From Phytoactinopolyspora limicola (lineage in GTDB: Bacteria; Actinomycetota; Actinomycetes; Jiangellales; Jiangellaceae), in contig NZ_JAAOEN010000004.1 of the NCBI RefSeq assembly GCF_011320225.1, forward strand, positions 428,973-492,972: a DNA stretch of 64,000 bases, given 5' to 3'. Shown here piece by piece: positions 1 to 64,000 of this stretch (its first letter is position 1; each line of letters starts with the position of its first letter). The position numbers and the translations under genes were made by a program. Below the pieces are notes generated by a model. It did no database searches. It saw only the letters and a program-made list of their open reading frames with translations, and had not been told where the DNA came from.

Positions 1-15
1 CCCCTCCCCTCCCCG

Positions 16-95
16 CCCCTCCCCTCCCGGTGATCATTGGCTTTTGACTCCCGAATTCGGTAGTCAAAAGCCAATGATCACCGGGAGGGGAGGGG
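16..95. repeat. Perfect 34-bp-arm palindrome, TGATCAT family (E) copy 1
   Basis: Positions 16-49 and 62-95 are exact reverse complements. The 12-nt loop itself contains the palindrome CCGAATTCGG (51-60). The core TGATCATTGGCTTTTGAC recurs, degraded, at 8928-8979. The element lies upstream of the aryl-CoA ligase gene and would fold into a very stable hairpin. It could terminate transcription from the left or be a dispersed palindromic repeat. Confidence 0.9.
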
Positions 96-122
96 GCGGA
101 TAGTCCGGTGAGTTATCGCGAA

Positions 123-149
123 CTCTTGACTGTCGTCATATAGATGACA
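123..149. promoter_or_regulatory. Candidate operator/promoter region of the aryl-CoA ligase gene
   Basis: CTCTTGAC at 123-130 is followed by an inverted repeat TGTCGTC-ATATA-GATGACA (131-149, one mismatch). The string CTCTTGACNGTCGTCA is shared with the livK promoter at 15876, suggesting a common regulator. TTGACT (126-131) could be a -35 box, but no convincing -10 sits at standard spacing. Confidence 0.4.
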
Positions 150-231
150 GACTGTGCATAGCTACGGTCCCCCGCCGGGTCTCCGGCGGGGGATGCCATG
201 GGGTGCACGTCCAGGGACCGCGAGGTGAGCC

Positions 232-1872
232 ATGCAGTTGACGGAGTCCGCCCACGTCGACACGTTCTGCCGCGACCGGCTACCCCCCGCCGACGCCTGG
301 CCCGAGCTACTCTTCGACCTCCCCGAACTCCAGTACCCCAACCGGCTCAACTGCGCCCACGAACTGCTCGACGCCACCATCGAACAGTTCGGCGCCGACC
401 GGCCATGCCTGCTCGGCGCCGGCGGCACCTGGACCTATGGCGAGCTACGCGACCGCGCCAACCAGGTGGCCAATGTCCTCACCGAGCGGTTCGGGCTGGT
501 CCCGGGCAACCGCGTGCTGCTCCGCGCCCCCAACAACGCATGGCTGGTCGCCACCTGGATGGGTGTCCTCAAAGCCGGTGGCGTCGCGGTGCTCACCATG
601 CCCCTGCTGCGGCCCACCGAGCTAGTCACCACCATCGAGCTCACCCAGCCCGACCTCGCCGTCTGCGACCACCGCTTCGTCGCCGATCTGCAGACCGCTC
701 GCGACCAGGCCGCCGCGTCGCTCCCGGTGATTCCGTATGGCAGCGACCTCGACGACGACCTCACCGCCCTGGCGGCCGCCGCCAGCACCGACCACACCGA
801 CGTCGCCACCGCCGCCGACGACGTCGCGCTGCTCGCCCCCACCTCCGGCACCACCGGCAAACCCAAAGTGACCATGCACTTTCACCGGGACGTGCTGGCT
901 ATCGCGGACACGTTCAGCCGGCACCTCCTCAAACCCCGATCCGACGACGTGTTCACCACCACCGCGCCGTTCGCGTTTACCTTCGGACTGGGCGCGGCAC
1001 TCGTGTTTCCCTTGCGGGTCGGCGCGTCGACGCTGCTGGTCGAGCGGGCCAGCCCGATGGAACTCGCCGACGCCATCGCCGAGCACTCCGTGACGGTGTT
1101 GTTCACCGCACCCACCGCGTACAAGGCGATGATCGCCGGCGGCAAAGCCGACGTCCTGCGGGCGGTGCGGCGGGCGGTGTCGGCCGGAGAACACCTGCCG
1201 GCCGCTACCTGGCGGGCGTTCCACGACGCCACCGGGGTGCAGATCATCGACGGGATCGGCGCGACCGAGATGTTGCACATCTTCATCGGCGCTGCCGACG
1301 ACGACATCCGCCCCGGTTCCACCGGCCGGGCCGTCCCCGGATACGTCGCCACCGTCCTGGACACCAACGGGCAGGAGGCACCGCCGGGAGTGGCCGGGCG
1401 GCTGGCCGTCCGCGGCCCGACGGGCTGTCGCTACCTCGCCGATGATCGCCAACGGGTGTACGTCCAGGACGGGTGGAACGTCACCGGCGACACCTATATC
1501 CGGGACGAGGACGGCTACTTCTGGTATCAAGCCCGCAGCGACGACATGATCGTGTCGTCGGGATACAACATCGCCGGCCCGGAGGTGGAGCAGGCCCTGC
1601 TGAGCCATCCGGACGTCGCTGAGTGTGCCGTCATCGGCGTCCCGGACGAGGACCGGGGGCAATTGGTGAAGGCGATCGTTGTCCTCAGCGACCAGATCTC
1701 CCCCGACGACGACACCGCCCGCAAGCTACAAGATCACGTCAAGTCGCAGATCGCACCGTACAAGTACCCGCGCGCCGTCGAGTTCCGAGCCAGTCTGCCG
1801 AAAACACAGTCCGGCAAGCTCCAGCGCTACCGGCTCCGCCAGGAAGCCGCCGAACCGGCCGCGCGAGAGTAA
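232..1872 (+). CDS. Aryl-CoA ligase, benzoate/2-aminobenzoate-CoA ligase type
   Basis: ATP- and CoA-dependent ligase of the ANL superfamily, expected to convert an aromatic acid to its acyl-CoA through an aryl-adenylate. Length is 546 aa, normal for the benzoate-CoA ligase branch. The P-loop TSGTTGKPK lies near residues 204-212, the hinge region VTGDTYIRDEDG precedes the C-terminal domain, and the catalytic lysine is in KTQSGKLQR near residue 529. The segment MHFHRD followed by FAFTFGLG resembles anthranilate-CoA and benzoate-CoA ligases. ATG 232 follows a GAGGTGAG ribosome site. The fused monooxygenase/reductase downstream is the classical partner of 2-aminobenzoate-CoA ligase, so an aminobenzoate or salicylate-like substrate is inferred. 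Confidence 0.8.
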   Translation: MQLTESAHVDTFCRDRLPPADAWPELLFDLPELQYPNRLNCAHELLDATIEQFGADRPCLLGAGGTWTYGELRDRANQVANVLTERFGLVPGNRVLLRAPNNAWLVATWMGVLKAGGVAVLTMPLLRPTELVTTIELTQPDLAVCDHRFVADLQTARDQAAASLPVIPYGSDLDDDLTALAAAASTDHTDVATAADDVALLAPTSGTTGKPKVTMHFHRDVLAIADTFSRHLLKPRSDDVFTTTAPFAFTFGLGAALVFPLRVGASTLLVERASPMELADAIAEHSVTVLFTAPTAYKAMIAGGKADVLRAVRRAVSAGEHLPAATWRAFHDATGVQIIDGIGATEMLHIFIGAADDDIRPGSTGRAVPGYVATVLDTNGQEAPPGVAGRLAVRGPTGCRYLADDRQRVYVQDGWNVTGDTYIRDEDGYFWYQARSDDMIVSSGYNIAGPEVEQALLSHPDVAECAVIGVPDEDRGQLVKAIVVLSDQISPDDDTARKLQDHVKSQIAPYKYPRAVEFRASLPKTQSGKLQRYRLRQEAAEPAARE

Positions 1873-1952
1873 CCGCGTAGGTCCCAGCCGTCCGGATCCG
1901 GACTGAAGAGCGCCGGCCCCGGACACCCAGCACAGTGATCGCGGAGGCCACC

Positions 1953-3497
1953 ATGCCCAGCCATCGCTCGACCACCTCGCACCCTCACCCCGCACCAGCC
2001 GCCCCGTCGTTGCGGATGCGCGGCGGAGTGCCGGCGCTGTTCATCCCGTTCGCGGTGATGCTTACCGGCATCCTGATCCTCGGCTTCGCCGGACTCGCCG
2101 TGCCCGAGGCGTTCTGGCCGATGGTGCTGCTCGGGTTGCTCGTCGGACTCGTGCTGGCGCGCAGCCAGAAGGCCTACGTCGAGGCACTTGTCGCCGGAAT
2201 CGCATCGCCGATGCTGGCGGTCATTCTGCTGGCGTGGTTCCTCGCCGGGATCTTCGGGCGGGTGCTGAACGAGACCGGTGTCATCGAAGGGCTGATCTGG
2301 GCCGCGACGTCGGCCGGGCTGGCGGCGGCCTGGGTTCCCCTGGTGGCTTTCGGTATCTCCGGAGTCCTGTCGCTGTCGACCGGTACCAGCATCGGCACCA
2401 TCCTGGCGGTCACGCCGGTGCTGTTTCCGGCCGGCTTCGCCATCGGCGCGGATCCGCTGCTGCTGGCCGGTGCGATCATCGGGGGTGCGTTCGTCGGAGA
2501 CAACCTGGCACCGGTGTCCGACACCACCATCGTCTCCGCCTACTCGCAGGGCACCGACGTTCCGAAAGTGGTGCGGAGCCGGCTGAAATACGCCGCCGTC
2601 GCCGGGGCGGCCACCGTACTTCTCTACGTCGTGCTGGGGTTCGTCAACAGCGGTGGGACATCGTCGGGCGACGCCATCGACGCCGAGGCCGGCGGACTCG
2701 TCATGCTGTTGGCTCCCCTGCTGCTGATCATCTTGATGATCCGACAATGGCATTTCGTCGCCTCGCTCCTGGTGGCCATCGCGTTTGGCCTGACCCTCGG
2801 CCTGGTGACCGGGCGCCTGGAGTTCGCCGACCTGCTCAGCGTCGACTCCGAGACCTACGAAACCTCCGGTGTGATCGTCTCCGGTATCCAGGGCTTCGTC
2901 GGCATCGCCGTCTTCACCATCTTGCTCATGGGGCTCATCGGCACGTTCCGGGCCGGCGGGTTGCTCGACTGGCTGATGGAGAAGTCGCGACGCTTCGCCA
3001 CGACGCCGCGGCGCGCGGAGACCGCGATCGTCGGCGTCGGCCTCGGGGTCAACGCCCTCACCACGGCGGGGACCCCCACCATGGTGATGCTGGGACCGTG
3101 GACCCGGCGGATCGGACACTCTTTCCGCATCGCGCCGTGGCGCCGCGGTAACCTCCTCGATGGTGCGTCGACCTCCATCATCGGCTTCCTCCCCTGGAGC
3201 GTCGCCGTCCTCATCCCGATCGGCCTCGTCGGTTCCGAAGTGCGAGCAGCCGGCGAAACCGGCTTCGACGCGGTGAGTATCGTGCCGTTCGTCTTCTACT
3301 GCTGGGCTCTGATGCTCGTGATGATCGGCGCCGCCGTGACCGGGTGGGGACGCGAAACGATGGACGACGCGTCGTGGCGGGCCGAGGAGGCCGTTCTCGC
3401 CGCGGAGAGCGCGGCGGAGAGCGTCGCCGACGGCGGCGCGGATGGTGGGTTGAGCACCCCGCCAGACGAAGGTCCGGGCGGCGTCGGAAACCGATGA
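1953..3497 (+). CDS. NhaC-family Na+/H+ antiporter-like membrane transporter
   Basis: Polytopic membrane protein of 514 aa with about eleven to twelve hydrophobic segments. The stretch GAFVGDNLAPVSDTT near the middle is the signature of the NhaC/ArsB-like antiporter group, where the Asp residues bind cations. I chose ATG 1953 because GGAGG (1943-1947) stands five bases before it; a GTG at 1935 is in frame but lacks a ribosome site. The stop overlaps the next start (ATGA at 3494-3497), so the two genes are translationally coupled. In this setting it may exchange an organic anion or amine for cations rather than serve bulk Na+ homeostasis; this is inference. Confidence 0.75.
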   Translation: MPSHRSTTSHPHPAPAAPSLRMRGGVPALFIPFAVMLTGILILGFAGLAVPEAFWPMVLLGLLVGLVLARSQKAYVEALVAGIASPMLAVILLAWFLAGIFGRVLNETGVIEGLIWAATSAGLAAAWVPLVAFGISGVLSLSTGTSIGTILAVTPVLFPAGFAIGADPLLLAGAIIGGAFVGDNLAPVSDTTIVSAYSQGTDVPKVVRSRLKYAAVAGAATVLLYVVLGFVNSGGTSSGDAIDAEAGGLVMLLAPLLLIILMIRQWHFVASLLVAIAFGLTLGLVTGRLEFADLLSVDSETYETSGVIVSGIQGFVGIAVFTILLMGLIGTFRAGGLLDWLMEKSRRFATTPRRAETAIVGVGLGVNALTTAGTPTMVMLGPWTRRIGHSFRIAPWRRGNLLDGASTSIIGFLPWSVAVLIPIGLVGSEVRAAGETGFDAVSIVPFVFYCWALMLVMIGAAVTGWGRETMDDASWRAEEAVLAAESAAESVADGGADGGLSTPPDEGPGGVGNR

Positions 3498-4678
3498 ACA
3501 CCGGCACGACCCGGCGGACGGCTCCTCGCGGTTACCTCGACTTCGCCTGCCTGGGAGTGCCGAGTACCCGGACCGCGGCCGCCGTGTCAGCGGAGATCGA
3601 GACACTCGTGACGTCTACTCCCGACGCCACTGCACAGTCGATCGCCTGGCTCGACCACACGACGGCGACCCGTGCTGCCCTGGCCCGCCTGTTCGGCACC
3701 AGCCCGGATGACATCACCCTGATCCAGAACACCACCGAAGGGCTGGCCAGGGTCCTCGCGGCGGTCCCCTGGCGCTCCGGAGACGCCGTCGTCGTGGCCG
3801 ATCGCGAGTTCCTGGCCGCCATGACGGTATGCCGGTGGCTTGCTCAGGTACACGGACTCGACCTGCGGGTGGCCGATGCCGCGTCGCCGGAGGCATTGCG
3901 GCCGCACCTGGACCCGCGGGTTCGGGCCGTGGTGATCAGCGCCGTCGCCGAGGTGAGCGGGGTGCGCGCCGACCTCGAGGCGGTGGCCGACGTGGCCGGG
4001 TCGTACGGTGCGGCGCTCGTCGTCGACGGTGCTCAGGAGGCCGGCGTACTCCCCCGCGACCTGCCGCGCAGCGGAGCCGACGCCTATGCGGCAACGGGGC
4101 ACAAGTGGCTGCGGGCGCCGTTCGGCACGGGTGTGCTGTGGACGTCGGCGGCCTTGCGGGAACGGCTCACCCCGCCGACACGTGGGTACCTGGCGCTGGC
4201 CGAACCCGCGCAGGGGTGGGACGTCTATCTTGGGTCGCCGCGCCGCGACGCCGCCGACCCGTTGCCGTTCCGGGGTGACGGTGCTGCTCTGGAGAGCGGG
4301 GGTACCCCGTCGTGGGTCGGTGCCGTGGCGCTGTCCAGGGCGGTGGACGACCTCCTCGCCGCCGGGCCGACGCGGATCGCCGAACGTGCCATGAGCCTGG
4401 CGACCCGGCTGCGCGACGGGGTCGCCGCCCGGGGTTTCGGTGCCAGCTTGGTTGACCCTTCCGCGAGTTCACCCTTGGTCAGCCTGGCCATCGACCCGGC
4501 TACGACGGCGGTGGCCGACGTGTTCGCGCGGCACGGGGTCCGGGTGTCGGTCCGGGGTGCGCTGGGCGATCGTGTCGTCCGGGTGTCCTGTCATGGCTGG
4601 AACGAACCGGCCGACGTCGATCTGGTGCTCGCGGCGATCGACGACGCGGTTCCCCTGGTTCCTCGTCGACGTCGATAA
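3494..4678 (+). CDS. Class-V aminotransferase-fold PLP enzyme (first copy)
   Basis: Cytoplasmic PLP enzyme of 394 aa in the aminotransferase class V family, which includes cysteine desulfurases, isopenicillin-N epimerase-like proteins and kynureninase. The PLP lysine is K204 in ATGHKWLRAPFGTG, preceded by the cofactor-binding VVDGAQ segment. The start overlaps the antiporter stop by four bases. A second, divergent member of the same family sits at 18201. The exact reaction cannot be read: no cysteine-desulfurase active-site Cys loop is evident. A kynureninase-like or racemase/lyase role acting on an amino-acid substrate of the island is possible. Confidence 0.7.
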   Translation: MNTGTTRRTAPRGYLDFACLGVPSTRTAAAVSAEIETLVTSTPDATAQSIAWLDHTTATRAALARLFGTSPDDITLIQNTTEGLARVLAAVPWRSGDAVVVADREFLAAMTVCRWLAQVHGLDLRVADAASPEALRPHLDPRVRAVVISAVAEVSGVRADLEAVADVAGSYGAALVVDGAQEAGVLPRDLPRSGADAYAATGHKWLRAPFGTGVLWTSAALRERLTPPTRGYLALAEPAQGWDVYLGSPRRDAADPLPFRGDGAALESGGTPSWVGAVALSRAVDDLLAAGPTRIAERAMSLATRLRDGVAARGFGASLVDPSASSPLVSLAIDPATTAVADVFARHGVRVSVRGALGDRVVRVSCHGWNEPADVDLVLAAIDDAVPLVPRRRR

Positions 4679-4699
4679 CCACCGCGGCCACACCGGCCA

Positions 4700-4811
4700 C
4701 AACAAGCCTCCTTATGCCCGCGGGCGCTGCGCCACAAGCTTCCTTACTGTCGCCATAGCAACCACAAGCCTCCTTATGCCCAGGGGCAGGTGACCACAAG
4801 CCTCCTTGTGG
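4700..4811. repeat. Family C array, copy 1: four CCTCCTT units
   Basis: Four units of the form ACAAGCCTCCTTATG at about 4701, 4733, 4763 and 4794, spaced about 31 bp, between two convergent genes. Intervening bases are partly conserved with the other arrays (TGTCGCCATAGCAAC here, TGTCGCCAGGGCAAC at 11930), so this is a repeated element and not a CRISPR. Confidence 0.8.
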
Positions 4812-4847
4812 CAGGGCGGCGTGCTGGTGGCAGGGCGGCGCGGCGCG

Positions 4848-5645
4848 CTACTGCGGCATGAAGCGGCCGCCGTTGACGTCGAGCACCACCCCGGTGATGT
4901 ACGACGCCTGCGGGGACAGCAGGTAGCAGATCGGTTCGACGATCTCTCGAACCTCGGGGAACCGCGCCAGCGCGATCGCGTCCAGCACACCGCGCCGCTC
5001 CGCCTCGGGCATGTCGTCGTACATCCGCTGCAACCGGCCGGTCAGGAACAACCCCGGCGCTACCGCGTTGACCCGCACCCCGGCCGGGCCCCACTCCCGC
5101 GCCAGGCGGCGGGTGAGCCCGCCCACGGCTGCTTTGGCGCTCGCGTAGGGCACCCCGGTCACCGGCGACGGCTGCCGCCCGCCGATCGACGACACCGCGA
5201 CAACGGCGGCCGGTTCACCACGCCCGGCAGCCGCCCGCAACGCACCGGACGCCGCCTGGCAGGAGTAGAAGGTTCCTTTCAGGTTGACGTCGATCACCAG
5301 GTCGAGGTCGTCGGGGCCGATGTCGTCCAGGTCACGTGGTGTTCCCAAGGAGCCACCGGCCAGCGTCACCAGGAGGTTCAGGCCGCCCAACTCGTCGACG
5401 ACGGCGTCGGTGGCGGAGTGCACGGCGGTCGAGTCGCGTACGTCCACGCCGTACCCGGCGGCACGCCCGCCGGCGTCGCGGATGACGGCGGCGGTGGCAT
5501 CACACGCCGCTTGATCGACGTCGACCACGGCCACCGCCGCGCCGCGCCGCGCGAGGTCCCGGCAGAGCTGGGCGCCGATGCCGCCGGCACCTCCGGTCAC
5601 CAGCGCTACCTGACCTTCGAAAGGGGCTGCGTCCAGGAAACTCAC
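4848..5645 (-). CDS. Short-chain dehydrogenase/reductase
   Basis: Classical SDR of 265 aa. The N-terminal nucleotide motif TGGAGGIG, the structural LVTLAGG segment, the catalytic serine in VSSIGG and the catalytic YASAK pair are all present. An Asp at the end of strand 2 (VVDVDQ) suggests NAD(H) preference. The GTG start at 5645 has GGGAG seven bases upstream. It is transcribed divergently from the monooxygenase/reductase gene. In aminobenzoyl-CoA-type pathways SDRs act on cyclic hydroxy- or oxo-acyl-CoA intermediates, which is the likely role here, but the substrate cannot be seen from the sequence. Confidence 0.85.
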   Translation of the reverse strand: MSFLDAAPFEGQVALVTGGAGGIGAQLCRDLARRGAAVAVVDVDQAACDATAAVIRDAGGRAAGYGVDVRDSTAVHSATDAVVDELGGLNLLVTLAGGSLGTPRDLDDIGPDDLDLVIDVNLKGTFYSCQAASGALRAAAGRGEPAAVVAVSSIGGRQPSPVTGVPYASAKAAVGGLTRRLAREWGPAGVRVNAVAPGLFLTGRLQRMYDDMPEAERRGVLDAIALARFPEVREIVEPICYLLSPQASYITGVVLDVNGGRFMPQ

Positions 5646-5768
5646 GTTGCATCTCCCGCGTTGTTGACGCCCGTCGTAGATACAACATACGCTGAGCGGA
5701 GCCGGCATGGAAGCCGGCTGGTCAATCCACGTGGACCATGCGGACCGCTCAACGCCCCGAGGAGTCCT
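5646..5768. promoter_or_regulatory. Divergent promoter region between SDR and monooxygenase genes
   Basis: The 123-bp gap contains TTGACGCCCGTCGTAG from 5664, resembling the TTGAC-NGNCGTC motif found upstream of the ligase and livK genes. No -10 hexamer with standard spacing is convincing. A regulatory role is inferred from the divergent arrangement. Confidence 0.3.
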
Positions 5769-8150
5769 ATGCGCATCGCGATCGTCGGCGGTGGCCCAGG
5801 GGGCCTGTACTTCGCCGCGCTTGCCAAGCGGCTCGACCCCCACCGCGAGATCACCGTCTGGGAACGCAACGCCGCTGACGACACGTTCGGCTTCGGAGTT
5901 GTCCTGTCCGACGAGACCCTCGGCGGCATCGAACACGCCGACCCGGTTGTCTTCGCGGCGATGCAGCGCGAGTTCGCCCGCTGGGACGACATAGACGTGC
6001 ACTACGGCGGCGAGGTGATCACCAGTGGCGGGCACGGGTTCGCCGCGATGAGCCGCAAGAAGCTCCTGGCCGTGCTGCAGGACCGCTGCCGCGAACTCGG
6101 GGTGACGGTCCATTTCGGCACCGAGGCGCCCGACGTCGACGAACTCGCCGCCACCCACGACCTGGTGATCGCCAGCGACGGCGCCAACTCGCGTATCCGC
6201 ACCCGCTACGCCGACGTCTTCCAGCCCGACCTCGAACAACGACAGTGCCGGTACATGTGGCTCGGCACCGATCTCGTCTTCGACTCGTTCACGTTTCACA
6301 TCGAGCAGACCCCGTACGGCGTCATGCAGATCCATGGGTATCCGTACGACGCACACGGCAGCACCTTCATCGTCGAAATGCACGACGACGTGTGGAAGGC
6401 CGCCGGACTCGACGCCACTCATGACGAGACCGCACCACCCGGGGTCAGCGACGAAGGCTCCATCACCCGCATCCGCGAACTGTTCGGGCACGTACTCGGC
6501 GGACACCACGTCTTCGCGAACAACTCTCGCTGGCTGACGTTCTCTACGGTGCGCAACGCCACCTGGCGTCACGGCAACATCGTGCTGCTCGGCGACGCCG
6601 CACACACCGCTCACTTCTCCATCGGCTCGGGCACCAAGCTGGCCATGGAAGACGCCCTAGCACTCGCCGCCTGCCTGCACGAACAGCCGGACGTCGACGC
6701 CGCCCTGACCGCCTACGAGGAGGAACGGCGTCCCGTCGTGCTCTCCACCCAGCGCGCCGCGCAGGCCAGCCTGGAATGGTTCGAGAACCTCGGCCAGTAC
6801 ACCCACCAGCACCCCGTCCAGTTCGCGTTCAACATCCTCACCCGGTCCCGCCGAGTCACCTACGACAACCTGCGGCTGCGTGACCCGGAGTACGTCGACG
6901 CCGCCGACGCGTGGTTCGCCCAGAGCGAGGTCGAGCGTGGTGTCGCCGCACCGCCGGCCGAGCCGCGCCCGCCGATGTTCCAGCCCTTCCGGCTACGCGA
7001 GCTACAGCTGAAGAACCGGGTCGTGGTGTCGGCCATGGATATGTACTCCGCCGACGACGGCCTGCCCAACGACTTCCACCTGGTACACCTGGGCAGCAAG
7101 GCCCTCGGCGGCGCCGGACTGGTGATGACCGAGATGGTGTGTGTGTCCGAGGCCGGGCGGATCACGCCGGGCTGCACCGGCCTGTACAACGACGAGCAGG
7201 AATCCGCGTGGACCCGGGTCACCGACTTCGTCCACCAGCGCACCACCGCCGCCATCGGCATCCAGCTCGGCCATTCCGGACGTAAAGGCTCCACCAAACT
7301 CATGTGGGAAGGCATCGACCAGCCGCTGCCGGACGGCAACTGGCCCCTCGTCGCGCCATCACCGTTGCCCTATTCGCCGGCCAACCAGACGCCGCGGGAG
7401 CTGAGCCACGCCGAGATGGCCGAGATCCGCGAGCAGTTCGTCGCCGCGGCCCGTCGTGCCGACAGCGCTGGGTTCGACCTCCTGGAGCTGCACTGCGCCC
7501 ATGGGTACCTGCTGTCGTCGTTCCTGTCGCCGCTGACCAACCAACGAAGCGACGAGTACGGCGGTTCGCTGGAGGCCCGGCTGCGCTACCCGTTGGAGGT
7601 GTTCGACGCCGTCCGCGCGGTGTGGCCGGAGCATAAGCCCATGTCGGTGCGGATCTCGGCCACCGACTGGCATCCGGGCGGCGTCGAGGCCGACGACGCC
7701 GTCGCGTTCGCCGAGGCGTTCGCCGCTCACGGTGCCGACGTCGTCGACGTGTCTACAGGCCAGGTCGTGAAGGAGGAGCGGCCGGCCTTCGGGCGTAGCT
7801 ACCAGACCCCGTTCGCCGATCGGATCCGCAACCGGGTCGACACCGCCGTCATGGCGGTGGGCGCCATCTCGTCGCCGGAAGACGTCAACGCGCTGATCCT
7901 CGCCGGCCGAGCCGACCTGTGCGCCCTCGGCCGCACCCACCTGTACAACCCGCACTGGACACTGCATGCCGCCGCGGACCAGGATTATTCGGGTCCGGGC
8001 GTGGACTGGCCGGTACAGTTCCGAGCCGGCCGGCGCAAACCCCAGGCCGGCCGCACCGACGGTCCGAAACCGCGCCTGGAGCTGATCCGCGACCAGGCCA
8101 CGGGCACCCGCCATGCCCGCTGGCGACCAACCGTGAAGGAGACGCCATGA
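5769..8150 (+). CDS. Fused FAD monooxygenase / old-yellow-enzyme protein (2-aminobenzoyl-CoA monooxygenase/reductase type)
   Basis: Bifunctional flavoprotein of 793 aa. Residues 1-390 are a group A FAD monooxygenase: GGGPGG at residues 7-12 and GDAAHTAHF for the FAD pyrophosphate and ribityl. Residues about 400-780 are an FMN-dependent old-yellow-enzyme barrel beginning FQPFRLRELQLKNRVVV, with HSGRKGS and HCAHGYLLSSFLSPL. This exact fusion is known from 2-aminobenzoyl-CoA monooxygenase/reductase, which hydroxylates and then reduces the ring of an aryl-CoA; databases also call it bifunctional salicylyl-CoA 5-hydroxylase/oxidoreductase. ATG 5769 is preceded by GGAG. Open frame extends upstream, but that is the antisense of the SDR gene. 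It overlaps the next gene by four bases. Confidence 0.85.
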   Translation: MRIAIVGGGPGGLYFAALAKRLDPHREITVWERNAADDTFGFGVVLSDETLGGIEHADPVVFAAMQREFARWDDIDVHYGGEVITSGGHGFAAMSRKKLLAVLQDRCRELGVTVHFGTEAPDVDELAATHDLVIASDGANSRIRTRYADVFQPDLEQRQCRYMWLGTDLVFDSFTFHIEQTPYGVMQIHGYPYDAHGSTFIVEMHDDVWKAAGLDATHDETAPPGVSDEGSITRIRELFGHVLGGHHVFANNSRWLTFSTVRNATWRHGNIVLLGDAAHTAHFSIGSGTKLAMEDALALAACLHEQPDVDAALTAYEEERRPVVLSTQRAAQASLEWFENLGQYTHQHPVQFAFNILTRSRRVTYDNLRLRDPEYVDAADAWFAQSEVERGVAAPPAEPRPPMFQPFRLRELQLKNRVVVSAMDMYSADDGLPNDFHLVHLGSKALGGAGLVMTEMVCVSEAGRITPGCTGLYNDEQESAWTRVTDFVHQRTTAAIGIQLGHSGRKGSTKLMWEGIDQPLPDGNWPLVAPSPLPYSPANQTPRELSHAEMAEIREQFVAAARRADSAGFDLLELHCAHGYLLSSFLSPLTNQRSDEYGGSLEARLRYPLEVFDAVRAVWPEHKPMSVRISATDWHPGGVEADDAVAFAEAFAAHGADVVDVSTGQVVKEERPAFGRSYQTPFADRIRNRVDTAVMAVGAISSPEDVNALILAGRADLCALGRTHLYNPHWTLHAAADQDYSGPGVDWPVQFRAGRRKPQAGRTDGPKPRLELIRDQATGTRHARWRPTVKETP

Positions 8151-8920
8151 CCGTGCTCGCCGACCTGCTCGACGCCGTCTCGTCCGACCGCATCCAGGTG
8201 CTCGACCTCACCGCTCCGCTCACCTCCCAGACACCAGTGCTCGTCCTACCGGAGCCGTTCGCCCAGACCAACACGTTCCAGCTGGAGGAGATCAGCCGGT
8301 ACGACGACCGGGGTCCGGCCTGGTATTGGAACAACATCAGCACTGGTGAACACACCGGCACCCATTTCGACGCCCCCAACCACTGGATCACCGGCAAGGA
8401 TCTCGACGACGTCTCCCAGGTCCCGGTGAAGCGGCTGGTGGCGCCGGCGGCCGTCATCGACGTCACCGAGCAGACGGCGGCGGATCCAGACTTCGTGCTG
8501 GAGGTGGAACACATCGAGGCATGGGAGCGGGAGCACGGAGCGCTGCCGGAGGGTGGTTGGCTGATGCTGCGTACCGGCTGGGACGCCCGCAGCCACAGCC
8601 AGGAGGAGTTCCTCAACGCCGACGAGAACGGTCCACACACCCCCGGCGTGAGTGTGAACTGCGCGAGGTGGCTGGCCGACAAAGCACCGGTTATCGGGTT
8701 GGGTGTGGAGACGGTCGGCACCGACGCCGGTGGCGCACACTCCTTCGACCCCGCCTTCCCGTGCCACGCGTTCCTGCTGGGCGCCGGCAAGTACGGGCTG
8801 ACGCAGTTGCAGAACCTGGCCCAGCTGCCGCCCACCGGGGCGGTCATCATCACCGCTCCGCTGCCGATCGTCGGCGGCTCGGGCAGCCCCACCCGGGTGC
8901 TCGCCCTCGTCGAACGCTAA
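8147..8920 (+). CDS. Cyclase-family metal-dependent hydrolase (kynurenine formamidase fold)
   Basis: Protein of 257 aa in the cyclase family, whose members hydrolyse amides, lactones or enol lactones (kynurenine formamidase, isatin hydrolase). The metal site HTGTHFDAPNH spans residues 69-79, the family signature. It is translationally coupled (ATGA) to the monooxygenase/reductase, implying it acts on that enzyme's product or on the precursor. If the pathway handles kynurenine or isatin-like compounds, this enzyme could generate the anthranilate-type acid; otherwise it may open a ring product. Both are inference. Confidence 0.8.
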   Translation: MTVLADLLDAVSSDRIQVLDLTAPLTSQTPVLVLPEPFAQTNTFQLEEISRYDDRGPAWYWNNISTGEHTGTHFDAPNHWITGKDLDDVSQVPVKRLVAPAAVIDVTEQTAADPDFVLEVEHIEAWEREHGALPEGGWLMLRTGWDARSHSQEEFLNADENGPHTPGVSVNCARWLADKAPVIGLGVETVGTDAGGAHSFDPAFPCHAFLLGAGKYGLTQLQNLAQLPPTGAVIITAPLPIVGGSGSPTRVLALVER

Positions 8921-8927
8921 CCCACCC

Positions 8928-8979
8928 ATGATCATTGGCTTTTGACTACCGAATCCGGTGGTTAATCGTCAATGATCAT
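8928..8979. repeat. TGATCAT palindrome family (E) copy 2, degraded
   Basis: Begins ATGATCATTGGCTTTTGAC and ends ATGATCAT. The left arm matches the copy at 16-95 almost exactly, while the right arm has diverged. It separates the cyclase gene from the TPP enzyme gene. Confidence 0.75.
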
Positions 8980-8999
8980 CAGACGAGTCCGGAGGGGTT

Positions 9000-10649
9000 A
9001 TGAAAGTCGCGGAGGCCGTCGGGCAGGTGTTGGCCAGGCTGGGCGTCACCCATACGTTCGGTGTGGTCGGCAGCGGCAACTTCCACATCACCAACGCCCT
9101 GACGACGGGCGGTTCGCGCTTCGTCGCCGCTCGCCACGAAGGCGGCGCCGCCACGATGGCCGACGCCTACTCCCGGATGAGCGGGCAAGTGTCGGCGCTG
9201 ACCCTGCACCAAGGGTGCGGGCTGACCAACGCGATGACGGGTATCGCCGAAGCCGCCAAAAGCCGCACACCCATGCTGGTGCTCGCCGCCGAAACCACCA
9301 CGCCGTCGTCGAACTTCTACGTCGACCAGCCGACCCTGGCCCGGTCGGTGGGCGCCGAGAGCATCCGGATCGAATCGGCCGACACCGCCGTCGACGACAC
9401 CCTGCGGGCCTTCGGCATCGCCCGCGACCAGCGTCGTACCGTCGTCGTCAACCTCCCCCTGGACGTACAGGCGAGCCCGGCGCCGGAGCCGCTGCCCACC
9501 CCGTCATTAGTGCCCTCGCCACCTCCCCCGCCCCCGTCGGCCGGAGACGTCGCCGCACTCGCCGCGGCGTTGGCCGCCGCCCGTCGGCCCGTGATCATCG
9601 CCGGCCGAGGTGCCCGGCACGCCCGCACCGAACTGACCGATCTGGCCGCCGCGAGCGGCGCGCTAGTAGCGACGTCCGCGGTGGCCAGAGGGCTCTTCCA
9701 TGGCAACCCGTGGTCCCTGGACGTATCCGGAGGTTTCGCGTCGCCGCTGGCCGTCGAGCTGATCACCGACGCGGACCTGATCGTCGGGTTCGGCTGCGCC
9801 CTGAACATGTGGACCATGCGGCACGGCCACCTGATCGGACCTTCCGCGCGGGTGGTTCAGGTCGACGTCGAGGCCGCGGCGCTCGGCCGCAACCGCCCGG
9901 TGGATCTCGGCATCGTCGGAGACAGCGCGGCGGTCGCCGCGGCGGTCACCCATCAGGTGCTCGGCCAGCCCGGAGCCGACGCCGGATACCGCGACACCGC
10001 GCTACGCCGGCGGATCGGCCGCGAGCTGCGCTGGCGCGACGTACCCTACGACGACTGGGGCACCGGCACCGGCGACGACGCCCGGATCGACCCACGGACG
10101 TTGAGCATCGGCCTCGACGACGTACTGCCCACCGACCGGGTAGTCGCCGTCGACTCCGGCAACTTCATGGGCTACCCGAGTATGTATTTGGCAGTGCCCG
10201 ACGAGTTCGGATTCTGCTTCACCCAGGCATTCCAATCGATCGGGTTGGGGCTGGCCACAGCCATTGGCGCAGCGCTGGCACAACCGGACCGGCTCCCCGT
10301 TGCGGCATTGGGCGACGGCGGAGCGCTGATGGGCGCCGCGGAACTCGACACCGTCCGCCGGCTCGGTTTACCCATGGTGGTCGTGGTGTACAACGACGAC
10401 GCATACGGCGCCGAGGTGCATCACTTCAACGACGGTGCACCCCTGGACACCGTGACGTTCCCGGACACCGACATCGCCGCCGTGGGCGCCGGATACGGCT
10501 TCGACTCGGTGACCGTGCGGACGCCGACCGACCTGGAGACGGTGCGCCGGTGGGTGGGCGGACCTCGGGACCGGCCGTTGCTGGTGGATGCGAAAGTGGC
10601 GTCGCCACGCGGTTCGTGGTGGTTGGAGGAAGCCTTCCGCGGCCACTAA
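9000..10649 (+). CDS. Thiamine-diphosphate-dependent enzyme, acetolactate-synthase-like
   Basis: TPP enzyme of 549 aa with the three-domain layout: N-terminal PYR domain with the catalytic glutamate E47 in ARHEGGAA, a central domain after a proline-rich linker (about residues 160-180), and a C-terminal PP domain with the ThDP motif from GDGGALMG to VVVYND. ATG 9000 follows GGAGG. The family includes acetolactate synthase, benzoylformate decarboxylase, sulfoacetaldehyde acetyltransferase and cyclohexane-1,2-dione hydrolase. Given the dearomatising gene cluster upstream, C-C cleavage of a cyclic oxo-intermediate is an attractive but unproven role. Confidence 0.75.
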   Translation: MKVAEAVGQVLARLGVTHTFGVVGSGNFHITNALTTGGSRFVAARHEGGAATMADAYSRMSGQVSALTLHQGCGLTNAMTGIAEAAKSRTPMLVLAAETTTPSSNFYVDQPTLARSVGAESIRIESADTAVDDTLRAFGIARDQRRTVVVNLPLDVQASPAPEPLPTPSLVPSPPPPPPSAGDVAALAAALAAARRPVIIAGRGARHARTELTDLAAASGALVATSAVARGLFHGNPWSLDVSGGFASPLAVELITDADLIVGFGCALNMWTMRHGHLIGPSARVVQVDVEAAALGRNRPVDLGIVGDSAAVAAAVTHQVLGQPGADAGYRDTALRRRIGRELRWRDVPYDDWGTGTGDDARIDPRTLSIGLDDVLPTDRVVAVDSGNFMGYPSMYLAVPDEFGFCFTQAFQSIGLGLATAIGAALAQPDRLPVAALGDGGALMGAAELDTVRRLGLPMVVVVYNDDAYGAEVHHFNDGAPLDTVTFPDTDIAAVGAGYGFDSVTVRTPTDLETVRRWVGGPRDRPLLVDAKVASPRGSWWLEEAFRGH

Positions 10650-10673
10650 CGCGTGCCTGACTCCCCCGCTTTT

Positions 10674-10806
10674 TGCGAGTTGTCAGGCCGGACAAGTCGC
10701 TGAGCTGCTAGTTCGTCGCCACTCACCCTGACAGGTGATGCACGGTTTCGAGTTGTCAGGGTAGGTGGCGACGCCGCCGCTGGCCAGACACGTGTCCGGC
10801 CTGACA
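10674..10806. repeat. Family D repeat, copy 1 (nested hairpins)
   Basis: GTTGTCAGGCCGGACAA at about 10679 is mirrored by TGTCCGGCCTGAC at about 10793. Inside, GTCGCCACTCACCCTGACAG pairs with the later TTGTCAGGGTAGGTGGCGAC. The element fills the gap between two convergent genes (stops at 10649 and 10813) and may act as a bidirectional terminator. A related element lies at 19382-19470. Confidence 0.75.
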
Positions 10807-10812
10807 CCTGCG

Positions 10813-11427
10813 CTACTGTTCGAGCTGGAACGAGCCGTACGCGATGTCTCCGCTCCGCACATAGGTGCTGATAGTCACGCCGGTGGTAGACGTCGTCGTT
10901 TCGGTGAGCTTCAACGCCGCCGGTACCGTACCGGAGCCGAACAGCCGCTTACCGGTGCCGAGCAGCAGCGGAAACGTCCACACGTAGTACTCGTCGATCA
11001 GATCGTGCTCAATCAGCGTCTGTAGTAGCTCCCCGCTGCCATTGACCATAATGCGGCCATCCAGTTCGGCTTTGAGCCTGGCCACCGTCTGTGCCGCCTC
11101 TCCCTTGAGCACCGTGGTGTTCTTCCATTCAGCGGTGTCCATGGTCCGTGACGTCACATACTTGGGGATGCTGTTCAACCGGTCCGATATCGGATCGCCG
11201 GACACATTGGGCCAATGAGCTGCCCAGATGTCGTATGTCTTCCGGCCCAGCAGGATGGCGTCGCCTTTCGCCGACTGTTCAACGATGGCGCCGCTCATCG
11301 CGTCGTCCCAATAGGTCACGTTCCAGCCGCCGTGCTCGAACCCGCCGTCGCGGTCTTCGTCCGGCCCGCCAGGTCCCTGCATCACTCCGTCGAGTGTCAC
11401 GAATGCGCCCACCACTAGTTGCGCCAT
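10813..11427 (-). CDS. Dihydrofolate-reductase-like (RibD C-terminal) family protein
   Basis: Protein of 204 aa beginning MAQLVVGAFVTLDGVMQ, typical of the RibD C-terminal/DHFR-fold proteins common in actinobacteria. LLGRKTYDIWAAHWP and the later IMVNGSGELLQTL fit the nucleotide-binding fold. ATG 11427 has GGAGG upstream. Members use NADPH to reduce small pterin or pyrimidine-like substrates, but most remain uncharacterised, and a role in the neighbouring pathway is not implied. Confidence 0.8.
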   Translation of the reverse strand: MAQLVVGAFVTLDGVMQGPGGPDEDRDGGFEHGGWNVTYWDDAMSGAIVEQSAKGDAILLGRKTYDIWAAHWPNVSGDPISDRLNSIPKYVTSRTMDTAEWKNTTVLKGEAAQTVARLKAELDGRIMVNGSGELLQTLIEHDLIDEYYVWTFPLLLGTGKRLFGSGTVPAALKLTETTTSTTGVTISTYVRSGDIAYGSFQLEQ

Positions 11428-11761
11428 GGTGTCCTCCAGATCGATTGATGATTGGGCAGCCCTGCGGCGTAGCGATCGAGGCGCCGACGCCCGTGCCGCC
11501 AAGGGCTCTACCACCGTTTCACCGACAGTTTATTTTGTCAAGACGACTATAGTTGTCGGTTGTGCGCCGCAGAGGCAGTCGTCGTGTGCGAAACCCGCCG
11601 GACCTACCTACCCGGTCGACGTCAGCACTTGCTCCGTCAGCGCTTGCTCCGTCAGCGCTTGCTCCGTCAGCCCCCGCTCCGCCGGCGATGAGGCCGGACA
11701 ACCGGCGCGGATCAGATGCACCAGTACACGGTGCACACGTGTGTAGCGCTCCTGATGGCGC
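11428..11761. other. Intergenic stretch with a 15-bp tandem repeat
   Basis: No credible gene. At 11619-11680 a 15-bp unit CTTGCTCCGTCAGCG is repeated about four times with decay in the last copy. A short match to family A, GATCAGATGCAC, occurs near 11709. The AT-richer segment 11525-11560 upstream of the DHFR-like gene contains TTGACA on the minus strand and may hold its promoter. Confidence 0.5.
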
Positions 11762-11829
11762 ACTTCGCTACCGCCAGGTGGCGTTAAGACCCGGATTCGG
11801 GCTTTAACGCCACCTGGCGGTAGCGAAGT
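11762..11829. repeat. Family B hairpin, copy 1
   Basis: Perfect 26-bp arms at 11762-11787 and 11804-11829, beginning ACTTCGCTACCGCCAG, with a 16-nt loop. Near-identical hairpins lie at 49819-49888 and 57854-57925. Confidence 0.9.
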
Positions 11830-11880
11830 CCGGGGGCACGCCGCCCGGTGCTCACCGCAAACATGTCGCCGTCCGGGCCA

Positions 11881-11995
11881 CAGCAAGGAGGCTTACTGCG
11901 GCAGCCGCCCCGGACACAAGGAAGCTCAATGTCGCCAGGGCAACCACAAGGAGGCTTACTGCACACGGCCGCGCGCCATAAGGAAGCTTGTTGCG
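11881..11995. repeat. Family C array, copy 2 (AAGGAGG orientation)
   Basis: Four units, AAGGAGGCTTACTG or AAGGAAGCTTGTTG, at about 11884, 11916, 11948 and 11979. They are separated by about 15 GC-rich bases, including TGTCGCCAGGGCAAC, which matches the other arrays. Confidence 0.8.
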
Positions 11996-12237
11996 CCAGC
12001 CGAAGATGGCTTTCACCGCAACCTACGCCGAGACCCCACAGACAACGACGGGCCGCCCCGAACACGATGGGCGGGACAGGCACGACGGACGCCGCGCTGA
12101 ACGCGGTCGAATGGGATCTAGAAACACCAGACCTCAGACCGGCTGCCACACACCACCGCGATGACCAGTCGTCTCCGTACTGGCAGTGATGCTCGACCAC
12201 CGATGGTGAACAGACACGGCGCGGTGAACGCCCCTCA

Positions 12238-12410
12238 CGATCAGATGCATGCCTCGCTACCGCACACGTTTGTTGTGCATCTGATCGTTGCCCGTCCGGA
12301 TCGTGGACGCGATCAGATGCACCACACCGCGCCGCCACCGCCGTTGGCACACCTGATCGCCCCCACGAAAACGATCAGGTGACCAAACGGAGATCAGGTG
12401 CACAACGGGG
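12238..12410 (-). repeat. Family A 3'-flank element, copy 1
   Basis: Contains GATCAGATGCA/TGCATCTGATC hairpins and ends GGAGATCAGGTGCACAACGGGG five bases from the livF stop codon. It shares order and spacing with the copies at 24845, 25526, 49296, 57382 and 58148. Orientation is given relative to the gene it follows. Confidence 0.85.
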
Positions 12411-12414
12411 GTGG

Positions 12415-13221
12415 CTACTTGGCGCCGCCGAGGTAGAGGCGGGCGACGTCGTCGTTGTGCAACAGGTCGGGCCCTGGGCCCTCGAAACGGTTCTGCCCCA
12501 TGTCCAGCACGTAGGCATAATCGCTACTGGCCAGCGCCCGACGCGCGTTCTGTTCCACCATCAATACCGCGATCCCCGAGTCGGCGATCCGCCGGATCTC
12601 CCCGAACACCATACGTACGCTGTTCGGGTCGAGCCCGGCTGACGGTTCATCGAGCAGCAACACCCGTGGATCACCCATCAACGCCCGGGCCAGGGCGACC
12701 ACCTGGCGTTGGCCGCCAGACATCGTGCCGGCTTTCTGGCTTCGGCGCTCGGCCAGCAAGGGCAGCAGGTCGTAGATCCACGCCGCTCGCGTCGCCCGTT
12801 CTCGCGGCGACAGGTAACACCCCATCCGCAGGTTCTCCTCGGTGGTCAGCGACGGGAACACGTTGGCGACCTGCGGCACATAGCCGATTCCGGCGGCCAC
12901 CAGGTGATGCGTCGGCACCCGGGTCACGTCCCGGCCGTCCAGCAGCACGGTCCCGGCCCGCACGTCGACCAACCCGAATACCGCTTTGACCAGCGTCGAC
13001 TTACCGGCACCGTTGGGCCCGATGATGGACACCAGCTGCCCTGCGGCTACCCGCACATCACACTCGCGCACGACGTCGATCTCTTTGACGTAGCCGGCCC
13101 GCAGCCCAGCCACCTCGAACAGGCCACCCGTTTCGCCGTCCGCCGGTCCAACTCCCGCCGCCGGTCCAACTCCCGCCGCCCGCTCGGCTCCTGCCGCTGC
13201 ATCGACCTTCGGCTGCTCCAT
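12415..13221 (-). CDS. livF: Branched-chain/aromatic acid ABC transporter ATPase LivF-type
   Basis: Cytoplasmic ATP-binding subunit of 268 aa. Walker A GPNGAGKST, signature SGGQRQ and Walker B LLLDEPSAG are intact, and the C-terminal end resembles LivF (VMVEQNARRAL). About 35 N-terminal residues are an Ala/Gly/Pro-rich extension with a PAAGVG repeat not needed for function. ATG 13221 overlaps the livG stop by one base. It is last in livH-livM-livG-livF. Such importers carry branched-chain amino acids or, in catabolic clusters, aromatic acids; the latter is inferred here. Confidence 0.9.
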   Translation of the reverse strand: MEQPKVDAAAGAERAAGVGPAAGVGPADGETGGLFEVAGLRAGYVKEIDVVRECDVRVAAGQLVSIIGPNGAGKSTLVKAVFGLVDVRAGTVLLDGRDVTRVPTHHLVAAGIGYVPQVANVFPSLTTEENLRMGCYLSPRERATRAAWIYDLLPLLAERRSQKAGTMSGGQRQVVALARALMGDPRVLLLDEPSAGLDPNSVRMVFGEIRRIADSGIAVLMVEQNARRALASSDYAYVLDMGQNRFEGPGPDLLHNDDVARLYLGGAK

Positions 13222-14048
13222 CAGTCGTCCTCCGCGCCCAGGTACGCCTCGATGACCACCGGGTCGGCTTGGACCTCGGCCGGTGTCCCGCGGGCGATGG
13301 TGCGCCCGTTGGCCATCACGGTCACCGCGTCGCACACTCGCATCACCGCGTCCATGTCGTGCTCCACCAGCACGAACCCCATTCCTTCGTCGCGCAACGC
13401 CTGCACGTGGTCGAGCAGTTGCACGCCGAGCGTCGGGTTGACGCCGGCCAGTGGTTCGTCGAGGAGGAGCATCCGGGGCCGCAGCATCAGCGCGCGAGCC
13501 ATCTCCAGTAGTTTGCGCTGGCCGCCGGACAACTCGCCGGCGTAGCTGTCGCGGAGCCGGGTCAGGCCGAACCGTTCCAGCAGTTCGTCGGCCCGGGTGG
13601 TGTTGGCGCGTTCCTGCGCCCGCACGCGCCACGGCGCCAGCATCGCGCCGAACATGATCTCGCCCACCTGTCTCGGGGCGGCTACCCTCATGTTGTCCAG
13701 CACTGTCATTCGGGCCAGGGCCTTGGTGAGCTGGAAGGTACGCGCTACCCCGTGCCGGCACATGACGTGTGGTGGCTTTCCGGTGCGGTCCACTCCGTTC
13801 ACCCGGACGACGCCGGATCGGGGTCGGTAGAAGCCGCTGATGACGTTGAACAGGGACGTCTTCCCGGCGCCGTTGGGTCCGATGAGTGCGGTGATCCGGC
13901 CGAGTGGGGCGTCGAACGACGCACCGTCGACGGCGCGTAGCCCGCCGAAGGTCATGACGACGTCATCCGCGGTGAGGAAGGCTTCGGCCTCGGCGGCCGC
14001 CGTCGCACCCGCGTCCGGGTCCGTAGCGAGCTCAGTGTCGGCTTTCAC
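13221..14048 (-). CDS. livG: ABC transporter ATPase LivG-type
   Basis: Second ATP-binding subunit, 275 aa. It has Walker A GPNGAGKTS, signature SGGQRK, Walker B LLLDEPLAG and the H-loop segment LVEHDMD. The LivG-specific insertion between Walker A and the signature is present (PPHVMCRHGVARTFQ). The GTG start at 14048 lies inside the 3' end of livM, overlapping 17 bases, so translation is coupled. It pairs with LivF as the ATPase heterodimer. Confidence 0.9.
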   Translation of the reverse strand: MKADTELATDPDAGATAAAEAEAFLTADDVVMTFGGLRAVDGASFDAPLGRITALIGPNGAGKTSLFNVISGFYRPRSGVVRVNGVDRTGKPPHVMCRHGVARTFQLTKALARMTVLDNMRVAAPRQVGEIMFGAMLAPWRVRAQERANTTRADELLERFGLTRLRDSYAGELSGGQRKLLEMARALMLRPRMLLLDEPLAGVNPTLGVQLLDHVQALRDEGMGFVLVEHDMDAVMRVCDAVTVMANGRTIARGTPAEVQADPVVIEAYLGAEDD

Positions 14049-14958
14049 GCAGCAGCTCCTTCCGGTTGCCGAGTAGTCCTTGGGGCCGGAGCAGGACCAT
14101 CACCATGATCAGTAATCCGACGAGGATCAGCCGCAGGTAGGCGGCATCTTGGCTGGACATCCACTCGCTGGGAATAAACGTCGTCGCGTTGAACAGCGCC
14201 CAGAACAGCACCGATCCGACCACGGGGCCGAGCAGGCTGCCTCCTCCCCCGATGAGGATGATCACCCACGCGTAGATCGAGATCATCGGGAGGAACGCTT
14301 CCGGGGTGATGCTGCTCAGGTTCAGCGCGAAGAACACGCCGGCCAGGCCGGCGAGGGCGGCACCGAAGGCGAACGACTGCATCTTGTAGGCGACGACGTT
14401 CTTCCCGAGGGCCCGCATGGCGTCTTCGTCTTCCCGGATGCCTTTGAGCACCCGGCCCCAGGGGCTGCGGATCATGACGGTGACGACGAGCAGCACCAGC
14501 AGCACGACGATCCACACCGCGGCCATCAGGAATTCCAGGCCGGTCATCCACTGGAGGCCGAGGGTTTCACGTAGGCCGAAGAAGTCGTGGGAGTAGCCGC
14601 GGATGCCGGACGGGCCGCCGGTGAGGTCGACGACGCCCGGGCTGGAGTGCAAGACGATCCGGCAGATCTCGCCGACGGCGAGGGTGGTGATGGCCAGGTA
14701 GTCCGAGCGCAGCCGGATGGCTGGCAGGGCGACAAGGACACCGAGCACGGCGGCAGCCAGCATGGCCGCGGCCATCGCCGCCCACAGTGGCCAGTCGAAG
14801 ACGGAGACCAGGACCGCCATGGTGTAGGCGCCGACGGCGAAGAACGCGACCACCCCGAAGTTGAGCAGTCCGGTGTATCCCCAGTGGAGGTTGAGGCCCT
14901 GCGCGAGGAGCGCGAAGATCCCCGCCGAGACGAGGACGCTGATGATGTATCCGGTCAT
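14032..14958 (-). CDS. livM: ABC transporter permease LivM-type
   Basis: Inner-membrane permease of 308 aa starting MTGYIISVLVSAGIFALLAQ. It has about nine hydrophobic segments and the family EAA-like loop region SPWGRVLKGIREDEDAMRAL. The NFGVVAFFAVGAYT segment is characteristic of LivM. The start overlaps the livH stop by four bases (14955-14958). Confidence 0.9.
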   Translation of the reverse strand: MTGYIISVLVSAGIFALLAQGLNLHWGYTGLLNFGVVAFFAVGAYTMAVLVSVFDWPLWAAMAAAMLAAAVLGVLVALPAIRLRSDYLAITTLAVGEICRIVLHSSPGVVDLTGGPSGIRGYSHDFFGLRETLGLQWMTGLEFLMAAVWIVVLLVLLVVTVMIRSPWGRVLKGIREDEDAMRALGKNVVAYKMQSFAFGAALAGLAGVFFALNLSSITPEAFLPMISIYAWVIILIGGGGSLLGPVVGSVLFWALFNATTFIPSEWMSSQDAAYLRLILVGLLIMVMVLLRPQGLLGNRKELLRESRH

Positions 14959-15842
14959 ACGTATCGCCTCGCTCCGAACAGGCCCTGCGGGCGGATGACG
15001 AGGGCGACGACGAGGAACAGGAACACGAATGCCTGTTTCATCTCCGGCGGTAGCCCGAGCGCGGAATGGGTGACCAGTTCCTGGCCGACGCCGATGACGA
15101 GGCTGCCCACGGCGGCGCCGGCGGCGGTGCCGATGCCGCCGAGGACCACCGCGGCGAACACCAGCAGGATGATGTTCCAGCCCATGTTCGGGAAGATCCG
15201 GCCGCCGATGCCGAGCAGCACCCCGCCTACTCCCGTGAGTACACCTACGATCACCCAGGTGATGGCGCTGGTGCGGGCTACGTCGACGCCGCTGGCCCGG
15301 GCCAGGTCCATGTTGTCCGCCATGGCCCGCATCGCGGTGCCGATCCGGGTCCATTTCAGCAGAGCAGCCAGTCCGATCATGCACACTGCCCCACCGGCGA
15401 CGACGGTCAGTCCTTCGCGGGTCATGTAGACCGGGCCGATGGCCAGCTCCCGGGTGGGTGGCGCGTATTGGTGTGTCTCCTCGCCGAAAATCAGGAAGAG
15501 CACATGTCGAACGACGTAGGCGAGGCCGACGGACAGCAGCAGGAGGCTGAAGTTGCTGCCGCCCCGGGCACGCATCCGCCGCCAGAGTGACAGCTCGAGT
15601 CCGAGCGCGATCAACGCCGACGCGACGGCCGCGACGATCAGGGCGATGACTAGCGGTAGGCCGGCATTGACGCAGACGAGCGCGGCGAACGCCGCGACGG
15701 TCAACAGATCTCCGTGGGCGACGTTGATCATACGTAGCACGCTCATGATCAGCGACAGGCCCACTGCCGCGACCGCGAGGGCAGCCGCCACGACGACGCC
15801 GTCGGCCACCAGTTGTAGGGCTTCGTCCACTGGCGCCTCCAT
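14955..15842 (-). CDS. livH: ABC transporter permease LivH-type
   Basis: First gene of the permease/ATPase operon, 295 aa. The signature GLSLIMSVLRMINVAHGDLL is the LivH N-terminal motif, and RIGTAMRAMADNMDLA is the cytoplasmic coupling loop. ATG 15842 gives the usual length; an in-frame ATG at 15869 would add nine residues and neither has a strong ribosome site. The gene diverges from livK, and the shared gap carries a palindromic operator candidate. Confidence 0.88.
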   Translation of the reverse strand: MEAPVDEALQLVADGVVVAAALAVAAVGLSLIMSVLRMINVAHGDLLTVAAFAALVCVNAGLPLVIALIVAAVASALIALGLELSLWRRMRARGGSNFSLLLLSVGLAYVVRHVLFLIFGEETHQYAPPTRELAIGPVYMTREGLTVVAGGAVCMIGLAALLKWTRIGTAMRAMADNMDLARASGVDVARTSAITWVIVGVLTGVGGVLLGIGGRIFPNMGWNIILLVFAAVVLGGIGTAAGAAVGSLVIGVGQELVTHSALGLPPEMKQAFVFLFLVVALVIRPQGLFGARRYV

Positions 15843-15875
15843 TCGGTCTGATGCGACGACACGGTACATCGTTTG

Positions 15876-15906
15876 CTCTTGACGGTCGTCAAGAGTACGC
15901 GATAAT
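15876..15906 (+). promoter_or_regulatory. livK promoter overlapped by a palindromic operator
   Basis: TTGACG (15879-15884), a 16-bp spacer and GATAAT (15901-15906) form a good sigma-70-type promoter pointing at livK. The perfect palindrome CTCTTGACG-GT-CGTCAAGAG (15876-15895) covers the -35 box, suiting a dimeric repressor that could control both divergent units. Half of it, CTCTTGACNGTCGTCA, recurs at 123-138. Confidence 0.65.
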
Positions 15907-15983
15907 TGTTCATCTACATAGAATTTGAACGACGATAATTCATTCCGACCGAACGCCAGCCCGGATTCTGCCAGGGAGTGGAC

Positions 15984-17300
15984 ATGAAAAAAACATGTAC
16001 GGCGAAAGGGAACCGCGGCCGCCGAAACGGGCTCGCCCGCGCGATACTGCTGGCGGCTGCCGCCGGGCTGGTCGTGACCGCATGCGGGGCTGACGACGGG
16101 TCCGGCAACACCACGGGCACCACTGACGACGCCGCAGGCGACGGCGCGGTCACCGACGGAGCCGGCGGCGAAGGCGGATCCGCGCTGGCCATCGGCGGCG
16201 TGCTGCCGTTGAGCGGCGAGTCCGCGGAGTTCGGCGGCTCGATGGCCCGCGGTATGGAACTCGCCGCCGAGCAGATCAACACCTGTGGTGTGCTCGACGT
16301 GAGCCTGCACATCGAGGACGACGGCACCGACGAGCAGACCGCCATCGGCGCCATCCAGAAACTGGTCAATGTCGACGACGTGCCGGCGATCGTCGGCTCG
16401 GTGGCCAGCCGGATCACGCTGGCCATCGCCGACACCGCGATCCAGAACCAGCGGGTATTGGTGGCTCCCGGCTCGTCCAGTCCGGTGATCACCGACTACG
16501 ACGACGATGGCTACCTGTTCCGGACGCTGCCCTCGGACCTGGACCAAGCGCCGGCCATCGCCGAGGTGGCCGTCGCCCGGGAGTTCCGGCAGGTCAACGT
16601 CGTAGCGTTGAACGACGATTACGGCAAAGGGCTTAGCCAGGCGTTCAGCGACAGCTTCGAGGCGTCCGGCGGCAGCGTCGGCACCGTCCGCCTGATCGAC
16701 CCCAAGGGTGTCGACTTCGCCGCGGACGTACGCGCCGCACTCCGTGACGATCCGGACGCCTTGCTGCTGGCCGTGTTCCCGGAGACCGGGAGCGCGGTGT
16801 TGCGGGCGCTGGCCCAGCAGGGCGCCATCGGCGAGACCCCGCTGCTGATGATGAACGGCCTCGCCGTGGCCGGCTTCCCCGAGCAGGCAGGGGTCGATCT
16901 CGACGGCGAGGTGGGAGTCCGTCCCACCAGCGGCGGTCCGGGTGACGACTACTTCACCGAACAGTTCCAGGAGAAGTTCGACACCGCTCCCGGCTACGCG
17001 ACGTCCAACGCCTACGACGCCACCATGCTGATCGCGTTGGCTGCCGCGGCCGGAGAACCCACCGGCCCGGCCATCCGCGACCATCTCCGCGACGTCTCCG
17101 CCGGGGGCACCCAGTACACCCCCGATCAGATCTGTGCCGCTCTGGAGGCCGCGGCCGCAGGTGAGGACGTCGACTACACCGGCGCCAGCAGCAACGCCGA
17201 ACTCGACGAGAACGGCGATCTGGCCACGCCGGTGTTCGACGAATGGACGTTCGAGGACGGCACTCCGGTCCGCCTCCGGGTACTGGAGCTGGGTACGTGA
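15984..17300 (+). CDS. livK: ABC transporter substrate-binding lipoprotein, LivK-type
   Basis: Type I periplasmic-binding-fold lipoprotein of 438 aa. A basic N-terminus, hydrophobic core and lipobox VVTAC (cysteine near residue 34) direct lipid anchoring outside the cell. The mature part begins with a Gly/Asp-rich linker, then IGGVLPLSGESAEFGGSMARG, typical of Leu/Ile/Val-binding proteins. ATG 15984 lies five bases after AGGGAG; a GTG at 15978 is less likely. The stop overlaps the next start (GTGA). It probably captures the substrate for LivFGMH encoded divergently. Confidence 0.9.
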   Translation: MKKTCTAKGNRGRRNGLARAILLAAAAGLVVTACGADDGSGNTTGTTDDAAGDGAVTDGAGGEGGSALAIGGVLPLSGESAEFGGSMARGMELAAEQINTCGVLDVSLHIEDDGTDEQTAIGAIQKLVNVDDVPAIVGSVASRITLAIADTAIQNQRVLVAPGSSSPVITDYDDDGYLFRTLPSDLDQAPAIAEVAVAREFRQVNVVALNDDYGKGLSQAFSDSFEASGGSVGTVRLIDPKGVDFAADVRAALRDDPDALLLAVFPETGSAVLRALAQQGAIGETPLLMMNGLAVAGFPEQAGVDLDGEVGVRPTSGGPGDDYFTEQFQEKFDTAPGYATSNAYDATMLIALAAAAGEPTGPAIRDHLRDVSAGGTQYTPDQICAALEAAAAGEDVDYTGASSNAELDENGDLATPVFDEWTFEDGTPVRLRVLELGT

Positions 17301-17791
17301 GCGCCGGCGCCACCACCGACCTGCTGGTCTTCGAGTTCGTCGACCACGGCGTCGCGGTCCGGGCCCGGCTGAACACCGCGGGGGCGCCGAACACCTGCGC
17401 CGTCGTCGGCGGAATCGCCAGCACCGAACCGGCCGTCCGGGCCTACCACGCCATCTTCAGTGGCCGCCAGCTCGGCATCCACGTCGCGCCGGAGGTCGCC
17501 GGAGAGATTGACGGCGCCCGCGAGGTGCCGCCGGAGTGCGCCACGGCGTTCCCGGCCCCGGGCGACGTGTTGTGGCAGTACTGCCCACCAGGCAAGATGG
17601 ACGGCGGCCCGGAGATCTTCGACCTGGCGTTGTGTTACGGGCGAGACACCCGCATTCTCATGCCGTGGGGGTTCTCCCCCGCCAACCGGTTCGCCCAGGT
17701 GGTAGACGAGGATCTACCGTCGCTGGCGAAGCTCGGCGCCACCATGATCGAGACCGGCGCCGAGAACGTCCGCATCCGGAGCGTCGCGTGA
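17297..17791 (+). CDS. DUF3830 (cyclophilin-like fold) protein
   Basis: Protein of 164 aa resembling DUF3830 proteins, a small beta-barrel cyclophilin-like family of unknown function. Recognisable pieces are VRARLNTAGAPNTCAVV near the N-terminus, ATAFPAPGDVLWQY in the middle and RILMPWGFSPANRFAQV near the end. GTG 17297 overlaps the livK stop by four bases. DUF3830 genes often occur beside transport and amide/amino-acid catabolic genes, but no activity is established. Here it is locked into an operon with a binding protein and a PLP enzyme. Confidence 0.7.
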   Translation: MSAGATTDLLVFEFVDHGVAVRARLNTAGAPNTCAVVGGIASTEPAVRAYHAIFSGRQLGIHVAPEVAGEIDGAREVPPECATAFPAPGDVLWQYCPPGKMDGGPEIFDLALCYGRDTRILMPWGFSPANRFAQVVDEDLPSLAKLGATMIETGAENVRIRSVA

Positions 17792-18204
17792 CGGCGGGAC
17801 CACCGGTGAGCCCCGACGCCGGCTGGTCGGTCATGTTCACCGCGGCGGCGACCAACAACTGGTACGACGCGGATGGCGACGAGAAGCGCCAGGTCCTCGA
17901 CCGGCTGCTCGACGTGCTGGCCAGCTGGCTGAACACACCGGGATGCCGGCACGTCGCCTCGTTCGACGACGACCTGCTCATGGTGGGCGACCCGCGGCTG
18001 TGGGCGGTACCGTCGATCTACATCCTGATGGACGTGGAGACCGCCGACGTCGTCCCCGCCATGGTGGACCTGTTCCGCCACGGCGACGTCCGGCTCGACC
18101 GCTACTTCACCCTCCAGGCCCGGCTCGGCCGGCCGTTCTGGCCGATCGAGCGGGTCCGGAACCGGGCCGACCGTCCATCTCCCAAGGAGGAAAGATCACC
18201 GTGA
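17788..18204 (+). CDS. Conserved-looking small protein of unknown function
   Basis: Predicted 138-aa cytoplasmic protein; I do not recognise the family with confidence. It has an amphipathic helix region (EKRQVLDRLLDVLASWL), a beta-rich middle and the C-terminal FTLQARLGRPFWPIERV. Size and alternation of strands and helices would fit a ferredoxin-like dimeric alpha/beta-barrel fold (darcynin-like), but this is weak. It is coupled on both sides by four-base GTGA overlaps with the DUF3830 and PLP genes, so it is certainly expressed with them. Confidence 0.65.
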   Translation: MTAGPPVSPDAGWSVMFTAAATNNWYDADGDEKRQVLDRLLDVLASWLNTPGCRHVASFDDDLLMVGDPRLWAVPSIYILMDVETADVVPAMVDLFRHGDVRLDRYFTLQARLGRPFWPIERVRNRADRPSPKEERSP

Positions 18205-19382
18205 CCAGCGCACCACGCGCCACCCCCACACCCCCGACGACCACCCTGGCCGACGGCATCCGACACCGGTTCCCGATCTTCGAGCGCCGCACGTACGTCA
18301 ACTCGTGTTCGCACGGCGCCTTGTCCGACAGCGTCCGCGCCGCATACGACGGCTACCTGGCCGGGCTCGAAGATCAGGGTGCACCGTGGGACACCTGGGT
18401 GGGTGAACAGGAGCGGGTGCGCGCCCTGGTAGCTCGGCTCCTTGGCGCCGACTCGGCCGAGGTGGCGGTGACGACGTCGGCCTCGGCCGGCCTGAACGCG
18501 GTGGCCAGCGCCTTCGACTTCAGCGGACCGCGCGACACCGTCGTCGTCACCGACGCCGAGTTTCCCACCGTCGGCCAGATCTGGCATGCCACCGAGCGAC
18601 GGGGCGCCCGGGTGGTGCACGTTCCACGAGCGGCGGACCGCACGTTGCCCATCGAACACTTCGAGAAGGTGATCGACGACCGCACCGCCGTGGTCTCGGT
18701 GACCGACGTGTGTTACCAAGATGGCGCCCGGACCGATCTGACCCCGGTGATCGAGCTGGCCCACGAGCGCGGCGCCCGGGTCGTCGCCGATGTGTTCCAG
18801 TCCGCGGGGACGGTGCCGTTGGACGTTGGCGCGCTGGGCGCCGATTTCGTCGTCGGCGGTATGCAGAAGTACCTGCTTGGTGCACCCGGCGCGGCGTATC
18901 TGTACGCGTCGGCCGAGCGCACTGCCGACTACGTCCCGGTACACACCGGGTGGTTCGCGGCGGAGGACATCTTCGCGATGAAGGTGGACGGGTACGAGCC
19001 GGCGCCGGACGCCCGGCGGTTCGAGTCGGGTACACCCCCGGTGCCCTGCCTGTATGCCGCTTCGGCCGGCCTGGAGTTACTGCTCGACGTCGGGATCGAA
19101 GCGACGGCCGCGCACCTGGATCAGCTGACGGCGCAGCTACGGTCCGGGATAGCGGGTATCGGCGGCACCGTCGTCACCCCGCCGCCGCCGGCCAGCGCGG
19201 CCATGGTGGCGGTGGCGGCGTCCGACGACCACGCGTACGTGGCCGCGCTCGCGGAGGAACGTGTCGTCGTCAGCTGCCGGGCTGGCAACGTCCGGATCTC
19301 GCCCCACTGCTACAACACCCCGGGCGACATCGACACCGTGCTCGCCGCCCTCTACAAGCACCGGCACCTCCTCCGGCGTTAA
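18201..19382 (+). CDS. Class-V aminotransferase-fold PLP enzyme (second copy)
   Basis: PLP enzyme of 393 aa related to isopenicillin-N epimerase-like and cysteine desulfurase-like proteins. The cofactor lysine is in VVGGMQKYLLG, preceded by the PLP-aspartate segment VVADVFQSAG; the C-terminal VRISPHCYNTPGDID is a family hallmark. GTG 18201 follows AAGGAGG (18184-18190). It shares fold but little local sequence with the enzyme at 3494 (QKYL against GHKW), so they probably act on different substrates. Last gene of the livK operon; a family D hairpin follows. Confidence 0.75.
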   Translation: MTSAPRATPTPPTTTLADGIRHRFPIFERRTYVNSCSHGALSDSVRAAYDGYLAGLEDQGAPWDTWVGEQERVRALVARLLGADSAEVAVTTSASAGLNAVASAFDFSGPRDTVVVTDAEFPTVGQIWHATERRGARVVHVPRAADRTLPIEHFEKVIDDRTAVVSVTDVCYQDGARTDLTPVIELAHERGARVVADVFQSAGTVPLDVGALGADFVVGGMQKYLLGAPGAAYLYASAERTADYVPVHTGWFAAEDIFAMKVDGYEPAPDARRFESGTPPVPCLYAASAGLELLLDVGIEATAAHLDQLTAQLRSGIAGIGGTVVTPPPPASAAMVAVAASDDHAYVAALAEERVVVSCRAGNVRISPHCYNTPGDIDTVLAALYKHRHLLRR

Positions 19383-19470
19383 TCGAGTTGTCAGGCCGGA
19401 CAACTCTGCAACCTGCACCGATGGCGCCGTTGATCCTGACAAGTCGAACGCGCTCCCACTTGTCGGGATC
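19382..19470. repeat. Family D repeat, copy 2
   Basis: AGTTGTCAGGCCGGACAA starts right after the PLP-enzyme stop, then GGCGCCGTTGATCCTGACAA pairs with TTGTCGGGATCAACGGCGC. It is related to 10674-10806 in sequence and in its 3'-of-gene position. Confidence 0.75.
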
Positions 19471-19490
19471 AACGGCGCAACAAGCGGTTA

Positions 19491-19546
19491 CTTGATCATG
19501 TGCGAGTTGCTCCCCCCATTCGGGGTGCAACTCGCACATGATCAAG
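19491..19546. repeat. TGATCAT palindrome family (E) copy 3
   Basis: Perfect 20-bp arms (19491-19510 and 19527-19546) beginning CTTGATCATGTGCGAG. An inner GC hairpin around CCCC-CATT-CGGGG occupies the loop. It lies between the family D element and the acyl-CoA synthetase gene. Confidence 0.85.
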
Positions 19547-19602
19547 GACGTAATTATGTTGTCTTCTTGACGGCAGTGATAGAAGCGTGACAACGTCGGT
19601 AT

Positions 19603-21687
19603 ATGAGCCAGGAGACCCACCAGCTCCGGGTGCTGTGGAACGCGCGGTCCATCGCCGTGATCGGCGCCACGGACCGGGCCGGCGCCCTCGGCCGGCTGCC
19701 CGTCGAGTTCCTGCTCGCCCACGGATACCGCGGCCGCATAGTGCCCGTGAACCCCAAGGGCGGCACCGTGTGCGGGTTGCCGGTCAGCCCACAGCTCGAC
19801 GACGCGGTCGACCTCGCGCTCGTGATGGTGCCCGCGCCGGCCGCACCCGCCGTCATCCGCCGCTGCGGGGAGGTCGGAGTACCCGTCGCTATCGTCATGT
19901 CCAGCGGATTCGCCGAGACGGGCGCTGACGGCGCGAAGCTACAGCGCCTGCTCGTCGACGCCGCTCAGGAGGCCGGCGTCCGGGTGGTGGGCCCCAACTG
20001 CATCGGAGCCGTGGGGTTCGGCCCCGGCCAGACCGCCACGTTCAGCCCGCTGTTCGGAGCCCCGCAGCTGCCCCGGGTCCCCGGCCGGATCGGCTTCGCC
20101 ACCCAGTCCGGTGCACTCGGCTACGGCACGGTCAGCCTCGCCCTCGAACGTGGCCTCGGCCTGCACGCCGCGGTCAACACCGGCAACGAGGCCGACGTCA
20201 CCACCCTCGACGTCCTCGAGGCGCTGGCGGCCGAGCCCGACGTCGACGCCATGCTGGCCTACACCGAGACCCTCTCCGACGGTCCGGCACTTCGCCGACT
20301 GGCTGCGACGGGCAAGCCGCTGGCCATCCTGAAGGCAGGAACCAGCGACGCGGGCTCCCGGGCGGCCGCCAGCCACACCGGTGCGCTGGCCACCAGCGAC
20401 CGCGTAGTAGACGCCACGCTGCGGCAACTCGGCATCGCCCGTGCTCACGACATCGACGACCTCCTGGACCTCGGTACCGCGTTCACCAGCCCATACCGGC
20501 CCCGCGGGCCTCGAGTGGCCGTTGTGACGACGTCTGGGGGCTCGGGCATCCTGGCCGCCGACGCGATCGACGCCACCGGTGGCGAACTCACCCTGGCCGG
20601 CCTCGCTCCGGCGACGACGGCCGCGCTGGAGGAGATCGTGCCCGCGTTCGGCTCCACCGCCAACCCGGTAGACGTCACCGCCGCCGTCATGAGCGATCGG
20701 GAATTATTGCAACGCGCACTCGACGTGGTCGTGGACGACGATGGCGTCGACGCGGTGCTCGCCTGTTTCTGCGTGCTCACCGGCGATCAGGTGATGGACA
20801 TCGTCAGCGCACTCGGCGACGCCGCGGCCCGGTCCGGCGTACCCGTAGCCGTCGCCCGCACCGGCGCGGACTTCCTCGCCCCCGACGCGAGCGAGGCGCT
20901 GCGCAAGGCCGGCCTCCCCGTCTACCCCACCCCGGGCCGGGCGGTGCGGGCGCTGGCCGGTTTATGGCGTACCTCTCGGCCCCGCATCGACGTTCCTCCC
21001 GAGCCGCCGTCTGATGCCGTCGCCGGGGCGGCGCCGCAGCCTCCAGTGGTCAGCGACGAACCCCGCCTCAAGGCGCTGCTGCGGGGCCGAGGCATGCCGG
21101 TTCCGCCGGGCCGCCTGGTCGACGGGCCCGACGACGCGGTGGCCGCCGTCGCCGAGGTCGGTGGACGCGCCGTCGCGAAAGCCGTCGTCCCCGACCTGAT
21201 CCACAAGAGCGAGGCCGGCGGCGTCATCGTCGGCGTGACCACCGAGACCGCGCCCGCCGCCTACGATCAGGTCGCCGCCCTCGGCGGGGAGGTTCTGATC
21301 GAAGAGATGGTGGCCGCCGAACACGGACTGGAGGTCCTGGTGGGGATCGCACCCAGCCCACTCGGGCAGGTGCTCACGGTGGGCCTCGGCGGGGTGCTCA
21401 CCGAGGTTCTCGACGACGCCGCCAGCCGCCTGCTACCGATCACCCGCGGCGACGCCACCGAGATGATCTCCGAGCTGCGTGGGGCACGGCTGCTCGCCGG
21501 CTACCGGGGCGGGCCGGCGCTGGACACCACCGCGTTGCTCGATCTGATCGTGGCCGTGTCCGAGCTGACCTACGGCTGGCGCACCGGGTTCGAGCTGGAC
21601 CTCAATCCGGTGCTGGTGCTCCCGGACGGGGTGCGGGTGCTCGACGCCGCCTACGTCCCACCCCCACCCGTGGCCGGTGATCATTAG
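19603..21687 (+). CDS. ADP-forming acyl-CoA synthetase (NDP-forming), fused alpha-beta type
   Basis: Single-chain acyl-CoA synthetase of 694 aa: CoA-binding Rossmann domain (IAVIGATDRAGALGRLP), succinyl-CoA-ligase-like domains with the phospho-histidine H258 in AASHTGALATSD, and a C-terminal ATP-grasp domain (from about residue 480). The family makes acetyl-, aryl- or other acyl-CoA from acid, CoA and ATP, reversibly releasing ADP. No ribosome site precedes ATG 19603; CTTGACGG at 19567-19574 may be part of a promoter. It stands before the second AMP-forming ligase and the mutase and may recover energy from, or reactivate, a pathway acid. Confidence 0.8.
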   Translation: MSQETHQLRVLWNARSIAVIGATDRAGALGRLPVEFLLAHGYRGRIVPVNPKGGTVCGLPVSPQLDDAVDLALVMVPAPAAPAVIRRCGEVGVPVAIVMSSGFAETGADGAKLQRLLVDAAQEAGVRVVGPNCIGAVGFGPGQTATFSPLFGAPQLPRVPGRIGFATQSGALGYGTVSLALERGLGLHAAVNTGNEADVTTLDVLEALAAEPDVDAMLAYTETLSDGPALRRLAATGKPLAILKAGTSDAGSRAAASHTGALATSDRVVDATLRQLGIARAHDIDDLLDLGTAFTSPYRPRGPRVAVVTTSGGSGILAADAIDATGGELTLAGLAPATTAALEEIVPAFGSTANPVDVTAAVMSDRELLQRALDVVVDDDGVDAVLACFCVLTGDQVMDIVSALGDAAARSGVPVAVARTGADFLAPDASEALRKAGLPVYPTPGRAVRALAGLWRTSRPRIDVPPEPPSDAVAGAAPQPPVVSDEPRLKALLRGRGMPVPPGRLVDGPDDAVAAVAEVGGRAVAKAVVPDLIHKSEAGGVIVGVTTETAPAAYDQVAALGGEVLIEEMVAAEHGLEVLVGIAPSPLGQVLTVGLGGVLTEVLDDAASRLLPITRGDATEMISELRGARLLAGYRGGPALDTTALLDLIVAVSELTYGWRTGFELDLNPVLVLPDGVRVLDAAYVPPPPVAGDH

Positions 21688-21764
21688 CAACATCGAGGCG
21701 CTATAGCAGCAGGATTCCGCTAACGATCACCGAGAAGGTGACCGATCGAGGAGGCAACGCAGAC

Positions 21765-23336
21765 GTGGACATCGCGACCCTGGTAGATCGGGCGGCGCGC
21801 CGGTTCGGCGAACATCTCGCCGTGGAGGGCCCGGATGCCGCTGGCCACTGGCAGCGGCTGACCTTCGCCGGGCTCGGCGACCGGGTGTTACGGCTGGCCG
21901 CCGGGCTACGCCGGATGGGCCTACAGCCGGGAGACCGGGTCCTCGACCTGCAATCGAACTCCACCACGTACTTGGAGACCGACCTCGCTATCCGAGCCGC
22001 CGGGCTGGTCCGGGTGGCGCTGAACTACCGGTTGCATCCGGAGGACTGGGCCCGGATCGCCGCCGATTGCGGCGCCACGACGTTGATCTACGACACCCGG
22101 TTCGCCGGCGACGCCGCTGGGCTGGCCAGCCAGCTCGATCGGGTGCTCGTCGTCGGCAGCGACAGCGCTCCCGGGACCCCGCTGGATTCCCTGCTCGACG
22201 CTCCGGCCCCTGCGGTCGGCACGGCCAGCGACCCCGACGATCTGTGCGGGTTGCACTACTCGTCGGGCACGACGGGCCATCCCAAAGGGGCGCAGCGCAC
22301 CCATCGCAACTGGGTGGCCGGCACCGTCAACATGACCCACGACGTCCTCGGCGGCCCCCCGTCGGCCACCGACGTGTACTGTCACGCCGGCCCTATCACC
22401 CACACGTCCGGGCTCTTCGTGCTGCCGTTCCTCGTCGCCGGGGCCCGACAGGTGATCCTGCCGAAGTGGGACGCCGACCAGTTCGCCGACGCCATCACCC
22501 GGTACGGCGTCACCCACACCGCGCTGGTGCCCACGATGGTGTCGCGGCTGCTGGCACTGGACGACGACACGCTGGCGCCGGCTCGGCGCCGGCTGCGAGT
22601 GCTGGGTTACGCGGGTGCGCCGATGCCGCCGGAGGTGATCCGGGCCGCACACTCGCGCATCACCCCCAACCTGGTGCAGTACTACGGCCTGGTGGAAGCG
22701 ATCCCACCGGTCACGATCCTCGACGCCGCCGACCACGCCACCGGTCTCGACGCCGAACCGGACCTGCTGTCCAGCGCCGGACGCCCAGCGCTCGGCGTCG
22801 AACTGCGCGTCGTCGACGAATCCGGCCAGCCGGTACCCGACGGCGACATCGGCGAAGTGATCACCCGCGGCGACCACGTGATGCGTGGATACTGGAACGG
22901 CTCCGGCCGTACCGACCTGGGCAAAGCCGTCGTCGACGGTTGGCTGCATACCGGTGACCTCGGCCGGCTGGATGGCTCAGGGCGGCTGTGGCTGGTCGAC
23001 CGGGTCGGCGACATGATCATCACCGGTGGGTACAACGTGTATCCACGGGAAGTGGAGGACGTGGTGGCCGAAGTACCAGGTGTCACACAGGTGGCCGTCG
23101 TCGGCGTCACCGATGCCGACTGGGGACAACGCGTCGTCGCCCTCTACACGGCCGACGGAGACGTCGACGAGAACACCGTCACCACCCACTGCCGAGACCG
23201 GCTAGCGTCGTACAAACGCCCCAAGCAGGCGATCCGCGTCACGTCGTTCCCGCTGAACAGCACCCAGAAGATCGCCAAGAAGGTCCTGCGGGAGCGGCTG
23301 GAGCTGGGTGAGGAGCTACCCCGATGGAACGCCTGA
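21765..23336 (+). CDS. AMP-forming acyl-CoA synthetase
   Basis: ANL-family ligase of 523 aa. P-loop SSGTTGHPKG, the TGD hinge (HTGDLGRLDGSG) and the C-terminal catalytic lysine in STQKIAKK are present. GTG 21765 has GGAGG ten bases upstream; a GTG at 21738 in the same frame lacks one. Sequence resembles medium-chain/aryl acyl-CoA synthetases, and substrate specificity cannot be told. The last 13 bases overlap the mutase gene, so both are co-translated and the ligase probably makes the mutase substrate. Confidence 0.82.
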   Translation: MDIATLVDRAARRFGEHLAVEGPDAAGHWQRLTFAGLGDRVLRLAAGLRRMGLQPGDRVLDLQSNSTTYLETDLAIRAAGLVRVALNYRLHPEDWARIAADCGATTLIYDTRFAGDAAGLASQLDRVLVVGSDSAPGTPLDSLLDAPAPAVGTASDPDDLCGLHYSSGTTGHPKGAQRTHRNWVAGTVNMTHDVLGGPPSATDVYCHAGPITHTSGLFVLPFLVAGARQVILPKWDADQFADAITRYGVTHTALVPTMVSRLLALDDDTLAPARRRLRVLGYAGAPMPPEVIRAAHSRITPNLVQYYGLVEAIPPVTILDAADHATGLDAEPDLLSSAGRPALGVELRVVDESGQPVPDGDIGEVITRGDHVMRGYWNGSGRTDLGKAVVDGWLHTGDLGRLDGSGRLWLVDRVGDMIITGGYNVYPREVEDVVAEVPGVTQVAVVGVTDADWGQRVVALYTADGDVDENTVTTHCRDRLASYKRPKQAIRVTSFPLNSTQKIAKKVLRERLELGEELPRWNA

Positions 23337-24847
23337 GAACCGACTACGCCCCCGACGACGCCGAACGCCCGGGTGAGTACCCCTACACCCGCGGCATCAG
23401 CGCCGAACCCCGAGTGTGGACGATGGGCCAGTACGCCGGGTTCGGTTCGGCGGCGGAGTCGAACAAACGGTTTCGCACCCTCCTCGACGCCGGCGGCACC
23501 GGATTCTCCGTCGCACTCGACCTACCGACCCAGATGGGCCTGGACTCCGACGACCCGCAGGCCGCCGGCGAGGTAGGCCGGGTGGGCGTCGCGATCGACT
23601 CCCTGGCCGACATCGAGACCCTCATGGACGGCATCCCGTTGGAGGAGATCTCGCAGGTCCGCACGACCGCCAACTCCATCGGCTACATCTGGGCGGCCTT
23701 GTTCCTTGCGCTCGCCCGACGCCGCGGAGTGGACCCGAACGAGTTCGGGATGTTCATCCAGAACGACGTCCTCAAGGAATACATCGCTCGCGGCACCCAG
23801 ATGTACCCGCCGGAACCCTCGCTGCGGCTCGCCGTCGACACCATCGAACACTGCGCCACACACGTGCCGCGGTGGGTGCCGCTGGCGATGAGCGGATACC
23901 ACATCCGCGAATCCGGCGCCGACGCCGTACAAGAGGTGGCGTGGACGTTCGCCAACGCCCGCGCCTATCTCGACGAAGCCGTCCGCCGCGGAGTGTCGAT
24001 CGACGACGTCGCCCCGACCCTGTTCACCTTCCTGTCGGTGACCATCGACGCCCTGCCGGAGGTGGCCAAGCTGCGCGCCGCCCGGCGGGTGTGGGCGCGG
24101 CTGATGCGAGAGGTCTACGGCGCGGCGGACCCGCGGTCGATGCAGCTGCGAATCTTCGCGTTCACCGCGGGATCGACGTTCACCGCTCAGCAGCCAATGA
24201 ACAACGTCGTTCGAGCCTCGGTGGAAGCGACAGTCGCGGCGCTGGCAGGGGTGCAGACGTTACACGTGTCCGCGTATGACGAGGCCCTAGGCGTGCCGAC
24301 GGAGGCCGCCGCCACCTTGGCACTGCGCACCCAGCAAGTAGTGGCCTACGAAACCGGGCTCACCGACACCGTGGATCCGCTGGCCGGTTCCTACGCGGTG
24401 GAAGCCCTCACCGACGACCTAGAGCGCCGCATGTGGGACACGTTAACCGACGTCGAACGCCGAGGCGGGGCGCTGCGATGCATCGAGTCGGGTGTCTTCG
24501 CCGACCAACTGTCCGAATCGGCCTACCGGTACGCGCAGGAGGTCGACCGCGGCGAACGCGTCGTGGTGGGTGTCAACCGGTTCCCCGCACCCGCCGACCC
24601 CCTCGAAGTCTTCACCCCGGATCCCGCTACCGAGGCGGCGCAGGTCACCGCGGTGCGCGACGTCCGTTCCCGTCGGGATTCCGTCGCATGGCACGCTGCG
24701 ATGCGACGGCTGCGGGAGACCGCGGCGACCGGAGATAACATCGTGCCGGCCTGCGTCGAGGCGGTGTCGGCGTATGCCACGATCGGTGAGATCTGCGCCG
24801 TGCTCAAAGACGTCCACGGCAGCTGGGTCCCCACCACCACCTACTAA
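23324..24847 (+). CDS. B12-dependent acyl-CoA mutase, large (catalytic) subunit only
   Basis: TIM-barrel subunit of the methylmalonyl-/isobutyryl-CoA mutase family, 507 aa, without the C-terminal B12-binding domain of full-length methylmalonyl-CoA mutase. Family features: YPYTRG near the N-terminus, WTMGQYAGFGSAAESN, THVPRWVPLAMSGYHIRESGA with the catalytic histidine, and FTAQQPMNNVVRASVEA. The substrate loop between TRG and WT is about three residues shorter than in known methylmalonyl- or isobutyryl-CoA mutases and lacks the usual PTMY. An Arg sits where methylmalonyl-CoA mutase binds the free carboxylate (YIARGTQMYPPEPS). No small B12-binding subunit is encoded in the window. Confidence 0.82.
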   Translation: MERLRTDYAPDDAERPGEYPYTRGISAEPRVWTMGQYAGFGSAAESNKRFRTLLDAGGTGFSVALDLPTQMGLDSDDPQAAGEVGRVGVAIDSLADIETLMDGIPLEEISQVRTTANSIGYIWAALFLALARRRGVDPNEFGMFIQNDVLKEYIARGTQMYPPEPSLRLAVDTIEHCATHVPRWVPLAMSGYHIRESGADAVQEVAWTFANARAYLDEAVRRGVSIDDVAPTLFTFLSVTIDALPEVAKLRAARRVWARLMREVYGAADPRSMQLRIFAFTAGSTFTAQQPMNNVVRASVEATVAALAGVQTLHVSAYDEALGVPTEAAATLALRTQQVVAYETGLTDTVDPLAGSYAVEALTDDLERRMWDTLTDVERRGGALRCIESGVFADQLSESAYRYAQEVDRGERVVVGVNRFPAPADPLEVFTPDPATEAAQVTAVRDVRSRRDSVAWHAAMRRLRETAATGDNIVPACVEAVSAYATIGEICAVLKDVHGSWVPTTTY

Positions 24848-25026
24848 CCCGGTTGTGCACCTGATCTCCGTTTTGTCACCTGATCTTTTTCCCTGGAGCG
24901 ATCAGGTGTGCTGAACGCGCGCAACGGCCTACGTTGGTGCATCTGATCGCGTCCACGATCCGAACGGGGCAACGATCAGATGCACCAACCGCTCATTGTC
25001 GGCCCGTCGCGCATCTGATCGCCAGG
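24845..25026 (+). repeat. 182-bp inverted repeat, left arm (family A)
   Basis: Reverse complement of 25526-25707 with about four mismatches and no indels. It begins on the TAA of the mutase gene. Contains the hairpins CACCTGATC/GATCAGGTG and GTGCATCTGATCG/CGATCAGATGCAC and a T5 tract. Oriented with its GTTGTGCACCTGATCTCCG end next to the stop codon. Confidence 0.95.
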
Positions 25027-25111
25027 CTGCGACAACGATGTGAGGACGAGACGGGCACCTGAACTATGACCCGGAACTTCTGGCCGTCGGTCATTGGCTG
25101 CGCGACAACCT

Positions 25112-25135
25112 GTGTGTCATTCGGCGCGGTGGGTA
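25112..25135 (+). promoter_or_regulatory. Possible stress-sigma (SigB-like) promoter of the csbD-like gene
   Basis: GTGT at 25112-25115 and GGGTA at 25131-25135 with 15 bp between resemble the GTTT-N14/16-GGGTA pattern of general-stress sigma factors. The idea is supported mainly by the known stress induction of csbD in other bacteria. Confidence 0.3.
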
Positions 25136-25213
25136 ACGAGAAGGCAGGAGCGTGGGATCCCGGATTCCAGATCCGGGCCCGCTCCCGCACTATTCGACCA
25201 ACGGAGGACCGTG

Positions 25214-25408
25214 ATGGGTGAAGGCGACCGTATGAAGCATGAGGCCGAAGAAGCCAAGGGTAAGGCCAAGGAGAAGATCGGTGAGGTCACCGACAACGAG
25301 CAAGCGCAGGCCGAAGGCGCGAGTGAGCAGGCCAAGTCGAAGCTCAAGAAGGCCGGCGACAAGTTGAAGGACGCGGGCGAGGAAGCCCGCGACGCGTTCA
25401 AGCGGTAG
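25214..25408 (+). CDS. CsbD-like stress protein
   Basis: Highly charged 64-aa protein made almost wholly of Ala, Glu, Lys and Asp, with KAKEKIGEVTDNEQAQAEG, the CsbD family core, followed by a KSKLKKAGDKLKDAGEEA helix. CsbD proteins are small, soluble, general-stress proteins of unknown mechanism. ATG 25214 follows GGAGG (25203-25207). Unusually, the gene is isolated inside a pair of near-identical 182-bp inverted repeats, between two convergent genes (acyl-CoA mutase and ftsY). Confidence 0.85.
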   Translation: MGEGDRMKHEAEEAKGKAKEKIGEVTDNEQAQAEGASEQAKSKLKKAGDKLKDAGEEARDAFKR

Positions 25409-25525
25409 GAGCCCGTACTCCGCGACCGCCCGGTCGCACCACGATCAGATGACGTCGCACCCCATGGGATCGCCCTGTGGGGTGCGACGATCGCGTCTGA
25501 TCGTTTCGTCTAGGCGCGCCGACGC

Positions 25526-25707
25526 CCTGGCGATCAGATGCACGACCGGCCGACAATGAACGGTTGGTGCATCTGATCGTTGCCCCGTTCGGATCGTGGA
25601 CGCGATCAGATGCACCAACGTAGGCCGTTGCGCGCGTTCAGCACACCTGATCGCTCCAGGGAAAAAGATCAGGTGACAAAACGGAGATCAGGTGCACAAC
25701 GGGGTTA
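25526..25707 (-). repeat. 182-bp inverted repeat, right arm (family A)
   Basis: Mirror copy of 24845-25026, about 98% identical. It ends on the stop codon of ftsY (TAA on the minus strand, 25705-25707), so the pair spans exactly from stop codon to stop codon of the two convergent flanking genes. Confidence 0.95.
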
Positions 25708-26904
25708 GCCGAGGATGCCGTCGACGAACTCCTCCGGGTCGAACGGCGCGAGGTCGTCCGGCCCCTCCCCCAAGCCGACAAGTTTGACCGGCACGCCCAG
25801 CTCACGCTGCACGGCGACCACGATGCCGCCCTTCGCGGTGCCGTCGAGTTTGGTCAGCACTACCCCGGTGACGTCGACCACCTCACCGAAGACGCGCGCC
25901 TGCATCATGCCGTTCTGCCCGGTTGTGGCGTCGAGCACCAGCAGGACCTCATCGACCGGTCCGTGTTTCTCGACGACTCGTTTGATTTTGCCGAGTTCGT
26001 CCATCAGGCCAACTTTTGTCTGTAGCCGCCCGGCGGTGTCGACGAGCACGACGTCGGCCTCGGCGTCGGTCCCGGCTTTGACAGCGTCGAACGCCACGCT
26101 GGCTGGGTCGCCACCCTCGGGTCCGCGGACCGTGGGGACTCCGACGCGGTCGCCCCAGGTGGTCAGCTGGTCGGCCGCGGCGGCGCGGAAGGTGTCGGCG
26201 GCAGCGAGCACGACGTCGCGGTCTTCGGCGACGAGCACCCGGGCAAGTTTGCCGACCGTGGTGGTTTTGCCGGTGCCGTTGACGCCGACGACGAGCACCA
26301 CGGCGGGCCGGTTCTCCGCGACGTGCCGCTCGGTGCGTAGTTTGCGGTCCATCGACGGGTCGACCAGCGCGACGAGTTCTTCTCGCAGCACGGTGCGGGC
26401 GTGGTTGGGGTCGGCGATGCTCTCTACGCGGACCCGTTCACGCAGCCGTTCGACGAGTTCCTGGGTGGGCGCTACGCCGAGGTCGGCGGTGAGCAGGGTG
26501 TCTTCGATCTCTTCCCAGGTGTCTTCGTCCAGGCGGTCCCGGGCAAGGAGGCTGAGCAGGCCGCGCCCGAGTGTCGACTGTGACTTGGCCAGCCGGGCGC
26601 GCAGCCGTCCGAGTCGACCGGCGGCCGGCTCGGGCCGTTCTACCGGCGTGTCGACGATCGCTTCGGCCGCGGCAGGGTCCGGTTCGACGTCGGGCTGGGG
26701 GGTGAGGGTGACGTCCTCGACGGGCCGCCGCGGCGCCTCCACGACGGGCGCGGCGTCGTCTCCGACGCCTGGGGTGTAGTCGACGCCTGGCCGCTGTGAC
26801 TTGCTCCGCTCTCGGATGCGTTGACGACGACGGGGGACGACGAGCGCCAGCGCGACACCGACCGCGACAACCGCGATGGCCAGACCTATGAGCACGTATT
26901 CCAC
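25705..26904 (-). CDS. ftsY: Signal recognition particle receptor FtsY
   Basis: SRP receptor GTPase that docks ribosome-SRP complexes to SecYEG at the membrane. From GTG 26904 it has 399 aa: an N-terminal hydrophobic anchor (VEYVLIGLAIAVVAVGVALAL), an acidic variable A domain with proline stretches, an N domain, and the G domain with G1 GVNGTGKTT, RAAAADQL, DTAGRLQ and TKLDGTAKGG. AAGGA precedes GTG 26904, and this start matches the short N-terminus usual in actinobacteria; a GTG at 26922 would add six residues. The stop codon lies within the 182-bp inverted repeat. Confidence 0.95.
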   Translation of the reverse strand: MEYVLIGLAIAVVAVGVALALVVPRRRQRIRERSKSQRPGVDYTPGVGDDAAPVVEAPRRPVEDVTLTPQPDVEPDPAAAEAIVDTPVERPEPAAGRLGRLRARLAKSQSTLGRGLLSLLARDRLDEDTWEEIEDTLLTADLGVAPTQELVERLRERVRVESIADPNHARTVLREELVALVDPSMDRKLRTERHVAENRPAVVLVVGVNGTGKTTTVGKLARVLVAEDRDVVLAAADTFRAAAADQLTTWGDRVGVPTVRGPEGGDPASVAFDAVKAGTDAEADVVLVDTAGRLQTKVGLMDELGKIKRVVEKHGPVDEVLLVLDATTGQNGMMQARVFGEVVDVTGVVLTKLDGTAKGGIVVAVQRELGVPVKLVGLGEGPDDLAPFDPEEFVDGILG

Positions 26905-26988
26905 AACCGCCCATCCTTGCACGTCCGGACGGCGCTAGGTACCCGGCCGGGTACCTAAGTGCCCGACGTGAGAACTAGCCGTGCGTGA

Positions 26989-27300
26989 TCACGAGGTCAC
27001 GGTGGACACCGCGCGATGCGGCAGCGATACGACGGGGCGGGCGACCGGTGCCGCGGCTGGGGGTAGGTGCACCGGGGCCGGACGGCTGAGCTGGGCGGCC
27101 AACGTGCGCCGGGCGGCGCACAACGTGCGGGTACCGGCCCAGTAGGTGGCGTCGACGTGTCGGCGGATGGCGTAGCGCCGTCGGCGCATCCAGCGGCGCC
27201 CGCGGGGCGATCGGGTGAGTTCGTGCATGAGGCCGACGAACCCGAGCACGGCAGAGGCGAGCAGCATACTCACCAGCATCGCTACGGCGATTGCTGTCAT
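26989..27300 (-). CDS. Small membrane protein of unknown function
   Basis: Predicted 103-aa protein with one N-terminal hydrophobic helix (MTAIAVAMLVSMLLASAVLG), a strongly basic middle (RGRRWMRRRRYAIRRH) and a Pro/Ala-rich tail. ATG 27300 follows GGGAG; a further in-frame start at 27321 lacks a ribosome site. I do not recognise a family. The topology suggests a single-pass protein with a cytoplasmic basic domain. An inverted repeat lies just upstream. Confidence 0.55.
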   Translation of the reverse strand: MTAIAVAMLVSMLLASAVLGFVGLMHELTRSPRGRRWMRRRRYAIRRHVDATYWAGTRTLCAARRTLAAQLSRPAPVHLPPAAAPVARPVVSLPHRAVSTVTS

Positions 27301-27319
27301 CTGGACTCCCTTGGACAAC

Positions 27320-27335
27320 ACTCGAATACTCGAGT
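27320..27335. promoter_or_regulatory. Palindrome ACTCGA-ATAC-TCGAGT, operator candidate
   Basis: Six-base perfect arms with a 4-bp spacer, located 20 bp upstream of the small membrane-protein start and about 310 bp before the DrrA-like gene. Size and symmetry fit a dimeric repressor site. No regulator gene is adjacent. Confidence 0.35.
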
Positions 27336-27642
27336 CACATCAGTAACAACAGCACCACCAGGTTACGTGTGTCGCACAAAGACGGAGGGACGTCGCTCCA
27401 CACGGCGTGTCGCGGTCGCTTCTCCCGACCACCGCGCCGGGCCAAGACGGCGAGGTGTCAGCGAACTGTCCGCCGACTGTCAGTGCCCTCGACGAGGATG
27501 GGTGCACTCGGTGAACGGCGCGTCGGCCAGCCCCTAGGGCAACTGGCCTAGCGCCGATCACCGCGGAAAGAGCGGAGCGGCCGGCGGCAACCGGCCTCAT
27601 CGGTGCCGTCCGAACCGCCCGGAACCAACAAAGGAGATTGAC
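27336..27642. other. Gap upstream of drrA-like gene
   Basis: About 300 bp without a convincing gene or repeat. AAAGGAGA at 27630-27637 is the ribosome site of the ABC ATPase gene. Promoters for the divergent units presumably lie here. Confidence 0.4.
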
Positions 27643-28635
27643 ATGTCCGCCACCACGGCCGACCTCGCGATCCACGCCGAAGGCTTGGTCAAGCGTTTCG
27701 GCGAGACCACCGCCCTCGACGGCGTCGACCTCGAGGTCCCCCGCGGCACAGTGCTGGGGGTCCTCGGCCCGAACGGCGCCGGAAAGACCACCGCGGTACG
27801 TATCCTGAGCACGCTGCTTGGCGCAGATGCCGGACACGCCACCGTGGGTGGCTACGACGTCCAGAGCCAGGCGCATCAAGTCCGTCAGCTGATCGGGTTG
27901 ACGGGCCAATATGCCGCGGTCGACGAAGCACTGACCGGAGCTGAGAACCTCCTGCTGATCGGGCGGCTACTCGGGCTCGAAAGGTCTGCCGCCAAACGGC
28001 GGGCTCAAGACTTGTTGTCGGACTTCGACCTCGTCGACGCCGGCCACCGCGCCGCTGGCACCTATTCGGGCGGGATGCGCCGGCGGCTGGACCTGGCGGC
28101 CAGCTTGGTGGGCCGCCCGCGCATCCTCTATCTGGACGAGCCGACGACGGGCCTCGACCCGCGCGCCCGCAACGACCTCTGGGACATCATCAGGGGCTTG
28201 GTCGCCGACGACGTCACGGTCTTGTTGACCACCCAGTACCTGGAGGAGGCCGACGAACTCGCGGGCCAGATCGTCGTCATCGATCACGGCCGCGTCATCG
28301 CCCGAGGCACACCCGACGAGCTCAAGGCCATGACGGGGACGAGAACCCTCGCGGTGCGCCCAGAGAACCACACCCACGTGCCCACGGTGCGCGTCGTCGT
28401 CGCCGAACTGGCCAGCGTCGAACCCGATGTCAACGGACAGCTGGTCACCGCACCCATCACCGACTCCGCGATCCTGCCGCTAGTGGTTCGCCGGCTCGAC
28501 GACGCCGGGGTCACGGTCACCGAATTGAACCTCCGCACCTCCAGTCTGGACGAGGTGTTCCTCTCCCTCACCGGCAAACCGGCCGAGCCGGATAGGGGCC
28601 ACGACACCAACCAGGCCGAAAGGATCCCCGCATGA
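27643..28635 (+). CDS. DrrA-type ABC exporter ATPase
   Basis: ATP-binding subunit of the daunorubicin-resistance (DrrA) family, 330 aa. Walker A GPNGAGKTT, signature SGGMRRRLDLAASLVGRP and Walker B YLDEPTTGLDPRAR are intact, and the C-terminal DrrA extension (TSSLDEVFLSLTG) is present. It energises export of a hydrophobic compound by the permease encoded next; the stop overlaps that start by four bases. DrrAB systems export anthracyclines in producers, but many serve other lipids or drugs, so the substrate is unknown. Confidence 0.88.
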   Translation: MSATTADLAIHAEGLVKRFGETTALDGVDLEVPRGTVLGVLGPNGAGKTTAVRILSTLLGADAGHATVGGYDVQSQAHQVRQLIGLTGQYAAVDEALTGAENLLLIGRLLGLERSAAKRRAQDLLSDFDLVDAGHRAAGTYSGGMRRRLDLAASLVGRPRILYLDEPTTGLDPRARNDLWDIIRGLVADDVTVLLTTQYLEEADELAGQIVVIDHGRVIARGTPDELKAMTGTRTLAVRPENHTHVPTVRVVVAELASVEPDVNGQLVTAPITDSAILPLVVRRLDDAGVTVTELNLRTSSLDEVFLSLTGKPAEPDRGHDTNQAERIPA

Positions 28636-29468
28636 GCACCATGACCGCCACTACTCAGCGCCAGCCCGACCAGGCCAGTGGCACCACCCCGTTGTCCAGC
28701 CGGGTTGGCCCCATCGAGGGCACCAAGCAGAGCCTCACCCTCGCTTGGCGCTCAGTGATCCAGATCAGGCACAGCCCCACCGACCTGGCCGATTTCAGCG
28801 TCCAGCCCATCATGTTCGTGCTGCTGTTCACGTTCATGTTCGGCGGCGCCATCATGGGCGACTGGCAGACCTACCTGACCTTCATGCTCCCGGGCATGAT
28901 CGTCATGAACATGCTCTTCGTCACGATGTACGTCGGGCAAGGGCTCAACTCCGACCTGACCAAGGGTGTCTTCGACCGTTTCCGCTCGTTGCCCATCGCT
29001 CGCTGGGCGCCCCTGGCCGGGCGGATCCTCGCCGAGCAGGTCAAGCAGATCTGGTCGATCATTCTGGTCCTCGGTGTCGGCATGATCCTGGGCTTCCGGC
29101 TACAGAACGGTGCCCTGGGGCTGCTGGCCGCCGTCGGATTGCTGCTGTTCTTCGCCCTGGCATTCTCGTGGGTGGGGGTGCTCGTGGGCATCCTCGCCAA
29201 AGATCCCGAACGGGTACAGATCTACGGCATGACGGTGTTGTTCCCGGTGACGTTCATGAGCAACGTCTTCGTTCCGCTCGAGTCGTTGCCCAGCTGGCTG
29301 GAGCCGGTGGTCGACGCCAACCCGGTGTCGACGATGGCCGACGCCGTCCGCGGCTTGATGATGGACGGCGCGGAGTCCGGACCCATCCTGCAGACGCTGC
29401 TGTGGGGGGTTGTGTTCGCCGCGGTGTTCGCCCCGTTGGCGGTGCGTGCGTTCCGGCGGCGCATCTAG
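28632..29468 (+). CDS. DrrB-type ABC-2 exporter permease
   Basis: ABC-2 family permease of 278 aa with six predicted membrane helices after a polar N-terminus. MFVLLFTFMFGGAI, the FDRFRSLPIAR coupling segment and VTFMSNVFVPLESLPSWLEPV are typical of DrrB/ABC-2 permeases. ATG 28632 overlaps the ATPase gene by four bases. It forms the exporter with the preceding ATPase. A strong hairpin follows, shared with the convergent regulator gene. Confidence 0.88.
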   Translation: MSTMTATTQRQPDQASGTTPLSSRVGPIEGTKQSLTLAWRSVIQIRHSPTDLADFSVQPIMFVLLFTFMFGGAIMGDWQTYLTFMLPGMIVMNMLFVTMYVGQGLNSDLTKGVFDRFRSLPIARWAPLAGRILAEQVKQIWSIILVLGVGMILGFRLQNGALGLLAAVGLLLFFALAFSWVGVLVGILAKDPERVQIYGMTVLFPVTFMSNVFVPLESLPSWLEPVVDANPVSTMADAVRGLMMDGAESGPILQTLLWGVVFAAVFAPLAVRAFRRRI

Positions 29469-29512
29469 TCGGCGACGCATCTAAGAGCGTCCGCGCGGCG
29501 TTTATGCCGCAG

Positions 29513-29552
29513 GTGGATGACGAGCGGGGCAGCTGCCTCGCTCGTCATCCAC
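29513..29552. terminator. Bidirectional hairpin terminator
   Basis: Perfect 14-bp arms GTGGATGACGAGCG (29513-29526) and its complement (29539-29552) between the converging DrrB-like and SARP genes; the right arm includes the SARP stop codon. Confidence 0.7.
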
Positions 29553-32500
29553 GTGCGGTCGCTACCGGCATCGGCGAACGCGACGGCTCCGGCACGGTCA
29601 CACCGGTCACGTCACGGACAAGCCGCACGGCTTCAGCACGCGGCATCGCGGCACCGGAGGCGAAAGCCCGCTCGTAGGCCTCGTCGCCCAACACCAGCCG
29701 GGTGTGCCGTTCTGTCGCGGCCCGTTCGGCGCTACCCATGTCCATCGCTCCACGAACCGCTAGGCACACACCCAAGAGCTGAGCTGCCACAACGGGCCGG
29801 CCCTCGGCCAACTCGATGGCCGCCCATGACTGCGTGAGCCGGGCCAGGCTCACGAGGTCGGGCGCCCCCGCCAGCGCGCGAGTGCTCCGGTTGAGGATCA
29901 ACTCCAGACCCTCGGTCACGACCTCTCGCGCTTCTTCCACTTGGCCCGCCGCCAGTTGGACGTCGGCAAGATCGGTCCGGATGTACACCTCGCCGGGGTC
30001 ATCGACACCGCAGGAGGAGCGGGCCCGGCCCAACAGGTCGAGGGCGGTCTCGACGTCACCTTCGCGGTAGGCCAGCCAGCCCCGCGCGGCGTCGACGGCC
30101 ACCGTCGCCGCTGTGGCGCCGGATCGGCACGCCTCGGCATACCCGGCCTCCAGCACCCGTCGTGCGGCGGGCAGGTCACGAAGCTGCGCGTAGTGCCGGC
30201 CCATCTCGGCCAGAAGCACCGGAACGTCGTCGACGGTGCCGAGTTCGCGGCTCCAACGCAGCGCCTCCTCCAACATACGTACCCCCGCGACGTGGTCACC
30301 GGCGAAGCCGAGGAAGCTGGCCTTGGTCCGCGCCAACATCGCCATCCCCATCCGATCGCCCACGGCGCTGAACTCAGCCATGGCACGTTCCATCTGCTGG
30401 TCGCGGGTCTCGATGTCGCCGTCGGTATCGGCCAAGAACATGCCGGCCGAATATATGACGGCCCGCATCCATGGATCATCGGAGGTGGGCAACAGCTCTC
30501 GGGCTGATGGGCGCCCGTCCATCGCGGCAAGCCACATCGTCTCGACGAGGGCGTGGACCGGGAAGCTGGAGTCGGGCGAGGTACGCCGGCATATCAGTCG
30601 GGCCCGGGCGAAGCTCCGGATGCCATTCGGAATATCGCCTTCGCTAAAGGTGTTCGCCGCGTCGAAGAATTGCACCAGGGCCCGGCGCGCTGTGGGCACC
30701 TCGTCCGGCAGGGCGAGTGTCTGACGTAGCCACATCCCGCTCTCCCGTCGGCCACCCCGCAGCATCCAGAAGTAACCCAACGGCGCCGTGATCCGTACCG
30801 CGAGGTCGGTCTCGACGTTGTCGATCGCCCAGCGCAACGCCCCGAGGATGTTGTCGTAGTCACCGGAGATCCGCGCTATCCATTCCAGCTGCTCGGCCCG
30901 GCGCAAGTATGGCTCCGCCCGCTCCAGCAGGTCGCCGAAATACTCGGCGTGCCGGCGCGCGAAACTCTCGGTTTTGCCCGTCGCGGCCAACTGCTCGGCG
31001 GCATACGCCCGGACCGTCTCCAGCAGCCGATACCGGACCTCGCGGCTGCTTCCGTCCGATCCGGCTTCCACGAGCGACTTGTCCACCAGCGACGCCACGG
31101 TGTCCAAGACATCCTCGGTGGCGACGCCAGGGCCGGCACAGATCCGCTCCACCGCGTCGAGCGACGCTCCACCCGAGAACACCGAGAGGCGGCTCACCAG
31201 CAGCCGCTCGGGCTCCTCGAGCAGGTCCCAGCTCCATTCCACCACCGCTCGCAACGTCTGTTGCCGCGGCAGAGCGGTACGCCCGCCATTGGTCAGGAGG
31301 CGGAATCGGTCGTCGAGGCGCTCCTCGATCTGCTCGGGCGACAACGCCCGAACCCGGGCGGCGGCGAGTTCGATGGCCAACGGCATGCCGTCCAGGCGGC
31401 GGCAGACCTCGACGACGGCGGGCACCGTCGCCTCGTCGAGCCGGAAACCCGGCCGCACTGCCACGGCCCGGTCCACGAACAGCTGGACCGCGGCGTAGTC
31501 GCTGGCGCTTTCTGGGGAGAGTTCCGCAGCGCTGTCCGGCAACGGTAATGGTCCGACGGGAAACAACACCTCGCCCTCGACACCGAGCGGCTCCCGGCTG
31601 GTGGCCAGCAGTCGGAGCCGTCGGCATGAGGACAACAGGGTGTCCGCCAGTGCGGCAACCGCCGAGATCAGGTGCTCGCAATTGTCGAGAACGAGGACCG
31701 CGTCCTTGTCTCTGAGCGCCTCGGCCAGCCGGCCGGCGGCATCGCGGCTGACGGGAAGCCGGTCGCGCATGGTGTCGACGCTGGCCGTGGTGACCTCGCC
31801 GAGCCCTAGGACGGTCAACAAGGCGGGGGCGACCTCGAGGTGGTCGGCCACCGACGCGAGTTCGACGAACCACACACCATCGCCGCCCACCGTGGAAGGA
31901 TCCTCGGCCAAGTGCCGGGCGGACTCGATGGCCAACCGAGTTTTGCCGGCGCCGCCGGGGCCATGCAGAGTGATCGCCCGAGATTGCCCGATGGCTGCCA
32001 CCAGCGCCTCGACGTCACTTCCCCGGCCGACGAAACTGGTACGGCGGGTGGGCAGGACTGGCCGGGACAATTGGGAGGTGGGGTCGCCGGGTGGGGTGAG
32101 ATGGCTGCCGGCCGGCGGATCGTCACCGCCAGCCAAGGCCGGAGCGGCCAGTTCGCCGCGTAGTGCCGCCAGATGGATGTCTTGTAACTCGGGCGACGGG
32201 TCGATGCCGAGTTCGTCGACGAGTCGGCGCCGGGTCTGCTCGTATACGTCCAACGCCTCGGCCTGCCGACCCGACGCCGCCAACGCCCGCATGAGCAGCC
32301 CACGGATGCGCTCCCGCAGGGGGTACTCGCCGGCGAGCCCTTCGAGCTCCGCCACGACATCGGCGTGCCCGCCCAGCAGCAACGATGCCTCGATGCGGTC
32401 CTCGACGACGGAGAGTCGCAGCTTGTCGAAGCGGGCCGCGGCGGCAGCAACGAACGACGCGTCGCCGAGGTCGACCAGCAGCGGCCCGCGCCACAGATCC

Positions 32501-32907
32501 AAAGCAGCCGTCAGGGTCTCCTTCGCGGTCAGGGGGTCCCCGGTGCGTAATGCCTGGCGGCCGGTCCGGGCCAGTTTCTCGAACCGGTGGGCGTCGACGT
32601 CGTCCTTGCCGACATCAACCCGGTACCCGGCGTGGTGGGACTCGATGGCCAGCGTCGGCGCACCACCGTCCGGCTCGGCTGCCTGGAGGGCGCGGCGCAG
32701 CCGGGAGACAACAGCCTGCAGGGCGTTGCCCACCGCGGCGGGCGGATCGTCTTCCCAGAGCGCATCGACGAGTGCGTCGACCGGGACCGGGCGGCCCGGG
32801 TCGATGGCCAGCCGAGCGAGCAGGACTCGGGGCCGGCCGCCTCCGATCTCGATCGGGTGGCCTTCGGGGGTCCATACCTGTAACGGCCCTAAAATCCCGA
32901 TGCGCAC
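29545..32907 (-). CDS. SARP/AfsR-like regulator: winged helix + BTAD + NTPase + TPR
   Basis: Large transcription factor of 1120 aa. Residues 1-95 form an OmpR-type winged helix (ILGPLQVWTPEGHPIEIGG), about 96-245 the BTAD domain (YEQTRRRLVDELGIDPSPELQ), then a STAND-type NTPase with Walker A HGPGGAGKTRLA near residue 316 and LVLDNCEHL, followed by an alpha-helical TPR-like C-terminus. This layout is that of AfsR/large SARP regulators, which activate secondary metabolism or efflux genes upon ligand and ATP-dependent oligomerisation. The convergent DrrAB exporter is a plausible target. The only secondary-metabolism-type regulator in the window. Confidence 0.88.
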   Translation of the reverse strand: MRIGILGPLQVWTPEGHPIEIGGGRPRVLLARLAIDPGRPVPVDALVDALWEDDPPAAVGNALQAVVSRLRRALQAAEPDGGAPTLAIESHHAGYRVDVGKDDVDAHRFEKLARTGRQALRTGDPLTAKETLTAALDLWRGPLLVDLGDASFVAAAAARFDKLRLSVVEDRIEASLLLGGHADVVAELEGLAGEYPLRERIRGLLMRALAASGRQAEALDVYEQTRRRLVDELGIDPSPELQDIHLAALRGELAAPALAGGDDPPAGSHLTPPGDPTSQLSRPVLPTRRTSFVGRGSDVEALVAAIGQSRAITLHGPGGAGKTRLAIESARHLAEDPSTVGGDGVWFVELASVADHLEVAPALLTVLGLGEVTTASVDTMRDRLPVSRDAAGRLAEALRDKDAVLVLDNCEHLISAVAALADTLLSSCRRLRLLATSREPLGVEGEVLFPVGPLPLPDSAAELSPESASDYAAVQLFVDRAVAVRPGFRLDEATVPAVVEVCRRLDGMPLAIELAAARVRALSPEQIEERLDDRFRLLTNGGRTALPRQQTLRAVVEWSWDLLEEPERLLVSRLSVFSGGASLDAVERICAGPGVATEDVLDTVASLVDKSLVEAGSDGSSREVRYRLLETVRAYAAEQLAATGKTESFARRHAEYFGDLLERAEPYLRRAEQLEWIARISGDYDNILGALRWAIDNVETDLAVRITAPLGYFWMLRGGRRESGMWLRQTLALPDEVPTARRALVQFFDAANTFSEGDIPNGIRSFARARLICRRTSPDSSFPVHALVETMWLAAMDGRPSARELLPTSDDPWMRAVIYSAGMFLADTDGDIETRDQQMERAMAEFSAVGDRMGMAMLARTKASFLGFAGDHVAGVRMLEEALRWSRELGTVDDVPVLLAEMGRHYAQLRDLPAARRVLEAGYAEACRSGATAATVAVDAARGWLAYREGDVETALDLLGRARSSCGVDDPGEVYIRTDLADVQLAAGQVEEAREVVTEGLELILNRSTRALAGAPDLVSLARLTQSWAAIELAEGRPVVAAQLLGVCLAVRGAMDMGSAERAATERHTRLVLGDEAYERAFASGAAMPRAEAVRLVRDVTGVTVPEPSRSPMPVATARG

Positions 32908-33016
32908 TATTCCAGCTTCCCATGCCCGGCCAGGCTTCTTGTCTCACGGCACAACACTCGGCAGGCCGCCACCCTTCCCGGATCCTGTTCCTCGCCGCCG
33001 ACCCACGGGTGGTTCG

Positions 33017-36000
33017 TCAGGCCGGTTCGGATTCCCGGATGCGCTGGCTGATCACCGCGGTCACACCGTCACCACGCATCGACACCCCATACAGGGCGTC
33101 GGCGATTTCCATCGTGCGCTTCTGGTGGGTGATGACGATCAGCTGGCTGCGTTCGCGTAGTTCCTCGTAGATGGCGAGTAGCCGGCCCAGGTTGGTGTCG
33201 TCGAGGGCGGCCTCCACCTCGTCCAGAATGTAGAACGGACTTGGTCGGGCCTTGAACAACGCGACGAGAAATGCCACCGCCACCAGCGAGCGCTCACCAC
33301 CGGACAGCAGCGACAACCGCTTCACCTTCTTACCGGGTGGCCGCGCCTCGACCTCAATACCGGTGGTGAGCATGTCGTCGGGCTCGGTGAGCACCAGACG
33401 CCCCTCGCCGCCGGGGAAAAGCCGGGAAAACACGGACGCGAACTCCCGTGCGGTGTCCTCGAAGGCGTTGGTGAACACCTCCTGGACGCGATCGTCGACC
33501 TCTTTGACGATGTCCAGCAGATCTTTGCGGGTGCGCTTCAGGTCCTCCAACTGCTCGGCGAGGAAAGAGTGGCGTTCCTCGAGCGCGGCGAACTCCTCCA
33601 ACGCCAGCGGGTTGACCTTGCCCAGCCGGTTCAGCTCGCGTTCGGCTTTACGAGCCCGTTTCTCCTGCTCCTCACGGACGAACGGGACCACCTTGTGCGG
33701 CGGCTCGGCGGCCCCCACAAAGCTCGGCTCGTCCGCCGCCGTTGCGCCGCTTCGCCCGGCGGCGTCGGCGCCCGCGCCAGCCTCCGCCGCGCCAGCCTCC
33801 GCCGCGCCCGCCTCGGCGGGGTACGCACCGGGTCCGTCCGCGTTTGCGCCCTTCCGGCCGGCGCCGTTCGCCGATGACGTCGCACCCGGGGCGGGCGGCG
33901 CCTCCAGCACCGGAATCATCAAATGCGGGCCGTACTCGTCGATCAGCGTGGACGGCTCGATCCCGTGTTCCTCTAGCGCTTTCGTCTCCAACGCTTCGAC
34001 CCGCATCCGATGCTCGGCGCGAGCGAGTTCGTCCCGGTGCACCGACGACGTGACCTGCTCCAGCTCGGTCGCGACGGTCCGGGTGCGTTCTCGCTCGGCG
34101 GCCAGCGCGGCCTCTCGCTCGGATTTGGCCTGTTCGGCGGCGCCCCGTTCGGCGTCGGCGATCTCCAACGACGTCTCGACGCGGCGCAGTGCGATCTCGG
34201 CACCACGGGCGACGGCCTGCGCGATGTGGGCGGCGCGGGCCCGTTTGCGGGCCAACGCCTCGGCCCGCGTCCGATTCTGCCGCTCCTCCCGCGCCGCCCG
34301 TTCCAGGCTCTCGGCCCGACCGGCCAGTGCCCGAGCACGTTCCTCGCCGGTGCGCAGTGACAACCTCGCCTCGGTCTCGCGTTGGCGGGCCAGCCGAACC
34401 AGTTCGGCCAGCCGGTCTCGTTCTTCGGTGGACGGTTCGGCGGTGGTGTCGTCGTCGCCGGCTTCTTCGACGGCTTCGAGGCGCGCCTCGAGTTCCTCGA
34501 GCGTCGCGGCCTCTCGCTCGCACTTCTCCTCGGCCTCAGCGACCGCCGCCACTAGCCGCTCGGCTTCGTCGCTGGCCGATCGGGCGGCCTGGCCCAGCCG
34601 GTTGAGCTGCTCCGCCACTGCCGAGAGCTCAGCATCTGACTCATGCAGCTTGTTGAGCGCCGCGGCCTCCCGCGTGGCGGCCTCATCGCGACGCCGGGTG
34701 GCCGCGGTGAGCTCGCGGCTGAGCCGTTCCGCCCGCCCGGCGGCCGCCGCCAGTTGGTCGGCGGCCTCATCGACGGCAGCCTGTACCTCCAGCAGGCTGG
34801 GAGCGCTGGACGAGCCGCCATAGGCTCGCCCGCGGCCCAGGAGGTCACCATCACGAGTCACCGCCACCATGTCCGGGAGCTCGGCGACCAGCGCCCGCGC
34901 GGAAGCAAGATCCTCGACGGCGACCATACCCCGAAGCAGGCTGCTCAGAGCTGGTTGCAACTCAGCGGGAGCGGTGACCAGATCGACGACGTAGCGCATG
35001 CCGCCGGGCAAGGTGGTCCACGCCCCGGGATCGTCGTACGGCGCACCGCCAACCAACAACCCGGCCTGGCCGAGGTCGTCGTCGCGGAGCAGGCGCAGCG
35101 CGGCGACGGCGTCGTCGACGGAACCGACGGCCACCGCATCGGAGGCTGAACCGAGCGCGGTGGCCACGGTGGCCTCCCACCCGGTTTCGACGGTCAGCAG
35201 CGCCGCCACCGAGCCGAGGACGCCGGATATCCGGTCTGAGGCGGCCAGCAGAGAAGCGGCGCCGTCTTTGCGGGACAACCCGATCTCCAGGGCCTCTTTA
35301 CGGGCCGCTAGTGCCGCCCGCTCCCGTGAGGCCGTCTGCTCTTGCTCCTGCAACGCTGCGACGGCGTCGCTGGCCTCGGCCAGCTCCGCCGCGATCCGCT
35401 CGTACTCGGCGTCCAGCCCTTCTTCACCAACCGACAACCCGGCGATGGTGGTCTCCAGGCTGGTGAACTCTCGCTCGGCGGCGGCCGCCCGGTCCAGGGC
35501 ATCCTGCCGAGCAGCGGTCAGCCGGACGAGTTCGGCCTGGGCTGCGGCGACCTGCCGGCGGGCCCCGTCGACCTGCCCGGACATGCGGGCCATACCCTCT
35601 CGCCGGTCAGCGGCGGCCCGGATCAGGCTGGCGAGCTGCCGCTCCTCAGCTTCGACGGCCTCCTCGGCCTCGCCACGCTGGGTGATGGCGTCGTCGAGCA
35701 TCTCGCGCGCTTCGCTGATCTGCTCGTTGAGTTCGGCCTCCTGCTCCCGGACGGCGGCCGCCTCGGCCTCCATCTCGTCTGGATCGCGCCCACTCGGGGT
35801 GGTGTCACCCGCCGATTCCAAATGGCGGCCCCGCTCGGCGGCCAGCGATGCCGTACCCCGCAGCCGCTCCCGCAGCCCAGACAGCCCGAACCAGGCCTCT
35901 TGAGCCCTGGCCAGCAGGGGTGACGCCTCCCGAACCTCAGCCTCCAGCCGGGCCTCAGCCACACGTGCCTGCTCCAAGGTGCGCGTCAGCTCAGCCTGCC

Positions 36001-36760
36001 GGGCCTTCAGCGCGGCCTCGTCGGCCACCTCCTGCTCCAGATTGGCGCGGGCTTGGCCGAGGTCGTCGGCGAGCAGCCGCAACCGCGCATCACGAAGGTC
36101 AGCCTGGATGGTGGCGGCCCGCCGGGCCAACTCGGCCTGCTTACCCAGGGGGCCCAGCTGCCGGCGCAGCTCAGCGGTGAGGTCTTGCAGCCGGGTCAAG
36201 TTGCCCTGCATCGCCTCCAGCTTGCGCAGCGCCTTCTCCTTGCGCTTGCGATGCTTCAGCACGCCGGCTGCCTCTTCGACGAACCCCCGGCGGCCCTCCG
36301 GTGTCGCCGACAAGATGGAGTCGAGCTGTCCCTGACCAACGATGACGTGCATCTCCCGGCCGATGCCGGAGTCGGACAGCAGTTCCTGCACGTCGAGCAG
36401 CCGGCAGCCCTGGCCGTTGATCGAGTATTCCGAGCCGCCATTGCGGAACATGGTGCGGGAGATCGTGACCTCGGAGTACTCGATAGGCAAGGCGCCGTCG
36501 GTGTTGTCGATGGTCAGCACTACTTCGGCCCGGCCGAGCGCGGGCCGGCCCGAGGTGCCGGCGAAAATGACGTCTTCCATTTTGCCGCCACGTAGGCTCT
36601 TGGCGCCCTGCTCTCCCATAACCCAGGCCAGGGCGTCGACGACGTTCGACTTACCCGACCCGTTGGGGCCGACGACACACGTGATGCCCGGCTCGAAGTG
36701 CAGTGTGGTCGACGAGGCGAAGGACTTGAACCCCCGCAACGTCAAGCTCTTCAGGTGCAA
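33017..36760 (-). CDS. smc: Chromosome segregation ATPase SMC
   Basis: Structural maintenance of chromosomes protein, 1247 aa from TTG 36760 (LHLKSLTLRGFKSF matches the actinobacterial N-terminus; GGAGGAG upstream). Walker A GPNGSGKS is at residues 31-38, a hinge lies at about 510-680 flanked by two long coiled coils, and the C-terminal head holds LSGGERS and the Walker B FYILDEVEAALDD. It forms condensin with ScpAB. Near residues 950-1013 the second coiled coil is interrupted by an Ala/Gly-rich low-complexity insert with a repeated AEAGA unit. rnc and mutM, often adjacent to smc, are here separated by a GltS-like gene. Confidence 0.95.
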   Translation of the reverse strand: MHLKSLTLRGFKSFASSTTLHFEPGITCVVGPNGSGKSNVVDALAWVMGEQGAKSLRGGKMEDVIFAGTSGRPALGRAEVVLTIDNTDGALPIEYSEVTISRTMFRNGGSEYSINGQGCRLLDVQELLSDSGIGREMHVIVGQGQLDSILSATPEGRRGFVEEAAGVLKHRKRKEKALRKLEAMQGNLTRLQDLTAELRRQLGPLGKQAELARRAATIQADLRDARLRLLADDLGQARANLEQEVADEAALKARQAELTRTLEQARVAEARLEAEVREASPLLARAQEAWFGLSGLRERLRGTASLAAERGRHLESAGDTTPSGRDPDEMEAEAAAVREQEAELNEQISEAREMLDDAITQRGEAEEAVEAEERQLASLIRAAADRREGMARMSGQVDGARRQVAAAQAELVRLTAARQDALDRAAAAEREFTSLETTIAGLSVGEEGLDAEYERIAAELAEASDAVAALQEQEQTASRERAALAARKEALEIGLSRKDGAASLLAASDRISGVLGSVAALLTVETGWEATVATALGSASDAVAVGSVDDAVAALRLLRDDDLGQAGLLVGGAPYDDPGAWTTLPGGMRYVVDLVTAPAELQPALSSLLRGMVAVEDLASARALVAELPDMVAVTRDGDLLGRGRAYGGSSSAPSLLEVQAAVDEAADQLAAAAGRAERLSRELTAATRRRDEAATREAAALNKLHESDAELSAVAEQLNRLGQAARSASDEAERLVAAVAEAEEKCEREAATLEELEARLEAVEEAGDDDTTAEPSTEERDRLAELVRLARQRETEARLSLRTGEERARALAGRAESLERAAREERQNRTRAEALARKRARAAHIAQAVARGAEIALRRVETSLEIADAERGAAEQAKSEREAALAAERERTRTVATELEQVTSSVHRDELARAEHRMRVEALETKALEEHGIEPSTLIDEYGPHLMIPVLEAPPAPGATSSANGAGRKGANADGPGAYPAEAGAAEAGAAEAGAGADAAGRSGATAADEPSFVGAAEPPHKVVPFVREEQEKRARKAERELNRLGKVNPLALEEFAALEERHSFLAEQLEDLKRTRKDLLDIVKEVDDRVQEVFTNAFEDTAREFASVFSRLFPGGEGRLVLTEPDDMLTTGIEVEARPPGKKVKRLSLLSGGERSLVAVAFLVALFKARPSPFYILDEVEAALDDTNLGRLLAIYEELRERSQLIVITHQKRTMEIADALYGVSMRGDGVTAVISQRIRESEPA

Positions 36761-37326
36761 CGCACAACTCTCCTCCCGCCTGGACGCTCCCACTGCCCCA
36801 CAGGGTGTTTACGCCGCCGTCGGTGATGCCCAACAGCCACGCGGCCCCGCTCCAAGGACGGTGCCGGCATAGTGGCGCACCCGGTAGCTGTCGCGCCCTG
36901 CGACGGACAGCCGGTGCGCATCGGTGGTAGCTCCAGGTCCTGCCCCCGTTTTCCCGAGCAGCTTACGAGTATGGCATGGGGAAGATGGCCGCCACCTTAC
37001 CCGCTGACGGACCGAATCGCTGGCAAAGCCACGCCCTGACCTGTGATCATCTGGTCTGGGCGACGGGTGTCACGCCCCGGGCAGTGCCACCGTCGACGGT
37101 ACGACGGCTCGACCCCGACCACGAGTCGGGCCCACCCCAACAGCGAATCGGGTTCGGCGTCAGACCGTCCGGGCGAGCCGACTTGCCGCGGGCACCGAAT
37201 CGACGTACGTTCCGGCTACTTGACTTGTTGATGGCACGGAGTCATCAGCAAGTTCGTCGCGTGGTCATGATTAGGGTCGACGCCCCAGCGCCGGGCGGAT
37301 GACACCAGTAAGCAACGGGAGTACGG
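36761..37326. other. Gap between smc and the gltS-like gene
   Basis: About 565 bp without a credible gene on either strand and without repeats of families A-E. The acylphosphatase gene often found upstream of smc in actinobacteria is not seen. Confidence 0.45.
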
Positions 37327-38760
37327 ATGTCCGCAAATGTCGTCGGGATGGCGCTGTTGCTGCTGGGCCTGGTCCTGGTGGTCGCCAAGCTGATCCGGCT
37401 ACGCAGCCGCTGGTGCCAACGGCTGTTCTTGCCGAGCTCGATCATCGGAGGGTTCCTCGCACTGCTGCTCGGCCCGGAGCTCCTCGGCCGGGCCGCGAGC
37501 GGGCTGGGCTACGACGGCTGGGCCGAGGGCGGGATCTTCGGCGCCGACATCCTGTCGGTGTGGAGTACGTTGCCCGGCCTGTTGATCAGCATCGTGTTCG
37601 CCACACTCTTCCTGGGTGAACGGATCCCCAACCCGAAAGACGCCGCCAAACTGGTGGGCCCGCAGCTGTCGTTCGGTGTCGCGATTGGTGCCGGGCAGTA
37701 CGTCATCGGCCTACTTCTGGCCATCCTGCTGCTGGCGCCGTTGTTCGACATCGACCCAATGGCCGGAGCGCTGATCGAGATCTCGTTCGAGGGTGGCCAC
37801 GGGACCGCCGCCGGAATGCGCGACACCATGGCCGACAACGGCTTTCCCGAGGGCGCCGACCTCGCTCTGGGTCTTGCCACCGTCGGAGTCGTGTCCGGCG
37901 TCCTCATCGGCGTAGCGATGATCAACTGGGCGGTGCGCCGTGGTCACACCCAGTTCCTCAAGGGCGACGCACAAGCCTCGGTCGAAGAGCAGCGGGGCCT
38001 CTATCTGAAAGACGACCAGCACCCGGCCGCCACGATGACGGTGCGGCCGTCGTCGGTCGAGCCGTTGGCCATCCACTTCGGCATCGTCGCGGTAGCGGTC
38101 CTGATCGGTTATCTCATGCTCACCGCCCTGCGCGGCATCGAGGAACTGCTGTGGCTCGACTCCGTCGAACTGTTCGCCCACGTGCCGCTGTTCCCCATGG
38201 CGATGCTTGGGGGTGTCGTGGTCCAGCTGTATATCGACCGCGCCGACCACACCGGATTGGTGGATCGGCTGATGATGCTGCGGATCCAGGGATTCGCACT
38301 CGATCTGTTGATCATCAGCGCGTTGGCTACTCTGTCCATCCAGGCCATCGCCGACCACCTCGGGCCGTTCTTGCTGCTCGCCGGGGCCGGTATCGCCTGG
38401 AACGTCGCGGCGCTGGTCTTCCTCGCCCGACGGATCATTCCCACCTACTGGTTCGAGCGCGGGATCGGCGACTTCGGTCAGTCGATGGGTGTCACCGCAA
38501 CGGGGCTGATCCTGATGCGAGTGGCGGATCCCGAAGGAAAGAGCCCTGCCTTCGAGGCGTTCGGATATAAGCAGTTGCTCTTCGAGCCGTTCTTCGGCGG
38601 CGGGTTGATCACCGCGGCGGCCATTCCGCTCATCGCCCAGTTCGGTCCGGAACCGTTCCTGCTCGGCATGGCGGCGCTCATGACGTTCGCGCTGGCCACC
38701 GGTCTGCTCTACTTTGGCCGCCAAGGACCGGCGGCGACCTCTGACACTCAACTTCGGTGA
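37327..38760 (+). CDS. Sodium:glutamate symporter family protein (GltS-like)
   Basis: Membrane protein of 477 aa with about twelve hydrophobic segments. The motif SFEGGHGTAAGM is the GltS family signature, and two homologous halves are apparent. The family imports glutamate with sodium. The sequence is longer than E. coli GltS, with a hydrophilic loop around residues 215-240 (AQASVEEQRGLYLKDDQHP). It is transcribed divergently from smc and looks inserted into the smc-mutM-rnc neighbourhood. Substrate is inferred from the family only. Confidence 0.8.
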   Translation: MSANVVGMALLLLGLVLVVAKLIRLRSRWCQRLFLPSSIIGGFLALLLGPELLGRAASGLGYDGWAEGGIFGADILSVWSTLPGLLISIVFATLFLGERIPNPKDAAKLVGPQLSFGVAIGAGQYVIGLLLAILLLAPLFDIDPMAGALIEISFEGGHGTAAGMRDTMADNGFPEGADLALGLATVGVVSGVLIGVAMINWAVRRGHTQFLKGDAQASVEEQRGLYLKDDQHPAATMTVRPSSVEPLAIHFGIVAVAVLIGYLMLTALRGIEELLWLDSVELFAHVPLFPMAMLGGVVVQLYIDRADHTGLVDRLMMLRIQGFALDLLIISALATLSIQAIADHLGPFLLLAGAGIAWNVAALVFLARRIIPTYWFERGIGDFGQSMGVTATGLILMRVADPEGKSPAFEAFGYKQLLFEPFFGGGLITAAAIPLIAQFGPEPFLLGMAALMTFALATGLLYFGRQGPAATSDTQLR

Positions 38761-39071
38761 TCGTCACCGCCCGTGTATGGTGCGTTGAGCGCATGCCACA
38801 GTGGACGATTTGCCTGGTTAGTGGAGGCGTTCAACGCACCATGCGCGTGCGGATCTGGGACTCAAGCACCCGGACTGACGGCGGAAACGCGGCAACGGTC
38901 ACCAGGGGCGGGGCGCGCGGGTCGCCGGCACGCAACAGTGGATACCCAAGGCCAAGCACGCGGTCAACGTGGGCTTCACGTACCGCATCTCCACATGGCT
39001 GCCGGCACTACGACGATCGCGACCGTTTGCGCGTAGCACGCGCTGGCCCGTCGTCGGGGCGCCAACACAAA
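38761..39071. other. Non-coding stretch with an inverted repeat
   Basis: No convincing gene. ATGGTGCGTTGAGCG (38777-38791) and CGTTCAACGCACCAT (38828-38842) form 15-bp arms with one mismatch, just 3' of the symporter gene, and may terminate its transcription. Confidence 0.5.
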
Positions 39072-39101
39072 ACGGTCTGACAGCTCGCGCTGCCAGACCG
39101 T
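39072..39101 (-). terminator. Rho-independent terminator
   Basis: 13-nt arms ACGGTCTGACAGC / GCTGCCAGACCGT with one mismatch and a 4-nt loop, followed on the minus strand by TTTTGTGTT. It sits directly at the stop of the small coiled-coil gene. Confidence 0.85.
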
Positions 39102-39304
39102 CAGGTGAGTGCGGGTTCGCGGATCGAAGAATCGTCGAGAACGAGGCTTTCGTGCTCAAGTGCAGCCTCGGCGAGGTCGTCGTTGGCCGCTTGGAGCCGA
39201 CCTACCTCTGCCTCGAGATCATGGACCCTGCGGCGCAGTCTCTGTACCTCCGTGATGAGCCTCGGATCCGGGCCCCCCACATGTCCCAACAGCGCCTTTG
39301 CCAT
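39101..39304 (-). CDS. Small coiled-coil protein conserved in actinobacteria
   Basis: Protein of 67 aa beginning MAKALLGHVGGPDPRL, a start I recognise from small actinobacterial proteins of unknown function, then a heptad-rich helix RLRRRVHDLEAEVGRLQAAND likely to form a coiled coil. ATG 39304 is preceded by GGAGGG. A clear terminator follows its stop. The role is unknown; isolation and a private terminator suggest independent expression. Confidence 0.75.
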   Translation of the reverse strand: MAKALLGHVGGPDPRLITEVQRLRRRVHDLEAEVGRLQAANDDLAEAALEHESLVLDDSSIREPALT

Positions 39305-39755
39305 CGCTGGTGCCCTCCACAGGCTGATGCTCAAGAATGATGGATACCGTCACGGAGGTGCCAGCCAGCGCCGAATATTCTCGCGGCAGGCACATTAACC
39401 CCGCAACTACATCTCCAGGATGTCACTCCGCGGCGCAGGGGTCAAGTTGCCACTAGACACGACCGGACTCAACTTTGCCGCATTCTTCGCTAATCGGACC
39501 TGCCTGGTAGCCCAGCGTGGTTCGCCTCCGCGCACACGGCTCCTGAACTCGATACGCGGCTGCCCGTCGGGCGGGATGCCGCCCCCGGATACGGCTATCG
39601 GGATGGGCGCATCGACCCCGACCCACCACAAGGCAGCGACTCCATTTCGCCGACTGCATGAACAATGGTGGTACTTCGCAGTACATCGACTTCGGGCCGC
39701 TGGGCGAAGGCACCGTGGGGCAGGTCGTCAGATACCCTGCATGAGCCCTTCGCCC
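39305..39755. other. Gap between the coiled-coil gene and mutM
   Basis: About 450 bp. Frames on both strands are open in places but have no ribosome site and no recognisable domain. The segment 39440-39530 is less G+C-rich than its surroundings and could be a gene remnant. Confidence 0.4.
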
Positions 39756-40610
39756 TCACGCCTCAACGTTTCGCTGACATCGTGGGCAGTAATGCGAAGA
39801 GCGGTTCATGAACGGTTCGCGTTGAACCGGAGCCCCGCACCGCGCACACGGCTCCCCTTCTCGCCCGTAGACCTGCAGCGACCGGTCAAAGTAGCCGCTT
39901 TCGCCGTTGACGTTGACGTACAGCTGATCGAACGACGTGCCACCCTCGGCCAGCGCGGCCAGCATAACCTCGCGCACCGCACCCACCAGGCGGTCGATCT
40001 CAGCGCGCCTCAGCGTGGCGGTGGGCCGTGCATAGTGCAGCTGAGCCCGCCACAGGGCCTCGTCGGCGTAGATGTTGCCGACGCCGGAGATCAGGGTTTG
40101 GTCAAGCAACGCCCGTTTGATTCCCGTCCGGCGCCGCCGCAAAGCTGTCGCGAATCCCGACGCATCGAAGGCTGCGTCCAAGGGGTCGACGGCGATATGT
40201 GCGATCTCGACCGGAACGCCGTCATCACCCAGCGCGGACACCGCCAGCCCGCCGAACGTCCGCTGATCGACGAACCGTAGCTGAAGACCACCGTCGTCGA
40301 ACGTCAGCCGGACCCGCAAATGCGGGCCGTCCGGTGTGTACCCGGCGAGCAACAGCAACTGTCCGCTCATCCCGAGGTGGCCCAGGATCGCCCGATCCGG
40401 CTCGTCGTCCAGCGGCAGCCAGAGGTATTTTCCGCGCCGCCGCACATCGGTCACCCGAGCACCGGCCAGCGCCGCCGCGAACTCGGCCGGGCCGGCGACA
40501 TGCCGACGCACCGCTCGCGGATGCAGCACCTCCACGCGCTCGATCCGCCGGCCGACGACATGCTGCTCCAGGCCCCGGCGGACCACTTCCACCTCGGGTA
40601 ACTCCGGCAC
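39756..40610 (-). CDS. mutM: Formamidopyrimidine-DNA glycosylase
   Basis: Base-excision repair glycosylase/AP lyase for 8-oxoguanine and formamidopyrimidines, 284 aa. Catalytic P1-E2 in [14 protein letters not shown]; the helix-two-turn-helix region holds [19 protein letters not shown]; the C-terminal zinc finger is CARCGAPVQ to [10 protein letters not shown]. It follows rnc by 8 bp and closes the DUF177-rpmF-rnc-mutM operon. Confidence 0.95.
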
Positions 40611-40618
40611 CGACGGAC

Positions 40619-41428
40619 CTACTGAGTCTCGTGCTGGGCTTCCGGACCGGCGTTGGCCGCATCGACGGCGTCGGCGGCATCGACGCTGGCCGCGTCGTCA
40701 GCGGTGGCGTCGTCGTCGGTGGTGGCCGCGTCGTCGACATGGTCGTTGAGCGCGCTCCAGGCCAACTCCGCCGCGTGCGCCTCCGCCTCTTTCTTGCTGC
40801 GGCCTTGACCTGTGCCATACACGATCCCACCGAGGCGGACCTCGGCGGTGAAGGTCTTCTCGTGGTCGGGGCCTTCCTCGCTCACGTGATATTCCGGCAC
40901 ACCGAGCGACTCCCGCGAGGTGAACTCCTGGAGGGAGGTCTTCCAGTCCAGGCCGGCACCCAGGGTGGCCGACATGTCGATGAGGTCGTCGACAAGGCGG
41001 TGAACCAGCGCCGTCGCCTCGTCCATGCCACGGTCGACGTAAACCGCACCGATCAGGGCCTCGATGGTGTCGGCGAGGATCGACGCTTTGTCGCGCCCGC
41101 CCGTGGTCTCCTCGCCCCTCCCCAGCCGGAGGAAGTCACCCAACCGCAGTGACCGCCCCACGCCGGCCAGGGCGCGCATGTTGACCACCGCGGCACGCAG
41201 CTTGGCCAACTGACCTTCGGAGAGGTCAGGGTGGCGGCGGTAGAGCGAGTCGGTCACCACGAGCCCGAGCACCGCGTCTCCGAGGAACTCCAGGCGCTCG
41301 TTGGTGGGTAGCCCGCCGTGCTCGTATGCGTACGAGCGATGAGTCAGCGCCTGTTCGAGGAGCCTCGGGTCAACGGTGAGGCCAAGGCGGGCCTCCAGCT
41401 CGGAGTTACCGTGCGGCTCAGCCGTCAT
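40619..41428 (-). CDS. rnc: Ribonuclease III
   Basis: Double-stranded RNA endonuclease of 269 aa for rRNA and mRNA processing. The catalytic signature [14 protein letters not shown] and the second acidic site [13 protein letters not shown] are present, followed by a dsRNA-binding domain ([16 protein letters not shown]). About 30 C-terminal residues are an Asp/Ala-rich tail. Twelve bp separate it from rpmF. Confidence 0.95.
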
Positions 41429-41440
41429 CGCCAGATCCGA

Positions 41441-41644
41441 TCAGGCGTCGCCTACCTGACGCCCGTTGTACTCCCGGAAGAGGGCGGTGCCCTGCGAATC
41501 TTCGACGACGTGCGCCCGGTGCGCCACCACCCAGGTGGTGCGACCGTTGACGGTACGGCGCTGAATCTGCGGCAGCTTCGCCTTCCACTGCGAACGGCGG
41601 TGCCGGGTGTTGCTACGGGACATCTTGCGCTTGGGGACGGCCAC
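41441..41644 (-). CDS. rpmF: Ribosomal protein bL32, cysteine-free form
   Basis: Large-subunit protein of 67 aa with the conserved N-terminus [22 protein letters not shown]. The CXXC pairs that bind zinc in many L32 proteins are absent, so this is the zinc-independent form. Its C-terminus ([11 protein letters not shown]) is longer than the average. It lies 2 bp after the DUF177 gene, the usual bacterial pairing. Confidence 0.93.
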
Positions 41645-41646
41645 GG

Positions 41647-42243
41647 CTACATCTCCTCAGTCGGGCCGGCCCCGCGGGAGCCGGACTCGTTCGTATCGTC
41701 GGCGAGCAACTCGGCCAGAGCTGCCCACCGTGGGTCGGTTATGTCGTGCTGGTGGGAGGGATCGTCCGCCAGCCGCGCCCCGCAGACGGAGCACAGACCA
41801 GGACATTCCTCCCGGCACACCGGTGCGGACGGTAGCGCCAAGACCACCGCATCACGAACCGGCTGTTCGAGGTCGATGTTGTCGTCTATGACGAGCAAGT
41901 CTCCCTCACCGGCCTCCGGGCCGGGCTCGTTCTCAGGATAAGCGTACAGTTCCTGAACGTCGACGACGATGTCACCGCCGATCGGATCCAGGCATCGAGC
42001 ACACTCACCGGTGAACGACGCACGCGCCGTCCCCGAGACGAGAACACCTTCCATCACTGCCTCAAGCCGAAGTTCGAGCCTGATGGCAGTTCCTTCAGGT
42101 ACCCCGACCACACCGCCTAGTCCGAGATCGGCCACTGCCGGCACATCGCGCGAGACCCGGCGCATTGATCCGGGACGTCGCCCGAGCTCGTGAACGTCGA
42201 GCACGAAGGGTGCTCGCGGATCGTGGACGCTCAGGGCAATCAA
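41647..42243 (-). CDS. DUF177/YceD-family protein (23S rRNA accumulation protein)
   Basis: Protein of 198 aa in the YceD/DUF177 family, whose members are co-transcribed with rpmF and support 23S rRNA accumulation. Features: [19 protein letters not shown] near the N-terminus, CARCLDP in the middle and C-terminal cysteine pairs [10 protein letters not shown] that may bind metal. TTG 42243 is the start with CGAGAG upstream; an alternative downstream GTG is possible. The C-terminal tail is acidic. Confidence 0.85.
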
Positions 42244-42373
42244 CTCTCGTGCGATGTGGGCATGATCGATCCTGGCCTAGACGAGAGGCCGACAACTAGG
42301 TTACATGGCCGGCTCCAGCGCGCCAAACCCGCCATGACCGCTCCCCGCCCCGCCCCGCTCCCGCCTCTCCCGC

Positions 42374-42433
42374 TCCCATGATCATGAACACTTTGCCGTG
42401 TGATAGCACGGCAAAGTGTTCATGATCATGGGA
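42374..42433. repeat. TGATCAT palindrome family (E) copy 4
   Basis: Perfect 27-bp arms 42374-42400 and 42407-42433 beginning TCCCATGATCATGAACAC, loop TGATAG. It is nearly the same core as the copy in the leuC-leuD gap. It lies 3' of sepIVA and before the DUF177 gene. Confidence 0.9.
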
Positions 42434-42462
42434 GGGGCGGGAGGGCGGGCAGGGCGGCACAC

Positions 42463-43317
42463 TCAGCGCGGCTCGGCCTCAGGATCGTCGGCCGCGGGCG
42501 GCTCCGATGGCTGCGCGGCGTCCGGGAAAGCGTCGGCGCTGACGTCGGCATCGACCGACGAGCTGGTGGGAGCGTCGCCGAACGACCCGGCCACCGACTC
42601 CTCCAATGGCCCAGCCCCAAAGTCACCGAACGACCCGGCCACCGACTCCTCCAACGGCCCAGCCCCAAAGTCACCGAACGACCCGGCCACCGGCTCCTCC
42701 AACGGTCCGGCCCCAAGGTCGGAGAATGGCACGGCATCCGGGTCCTCAACGGACGTGGCACCCAGATCCACGGCGGAACTCTCCCGCGTCGCCTCGGCAG
42801 ACACCGCCGCGATCTCCACCTCGGCGTCGGCGCCAAGGTCGCCGCCCCACCCAGCGGCGAGTTCGTCATACGGACCGGTGCGCCGCAGTTGGTCGCGGCC
42901 CTCGCGGACCGTCTCGACGATTCGCTCGGCGATCACCTCGACATGTGCCAGCTTGGCGTCCACGTGGTCGTCCAACGCCACGCGCATCGCCTCCAACTCC
43001 TGCCGGGTCTGCTCCAGCGTCCGCCCACGCTCTCGGCGCGCCTCGATCAGGACCGTGTGATCACCCACGAGGCGGGCCTGCTCCGCCCGCGCGTCGTTGA
43101 TGATCTTCGATGCGTTGCCCCTGGCCTCTTCCAGCAACTCTTCTCGCTGTTCGATGACGGTGTCCGCTGCCGCGAGGCTCTCCGGCAACAGGTTACGTAC
43201 CTGGTTGACCAGCGAGAGTACGTCGTTCTTGTTCAGGATGGCCGACGACGACATCGGCATGGTGCGCGCCGACTCGACCAGTCCGGCCAGCTCATCAAGC
43301 TTCTTGTGAATCTCCAC
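42463..43317 (-). CDS. sepIVA: SepIVA-like DivIVA-domain septation protein
   Basis: Protein of 284 aa matching the mycobacterial septum protein SepIVA in position (between coaD and the DUF177 gene) and in its N-terminus (KKLDELAGLVESARTMPMS). Residues 30-150 form long coiled-coil helices. Residues about 195-255 contain three 16-residue repeats GAGPLEESVAGSFGDF, encoded by a 48-bp tandem repeat (42578-42721), in an acidic tail. GTG 43317 follows AGGGGAAG; an upstream in-frame ATG at 43380 would overlap coaD. SepIVA supports division and cell-envelope assembly; the repeats are not a known part of it. Confidence 0.78.
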   Translation of the reverse strand: MEIHKKLDELAGLVESARTMPMSSSAILNKNDVLSLVNQVRNLLPESLAAADTVIEQREELLEEARGNASKIINDARAEQARLVGDHTVLIEARRERGRTLEQTRQELEAMRVALDDHVDAKLAHVEVIAERIVETVREGRDQLRRTGPYDELAAGWGGDLGADAEVEIAAVSAEATRESSAVDLGATSVEDPDAVPFSDLGAGPLEEPVAGSFGDFGAGPLEESVAGSFGDFGAGPLEESVAGSFGDAPTSSSVDADVSADAFPDAAQPSEPPAADDPEAEPR

Positions 43318-43376
43318 GGCTTCTTCCCCTGTCGTGTGATCCGGGCCAGCGCTACGCAGCGCGACCCGCTCCCCCA

Positions 43377-43871
43377 TCACGCGCCGGCCGACGACTCCGA
43401 CCCGAACCGCTCACGTAGCCGTTCCAGCACCACCTTGGGCACCAGCCCGCTCACGTCTCCCCCATGCGAGGCGACCTCTTTGACCAGGCTCGACGATAGG
43501 TACGAGTACTCCGGGTTGGTGGCGACGAAGAACGTCTCCAATCCGGTGAGCCGGTGGTTCATTTGCGCCATCGACAGCTCATAGTCGAAGTCCGTCACCG
43601 CCCGCAGCCCCCTGATGACAACAGGGATGTCGTTCTGGCTCGCGAAGTCGACCAGCAGACCCTCGAAGCTCTGGATCCGCACGTTGCCGAGATGTTCGGT
43701 GACATCGCGCAGAATCTCCATCCGCTCGTCAACGTCGAATAGGCCTTTCTTGGAGACGTTGAACAGCACTGCGACGACGACCTCGTCGTACAGGCCCGAT
43801 GCCCGTTCCACGACATCCAGGTGCCCATAGGTCACGGGATCGAACGATCCCGGGCAGACGCATCGACGCAA
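43377..43871 (-). CDS. coaD: Phosphopantetheine adenylyltransferase
   Basis: Penultimate enzyme of CoA synthesis, transferring AMP to 4'-phosphopantetheine; 164 aa. The nucleotidyltransferase motif PGSFDPVTYGHLD and the C-terminal NPEYSYLSSSLVKE are intact. TTG 43871 is preceded at five bases by GGGAGG and gives the family's length; an ATG at 43907 is in frame but without a ribosome site. It follows rsmD, as in most actinobacteria. Confidence 0.95.
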   Translation of the reverse strand: MRRCVCPGSFDPVTYGHLDVVERASGLYDEVVVAVLFNVSKKGLFDVDERMEILRDVTEHLGNVRIQSFEGLLVDFASQNDIPVVIRGLRAVTDFDYELSMAQMNHRLTGLETFFVATNPEYSYLSSSLVKEVASHGGDVSGLVPKVVLERLRERFGSESSAGA

Positions 43872-43910
43872 CTTACCTCCCAGAAGGTCTCCATGCGGAC
43901 GGCGCATCGG

Positions 43911-44585
43911 TCACTCCGTCCCGGCCGAGCGACCGTACCAGAGCACGGTCTCGCCATATGCGCGTTCCCGCAACCCGGTGAGCCCGGCCGGCCATTCGAT
44001 CGGTTCGCTGCGGCGGTCTCGTTCGACCACCACGAGGGCGTCTGGCGCCAGCCATCCGCGCACGAGCAAGGCGAGGATGTTCTCCATCTCGCCGGTGGTG
44101 AGGGCGTACGGCGGATCAGCCACGACAAGGTCGACCGGGTGGCCTCGGTCGACGGATCGTCTCTGCAGGTCATCAGCTGTTCGCGAGGTCGCGGACGAGG
44201 CCGCCGCGGCGTCCGTGGCCGACGTGTCGGGCGCCTCTGCGGCCCGGGGGGTGCGGCCGGCGGCCAGCCAACGCTCCACGCGGTCATGGACGATCGACGT
44301 GCCAGGCAACCCAACAGTCGTGACATTGGCCCGGATGGTCCGGACCGCGCGGGCCGCGGATTCCACGAAGGTGACGTGGGTCGCACCACGCGACAACGCC
44401 TCCAGGCCAACAGCTCCGCTGCCGGCGTAGAGGTCCAGCATCCGCACGCCGGAGAAGCCGCCGAGGGTCGACTCCAGTGAGGAGAACAGGGCCTCGCGGA
44501 CGCGATCGGCCGTGGGGCGGGTCGCCTGCCCTGGAGGCACCCGGAGTCGCCGCCCCCGCGCGCTGCCCGCCACGATCCGGGTCAC
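43911..44585 (-). CDS. rsmD: 16S rRNA m2G966 methyltransferase RsmD
   Basis: SAM-dependent methyltransferase of 224 aa modifying 16S rRNA G966. SAM-binding MLDLYAGSGAVGLEALSRGA and catalytic VVADPPY are present. GTG 44585 gives the typical VTRIVAGSARGRRL start. An Ala/Thr-rich insert of roughly 35 residues (AAEAPDTSATDAAAASS) separates strands 4 and 5 and is not part of the family core. Confidence 0.92.
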   Translation of the reverse strand: MTRIVAGSARGRRLRVPPGQATRPTADRVREALFSSLESTLGGFSGVRMLDLYAGSGAVGLEALSRGATHVTFVESAARAVRTIRANVTTVGLPGTSIVHDRVERWLAAGRTPRAAEAPDTSATDAAAASSATSRTADDLQRRSVDRGHPVDLVVADPPYALTTGEMENILALLVRGWLAPDALVVVERDRRSEPIEWPAGLTGLRERAYGETVLWYGRSAGTE

Positions 44586-44717
44586 CGCGGCTCCGTTCGC
44601 GGCTGGCCCTCGTGCCGTCGTTCCCGAATGAACTGCCTTAAAGCTTCCGCTCTTAGTGCACTCCACTCGGGATCGACGACGATGTCAGCCGCACACCTGT
44701 TACCGGTCATGGTCGGA

Positions 44718-46976
44718 TCAGCCCTTGTCGATGTAGTCCTCGTCCTGCGCGGCGAGCACCGCGTCGATGGCCGCGGCTAGCTCCGGGTGCTCGCGCAGCT
44801 CCGGGTCGGCGGCGACGACGTCAGCGGCGGCGTCACGAGCGGCCCGGATCACGTCTTCGTCCCGGATGACCTTGAGGAACCTCAGGCTCGAACGGCGTCC
44901 GGACTGAGCCGCCCCCAGCACGTCACCCTCACGCCGATGCTCCAAGTCGACGCGGGCCAACTCGAAGCCGTCGCGGGTAGCGGCCACCGCTTCCAACCGT
45001 TCGCGCGCCGGGGACCCGGGCGGCGCCTCCGTCACCAGGAGGCACACACCGGGAAGAGAGCCTCGGCCAATGCGACCGCGCAGCTGGTGCAGCTGCGATA
45101 CACCGAACCGATCAGCGTCCATGATCACCATCATCGATGCGGTCGGTACGTCGACGCCGACCTCGACGACGGTGGTGGCCAACAACACCGGCGCGGCACC
45201 GGACACGAACCGCCGCATAGCCGCCTCCTTGGCATCGGGAGGCAACCGGCCATGCAAGATCTCGGTCTCGACGCCGGCCAGCGGCCCGGCCCGTAAGGTC
45301 TCGGCCAGGTCCACCACGGCCATCGGGCGGCGGCGGTCGTCGGCACGGTCCGGGTCGTCGCCGCCCGACCCGTCGTCGTCCCCCATGCCGGCGCCCGCCT
45401 CAGCGGCCATCCCGTCGGCTATGGCCAGCATCGACGCGTCGTCCTCGTCGCCGATGCGTGGGCAGACGATGTACACACCACGCCCGGCGGCGGCCTCCTC
45501 GCCCGCCCGCTCCCAAGCCCGCTCCAGGAAACGCGGCTTTTCCAGCGCCGGCACGACGTGAGTGGTGACCTCCGCTCGTCCGGCCGGAACTTCGGTCAAT
45601 GTGGAGATCTCGAGGTCGCCGAAGACGGTCATAGCGACCGTGCGCGGAATGGGGGTAGCCGTCATGACGAGCACGTGCGGGCGGGTGCCGTCGCGGCTCT
45701 TGGCCGCCAGCGCGGCCCGCTGCTCGACGCCGAAGCGGTGTTGTTCGTCGACCACCACCAGCCCGAGGTCGAAGAACTGCACCCGCTCCTCCAGCAGGGC
45801 ATGAGTGCCGACGACGATGCCGGCGTCGCCGACACCAATGTCCAGCAGCGCCTCGCGGCGGGCCGCCGCCGACATCGAGCCGGTGACCAGCGCGACTTTA
45901 GTGCCGATGTCCGAGCCGCCCAGCATGCCGCGTTGTCCGAGCGACCCGAGCAGCCCCATCAGCGATCGGTGATGCTGCTGCGCGAGCACCTCGGTGGGTG
46001 CCAGCAGCGCCGCCTGTCCTCCCGCGTCGATCACCGAGAGCATCGCGCGCAACGCCACGACGGTTTTCCCCGCGCCGACCTCACCCTGGAGTAGCCGATG
46101 CATGGGATGTGCCGCCGCCAGGTCGGCGGCGATCACCTCTCCGACCTCCCGCTGGCCGGCAGTGAGCTCGAACGGCAGCTGGGCGTCCAGCGCCTCCAAC
46201 ACACCGCCGGGGGTGGCCAGGCGCGGCTGTGCCAGCAGCGCCGCCGTGGAGGCACGCCGCCGGGCGAGCTCCGCCTGGAGCACGAACGCCTCCTCGAACC
46301 GGAGGCGGTCACGGGCCTGATAGGCGCTGCGCATGTCCGCTGGCCGGTGGATGGCGTGGAACGTCTCCCCCAGACCGAGCAGGTTGCGGGCAGCACGAAC
46401 GCCGGCCGGCAACGGATCCGGGACGTCGCCCAACTGGTCGAGGACAACCCGGACGCATCGTTGGATGCGCCACGACGCCATCCGTTTCGTGGACGGGTAC
46501 ACCGGGATGATCTCGTCGGCGAACGCCTGAGCAGCCTCCTGAAGGTCGTCGACACCTTCCGGAGCCATCTGGTACTCCGGATGGGCCAGCTGCCGCTGTC
46601 GCCGGAACGTTCCCACCTTGCCCGCGAACATACCCACCCGTCCGGGCTGCAGATCGCGGTGCCGCCAGTTCTGGTTGAAGAACACCAGTTGGACGTCGCT
46701 GGTGCCGTCGGTGACCATCACCTCCAGCCGCTTGCTCGACCGGCGTCCACCGCCCCGCGACTCCCTGACCTGAGCGGTCTTCACCCGTGCCAGCACGGTG
46801 ACGTGTTCATCCTCGCGCAGCGACGCGAGCTCGGTGAGCTCACCGCGTTCAATGTAGCGGCGCGGATAGTAGCGCAACAGATCCTCGACCGTATGTAGGT
46901 CGAGCTCCTTGGCCAGCACCGTCGCGGTTTTGTCGCCGACGGCCTGGACGAGGCTCCACTGCAGCTCCACCTTCAT
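44718..46976 (-). CDS. recG: ATP-dependent DNA helicase RecG
   Basis: Branch-migrating helicase that remodels stalled forks and Holliday junctions, 752 aa. An N-terminal OB/wedge domain is followed by helicase motifs GEVGAGKT, VVDEQHRFG and TATPIPRT, and the C-terminal motif HQLRGRIGRG. An acidic, Gly/Asp-rich insert (GMGDDDGSGGDD) lies between helicase lobes. ATG 46976 starts MKVELQWSLVQ. It follows the fakA-like gene by 72 bp. Confidence 0.95.
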   Translation of the reverse strand: MKVELQWSLVQAVGDKTATVLAKELDLHTVEDLLRYYPRRYIERGELTELASLREDEHVTVLARVKTAQVRESRGGGRRSSKRLEVMVTDGTSDVQLVFFNQNWRHRDLQPGRVGMFAGKVGTFRRQRQLAHPEYQMAPEGVDDLQEAAQAFADEIIPVYPSTKRMASWRIQRCVRVVLDQLGDVPDPLPAGVRAARNLLGLGETFHAIHRPADMRSAYQARDRLRFEEAFVLQAELARRRASTAALLAQPRLATPGGVLEALDAQLPFELTAGQREVGEVIAADLAAAHPMHRLLQGEVGAGKTVVALRAMLSVIDAGGQAALLAPTEVLAQQHHRSLMGLLGSLGQRGMLGGSDIGTKVALVTGSMSAAARREALLDIGVGDAGIVVGTHALLEERVQFFDLGLVVVDEQHRFGVEQRAALAAKSRDGTRPHVLVMTATPIPRTVAMTVFGDLEISTLTEVPAGRAEVTTHVVPALEKPRFLERAWERAGEEAAAGRGVYIVCPRIGDEDDASMLAIADGMAAEAGAGMGDDDGSGGDDPDRADDRRRPMAVVDLAETLRAGPLAGVETEILHGRLPPDAKEAAMRRFVSGAAPVLLATTVVEVGVDVPTASMMVIMDADRFGVSQLHQLRGRIGRGSLPGVCLLVTEAPPGSPARERLEAVAATRDGFELARVDLEHRREGDVLGAAQSGRRSSLRFLKVIRDEDVIRAARDAAADVVAADPELREHPELAAAIDAVLAAQDEDYIDKG

Positions 46977-47048
46977 TCACCTCCCGGCACCAGGCCCGCT
47001 ACGTCGTTGCGACGACGTATCCGTCGAGCCGGCTACGTCCACACCCCG

Positions 47049-48752
47049 TCATTCCACACCCAGCAACAGCGGATAACGGGGCTGGCCACCTTCGTAGACG
47101 ACCGTATCCACCTCCGGATGACTACGCCGGACCGACTCCTCCACACCCGCGGCCAGGGCAGGGTCGGCGCCGTCACCGGCGACCACCGTCACCAGCTCAC
47201 CACCGGCCGACAACATCCGCCGCACCACCTCACGGGCTACCTCCAGCAGACCGGAACCGATCACCGCGAAGTCACCCTCCACCACACCGAGGACGTCCCC
47301 GGGCTGGCAGATGCCGGCCATGGTCACCGCCTCGCGTGCGGCCACCGTCACCGCGCCATGCCGGGCGTGACCGGCGGCCGTCGTCATCGCTACGACGTCG
47401 GCGTCGAACGCCCGCCCCGGCTCGTGTACGGCGACCGCCGCCAGCCCCTGCACCTGCGCGATGGTGGGGATAACCGCTACTCGGCGGCCTTGGGCACGCA
47501 ACTCGGCGGCAGCCGCCTCAGCCACCGGCACGGCCTCCCGCTCGTTCGGCAGAATCACGATCTCGCCGGCTTGACTCGTGCCGACCGCGGCAAGGATCTC
47601 GGTGGTCGACGGCCGGCTGCCGGCCGAGGTCGGCGCGACGACGGAGCCTGCCGAGGCGAACAGATCGACGAGCCCCGGACCAGCGGCGAACGCCACCACC
47701 ATCCGCTCGGCCGTCCACGTGGCCGCGGGGTCGTCGCCATGGTGGCCGCCGGAAACGCCGAGATGGGAAATGCTGATGCGGTGCGGGCGGCCGGCGGCGA
47801 TCCCCGCCTCCACCACCGCTCCGGCATCGTCTGCATGGATGTGGACGTGCCACTCGCCCGCACCGCCGACCACCACCAGGGAGTCACCGAGACCGGCCAG
47901 CTCACCGCGCAGAGCCGAAACCGCCTCATCGGGGGCGTCGAGCAGGAACATCACCTCGAACGCGGGAGCTTGAGCGCTGGCCTGTGCGGGCGGGCATGGC
48001 GCCGGGTGGGTGGGGGTGAGCTGCACCCGCCCGGTGGTCGGGACGGGCACATGGTGGTCGCCAACACGGCGCGGGCTCGGCAACGGCCGCCGCCCGGTGA
48101 GCACGGTGTCGAAGGCGTCCAGCAACACCGACAGACCGCGCCCTCCGGCGTCGACCACGCCGGCGGCGCGGAGCACCGCCAACTGGTTCGGGGTGGCCGC
48201 CAGAGCCTCGCGCGCGGCCCGACCCGCCGCCAGCGCCACCTCGGCCAGGCGGGCGATATCAGCCTCATCCGACGTACCGTCGACGGGGTCTGGCGCAGAA
48301 GCGGCGGCCAACCGAGCGGCCGCGCCGGCAGCCCGCGCCACCGACAAGATAGTTCCCTCGACCGGCTCGTGAACCGCGGCGAACGCGGCGGTAGCCGCCC
48401 GCTCCAACGCCTCGGCCAGCGCCCGGCCGCCGGCCAACGTGCAGCCGGGCCGCCCCAGGACTTCCGCGACCCCCCGAAGCATCTGCGCCAGGATGCTGCC
48501 GGAATTGCCCCGGGCGCCGAGCAGCGCGCCGCGCGCCATGGCACCGGCCACCACGTCCAAGGCGGCATCAGCCGGGAGCGCCTCGACGGCCGTGACCGCG
48601 GACTCCATGGTGAGGTAGAGATTCGTGCCGGTGTCGGCATCCGGCACCGGGTAGACGTTCAGCGCATCGATCTCCTCGCGGGCCGCGGCCAGGCCATCAA
48701 GCCCGGCTCGACACCAGCGGCGGACGATCTCGGTGTCCGGGATCGGCTGCAC
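47049..48752 (-). CDS. DAK2-domain protein, YloV/FakA-like
   Basis: Protein of 567 aa with an N-terminal Dak2 ATP-binding domain (DALNVYPVPDADTGTNLYLTM; GARGNSGSILAQMLRG) and a C-terminal DegV-proximal domain, as in FakA, the ATP subunit of fatty-acid kinase. FakA phosphorylates fatty acids held by DegV-type FakB proteins for phospholipid synthesis. GTG 48752 follows GGAGG at six bases; an in-frame GTG at 48770 is less likely. No fakB gene is in the window. The rpmB-fakA-recG order is widespread in Gram-positives. Confidence 0.88.
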   Translation of the reverse strand: MQPIPDTEIVRRWCRAGLDGLAAAREEIDALNVYPVPDADTGTNLYLTMESAVTAVEALPADAALDVVAGAMARGALLGARGNSGSILAQMLRGVAEVLGRPGCTLAGGRALAEALERAATAAFAAVHEPVEGTILSVARAAGAAARLAAASAPDPVDGTSDEADIARLAEVALAAGRAAREALAATPNQLAVLRAAGVVDAGGRGLSVLLDAFDTVLTGRRPLPSPRRVGDHHVPVPTTGRVQLTPTHPAPCPPAQASAQAPAFEVMFLLDAPDEAVSALRGELAGLGDSLVVVGGAGEWHVHIHADDAGAVVEAGIAAGRPHRISISHLGVSGGHHGDDPAATWTAERMVVAFAAGPGLVDLFASAGSVVAPTSAGSRPSTTEILAAVGTSQAGEIVILPNEREAVPVAEAAAAELRAQGRRVAVIPTIAQVQGLAAVAVHEPGRAFDADVVAMTTAAGHARHGAVTVAAREAVTMAGICQPGDVLGVVEGDFAVIGSGLLEVAREVVRRMLSAGGELVTVVAGDGADPALAAGVEESVRRSHPEVDTVVYEGGQPRYPLLLGVE

Positions 48753-48946
48753 TCGACACCTCCGTTTCACGTGTCCCGTCGGTGGGCACGAACCCCTGTC
48801 GGTGGAGCGTATCTCCCATCGGCGTACACCGCGTCGGGGCCGCCGGCCGGGCCGTCACCTCGGGTCGGCTCCGCCGAACGAAACCCGAAGCGGAACTACG
48901 GCCGCGGGGCCGCGCGCCTCGGGCTTTGGCCGGCTCCGGGGTTGGT

Positions 48947-48975
48947 TTGGGTCTTGAGCGCTGAACCGGTACTCT
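48947..48975 (+). promoter_or_regulatory. Probable rpmB promoter
   Basis: TTGGGT (48947-48952), a 17-bp spacer and TACTCT (48970-48975) lie about 80 bp upstream of rpmB in the gap divergent to the fakA-like gene. Confidence 0.4.
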
Positions 48976-49054
48976 AGAGCGGTTGCCTCGGCGCGGCGTC
49001 GTGTCGAAGCCGGGCACGTTCTTGAACCTGACACCATCTCCGGAGGAGTTACCC

Positions 49055-49246
49055 GTGGCTGCCACATGCGACGTCTGCGGTAAAGGCCCGGGCTTCGGCA
49101 ACAAGATCTCGCACTCGCACCGCCGGACCCCGCGTCGTTGGAATCCCAACATCCAGTCCGTGCGGACGGTCGTCGGGGGCACACCCAAGCGGATCAACGC
49201 GTGCACCTCGTGCATCAAGGCCGGCAAGGTCGCGCGGTCCGTCTGA
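49055..49246 (+). CDS. rpmB: Ribosomal protein bL28, zinc-binding form
   Basis: Large-subunit protein of 63 aa. The zinc pairs CDVCGKGP and CTSCIKAG identify the zinc-containing form. GTG 49055 has GGAGGAG six bases upstream. It diverges from the fakA-like gene, a conserved arrangement. A family A element begins 50 bp after the stop. Confidence 0.95.
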
Positions 49247-49295
49247 CCGCCCGACGGCCCGAACGCCTGACCGCCTGACCTCCCATCACCTCCCC

Positions 49296-49463
49296 TGCAT
49301 CTGATCTCCGTTTTGACGCCTGATCATTTGTATGAGGACGATCAGGTGTGCAACGGCGGCGTTCAGCGCGTTGTCATGCATCTGATCGCGTCTCACCATA
49401 TGAACGCTAAAAGATCAGATGCACGATCGAGCGATTTCTGACGACTTGTGCATCTGATCGATG
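49296..49463 (+). repeat. Family A 3'-flank element, copy 4
   Basis: Begins TGCATCTGATCTCCGTTTTG about 50 bp after rpmB and contains CCTGATC/GATCAGG and TGCATCTGATC/GATCAGATGCA hairpins. It is diverged from the pair at 24.8-25.7 kb but has the same order of parts. Confidence 0.75.
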
Positions 49464-49818
49464 AAGCATCCAGATGGCGGCCGCCCACTATCGGCCCCCG
49501 AAGGCGTCGCCGTCGTCAGATCGGTTGTGGCGCGACGGCCCCCTGCACCCGCCCACCGCCGTTCACACACGTGATCGTCCCCGACCAGACGATCTGTGCG
49601 TGCGGCATTGGTGGTGCTAGTTGGGATCGCCGTCGGGCGAACATAGGCGCCGGCCGCGCAACGCGTGCTGCGGTCGGCTCATTCTTATCCTTCAGGGGCG
49701 GGCGCCCTGCCCCATCACCCGTCCAGGCCTGCCGACGACGGCGAACGCCGCACCGTGGGGATGCTGAGCCGGACGGTTCGCTGCACGGATGAGAGCCAGA
49801 TCCCAGTGCGACATCCCA
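49464..49818. other. Non-coding stretch with degenerate family A pieces
   Basis: No gene is apparent. The segment 49550-49600 (ACACACGTGATCGTCCCC and following) resembles a decayed minus-oriented family A end. Confidence 0.4.
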
Positions 49819-49888
49819 CACTCCGCTACCGCCAGATGGCGTTAAGGGCCGGATTCGGGCTTTAACGCCATCTGGCGGTAGCGGAGTG
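49819..49888. repeat. Family B hairpin, copy 2
   Basis: Perfect 27-bp arms 49819-49845 and 49862-49888 starting CACTCCGCTACCGCCAG; the loop GGGCCGGATTCGGGCT is close to copy 1. A truncated family A end, GGAGATCAGGTGCGCAAC, lies at 49934-49951. Confidence 0.9.
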
Positions 49889-50053
49889 CGGGGGTAGGCA
49901 GCGGGGTCCTCACCACAAGGGATGCATCAACGGAGATCAGGTGCGCAACGAGCGGTGCTCAGCGGAGGGGTTGGCGCCGACCAGGCCGCCGGACAAGTCT
50001 GAAGCGGCGCCGCGAGCGAGGTGTGATCGGCGCGCCCCTCACCCGTCTCATGC

Positions 50054-50557
50054 TCAGCGTGAGAAGCCTTCCTCACCGTCGCTGCCGACCAGGGGTAGTT
50101 TGAACCCGACATGAGTGGGACGGAATCCGAGCTGTTCGTAGAACCGGTGCGCCCGGGTCCGGCTAGCGTCCGTGGTGAGCTGGATCATCCGCGCCCCATG
50201 GCCACGTGCCTCCTGGACCGCCCAGTCGATCATCAGCCGTCCTAGGCCGGTACCGCGCTCCGTCGCGTGCACCCGCACCCCTTCGACCTGCGCTCGCCAT
50301 CCCCCTTGGTGGGACAAGCCAGGGATCAACGTCAGCTGCAACGTGCCGACGATCACCCCGGCACGCTCCGCGACGACCAGCAGCTGATGGGGGTCGGCCT
50401 CGATCGCCTCGAACGCCCGCAGGTACGGCTCGGGGCGATCCGGAGCTTCGCGTTGTGCGCCGAGTTCGTCGTCGGCCAACATCGCCACGACGGCCGCCAC
50501 GTCGTCGCGCCGCGCCGGCCTGATGGCGACATCGGTCTCGGCTACCTGACTGTCCAC
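50054..50557 (-). CDS. GNAT-family N-acetyltransferase
   Basis: Acetyl-CoA-dependent acetyltransferase of about 167 aa. DVAIRPARRDDVAAVVAML opens the fold, VEGVRVHATERGTGLGRLMIDWA holds the acetyl-CoA pyrophosphate loop (RGTGLG), and HRFYEQLGFRPTHVGFKL is the usual end. GTG 50557 is chosen because it begins close to the domain; an ATG at 50611 would add 18 residues, and neither has a clear ribosome site. The substrate is unknown. Confidence 0.82.
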   Translation of the reverse strand: MDSQVAETDVAIRPARRDDVAAVVAMLADDELGAQREAPDRPEPYLRAFEAIEADPHQLLVVAERAGVIVGTLQLTLIPGLSHQGGWRAQVEGVRVHATERGTGLGRLMIDWAVQEARGHGARMIQLTTDASRTRAHRFYEQLGFRPTHVGFKLPLVGSDGEEGFSR

Positions 50558-50729
50558 AGCGTCGCAGCCTAATGCGCCGTCAGGCGCGGCACCGTACCGG
50601 GTGACATGCACTACCCGTTAGGGCAGGGCAGGGCGCTGGGTCACGCACGTGAAAGAATGGCGTATTGGGTCACCCGTCGGTTGATCGCACTTCCCTCATC
50701 GTTCGCCCCTCGCCAGGAGCCCAGCGCCC

Positions 50730-51674
50730 ATGCGGAACATTGCCGTCTTCAGTGGTAGCGCACACCCGGAACTCGCCGAAGAAATGTGTGCCCATCTCGG
50801 AGTTCCACTTCATCCGGTCAGTGTCCAGCGGTTCGCCAACGACTGCCTGCAAGTCCAGCTCCAAGCCAATTGCCGAGAACATGACGTCTTCCTGATCCAG
50901 CCCATCGTGCCGCCGGTTCAGGAGAACCTCGTCGAGCTGCTGCTGATGCTCGACGCCGCACGGGGGGCCTCGGCGGCCCGGGTGACAGTGGTGATGCCGC
51001 ACTACGCCTACGCCCGTTCGGACAAGAAGGACGCGCCGCGTATTTCCATCGGCGGCCGCCTCATGGCCGATCTCATGGCCACCGCTGGCGCTACTCGAGT
51101 GCTGGCCATGACGTTGCATTCGCCGCAGGTCCACGGATTCTTCAGCATGCCGGTGGATCAACTGCATGCGCTACGTGAGCTGGCCGGCCACTTCGAGAAC
51201 GACGACCTCTCCAACACGGTGGTGGTCTCGCCCGATCTCGGCAACGCCAAGCCGGCGTCGGCGTTCGCGCGTCTGCTCGGTGTGCCCGTCGCCGCTGGTG
51301 CGAAGCAACGTTTCGCCGACGACGAGGTCCGGATCAGCGCCATCATCGGCGATGTCACCGACCGCGACATCATCGTGCTCGACGACGAGATCGCCAAGGG
51401 CAGCACCGTCATCGAGCTGGTCGATCGGCTACGGGAACATCAGGTGCGCTCCATCCGGGTCGCCTGCACTCATGGATTGTTCACCGACAAAGCGTTGGAC
51501 CGCCTCGGTGAGATGCACGACGTCCGGGAGATCGTCTCCACCAACACGGTGCCCATTCCGGAGACGAACCGGCACCCGAAACTCACCGTGTTGTCCGTCG
51601 CGCCGCAGCTGGCCGACGCGATCCGGCGGATCCACCATGGCGAGTCGGTCAGCGCGTTGTTCCACGATCATTGA
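50730..51674 (+). CDS. Ribose-phosphate diphosphokinase family protein, atypical paralogue
   Basis: PRPP-synthetase-like protein of 314 aa. The two tandem phosphoribosyltransferase folds are intact, with QPIVPPVQENLVELLLMLDA, YAYARSDKKDAPRISI and HSPQVHGFF. Two functional loops differ from canonical Prs: the ATP/flexible site FSDGE reads FANDC, and the PRPP loop DDMIDTGGT reads DDEIAKGST. This matches a second class of actinobacterial Prs-like proteins. Ribose-5-phosphate diphosphorylation is likely but a different role is possible. AGGAG lies 11 bases before ATG 50730. Confidence 0.8.
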   Translation: MRNIAVFSGSAHPELAEEMCAHLGVPLHPVSVQRFANDCLQVQLQANCREHDVFLIQPIVPPVQENLVELLLMLDAARGASAARVTVVMPHYAYARSDKKDAPRISIGGRLMADLMATAGATRVLAMTLHSPQVHGFFSMPVDQLHALRELAGHFENDDLSNTVVVSPDLGNAKPASAFARLLGVPVAAGAKQRFADDEVRISAIIGDVTDRDIIVLDDEIAKGSTVIELVDRLREHQVRSIRVACTHGLFTDKALDRLGEMHDVREIVSTNTVPIPETNRHPKLTVLSVAPQLADAIRRIHHGESVSALFHDH

Positions 51675-51709
51675 GCCGACACGCGGCGCACTCACCCTGG
51701 TCAGATGAG

Positions 51710-52654
51710 TCAGGTGAAATGGGCATGACCGCCGTCCCCGCCGTAGGGTTCGCCATCGACGACGACACCGCTGCCGGCCAGCACCCGGCCGATCACCTGC
51801 CACCGTGCGGTCAGGCCCACGTCGGGCGGGAACGTTGCTAGCAGGGCGTTGTCATCGCCGCCGGTGAGCACCCAGCGCAATGGGTCGGCGCCGGTCGCGT
51901 TCGCGACGTCGCGCATGGCCCCGGTGATCTCCAACGCGCCGGACTCGACGTCGATGGCCACCTCGCTGGCTGCCGCCAGGTGTCCGGCGTCGGCCAGCAG
52001 CCCGTCGCTCACGTCGCACAAAGCCGTGGCGCCGAGATCGGCGGCTTCGGGGCCGGCGTCATACGGAACCTCCGGACGCCGATGCGCGTCGACGAGGACC
52101 CGAGGCGTGCGAAACCCACGCCCAAGAACATGCAACCCAGCTTCGGCCCACCCCAGACGCCCGCAGACCGCGAGCACGTCGCCCGGCCGGGCACCGGAGC
52201 GCAGCACGGGGTCTCGGCCGTCCAGGTCCCCGAGCGCGGTGATGGCCACGACGATGGAGTCCGCACCGACGACGTCGCCACCGGCCACGGACGCCCCCAC
52301 CTGGGCACACTCGTCGCGTAGCCCATCGGCGAGTTCCAAGACCCAGGCCGCTTCCAGCTCCGCGGGCGCGCCCAGACCGAACGTGATAGCCGTCGGCCGT
52401 GCGCCCATCGCCGCGACGTCGGACAGGTTCTGCGCCGCGGCCTTACGGCCGACGTCATATGCCGCCGACCAGTCACGCCGGAAATGCCGGCCCTCGACGA
52501 GTAGGTCGGTCGTCACTACCACGCGGCCATCGCCGGCACCCACGACGGCGGCGTCATCGCCGGGCCCTACCGTCACCGGCGGGCTCTGCGGGAAACGTGC
52601 GGTCAGAGCGTCGATGAGGCCGAACTCACCCAGATCGGCGATACTGTCGGGCAC
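51710..52654 (-). CDS. thiL: Thiamine-monophosphate kinase
   Basis: ThiL phosphorylates thiamine monophosphate to the active diphosphate; 314 aa. The N-terminal GLIDALTARF, metal/ATP motif VGPGDDAAVV, KAAAQNLSDVAAMGA and GGDDNALLATFP are typical of the AIR-synthase-like fold. GTG 52654 is preceded by GAGGAG at six bases; upstream open frame is not needed. It converges with the Prs-like gene and diverges from the Lrp-type sensor gene. TPP supply fits the TPP enzyme at 9000 only coincidentally. Confidence 0.92.
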   Translation of the reverse strand: MPDSIADLGEFGLIDALTARFPQSPPVTVGPGDDAAVVGAGDGRVVVTTDLLVEGRHFRRDWSAAYDVGRKAAAQNLSDVAAMGARPTAITFGLGAPAELEAAWVLELADGLRDECAQVGASVAGGDVVGADSIVVAITALGDLDGRDPVLRSGARPGDVLAVCGRLGWAEAGLHVLGRGFRTPRVLVDAHRRPEVPYDAGPEAADLGATALCDVSDGLLADAGHLAAASEVAIDVESGALEITGAMRDVANATGADPLRWVLTGGDDNALLATFPPDVGLTARWQVIGRVLAGSGVVVDGEPYGGDGGHAHFT

Positions 52655-52731
52655 GCTGGCTCCTCTTCGGTGACGGACACGGGGTAGGTTGGCGCTCGGA
52701 CTATCTTTCCCTAGGAGCTGGAGGCCAGCCC

Positions 52732-52968
52732 GTGGTGGTACAGGCATACATCCTGATACAGACCGAGGTCGGCAAGGCGGCGCAGGTCGCACGGCAGATC
52801 TCCGAGATCGACGGCGTACAACTCGCCGAAGACGTCACCGGACCGTACGACGTCATCGTCCGGGCCGAAGCCGACAACGTGGATGACCTCGGCAAGATGG
52901 TTGTCGCCCGGGTGCAGGCCATCGACGGCATCACACGTACACTCACGTGCCCCGTCGTTCATCTCTGA
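52732..52968 (+). CDS. Stand-alone Lrp/AsnC ligand-binding (RAM) domain protein
   Basis: Protein of 78 aa consisting only of the ligand-binding/oligomerisation domain of Lrp/AsnC regulators (VVQAYILIQTEVGKAAQVA; VTGPYDVIVRAEADNVDDL). No DNA-binding helix-turn-helix is encoded. Such proteins form small-molecule-binding rings. Adjacent GTG codons at 52732 and 52735 could both start. Its 3' end overlaps the next gene by 22 bases; this neighbourhood beside thiL and ddl is common in actinobacteria. Confidence 0.9.
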   Translation: MVVQAYILIQTEVGKAAQVARQISEIDGVQLAEDVTGPYDVIVRAEADNVDDLGKMVVARVQAIDGITRTLTCPVVHL

Positions 52969-53402
52969 GTCTTCTCATCCCCGTCCTCGCCGTGGCCGGC
53001 TGCGGTTTCGGAGCGGTTTCCGTCGAACCGTACGAACCCCAGCCCGGTAGCGAGCAGACGTGTGCCGCGCTGCTCGCCGACCTCCCCAACGTGGTCAGCG
53101 ACGCCGTCCGCCGGGACGTCGACCCCGACACCACGCTGGCCGCCGCGTGGGGCCAACCGGCCATCGTGTTGCGGTGTGGGGTGCCGATGCCCGCGGCTTA
53201 TCAACTGGACGCCACCCTGTTGGATGTCGGCGGGGTCGGCTGGTTCGCCGAAGAAGGTCAAGGCGGCACGTTCTTTACCTCAACCGACCGGCAGGTTCTG
53301 GTGGAGGTCGCGGTGCCTGGTGATTACGCGCCGGAGGGATTCGTGCTCGACGACATCGCTCCCGTCGTCGCCGAACACTTCGAGGAGCGCTCGCTGCGTT
53401 GA
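52947..53402 (+). CDS. DUF3515 family lipoprotein
   Basis: Predicted exported lipoprotein of 151 aa: a short basic N-terminus, hydrophobic core SLSLLIPVLAVAGC with lipobox cysteine 19, and a DUF3515 domain (QTCAALLADLPNVVSDAVRRDV; WGQPAIVLRCGVP). DUF3515 proteins are actinobacterial, extracytoplasmic and functionally unknown. Two conserved cysteines could form a disulfide. GTG 52947 overlaps the Lrp-type gene. A GC hairpin (CCCCGGCCG, 53403-53411, with CGGCCGGGG, 53441-53449) follows. Confidence 0.82.
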   Translation: MPRRSSLSLLIPVLAVAGCGFGAVSVEPYEPQPGSEQTCAALLADLPNVVSDAVRRDVDPDTTLAAAWGQPAIVLRCGVPMPAAYQLDATLLDVGGVGWFAEEGQGGTFFTSTDRQVLVEVAVPGDYAPEGFVLDDIAPVVAEHFEERSLR

Positions 53403-53449
53403 CCCCGGCCGCGGCTCCGCGACGACGGTGGGGTTGACGACGGCCGGGG
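53403..53449. terminator. GC-rich hairpin 3' of the DUF3515 gene
   Basis: Nine-base perfect arms CCCCGGCCG/CGGCCGGGG immediately after the stop codon, between convergent genes. A short tandem repeat GACGACGAGAGGGGCC follows (two copies, 53450-53485). Confidence 0.5.
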
Positions 53450-53506
53450 CGACGACGAGAGGGGCCGACGACGAGAGGGGCCGACGACGAACGCGGGAGC
53501 CGGCCG

Positions 53507-54619
53507 TCAGCGCAGACCGAGGGGGCGATCCAGGGCGGTGCGGATCATGCGGTCAACCAACGCGCCGTAATCGAGGCCCGATTTGGTCCACAACATGGGG
53601 AACATCGACGTCGGGGTGAACCCCGGCATGGTGTTCACCTCGTTGACGACGAGGCTCCCGTCGGGGCGCAGGAAGAAGTCGACCCGGGCCAGACCCTCGC
53701 ACGACAACGCCTGGAAGGCGGCAACAGCCATCCGGCGGGCCCGCTCGGCGGTTTCCGCCGGGACGTCTGCCGGAATGTCGAGTTGGACATCGTCTTCAAG
53801 CAGATACTTGGCCTCGAAGTCGTAGAACTCGTGTGCGTCGCTGATCCGGATTTCGCCGAGAACACTGGCCTCCGGCTCCGCACCGCCAACACCTTCGAGC
53901 ACGCCGCACTCGACCTCGCGGCCGGCGACGGCCTCCTCGACGACCACTCTGGGGTCATGCTCCTGGGCGGCCGCGATCGCGGCGTCCAGGGCGTCGGGGC
54001 CGTCGACCTTGGCCACCCCCATACTCGACCCGGCCCGGGCCGGCTTAACGAATACCGGCCAGCCCAACTCGGCGATCTCGGCGGTCAGCTGGTCGCGCCG
54101 CAGATTCCACGCTCGACGCTCCACGAGCACGTGCCTGGCCACGGGCAGGCCGGCGTCGCGGAGCAGGATCTTCATCACGTGTTTGTCCATGCCGACCGCT
54201 GAAGCGAGCACCCCCGAGCCGACGTAGCGCACGCCAGCCATCTCCAGCAGACCCTGCAACGTCCCGTCTTCGCCGAACGGCCCGTGCAGCAGCGGGAACA
54301 CGACGTCGACCTCACCCAGCTCGCGCGGCACCTCACCGGGCGACTGCACCACCAGTCCGGAACCGGCCGCCAGCACGACCGATCCGCCTTCGTCGTCCAC
54401 TTCGGGCAGCCGACCGTCGGTGATCGCGAGCTGCTGCGGGTCACCGCTGGCCAGCACCCAGCGGCCCTCGGTGCTGACGCCGATGGGGACGATGTCGTAA
54501 CGCGCCGGGTCGATCACCGACAACACACCGCCCGCGGTGACGCAGGAGATGGCGTGTTCGGAGCTACGGCCGCCGAAGACAACAGCGATCCGGATTCGGC
54601 GCGGTGGTGTGGCGTTCAT
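53507..54619 (-). CDS. ddl: D-alanine--D-alanine ligase
   Basis: ATP-grasp ligase of 370 aa making the D-Ala-D-Ala terminus of peptidoglycan precursors. VVFGGRSSEHAISCVTAGGVL opens the N-terminal domain, HGPFGEDGTLQGLLEMAG and VKPARAGSSMGVAKV belong to substrate and ATP binding, and VNEVNTMPGFTPTSMFP is the C-terminal signature. The Tyr/Phe discriminating position cannot be assigned safely by eye. It is downstream of gpsA, a common actinobacterial order. Confidence 0.95.
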   Translation of the reverse strand: MNATPPRRIRIAVVFGGRSSEHAISCVTAGGVLSVIDPARYDIVPIGVSTEGRWVLASGDPQQLAITDGRLPEVDDEGGSVVLAAGSGLVVQSPGEVPRELGEVDVVFPLLHGPFGEDGTLQGLLEMAGVRYVGSGVLASAVGMDKHVMKILLRDAGLPVARHVLVERRAWNLRRDQLTAEIAELGWPVFVKPARAGSSMGVAKVDGPDALDAAIAAAQEHDPRVVVEEAVAGREVECGVLEGVGGAEPEASVLGEIRISDAHEFYDFEAKYLLEDDVQLDIPADVPAETAERARRMAVAAFQALSCEGLARVDFFLRPDGSLVVNEVNTMPGFTPTSMFPMLWTKSGLDYGALVDRMIRTALDRPLGLR

Positions 54620-54670
54620 CGTCGCATGACCCTATCCCAGACTATGAGCTGTCGCTAACGCGGTCTCGGC

Positions 54671-55702
54671 TCAGTGCCCGTGCCGTTCCGGCTTCGCCGA
54701 ACGTGACAGCAACGAACGCAGCATGTCCTGCGGAGTGATGTCGCCACGGACCACCCCGACCACGTGCTCGACGATCGGCATGTCCACCCCGGCCCGCCCG
54801 GCCAGGTCCAGAATCGGCTCACACGACTTGACCCCTTCGGCGACCTGGCGGGACATCGCCGCGGCCTCGTCGACGCTGCGGCCCTCCCCCAGCCGCTCGC
54901 CGAACGTCCGGTTGCGCGACAGCGGCGACGAACACGTCGCCACCAGATCACCCAGGCCAGCGAGTCCGGAGAACGTGTACGGATCGGCCCCCAACGCCTG
55001 GCCCAGCCGGGCGGTCTCAGCCAGTCCACGGGTGATGACGCTGGCCCGCGCGTTGTCGCCGAAACCGAGCCCGACAGCGATCCCGACCGCCAGCGCGATC
55101 ACGTTCTTCACCGCTCCGCCCAGCTCGGTGCCGACGACGTCGGTGTTGGTGTAGGGGCGGAAATGTGGCGTATGACAGGCGCGCTGCACGCGCTGGGCCA
55201 ACTCGTCGCTGGCGGCCGCGACGACGCTGGCCGCCGGCTGCCGCGTGGCGATCTCGCGGGCAAGATTGGGGCCGGAGAGCACACTGATCCGATCCGGCCC
55301 GGCACCGGTCACCTCGGCGATCACCTCGCTCATTCGGTCGGCGGTGCCGAACTCCACCCCCTTCATCAGACTGACCAGGATGGCGCGGTCGGGCAGCAGC
55401 GGCGCCCAATGGCGCAAGTTGGCCCGCAGGCTCTGCGCAGGCACGGCGAACACCACCAGGTCGGTACCCGACGCCGCCTCCTCTGGGTCCGTCGTCGCCC
55501 GCACTTCCGTGGGCAACTCGACACCACCCAGATAGTCGTGGTTGATGTGAGTGCGGTTGACGGCGTCGCACAACTCCGCCCGGCGGCCCCACAACACGAC
55601 GTTGTTCCCAGCGTCGGCCAGCACCAGCGCGAAGGCCGTCCCCCACGATCCGGCGCCGAAGACCGCCACCTGAGCGCGGCCGCCGGATGCCCCCTCGCTC
55701 AT
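54671..55702 (-). CDS. gpsA: Glycerol-3-phosphate dehydrogenase [NAD(P)+]
   Basis: Reduces dihydroxyacetone phosphate to sn-glycerol-3-phosphate for phospholipids; 343 aa. Nucleotide-binding VFGAGSWGTAFA at the N-terminus, the LSGPNLAREIA region and the catalytic-lysine segment GGAVKNVIALAVGIAVGL are intact. It overlaps the plsC stop by four bases, so glycerophosphate supply and acylation are co-translated. Confidence 0.95.
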   Translation of the reverse strand: MSEGASGGRAQVAVFGAGSWGTAFALVLADAGNNVVLWGRRAELCDAVNRTHINHDYLGGVELPTEVRATTDPEEAASGTDLVVFAVPAQSLRANLRHWAPLLPDRAILVSLMKGVEFGTADRMSEVIAEVTGAGPDRISVLSGPNLAREIATRQPAASVVAAASDELAQRVQRACHTPHFRPYTNTDVVGTELGGAVKNVIALAVGIAVGLGFGDNARASVITRGLAETARLGQALGADPYTFSGLAGLGDLVATCSSPLSRNRTFGERLGEGRSVDEAAAMSRQVAEGVKSCEPILDLAGRAGVDMPIVEHVVGVVRGDITPQDMLRSLLSRSAKPERHGH

Positions 55703-56427
55703 CGATCTCCCTCGGTGTTCTTGCGTAGGTCGAACCGCTCGCCGGGTGCTTTCTCCCCCCGCACGACCTCGAGTTCAGCGACGACGGCGGCCATGATCCG
55801 GTCGGTGGCCGTGCGCATGACCGTCGACGTCACCGGTTGGCCCTGCAGATCGCTGAGGTCGACGGGCGCACCGACGCGCACCTGCACGTCCTTACGAGGG
55901 AACAGCCGCGGCCGCTTCGAGTACGGCGGAAGGATGTCCTGCACGCCCCACTGCGCGATCGGCAGCACGTCACACCCCGTTTCCAGGGCCACTCGAGCAG
56001 CACCGGTCTTGCCGACCATCGGCCACAGCTGCGGATCACGCGAGATGGTGCCCTCCGGGTAGATCGCCACACACTCGCCCCGCCGTACCGCGGCGACCGC
56101 GTCGCGATAAGCCGTGGCCGCGTCGCCGGTATCGCGGTACACCGGAATCTGCCCACACCTGGCGATCATCTTGCCCAGCACCGGAATGCGGAACAACCCA
56201 TCCTTGGCCAGATAACGCACGGCCCGACCGTGGTCCCACAGGAAGTGCGCGAACGTCATGGGATCCAGGTGCGAAATGTGATTGGCGACGACAACGACAC
56301 CCGTGCCAACCGGCGGCACCCGCTCTCCGCCGTGCCAACGGCGCTTGGTGATGGCGAGGAGCGTCGGGCGGACGATCGCCGCGATGAACCGGTAGGTCAG
56401 GCCCAGCCGCTGTTTTGGTCCCGCCAC
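55699..56427 (-). CDS. plsC: 1-acyl-sn-glycerol-3-phosphate acyltransferase (PlsC family)
   Basis: Membrane-associated acyltransferase of about 242 aa making phosphatidic acid. The catalytic NHISHLD (HX4D) and the glycerophosphate-binding YPEGTISRDP are present. GTG 56427 lies six bases after GGGAG; ATG 56433 overlaps the ribosome site and is less likely. It heads the plsC-gpsA-ddl operon and diverges from cofC. Confidence 0.9.
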   Translation of the reverse strand: MAGPKQRLGLTYRFIAAIVRPTLLAITKRRWHGGERVPPVGTGVVVVANHISHLDPMTFAHFLWDHGRAVRYLAKDGLFRIPVLGKMIARCGQIPVYRDTGDAATAYRDAVAAVRRGECVAIYPEGTISRDPQLWPMVGKTGAARVALETGCDVLPIAQWGVQDILPPYSKRPRLFPRKDVQVRVGAPVDLSDLQGQPVTSTVMRTATDRIMAAVVAELEVVRGEKAPGERFDLRKNTEGDR

Positions 56428-56739
56428 AAGCATCTCCCTCACGTCCGGTTTGCCGGGGCGCGCCCGGGCGAAGCACACTTCGCCTGAACAGTCTGGCCCC
56501 CCGCGATGGCCGAGTCGACTCCGCCATGGGAGCATAGCTATGCATGTTCCGGACACAACGCTGGGCCCGGGCGGCTACGCCGTCGTCATCCCGGCCGGCT
56601 CGGAAGGACAACCGCCGGTGACATCCCGGATCGTGCCCGCAGCGAGCACACACCCCGAGGCGCATCTTCTCAAGCCGGCCACGACGGCGTCCCAGCTGAC
56701 CTGCCTAGGCACCGGCACAGCCCGAGGCGGCCGACGTCG
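56428..56739. other. Divergent gap between plsC and cofC
   Basis: About 310 bp with no repeat of families A-E and no convincing gene, although one frame stays open into cofC. It must contain both promoters. Confidence 0.4.
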
Positions 56740-57381
56740 ATGACCGAACTGACCTGGACCATCGTGACACCGGTCAAACGGCCCGAATTCGCCAAGACCC
56801 GGCTCGCCGATGCCGTGGGCGACCTCCGGCCGCACATGGCCCGTGCGTTCGCCGCCGACACCGTAGCCGCCGCACTCGACTGTCCATCCGTGTCCGCCGT
56901 GCTCATGGTCACCGATGACGAAGAAGCCGCCGAGCAGGCCCGGCAACTCGGCGCCGAGGTGGTAACCGACCTGCCCGCGGCCGGACTGAACGCCGCCCTC
57001 AGACACGGCGCCGCGACCGTGCGGAGTGCCCGGCCGCTCGCCGCGGTGGCATCTCTGTCAGCGGACCTGCCGGCACTGCGCCCGAATGAGCTGGCCCTCG
57101 TGCTGGCGGCCGCCGCCGAGCACCCCACCTCGTTCCTAGCCGACGCTACGGGTATAGGCACCACGCTGTACGCGTCCACACCCGGTGCACCCTTCGAGCC
57201 GCGGTTCGGTGGCCGTTCGCGGGCGGCGCACCGGGCTGCCGGTGCAGTGGAGCTGCGTGTGCCAGGGGTTCGTTCGGTGCGACGCGACATCGACACCGCG
57301 GTCGACCTATGGGACGCGATGCGAATTGGGCTCGGCCCCCGCACCGAGTCCGTCGTTGTCCAACTCGACTCCGCCTTCTAG
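56740..57381 (+). CDS. cofC: 2-phospho-L-lactate guanylyltransferase
   Basis: Enzyme of coenzyme F420 biosynthesis, making the guanylylated phospholactate or phosphoenolpyruvate precursor; 213 aa. The nucleotidyltransferase opening ELTWTIVTPVKRPEFAKTRL, the SADLPALRPNELA segment and FEPRFGGRSRAAH are as in CofC. ATG 56740 follows GGCGG and gives normal length. Its presence implies F420-dependent redox enzymes in the organism. A family A element starts two bases after the stop. Confidence 0.92.
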   Translation: MTELTWTIVTPVKRPEFAKTRLADAVGDLRPHMARAFAADTVAAALDCPSVSAVLMVTDDEEAAEQARQLGAEVVTDLPAAGLNAALRHGAATVRSARPLAAVASLSADLPALRPNELALVLAAAAEHPTSFLADATGIGTTLYASTPGAPFEPRFGGRSRAAHRAAGAVELRVPGVRSVRRDIDTAVDLWDAMRIGLGPRTESVVVQLDSAF

Positions 57382-57564
57382 CCGTTGTGCACCTGATCTC
57401 CGTTTCCGCGCCTGATCGTTCTTCTGGCGCCGATCAGATGCGCGAGCACGGCATACCTCGCTGGCCGACGCGCCGCAGCGTCGTCCGATCGCATTCACCA
57501 TGTGAGCGGGAAAAGGATCAGATGCATCAACTGGCTATCACGGCCGGCGCATGCATCTGATCGT
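57382..57564 (+). repeat. Family A 3'-flank element, copy 5
   Basis: GTTGTGCACCTGATCTCCG begins two bases after the cofC stop. The internal GATCAGATGC and TGCATCTGATC blocks are retained, with sequence between them diverged. Confidence 0.8.
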
Positions 57565-57684
57565 CAGAGCGTCCACCGCGCCGTGTCTCTTCACCGTCTC
57601 TGGAGGAGCACCAACCATCAGCACCGCGGGCGTCGCGGGCATCGGTCTAGGCGTACGCTCCGGTGTCCGCCATCCTCGGCTGGG

Positions 57685-57800
57685 CGCAACAAGCTTCCTT
57701 ACGGCACGCTGCTGTGTGCAGTAGGCCTCCTTGTTGTTGCCCTGGCGACAGTAAGCGTCCTTGTGCCCGGGGCGAGTGCCGCAGTAAGCCTCCTTGTTGT
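57685..57800. repeat. Family C array, copy 3 (CCTCCTT orientation)
   Basis: Four units ending in CCTTACG, CCTCCTTGTTG, CGTCCTTGTG and CCTCCTTGTTG at about 57687, 57719, 57748 and 57781. TTGCCCTGGCGACAG between units mirrors the spacer at 11930. Confidence 0.8.
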
Positions 57801-57853
57801 TGCCTTGACGGCGCCACGCTCCCCCCTCAGCGAGAACGGTGCTGCCTAGCCCC

Positions 57854-57925
57854 GCACTTCGCTACCGCCAGATGGCGTTAAGCGCCAGTTTCGGGCGTGA
57901 ACACCATCTGGCGGTAGCGAAGTGC
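57854..57925. repeat. Family B hairpin, copy 3
   Basis: 28-bp arms 57854-57881 and 57898-57925 with two mismatches, beginning GCACTTCGCTACCGCCAG. Confidence 0.88.
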
Positions 57926-58147
57926 GCGATGTCGCACCAGGACCTGGCAATCATCCGGTTCAACATCGCGCACTGTGTGGCTCTCGGCCGTCGTCGGCAC
58001 CCCTGAACGGGTGACGGGGCAGCTCGCCCACCCTGAGGAGTGACAACGGGCGACGCGGTACATGTCACACAGCGCGACGCATGTATTTCACCTGACGGCT
58101 GTCCCAGCCCGCATCACCAATCCCACGCTCACAGATCGTTTCGGTGG

Positions 58148-58324
58148 CAACGATCAGATGCACAACGCAGCACAAACCGCAGATGAATGCATCTGATCGT
58201 CCGACGTTCACATACCGAGACGCGATCAGATGCACCCCGGTAGGCCGTCGCCCACGCTCAGCACACCTGATCGTCCCCACGCAAACGATCAGGTGCACAA
58301 ACGGAGATCAGGTGCACAACGGGG
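58148..58324 (-). repeat. Family A 3'-flank element, copy 6
   Basis: Ends GGAGATCAGGTGCACAACGG about 50 bp from the hup stop and carries GATCAGATGCA/TGCATCTGATC hairpins. With copy 5 it forms an inverted pair bracketing one C and one B element. Confidence 0.85.
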
Positions 58325-58371
58325 GAGCTGCGTGGGGCTGAACCGTTGTGGACGCCGCCGGGAGAGGAGGA

Positions 58372-59211
58372 TCAGGCGTCCGGCGGACTGTCCGGGCCGG
58401 GCGAGCTGCTCGACGGCGCAGCCTTCTTCACCGGCGCAGCCTTCTTCACCGGCGCAGCCTTCTTCACCGGCGCAGCCTTCTTCACCGGCGCAGCCTTCTT
58501 CACCGGCGCAGCCTTCTTCACCGGCGCACTCTTCTTCACCGGCGCACTCTTCTTCACCGGCGCACTCTTCTTCACCGGCGCACTCTTCTTCACCGGCGCA
58601 CTCTTCTTCACCGGCGCACTCTTCTTCACCGGCGCACTCTTCTTCACCGGCGCAGCCTTCTTCACCGGCGCAGCCTTCTTCACCGGCGCAGCCTTCTTCA
58701 CCGGCGCAGCCTTCTTTACCGGCGCAGCCTGGACGTCGGCATCGGTCGGCGAGAGCTCGGGCGATCGGTCGGATTCACCGGCACCCCGGACGGCATCGGC
58801 GGCGGCCCGCGCCGCTGACGACGCCGCGCGGGTGGCGGTTTCGGCGACATGGGCGGCCTGGGCCGGAATTACCGCCAGCGACTTCACCGCACGCTTCCGC
58901 GCCTTGGCCACCCCAGCAACAACATCGCGCAACTCGTCCGTGGGATCGAACGTCGGCACACTGACTTTCCGGGTCTTCTTACTCTTGCCTTTACCTTTGT
59001 TCTTGCTTTTGCTTTTGCCTTTGTCTTTGCTCTTCTGCTCGACCTCGGCGGTGGCCTGTTTGAAGACCCCGAAGCCTTTGATAGCGACCTTCTCACCGGC
59101 CGCCAACGATCGGGTGATGCCGTCGACGACGGAGTCGAGCGCGTGCTGCGCTACTTCGCGGTTGCCGTCGAACCGTTCGGCAACCCGATCGACCAGCTTC
59201 TTCTTGCCCAC
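58372..59211 (-). CDS. hup: HU-type nucleoid protein with lysine-rich arm and H1-like repeat tail
   Basis: DNA-binding protein of 279 aa. Residues 1-55 are a normal HU dimerisation region (KKKLVDRVAERFDGNREVA; AAGEKVAIKGFGVFKQ). Where HU normally has the beta-arm with its intercalating Asn-Pro, this protein has about 23 residues almost entirely Lys/Ser/Gly (KSKDKGKSKSKNKGKGKSKK), then the HU C-terminal helix FDPTDELRDVV. An Ala-rich linker leads to about 17 PVKK-containing hexapeptides (AAPVKK or SAPVKK), encoded by 18-bp repeats at 58420-58734. Lysine tails are known in actinobacterial HupS; the arm replacement is unusual. GTG 59211 follows GAGGGAG. Confidence 0.88.
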   Translation of the reverse strand: MGKKKLVDRVAERFDGNREVAQHALDSVVDGITRSLAAGEKVAIKGFGVFKQATAEVEQKSKDKGKSKSKNKGKGKSKKTRKVSVPTFDPTDELRDVVAGVAKARKRAVKSLAVIPAQAAHVAETATRAASSAARAAADAVRGAGESDRSPELSPTDADVQAAPVKKAAPVKKAAPVKKAAPVKKAAPVKKSAPVKKSAPVKKSAPVKKSAPVKKSAPVKKSAPVKKSAPVKKAAPVKKAAPVKKAAPVKKAAPVKKAAPVKKAAPSSSSPGPDSPPDA

Positions 59212-59358
59212 CGTAGCTCCCTCGTGACGTCCGGTTTGATGGCTATCCGGGCCGCGCCGAATACACCCACGGTTCCGTGTCGGCTCCGCGTCTCCCCCGA
59301 CAATACGCACCCCTGCCTGCCGGTTCCACACGCTCGGCCGGATCCGCGACCGCCGAGA

Positions 59359-59949
59359 TCAGACGAGGGTGCGTGGTTTGTGGGACGGGCGGCTGGTCTC
59401 GAAGTCGTCGATGTCGTCCGTGTGCCGGAGGGTGAGCGCGATGTCGTCGAGGCCCTCCATCAGCCGCCACCGGGTGTACTCGTCGACCTCCATGGGGGCA
59501 ACGATGTCGGCGCAGCGGACCTGGCGTTGTTCAAGATCGACGGTCACCTCGGTGCCAGGCTCGTTTTCGAGCACCTTCCAGATCTGCTCGATGTCGTCCT
59601 GCGCGAGTTGTCCTGTGACGAGCCCCTGTTTACCCGAGTTGCCGCGGAAGATGTCGGCGAATCGGGCCGACAGCACAGCTTTGAAGCCGTAGTCCTTCAG
59701 CGCCCACACGGCGTGTTCGCGCGACGAGCCGGTGCCGAAGTCGGGGCCGGCGACCAGGACCGAACCGGACCGGTAAGGCTCCTGGTTGAGGATGAACGAC
59801 TCGTCGTTGCGCCACGCGGCGAACAGGGCATCCTCGAATCCGGTACGGGACACCCGCTTGAGGTAGACCGCGGGGATGATCTGGTCGGTGTCGACGTTGC
59901 TGTGCCGCATGGGCACTCCGACGCCGGTGTGCCGGATGAACTTCTCCAT
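59359..59949 (-). CDS. leuD: 3-isopropylmalate dehydratase small subunit
   Basis: Swivelling subunit of isopropylmalate isomerase in leucine synthesis, 196 aa. [21 protein letters not shown] and [17 protein letters not shown] are the family motifs for the small subunit. ATG 59949 begins MEKFIRHTG. It follows leuC after an 80-bp gap that contains a TGATCAT palindrome, which may attenuate or stabilise the leuCD transcript. Confidence 0.95.
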
Positions 59950-59982
59950 GGGTGGGTTCCTCTGTTGGTTGGCTCGATCCAC

Positions 59983-60032
59983 TGATCATGAACACTTTTC
60001 CGGGCGATAGCCCGGAAAAGTGTTCATGATCA
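59983..60032. repeat. TGATCAT palindrome family (E) copy 5
   Basis: Perfect 23-bp arms 59983-60005 and 60010-60032 beginning TGATCATGAACACTTTTCC, loop GATA. The right arm includes the leuC stop codon. Core matches copy 4 at 42374. Confidence 0.9.
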
Positions 60033-61448
60033 TCGGGTGGGGGTGGCGGGCTCGAGGTCCGCGGGTGACGACAGCGTGCCGCGCACACCGGTGGCGGCGG
60101 CGACGAGGGGGCTGACCAGGTGGGTACGGCCTCCCTTGCCTTGGCGGCCCTCGAAGTTCCGGTTGGACGTCGACGCGCTGCGTTCCCCTGGCGCGAGCTG
60201 GTCCGGGTTCATCCCGAGGCACATCGAACAGCCGGCGTGCCGCCATTCGGCACCGAACTCGGTGAAGATCGCATCAAGGCCTTCGCGCTCGGCTTGCTCA
60301 CGTACCCGGTGGGATCCGGGGACGACGAGGACCCGCACGCCATCGGCTTTGCGACGACCCTTGACAACGGCGGCGGCCGCCCGGAGGTCTTCGATCCGCC
60401 CGTTGGTGCACGAGCCGATGAACACCGTGTCTACCGGGATGTCGCGCAGCGGTGTGCCCGGCTCCAGGTCCATGTACTGCAACGCGCGCCGCGCGGCGGC
60501 CCGGGCGGACTCGTCGGCGAAGCTGTCCGGATCGGGCACCGCTGCCGACAGCGGCAGCCCCTGGCCGGGGTTGGTGCCCCACGTGACGAAGGGTTCCAGC
60601 GCACCGGCGTCGATGGTGACTTCGGCGTCGAACTCGGCGTCGTCGTCGGTACGCAGGCTCTTCCAGTCCTCCAGGGCGGCGTCCCATTCTTTGCCCTCGG
60701 GCGCGTGTGGCCGGCCTTTGATGTACTCGAAAGTGGTCTCGTCCGGGGCGATCATGCCTGCCCGGGCGCCGGCCTCGATCGACATGTTGCAGATGGTCAT
60801 TCGGGCTTCCATCGACAGGGACCGGATGGCTTCGCCGCGGTACTCCAGCACGTAGCCCTGCCCGCCGCCGGTGCCGATCTTGGCGATGACGGCCAGGATG
60901 ATGTCCTTGGCGCTGGTGCCGGGCCTGAGCTGACCTTCGACGTTGATGGCCATCGTCTTGAAGGGCCGCAGCGGCAGCGTCTGGGTGGCCAGTACGTGTT
61001 CAACCTCAGAGGTGCCGATGCCGAAGGCGAGCGCACCGAAAGCGCCGTGGGTCGATGTGTGCGAGTCGCCACAGACGACGGTGAGCCCGGGTTGGGTCAG
61101 GCCGAGCTGCGGGCCGACGACGTGCACGATTCCCTGCTCGACGTCGCCGAGCGGATGGAGCCGGATCCCGAACTCGGCGCAGTTGCGGCGCAGCGTTTCG
61201 ATCTGGGTGCGACTGGTGAGGTCGGCGATCGGCTTGTCGATGTCCAGCGTCGGCGTGTTGTGGTCTTCGGTGGCCAGGGTGAGGTCTGGGCGGCGCACCG
61301 GGCGCCCGGCGAGCCGCAACCCCTCGAACGCCTGCGGGCTGGTCACTTCGTGTACGAGGTGGAGATCGATGTAGAGAAGGTCCGGCTCGCCCTCGGCTCG
61401 GCGCACGACGTGTGCGTCCCATACCTTCTCAGCCAGGGTCTTCCCCAT
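60030..61448 (-). CDS. leuC: 3-isopropylmalate dehydratase large subunit
   Basis: Iron-sulfur aconitase-type subunit of 472 aa that isomerises 2- to 3-isopropylmalate with Leu[23 protein letters not shown], cluster-binding IGSCTNGR and [10 protein letters not shown] are intact. ATG 61448 has GAGGAG upstream. It is transcribed divergently from ndgR, which in streptomycetes controls leuCD; operator-like sites lie between. Confidence 0.96.
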
Positions 61449-61490
61449 TGCCGTCTCCTCTAGTCCATGGTTATGTGTTTGATGTCGCTG

Positions 61491-61560
61491 GAGATCTCGG
61501 ACGGGCGTGAGAGATCTCGGGGGCGGCTCACTTGCATCTCGCATTTTGAGATGGCAATAT
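61491..61560 (+). promoter_or_regulatory. ndgR-leuC control region: operators and ndgR promoter
   Basis: GAGATCTCGG occurs twice as a direct repeat (61491-61500, 61511-61520). CATCTC-N7-GAGATG (61535-61553) is an inverted repeat between TTGCAT (61532-61537) and CAATAT (61555-61560), a -35/-10 pair with 17-bp spacing for ndgR. Transcription would start at or next to the ATG (61567), giving a leaderless mRNA. The palindrome within the promoter fits autoregulation by NdgR. Confidence 0.6.
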
Positions 61561-61566
61561 CGAGTC

Positions 61567-62289
61567 ATGGACAACTCTAGCGGAGTTGGCGTCCTTGACA
61601 AGGCCGCCTTGGTGTTGTCGGCACTCGAGGCCGGCCCAGCGACATTGGCCAACCTGGTCGCCTCCACCGGCCTAGCCCGGCCGACGGCCCACCGCCTAGC
61701 GGTAGCGCTAGAGCACCACCGCCTCGTCTCCCGCGACCTGCACGGCCGGTTCGTCCTCGGCCCCAGGCTCGGTGAACTGGCCACCGCGGCCGGCGAAGAC
61801 CGCCTGCTCGCCGCCGCCGGCCCAGTGCTGGCCCGGTTGCGGGAAGCCACCGGCGAGAGCACACAACTGTTCCGCCGCCAGGGTGACCAACGTATCTGCG
61901 TCGCCGCCGCGGAGCGGCCAAGCGGCCTGCGCGACACCATTCCGGTGGGTGCAACGGTCACCATGCTCGCCGGCTCCGCGGCCCAAGTCCTGCTCGCCTG
62001 GGAAGAACCCGAACGGATGCACCGCGGACTGCAGGGTGCCCGCTTCACCGCGACGATGCTCGCCGCCGTCCGCCGCCGCGGCTGGGCGCAGAGCGTCGGC
62101 GAACGCGAACCGGGCGTCGCGTCGGTGTCCGCCCCGGTCCGCTCCTCCAGTGGCCGCGTCGTCGCCTCGGTGTCGGTCTCCGGCCCCATCGAGCGGCTCA
62201 CCCGCCAGCCTGGACGGGTACACGCACCGGCCGTACTCGCCGCCGCCGAGCACCTCACCGGAGTGTTGAAGAACGCCGAAGAAGGCTAA
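61567..62289 (+). CDS. ndgR: IclR-family regulator NdgR
   Basis: IclR-type transcription factor of 240 aa. The N-terminus [20 protein letters not shown] and the [20 protein letters not shown] helix-turn-helix are nearly those of Streptomyces NdgR, a regulator of leucine and other amino-acid genes; the C-terminal part is the IclR effector domain ([25 protein letters not shown]). No ribosome site precedes ATG 61567, in keeping with a leaderless transcript. It diverges from leuC. Confidence 0.93.
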
Positions 62290-62316
62290 GAACCCGCGGC
62301 GACACCACTCTTCCGA

Positions 62317-63990
62317 TCAGTCGGCCGTCAAGCCCACGATAGGCACGGTGTTGTATGTCGGCACGGCCAGCTCCCCCACGTAGATCACCCGCTCGCCACT
62401 GACCCCACCCCAGGTTCGATGGCGTTCGCGCTCGACGACGAGGATCCGCAGCGGCCGCCCAGCGCTGACCGCACCGGACAGATCCATCGTGCCGCTCCAG
62501 TACCCGTCGTCTCCGGTCAGCGCCGTTTCGTCACCCCCGTCCACCGGCTTCCAGATGTCGGCATCGGATGAGTCCGCGGTGAACAGGCGACACCCGACGT
62601 ACGGCTTCCGGTCCTCGTTCGCCGTCCAGTACGACGCGCCGTGGAGGCTCACGGTGATGCTGGGTTCGTCCCCGTTGCGAAGGATCATCAGCGTACGGCC
62701 CGGTAGTGGTTGCACGATGTCGACGGTCGACACAGGAGAGAGGCTGAGGTCCACACCCAACGAGTTCGGCTGATAACGAGCGACGGCGAGTCGGACGAAC
62801 GGCATATAGGCCGCTCCGACCCATTGCACGTCGACGTACCAACACTGGCTCGCCTCGTCGTACCGCGGTTCGTAGCCCAGCACTGTCACCGGCACCGACG
62901 CCGCGCCCGTGCCCTCACCGACGGCCGCCACCGGCAGCACCGAGAACGACTCCCGATGGTGTGCTCCGGCCAGGAATTCGCGGGTCAGCGGGCGGACTCC
63001 ATGGGTCTGATGGATCGGATCCTGCCCGGCCTGCGAGCACCACGGCGGCAGCGAGGTGAGCCGCCACGCGTTGTCCTTCAACGTTCCAGCGGGCGGCTCC
63101 GAGTCTGCGACGACGACGCCCAGCAGTTCACCTTCACCGGTGAGATGCCAGGGCCGTTCCAGGTACACCCGCAGCCAGCCGCCATGGCGCACCCGTTTGG
63201 CCCGCAGCCAGCCGGGACCCGGCAGCGGCTCGGTGGTGAGATCGCCGACGGTCATCGGACCTGGGTCGTGATCCATGTCGATGACCGGCGGATCGACCAC
63301 CTGGAGGGGCTCGACCGCCCGGACGACAGGTGGCGGTGGGACCTCGGTGTTCGGCAACACCACCTCGACACCGTCGCCCACCGCCTGCTCGAGTGCACCG
63401 TCCGGGTAACAGTCGCCGAACCGGCCCGTCGCCACCAGCGCGTACGTCACCCGGCGTGCACCCGTGGAGGCGAACTCGTGTGCGGGTAGATCGTCGGTGC
63501 CGGTGTCCAGGTCGAAGAGCCGGCGGCCTTGATCGTCAGTGCCTGCGCGGATACACGTCACGGCCTGGTGCCTGATGTCGGCCAGCCGGGCCGGTCCGAT
63601 CCCGGGGATACGTTCGAGGTCATCGATGGATCCGAACGGGCGGCGACGGCGGATCTCGAAGGCGCGTTGATACCCGACGTGGATGATTCTAAAGAGCTGG
63701 CCGACGTCGCCGGTGTTGACGTTGACCTGTCCGGGGGCACAAACCTCGGCCGCATCGGCGAGCGACTCGGCCGCGTCGTCAGCTGGCAGGTGCCAGGTGA
63801 AAACCTCCGCGCTACGGGTCACCTCGCCGGGCCAGCTCTCGGTTGTGTCGTCGACGTGTTCGCGCCAGGTGGCACGCAACGTCACCGACTCCGTCGTGGC
63901 GGGATCCGCCGCGACGTCGATCCGGCACCTGGCGGCACTCTCCCCAGGCTGTCGGGTGATCTCCGGTGGGCTGGTGAAGTCAGCGGTCAC
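62317..63990 (-). CDS. Unknown protein with helix-hairpin-helix segment, possibly 5'-truncated by the window
   Basis: At least 557 aa, not recognised as a whole. Residues 90-145 resemble a ComEA-like helix-hairpin-helix module: VNVNTGDVGQLFRIIHVG, then RRPFGSIDDLERIPGIGPARL. The remainder is beta-rich with repeated Trp/Tyr (GAAYMPFVRLAVARYQPNS; ASYWTANEDRKPYVGCRLF). There is no signal peptide or membrane segment in the visible part. The first in-window GTG is 10 bp from the window end, so the true start may lie beyond it. The HhH suggests DNA or protein contact; the rest looks like a structural, secreted-type repeat region. Function unknown. Confidence 0.6.
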   Translation of the reverse strand: MTADFTSPPEITRQPGESAARCRIDVAADPATTESVTLRATWREHVDDTTESWPGEVTRSAEVFTWHLPADDAAESLADAAEVCAPGQVNVNTGDVGQLFRIIHVGYQRAFEIRRRRPFGSIDDLERIPGIGPARLADIRHQAVTCIRAGTDDQGRRLFDLDTGTDDLPAHEFASTGARRVTYALVATGRFGDCYPDGALEQAVGDGVEVVLPNTEVPPPPVVRAVEPLQVVDPPVIDMDHDPGPMTVGDLTTEPLPGPGWLRAKRVRHGGWLRVYLERPWHLTGEGELLGVVVADSEPPAGTLKDNAWRLTSLPPWCSQAGQDPIHQTHGVRPLTREFLAGAHHRESFSVLPVAAVGEGTGAASVPVTVLGYEPRYDEASQCWYVDVQWVGAAYMPFVRLAVARYQPNSLGVDLSLSPVSTVDIVQPLPGRTLMILRNGDEPSITVSLHGASYWTANEDRKPYVGCRLFTADSSDADIWKPVDGGDETALTGDDGYWSGTMDLSGAVSAGRPLRILVVERERHRTWGGVSGERVIYVGELAVPTYNTVPIVGLTAD

Positions 63991-64000
63991 CGGCCGGTGG

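Follow-up and report, generated by a model that had tools for sequence, protein, structure and literature searches.

Bacterial breakdown of indole-3-acetate (IAA) is known from the iac locus, which serves aerobic catabolism, and from iad-type degradation, which leads from isatin to anthranilate (PMC9613470). IacB belongs to known IAA catabolism loci and has no established function; its role within the iac pathway is given as unclear (PMC7225977), and published work leaves open what it does when auxin is broken down. DUF3830, the other family considered here, was not mentioned in the literature searched. We analysed a 64,000-nucleotide stretch of Phytoactinopolyspora limicola DNA (the window), in which both families are encoded in one operon. 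Its likeness to the iac locus lies in an IacB-family protein, a nearby SDR and a catabolic island apparently directed at a nitrogen-containing aromatic; it differs in lacking an IacA-like acyl-CoA dehydrogenase and a Rieske dioxygenase, for which tblastn gave no match in the window at 1e-4. With the iad type it has in common an isatin-hydrolase-like cyclase as well as enzymes of the anthranilate level; no iad marker enzymes were identified here, and the sections of the iad account drawn on do not describe DUF3830 or class-V enzymes. Anthranilate degradation via 2-aminobenzoyl-CoA monooxygenase/reductase is resembled in the fused enzyme of that type (ACMR) and a benzoate-CoA-type ligase, with the difference that these are here joined to Liv uptake, DUF3830, IacB-like and kynureninase-like genes.

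The operon sits in a catabolic island at 232-24847, which also holds an NhaC-type antiporter gene (within 232-10649). The features are:

232-1872, forward: AMP-forming benzoate/2-aminobenzoate-CoA-type ligase (TIGR02262 356 bits, cut-off 375; 57% to the Deinococcus ligase)
3494-4678, forward: V2, second class-V PLP enzyme (Aminotran_5 109.8 bits)
4848-5645, reverse: SDR dehydrogenase (28-37% to IacB-linked SDRs)
5769-8150, forward: ACMR, bifunctional salicylyl-CoA 5-hydroxylase/2-aminobenzoyl-CoA monooxygenase-reductase type (NF006101 1265 bits, above the equivalog cut-off of 1078)
8138-8920, forward: isatin-hydrolase-like cyclase (isatin hydrolase 5nmp, 278 bits)
9000-10649, forward: TPP-dependent enzyme, cyclase-paired elsewhere (Pfam TPP N/M/C domains; 58-61% to cyclase-linked TPP enzymes)
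12415-13200, reverse: livF ATPase, start approximate (ORF; 44-48% to livF of loci L010/L011)
13221-14048, reverse: livG ATPase (ORF; 47% to livG of L010/L011)
14032-14958, reverse: livM permease, start approximate (ORF; 33-38% to livM of L010/L011/L044)
14955-15866, reverse: livH permease, start approximate (ORF; 31% to livH of L010/L011)
15984-17300, forward: livK, Liv-type substrate-binding lipoprotein (438 aa; Pfam Peripla_BP_6 129.4 bits; lipobox VTAC)
17297-17791, forward: DUF3830 protein, cyclophilin-like domain family (164 aa; PF12903 77.3 bits)
17788-18204, forward: IacB-like protein, predicted ferredoxin-like alpha+beta fold (138 aa; 29-45% identity to IacB family members)
18201-19382, forward: V1, class-V PLP enzyme, kynureninase-like (393 aa; Aminotran_5 152.7 bits; 1qz9 98 bits)
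19603-21687, forward: ADP-forming acyl-CoA ligase, possibly same island (Pfam)
21738-23336, forward: AMP-forming acyl-CoA ligase, possibly same island (Pfam)
23324-24847, forward: methylmalonyl-CoA-mutase-type large subunit, possibly same island (MM_CoA_mutase 586 bits)

The sequence confirms the four genes at 15984-19382 named in the initial annotation and their three GTGA overlaps (17297-17300, 17788-17791 and 18201-18204). livK could also start at an in-frame GTG at 15978, and a GGAG-type ribosome-binding site lies 6-10 nt 5′ of each of the three internal starts, within the preceding gene. A crude gene caller, run on the window and on two further stretches of this genome, gave a possible 4-base NTGA overlap for 8 of the 31 same-strand gene pairs that lie close together. 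Such overlaps are thus ordinary here, and we do not take them as a sign of special coupling. The module is wider than the four genes, since a livHMGF block (12415-15866) is divergent from livK; its permease pair and ATPase pair, homologues of those in annotated Liv sets, make up a Liv-type ABC importer together with the Peripla_BP_6 substrate-binding protein.

We propose, with a probability of about 0.5, that the module takes up an aminoaromatic derived from indole or tryptophan and feeds it into anthranilate/2-aminobenzoyl-CoA catabolism, with the operon serving for uptake and first conversion within an aerobic catabolic island. LivK and LivHMGF would import a nitrogen-containing aromatic, most likely indole- or tryptophan-derived. 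V1, with DUF3830 and the IacB-like protein as enzymes or accessory factors, would turn it into an intermediate at the level of isatin, isatinate or anthranilate, and the cyclase and TPP enzyme would finish the conversion towards anthranilate. The ligase at 232-1872 would then form 2-aminobenzoyl-CoA, to be hydroxylated and reduced by ACMR. Gene order, overlaps, family memberships and the recurrence described below are observed, and the pathway frame rests on conserved gene content; we infer the substrate, the order of the reactions, what DUF3830 and the IacB-like protein do, and that each enzyme is active.

The ACMR score above the equivalog cut-off counts for this reading; ACMR-type enzymes also serve salicylyl-CoA, which counts against it. 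The cyclase match to solved isatin hydrolases likewise counts in favour, together with its metal motif HxG[T/A]HxDxPxH (HTGTHFDAPNH) and WXW/FXW pocket (WYW), while the GLTQ found where isatin hydrolases have GLQC/GLAS counts against (motifs from PMC6117287). Also on the negative side, no isatin-making enzyme (IAA/indole oxygenase; IacA-like, Rieske) was found in the window.

Deinococcus carries the core of the island again, together with class V and DUF3830. Between 220 and 248 kb of a D. psychrotolerans plasmid, a span of ~22 kb next to Liv parts holds counterparts of ACMR at 50% identity, of the ligase at 57%, of the cyclase and the TPP enzyme at 61% each, of class V at 34% and of DUF3830 at 32%. 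In D. KNUC1210, a class V-DAO-DUF3830 group is convergent with and adjoins a TPP-cyclase pair. In Tsukamurella, counterparts of ACMR (65%), the ligase (55%) and the cyclase (59%) adjoin indolepyruvate oxidoreductase, and a cyclase-TPP pair is present in Rhodococcus. Across 30 control stretches of 20 kb the cyclase was matched once, and ACMR, TPP, class V, DUF3830, livK and the ligase never. We count the recurrence in the two Deinococcus strains and Tsukamurella against these near-empty controls in favour of the aminoaromatic substrate, and the lack of a match to the IacB-like gene in the Deinococcus islands against it.

Among 69 DUF3830 loci sampled from the whole Pfam family (40 actinobacterial, 29 alphaproteobacterial; neighbours within 10 kb), class V was found near none, IacB near none and livK near 3; the counts in 30 controls were 1, 0 (IacB-like) and 1, respectively. 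A different picture comes from the nine plasmid records whose DUF3830 is most like that of the window, two of them from one strain: Liv genes lie alongside in Mesorhizobium, in Caballeronia and at two Rhizobium loci, class V adjoins in three Deinococcus loci and in Caballeronia, and one Rhizobium locus has neither. DAO and, in one island, RidA are further neighbours. Thus, the Liv/class-V association belongs to the DUF3830 subfamily near the window protein, not to the family as a whole. The exact four-gene order, which the initial annotation had suggested searching for, was found nowhere else in a single IacB-anchored scan of 84,980 named genomes or at the sampled DUF3830 loci, and only partial pairings turned up. 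The uptake-and-conversion module proposed there is plausible in that subsets recur (IacB-like with Liv, DUF3830 with Liv, DUF3830 with class V), although the strict set exists only here. A general lack of association among the families, named as the outcome that would speak against the module, holds for class V and IacB at the 69 loci, whereas the closest relatives, save one Rhizobium locus, adjoin Liv genes or class V.

V1 is similar to kynureninase 1qz9 (98 bits) and to SufS-like proteins. Like kynureninase it is a fold-type I PLP enzyme, and it retains S36, F129, D201, K227, W256 and the GWF motif (1qz9 numbering). It differs in having Gln at H204, Gln at Y226 and Val at D132, and it scores 84.2 bits against the kynureninase model TIGR01814, below the equivalog cut-off of 246.4; we count the three substitutions against the proposed function. 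In the tree its closest neighbour is a Novosphingobium protein (support 86/92), whose plasmid carries a 57% cyclase ~16 kb away. Homologues in Micromonospora and Nonomuraea sit between tryptophan-dioxygenase-like genes, the latter with a 64% cyclase 4 kb off. This setting, together with the presence of IacB in IAA catabolism loci, counts for the proposed function. The same genome has a separate canonical TDO-KynU pair elsewhere (on C1), which counts against it and rules out V1 as the housekeeping kynureninase.

The 138-aa product, initially annotated as a protein of unknown function, matched no Pfam or NCBIfam family in profile scans. It is nevertheless not an orphan: alignments and blastp place it in the IacB family (29-45% pairwise identity; invariant DDD..MVG, Y and RxG positions), and tblastn found plasmid-borne relatives, one of which lies next to an iac-type set and is annotated IacB. 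The 84,980-genome scan gave 7 IacB-like loci. The order SDR, IacB-like, Liv was seen in four Alphaproteobacteria, and a TRAP transporter adjoins the gene in two short contigs. Another locus (L044) places the gene next to those for pyridoxamine-pyruvate transaminase, pyridoxal 4-dehydrogenase and 4-pyridoxolactonase, each above its equivalog cut-off. That SDRs and transporters repeatedly adjoin IacB, and vitamin-B6 catabolism genes once, speaks for a general function, accessory or enzymatic, that is not confined to IAA; the vitamin-B6 setting also counts against the aminoaromatic substrate. Of 394 class-level genomes only one gave a strong match, and the sampled close relatives gave none. The 143-aa gene of L010, considered as a further relative, proved to be a weak DUF4440 match instead.

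The 164-aa protein exceeds the PF12903 gathering cut-off of 26 with 77.3 bits. A profile of 21 DUF3830 sequences matched 3kop (2.9e-48), 3x27 (2e-5), which we take to be McbB, a cucumopine-synthase-type enzyme, and 2nnz (2.5e-4), as well as, weakly, cyclophilins and other Pictet-Spenglerases. When aligned by hhalign with N-domains of cucumopine-synthase-type enzymes from Ri/Ti plasmids, Paraburkholderia and one actinomycete, DUF3830 gave 97% probability over 125 columns. Judged by these profiles, DUF3830 is homologous to the cyclophilin-like N-domain of cucumopine-synthase-type Pictet-Spenglerases. Ri/Ti-type plasmid genes of this kind already carry the NCBI annotation ‘DUF3830 family protein’, and PF12903 scores two scanned plasmid proteins below its cut-off. 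The window protein differs from cucumopine synthase and McbB in consisting of DUF3830 as the sole matched domain, with the helical Cucumopine_C domain absent, and in having Arg119 at the hhalign position of Glu97, which is catalytic in McbB (PMC9366743). We therefore do not label it a Pictet-Spenglerase. No viral relatives were found. On Ri/Ti plasmids and in Paraburkholderia, the two-domain genes adjoin ABC transporter, hutH (histidine ammonia-lyase), hutC and hydantoinase genes, which suggests opine use; papers on cucumopine catabolism enzymes were not found in the literature searched. By sequence, DUF3830 is tied to an enzyme superfamily whose members build amino-acid adducts and, on opine plasmids, probably cleave them as well.

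Three other explanations fit parts of these data. LivK might import kynurenine or formylkynurenine; the cyclase would then serve as kynurenine formamidase, and V1, a divergent second kynureninase, would yield anthranilate directly. The alignment of V1 with 1qz9 and its shared residues, the TDO-like genes flanking its homologues and the anthranilate-CoA enzymes of the island agree with such a route. We consider it unlikely, given the three replaced residues and low TIGR01814 score of V1, the canonical KynU on C1, and a cyclase far closer to isatin hydrolase (278 bits) than to arylformamidase TIGR03035 (28.5 bits, cut-off 223). Improbable, too, is a mosaic in which unrelated accessory genes gathered around a Liv transporter act in different reactions: the unique four-gene order, the whole-family neighbour counts and the absence of IacB-like genes from sampled close relatives would be expected of it, but subsets recur in distant phyla and the genes form a single tight operon with three overlaps.

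In the third explanation, DUF3830 would carry out reverse Pictet-Spengler-type or related C-C/C-N cleavage of an imported amino-acid adduct, and V1 would process the aromatic amino acid set free. The homology to cucumopine-synthase-type N-domains, the opine-like surroundings of the two-domain genes and the DAO and RidA neighbours speak for it. With Arg119 in place of the catalytic Glu and Cucumopine_C missing, we regard it as very unlikely.

Returning to the aminoaromatic substrate, a stronger form of that proposal, which we hold to be doubtful, is that DUF3830 is a catabolic family sharing ancestry with Pictet-Spenglerase domains and that, with a kynureninase-like enzyme and IacB, it forms an undescribed path of uptake and cleavage that leads from an indole-derived compound to anthranilate, its core common to Actinomycetota and Deinococcota. 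In either form, the proposal offers DUF3830 and IacB, neither of which has an assigned function, a concrete pathway for testing. The AlphaFold model of the window DUF3830, made from the single sequence, gave no usable fold (pLDDT 33). For the IacB-like protein, middling fold matches (ClcF, Z 8.9; YgiN) tell nothing beyond the ferredoxin-like fold predicted by its AlphaFold model (pLDDT 76), arranged as beta-alpha-beta-beta-alpha-beta.

Hairpins of the form TGATCATG...CATGATCA, perfect or near-perfect, are repeated across the P. limicola genome. Three were found in the window, where shuffled sequences gave an expectation of 0:

19493-19544, window, TGATCATG...CATGATCA-type hairpin
42379-42428, window, hairpin of the same type
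59983-60032, window, hairpin of the same type
109-158, locus L131, hairpin of the same type
18359-18408, locus L013, hairpin of the same type

One such hairpin follows the kynureninase-like class-V gene that closes the livK operon, and the canonical kynureninase gene has another at its end. Further downstream in the window, two acyl-CoA ligase genes are followed by a methylmalonyl-CoA-mutase-type large subunit gene (23324-24847); among the ORFs listed next to it, none was noticed that would encode the small B12-binding subunit.

In Micromonospora and Nonomuraea (L126 and L127), tryptophan-dioxygenase-like genes stand on either side of a kynureninase-like class-V gene; the Micromonospora locus also has a nitric oxide synthase gene nearby.

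A Liv-DUF3830-TIGR04076-aldo/keto reductase (AKR) locus is common to rhizobial plasmids and one alphaproteobacterial genome (L010, L163, L195, L196), with the order GntR-DUF3830-TIGR04076-AKR-NTF2-like-livK in all three plasmids. Plasmid pRi_26-59 (L183) carries a divergent gene pair, each member combining Cucumopine_C and cyclophilin-like domains in mutually reversed order, with hutH, hutC and hydantoinase genes as neighbours; the layout is the same in two other Ri/Ti plasmid loci (L184, L187).

At L044 (7127-10330), the IacB-like gene stands immediately behind pyridoxamine-pyruvate transaminase and pyridoxal 4-dehydrogenase genes, with a 4-pyridoxolactonase gene close by, and therefore an IacB-family protein may have a role in vitamin B6 degradation.
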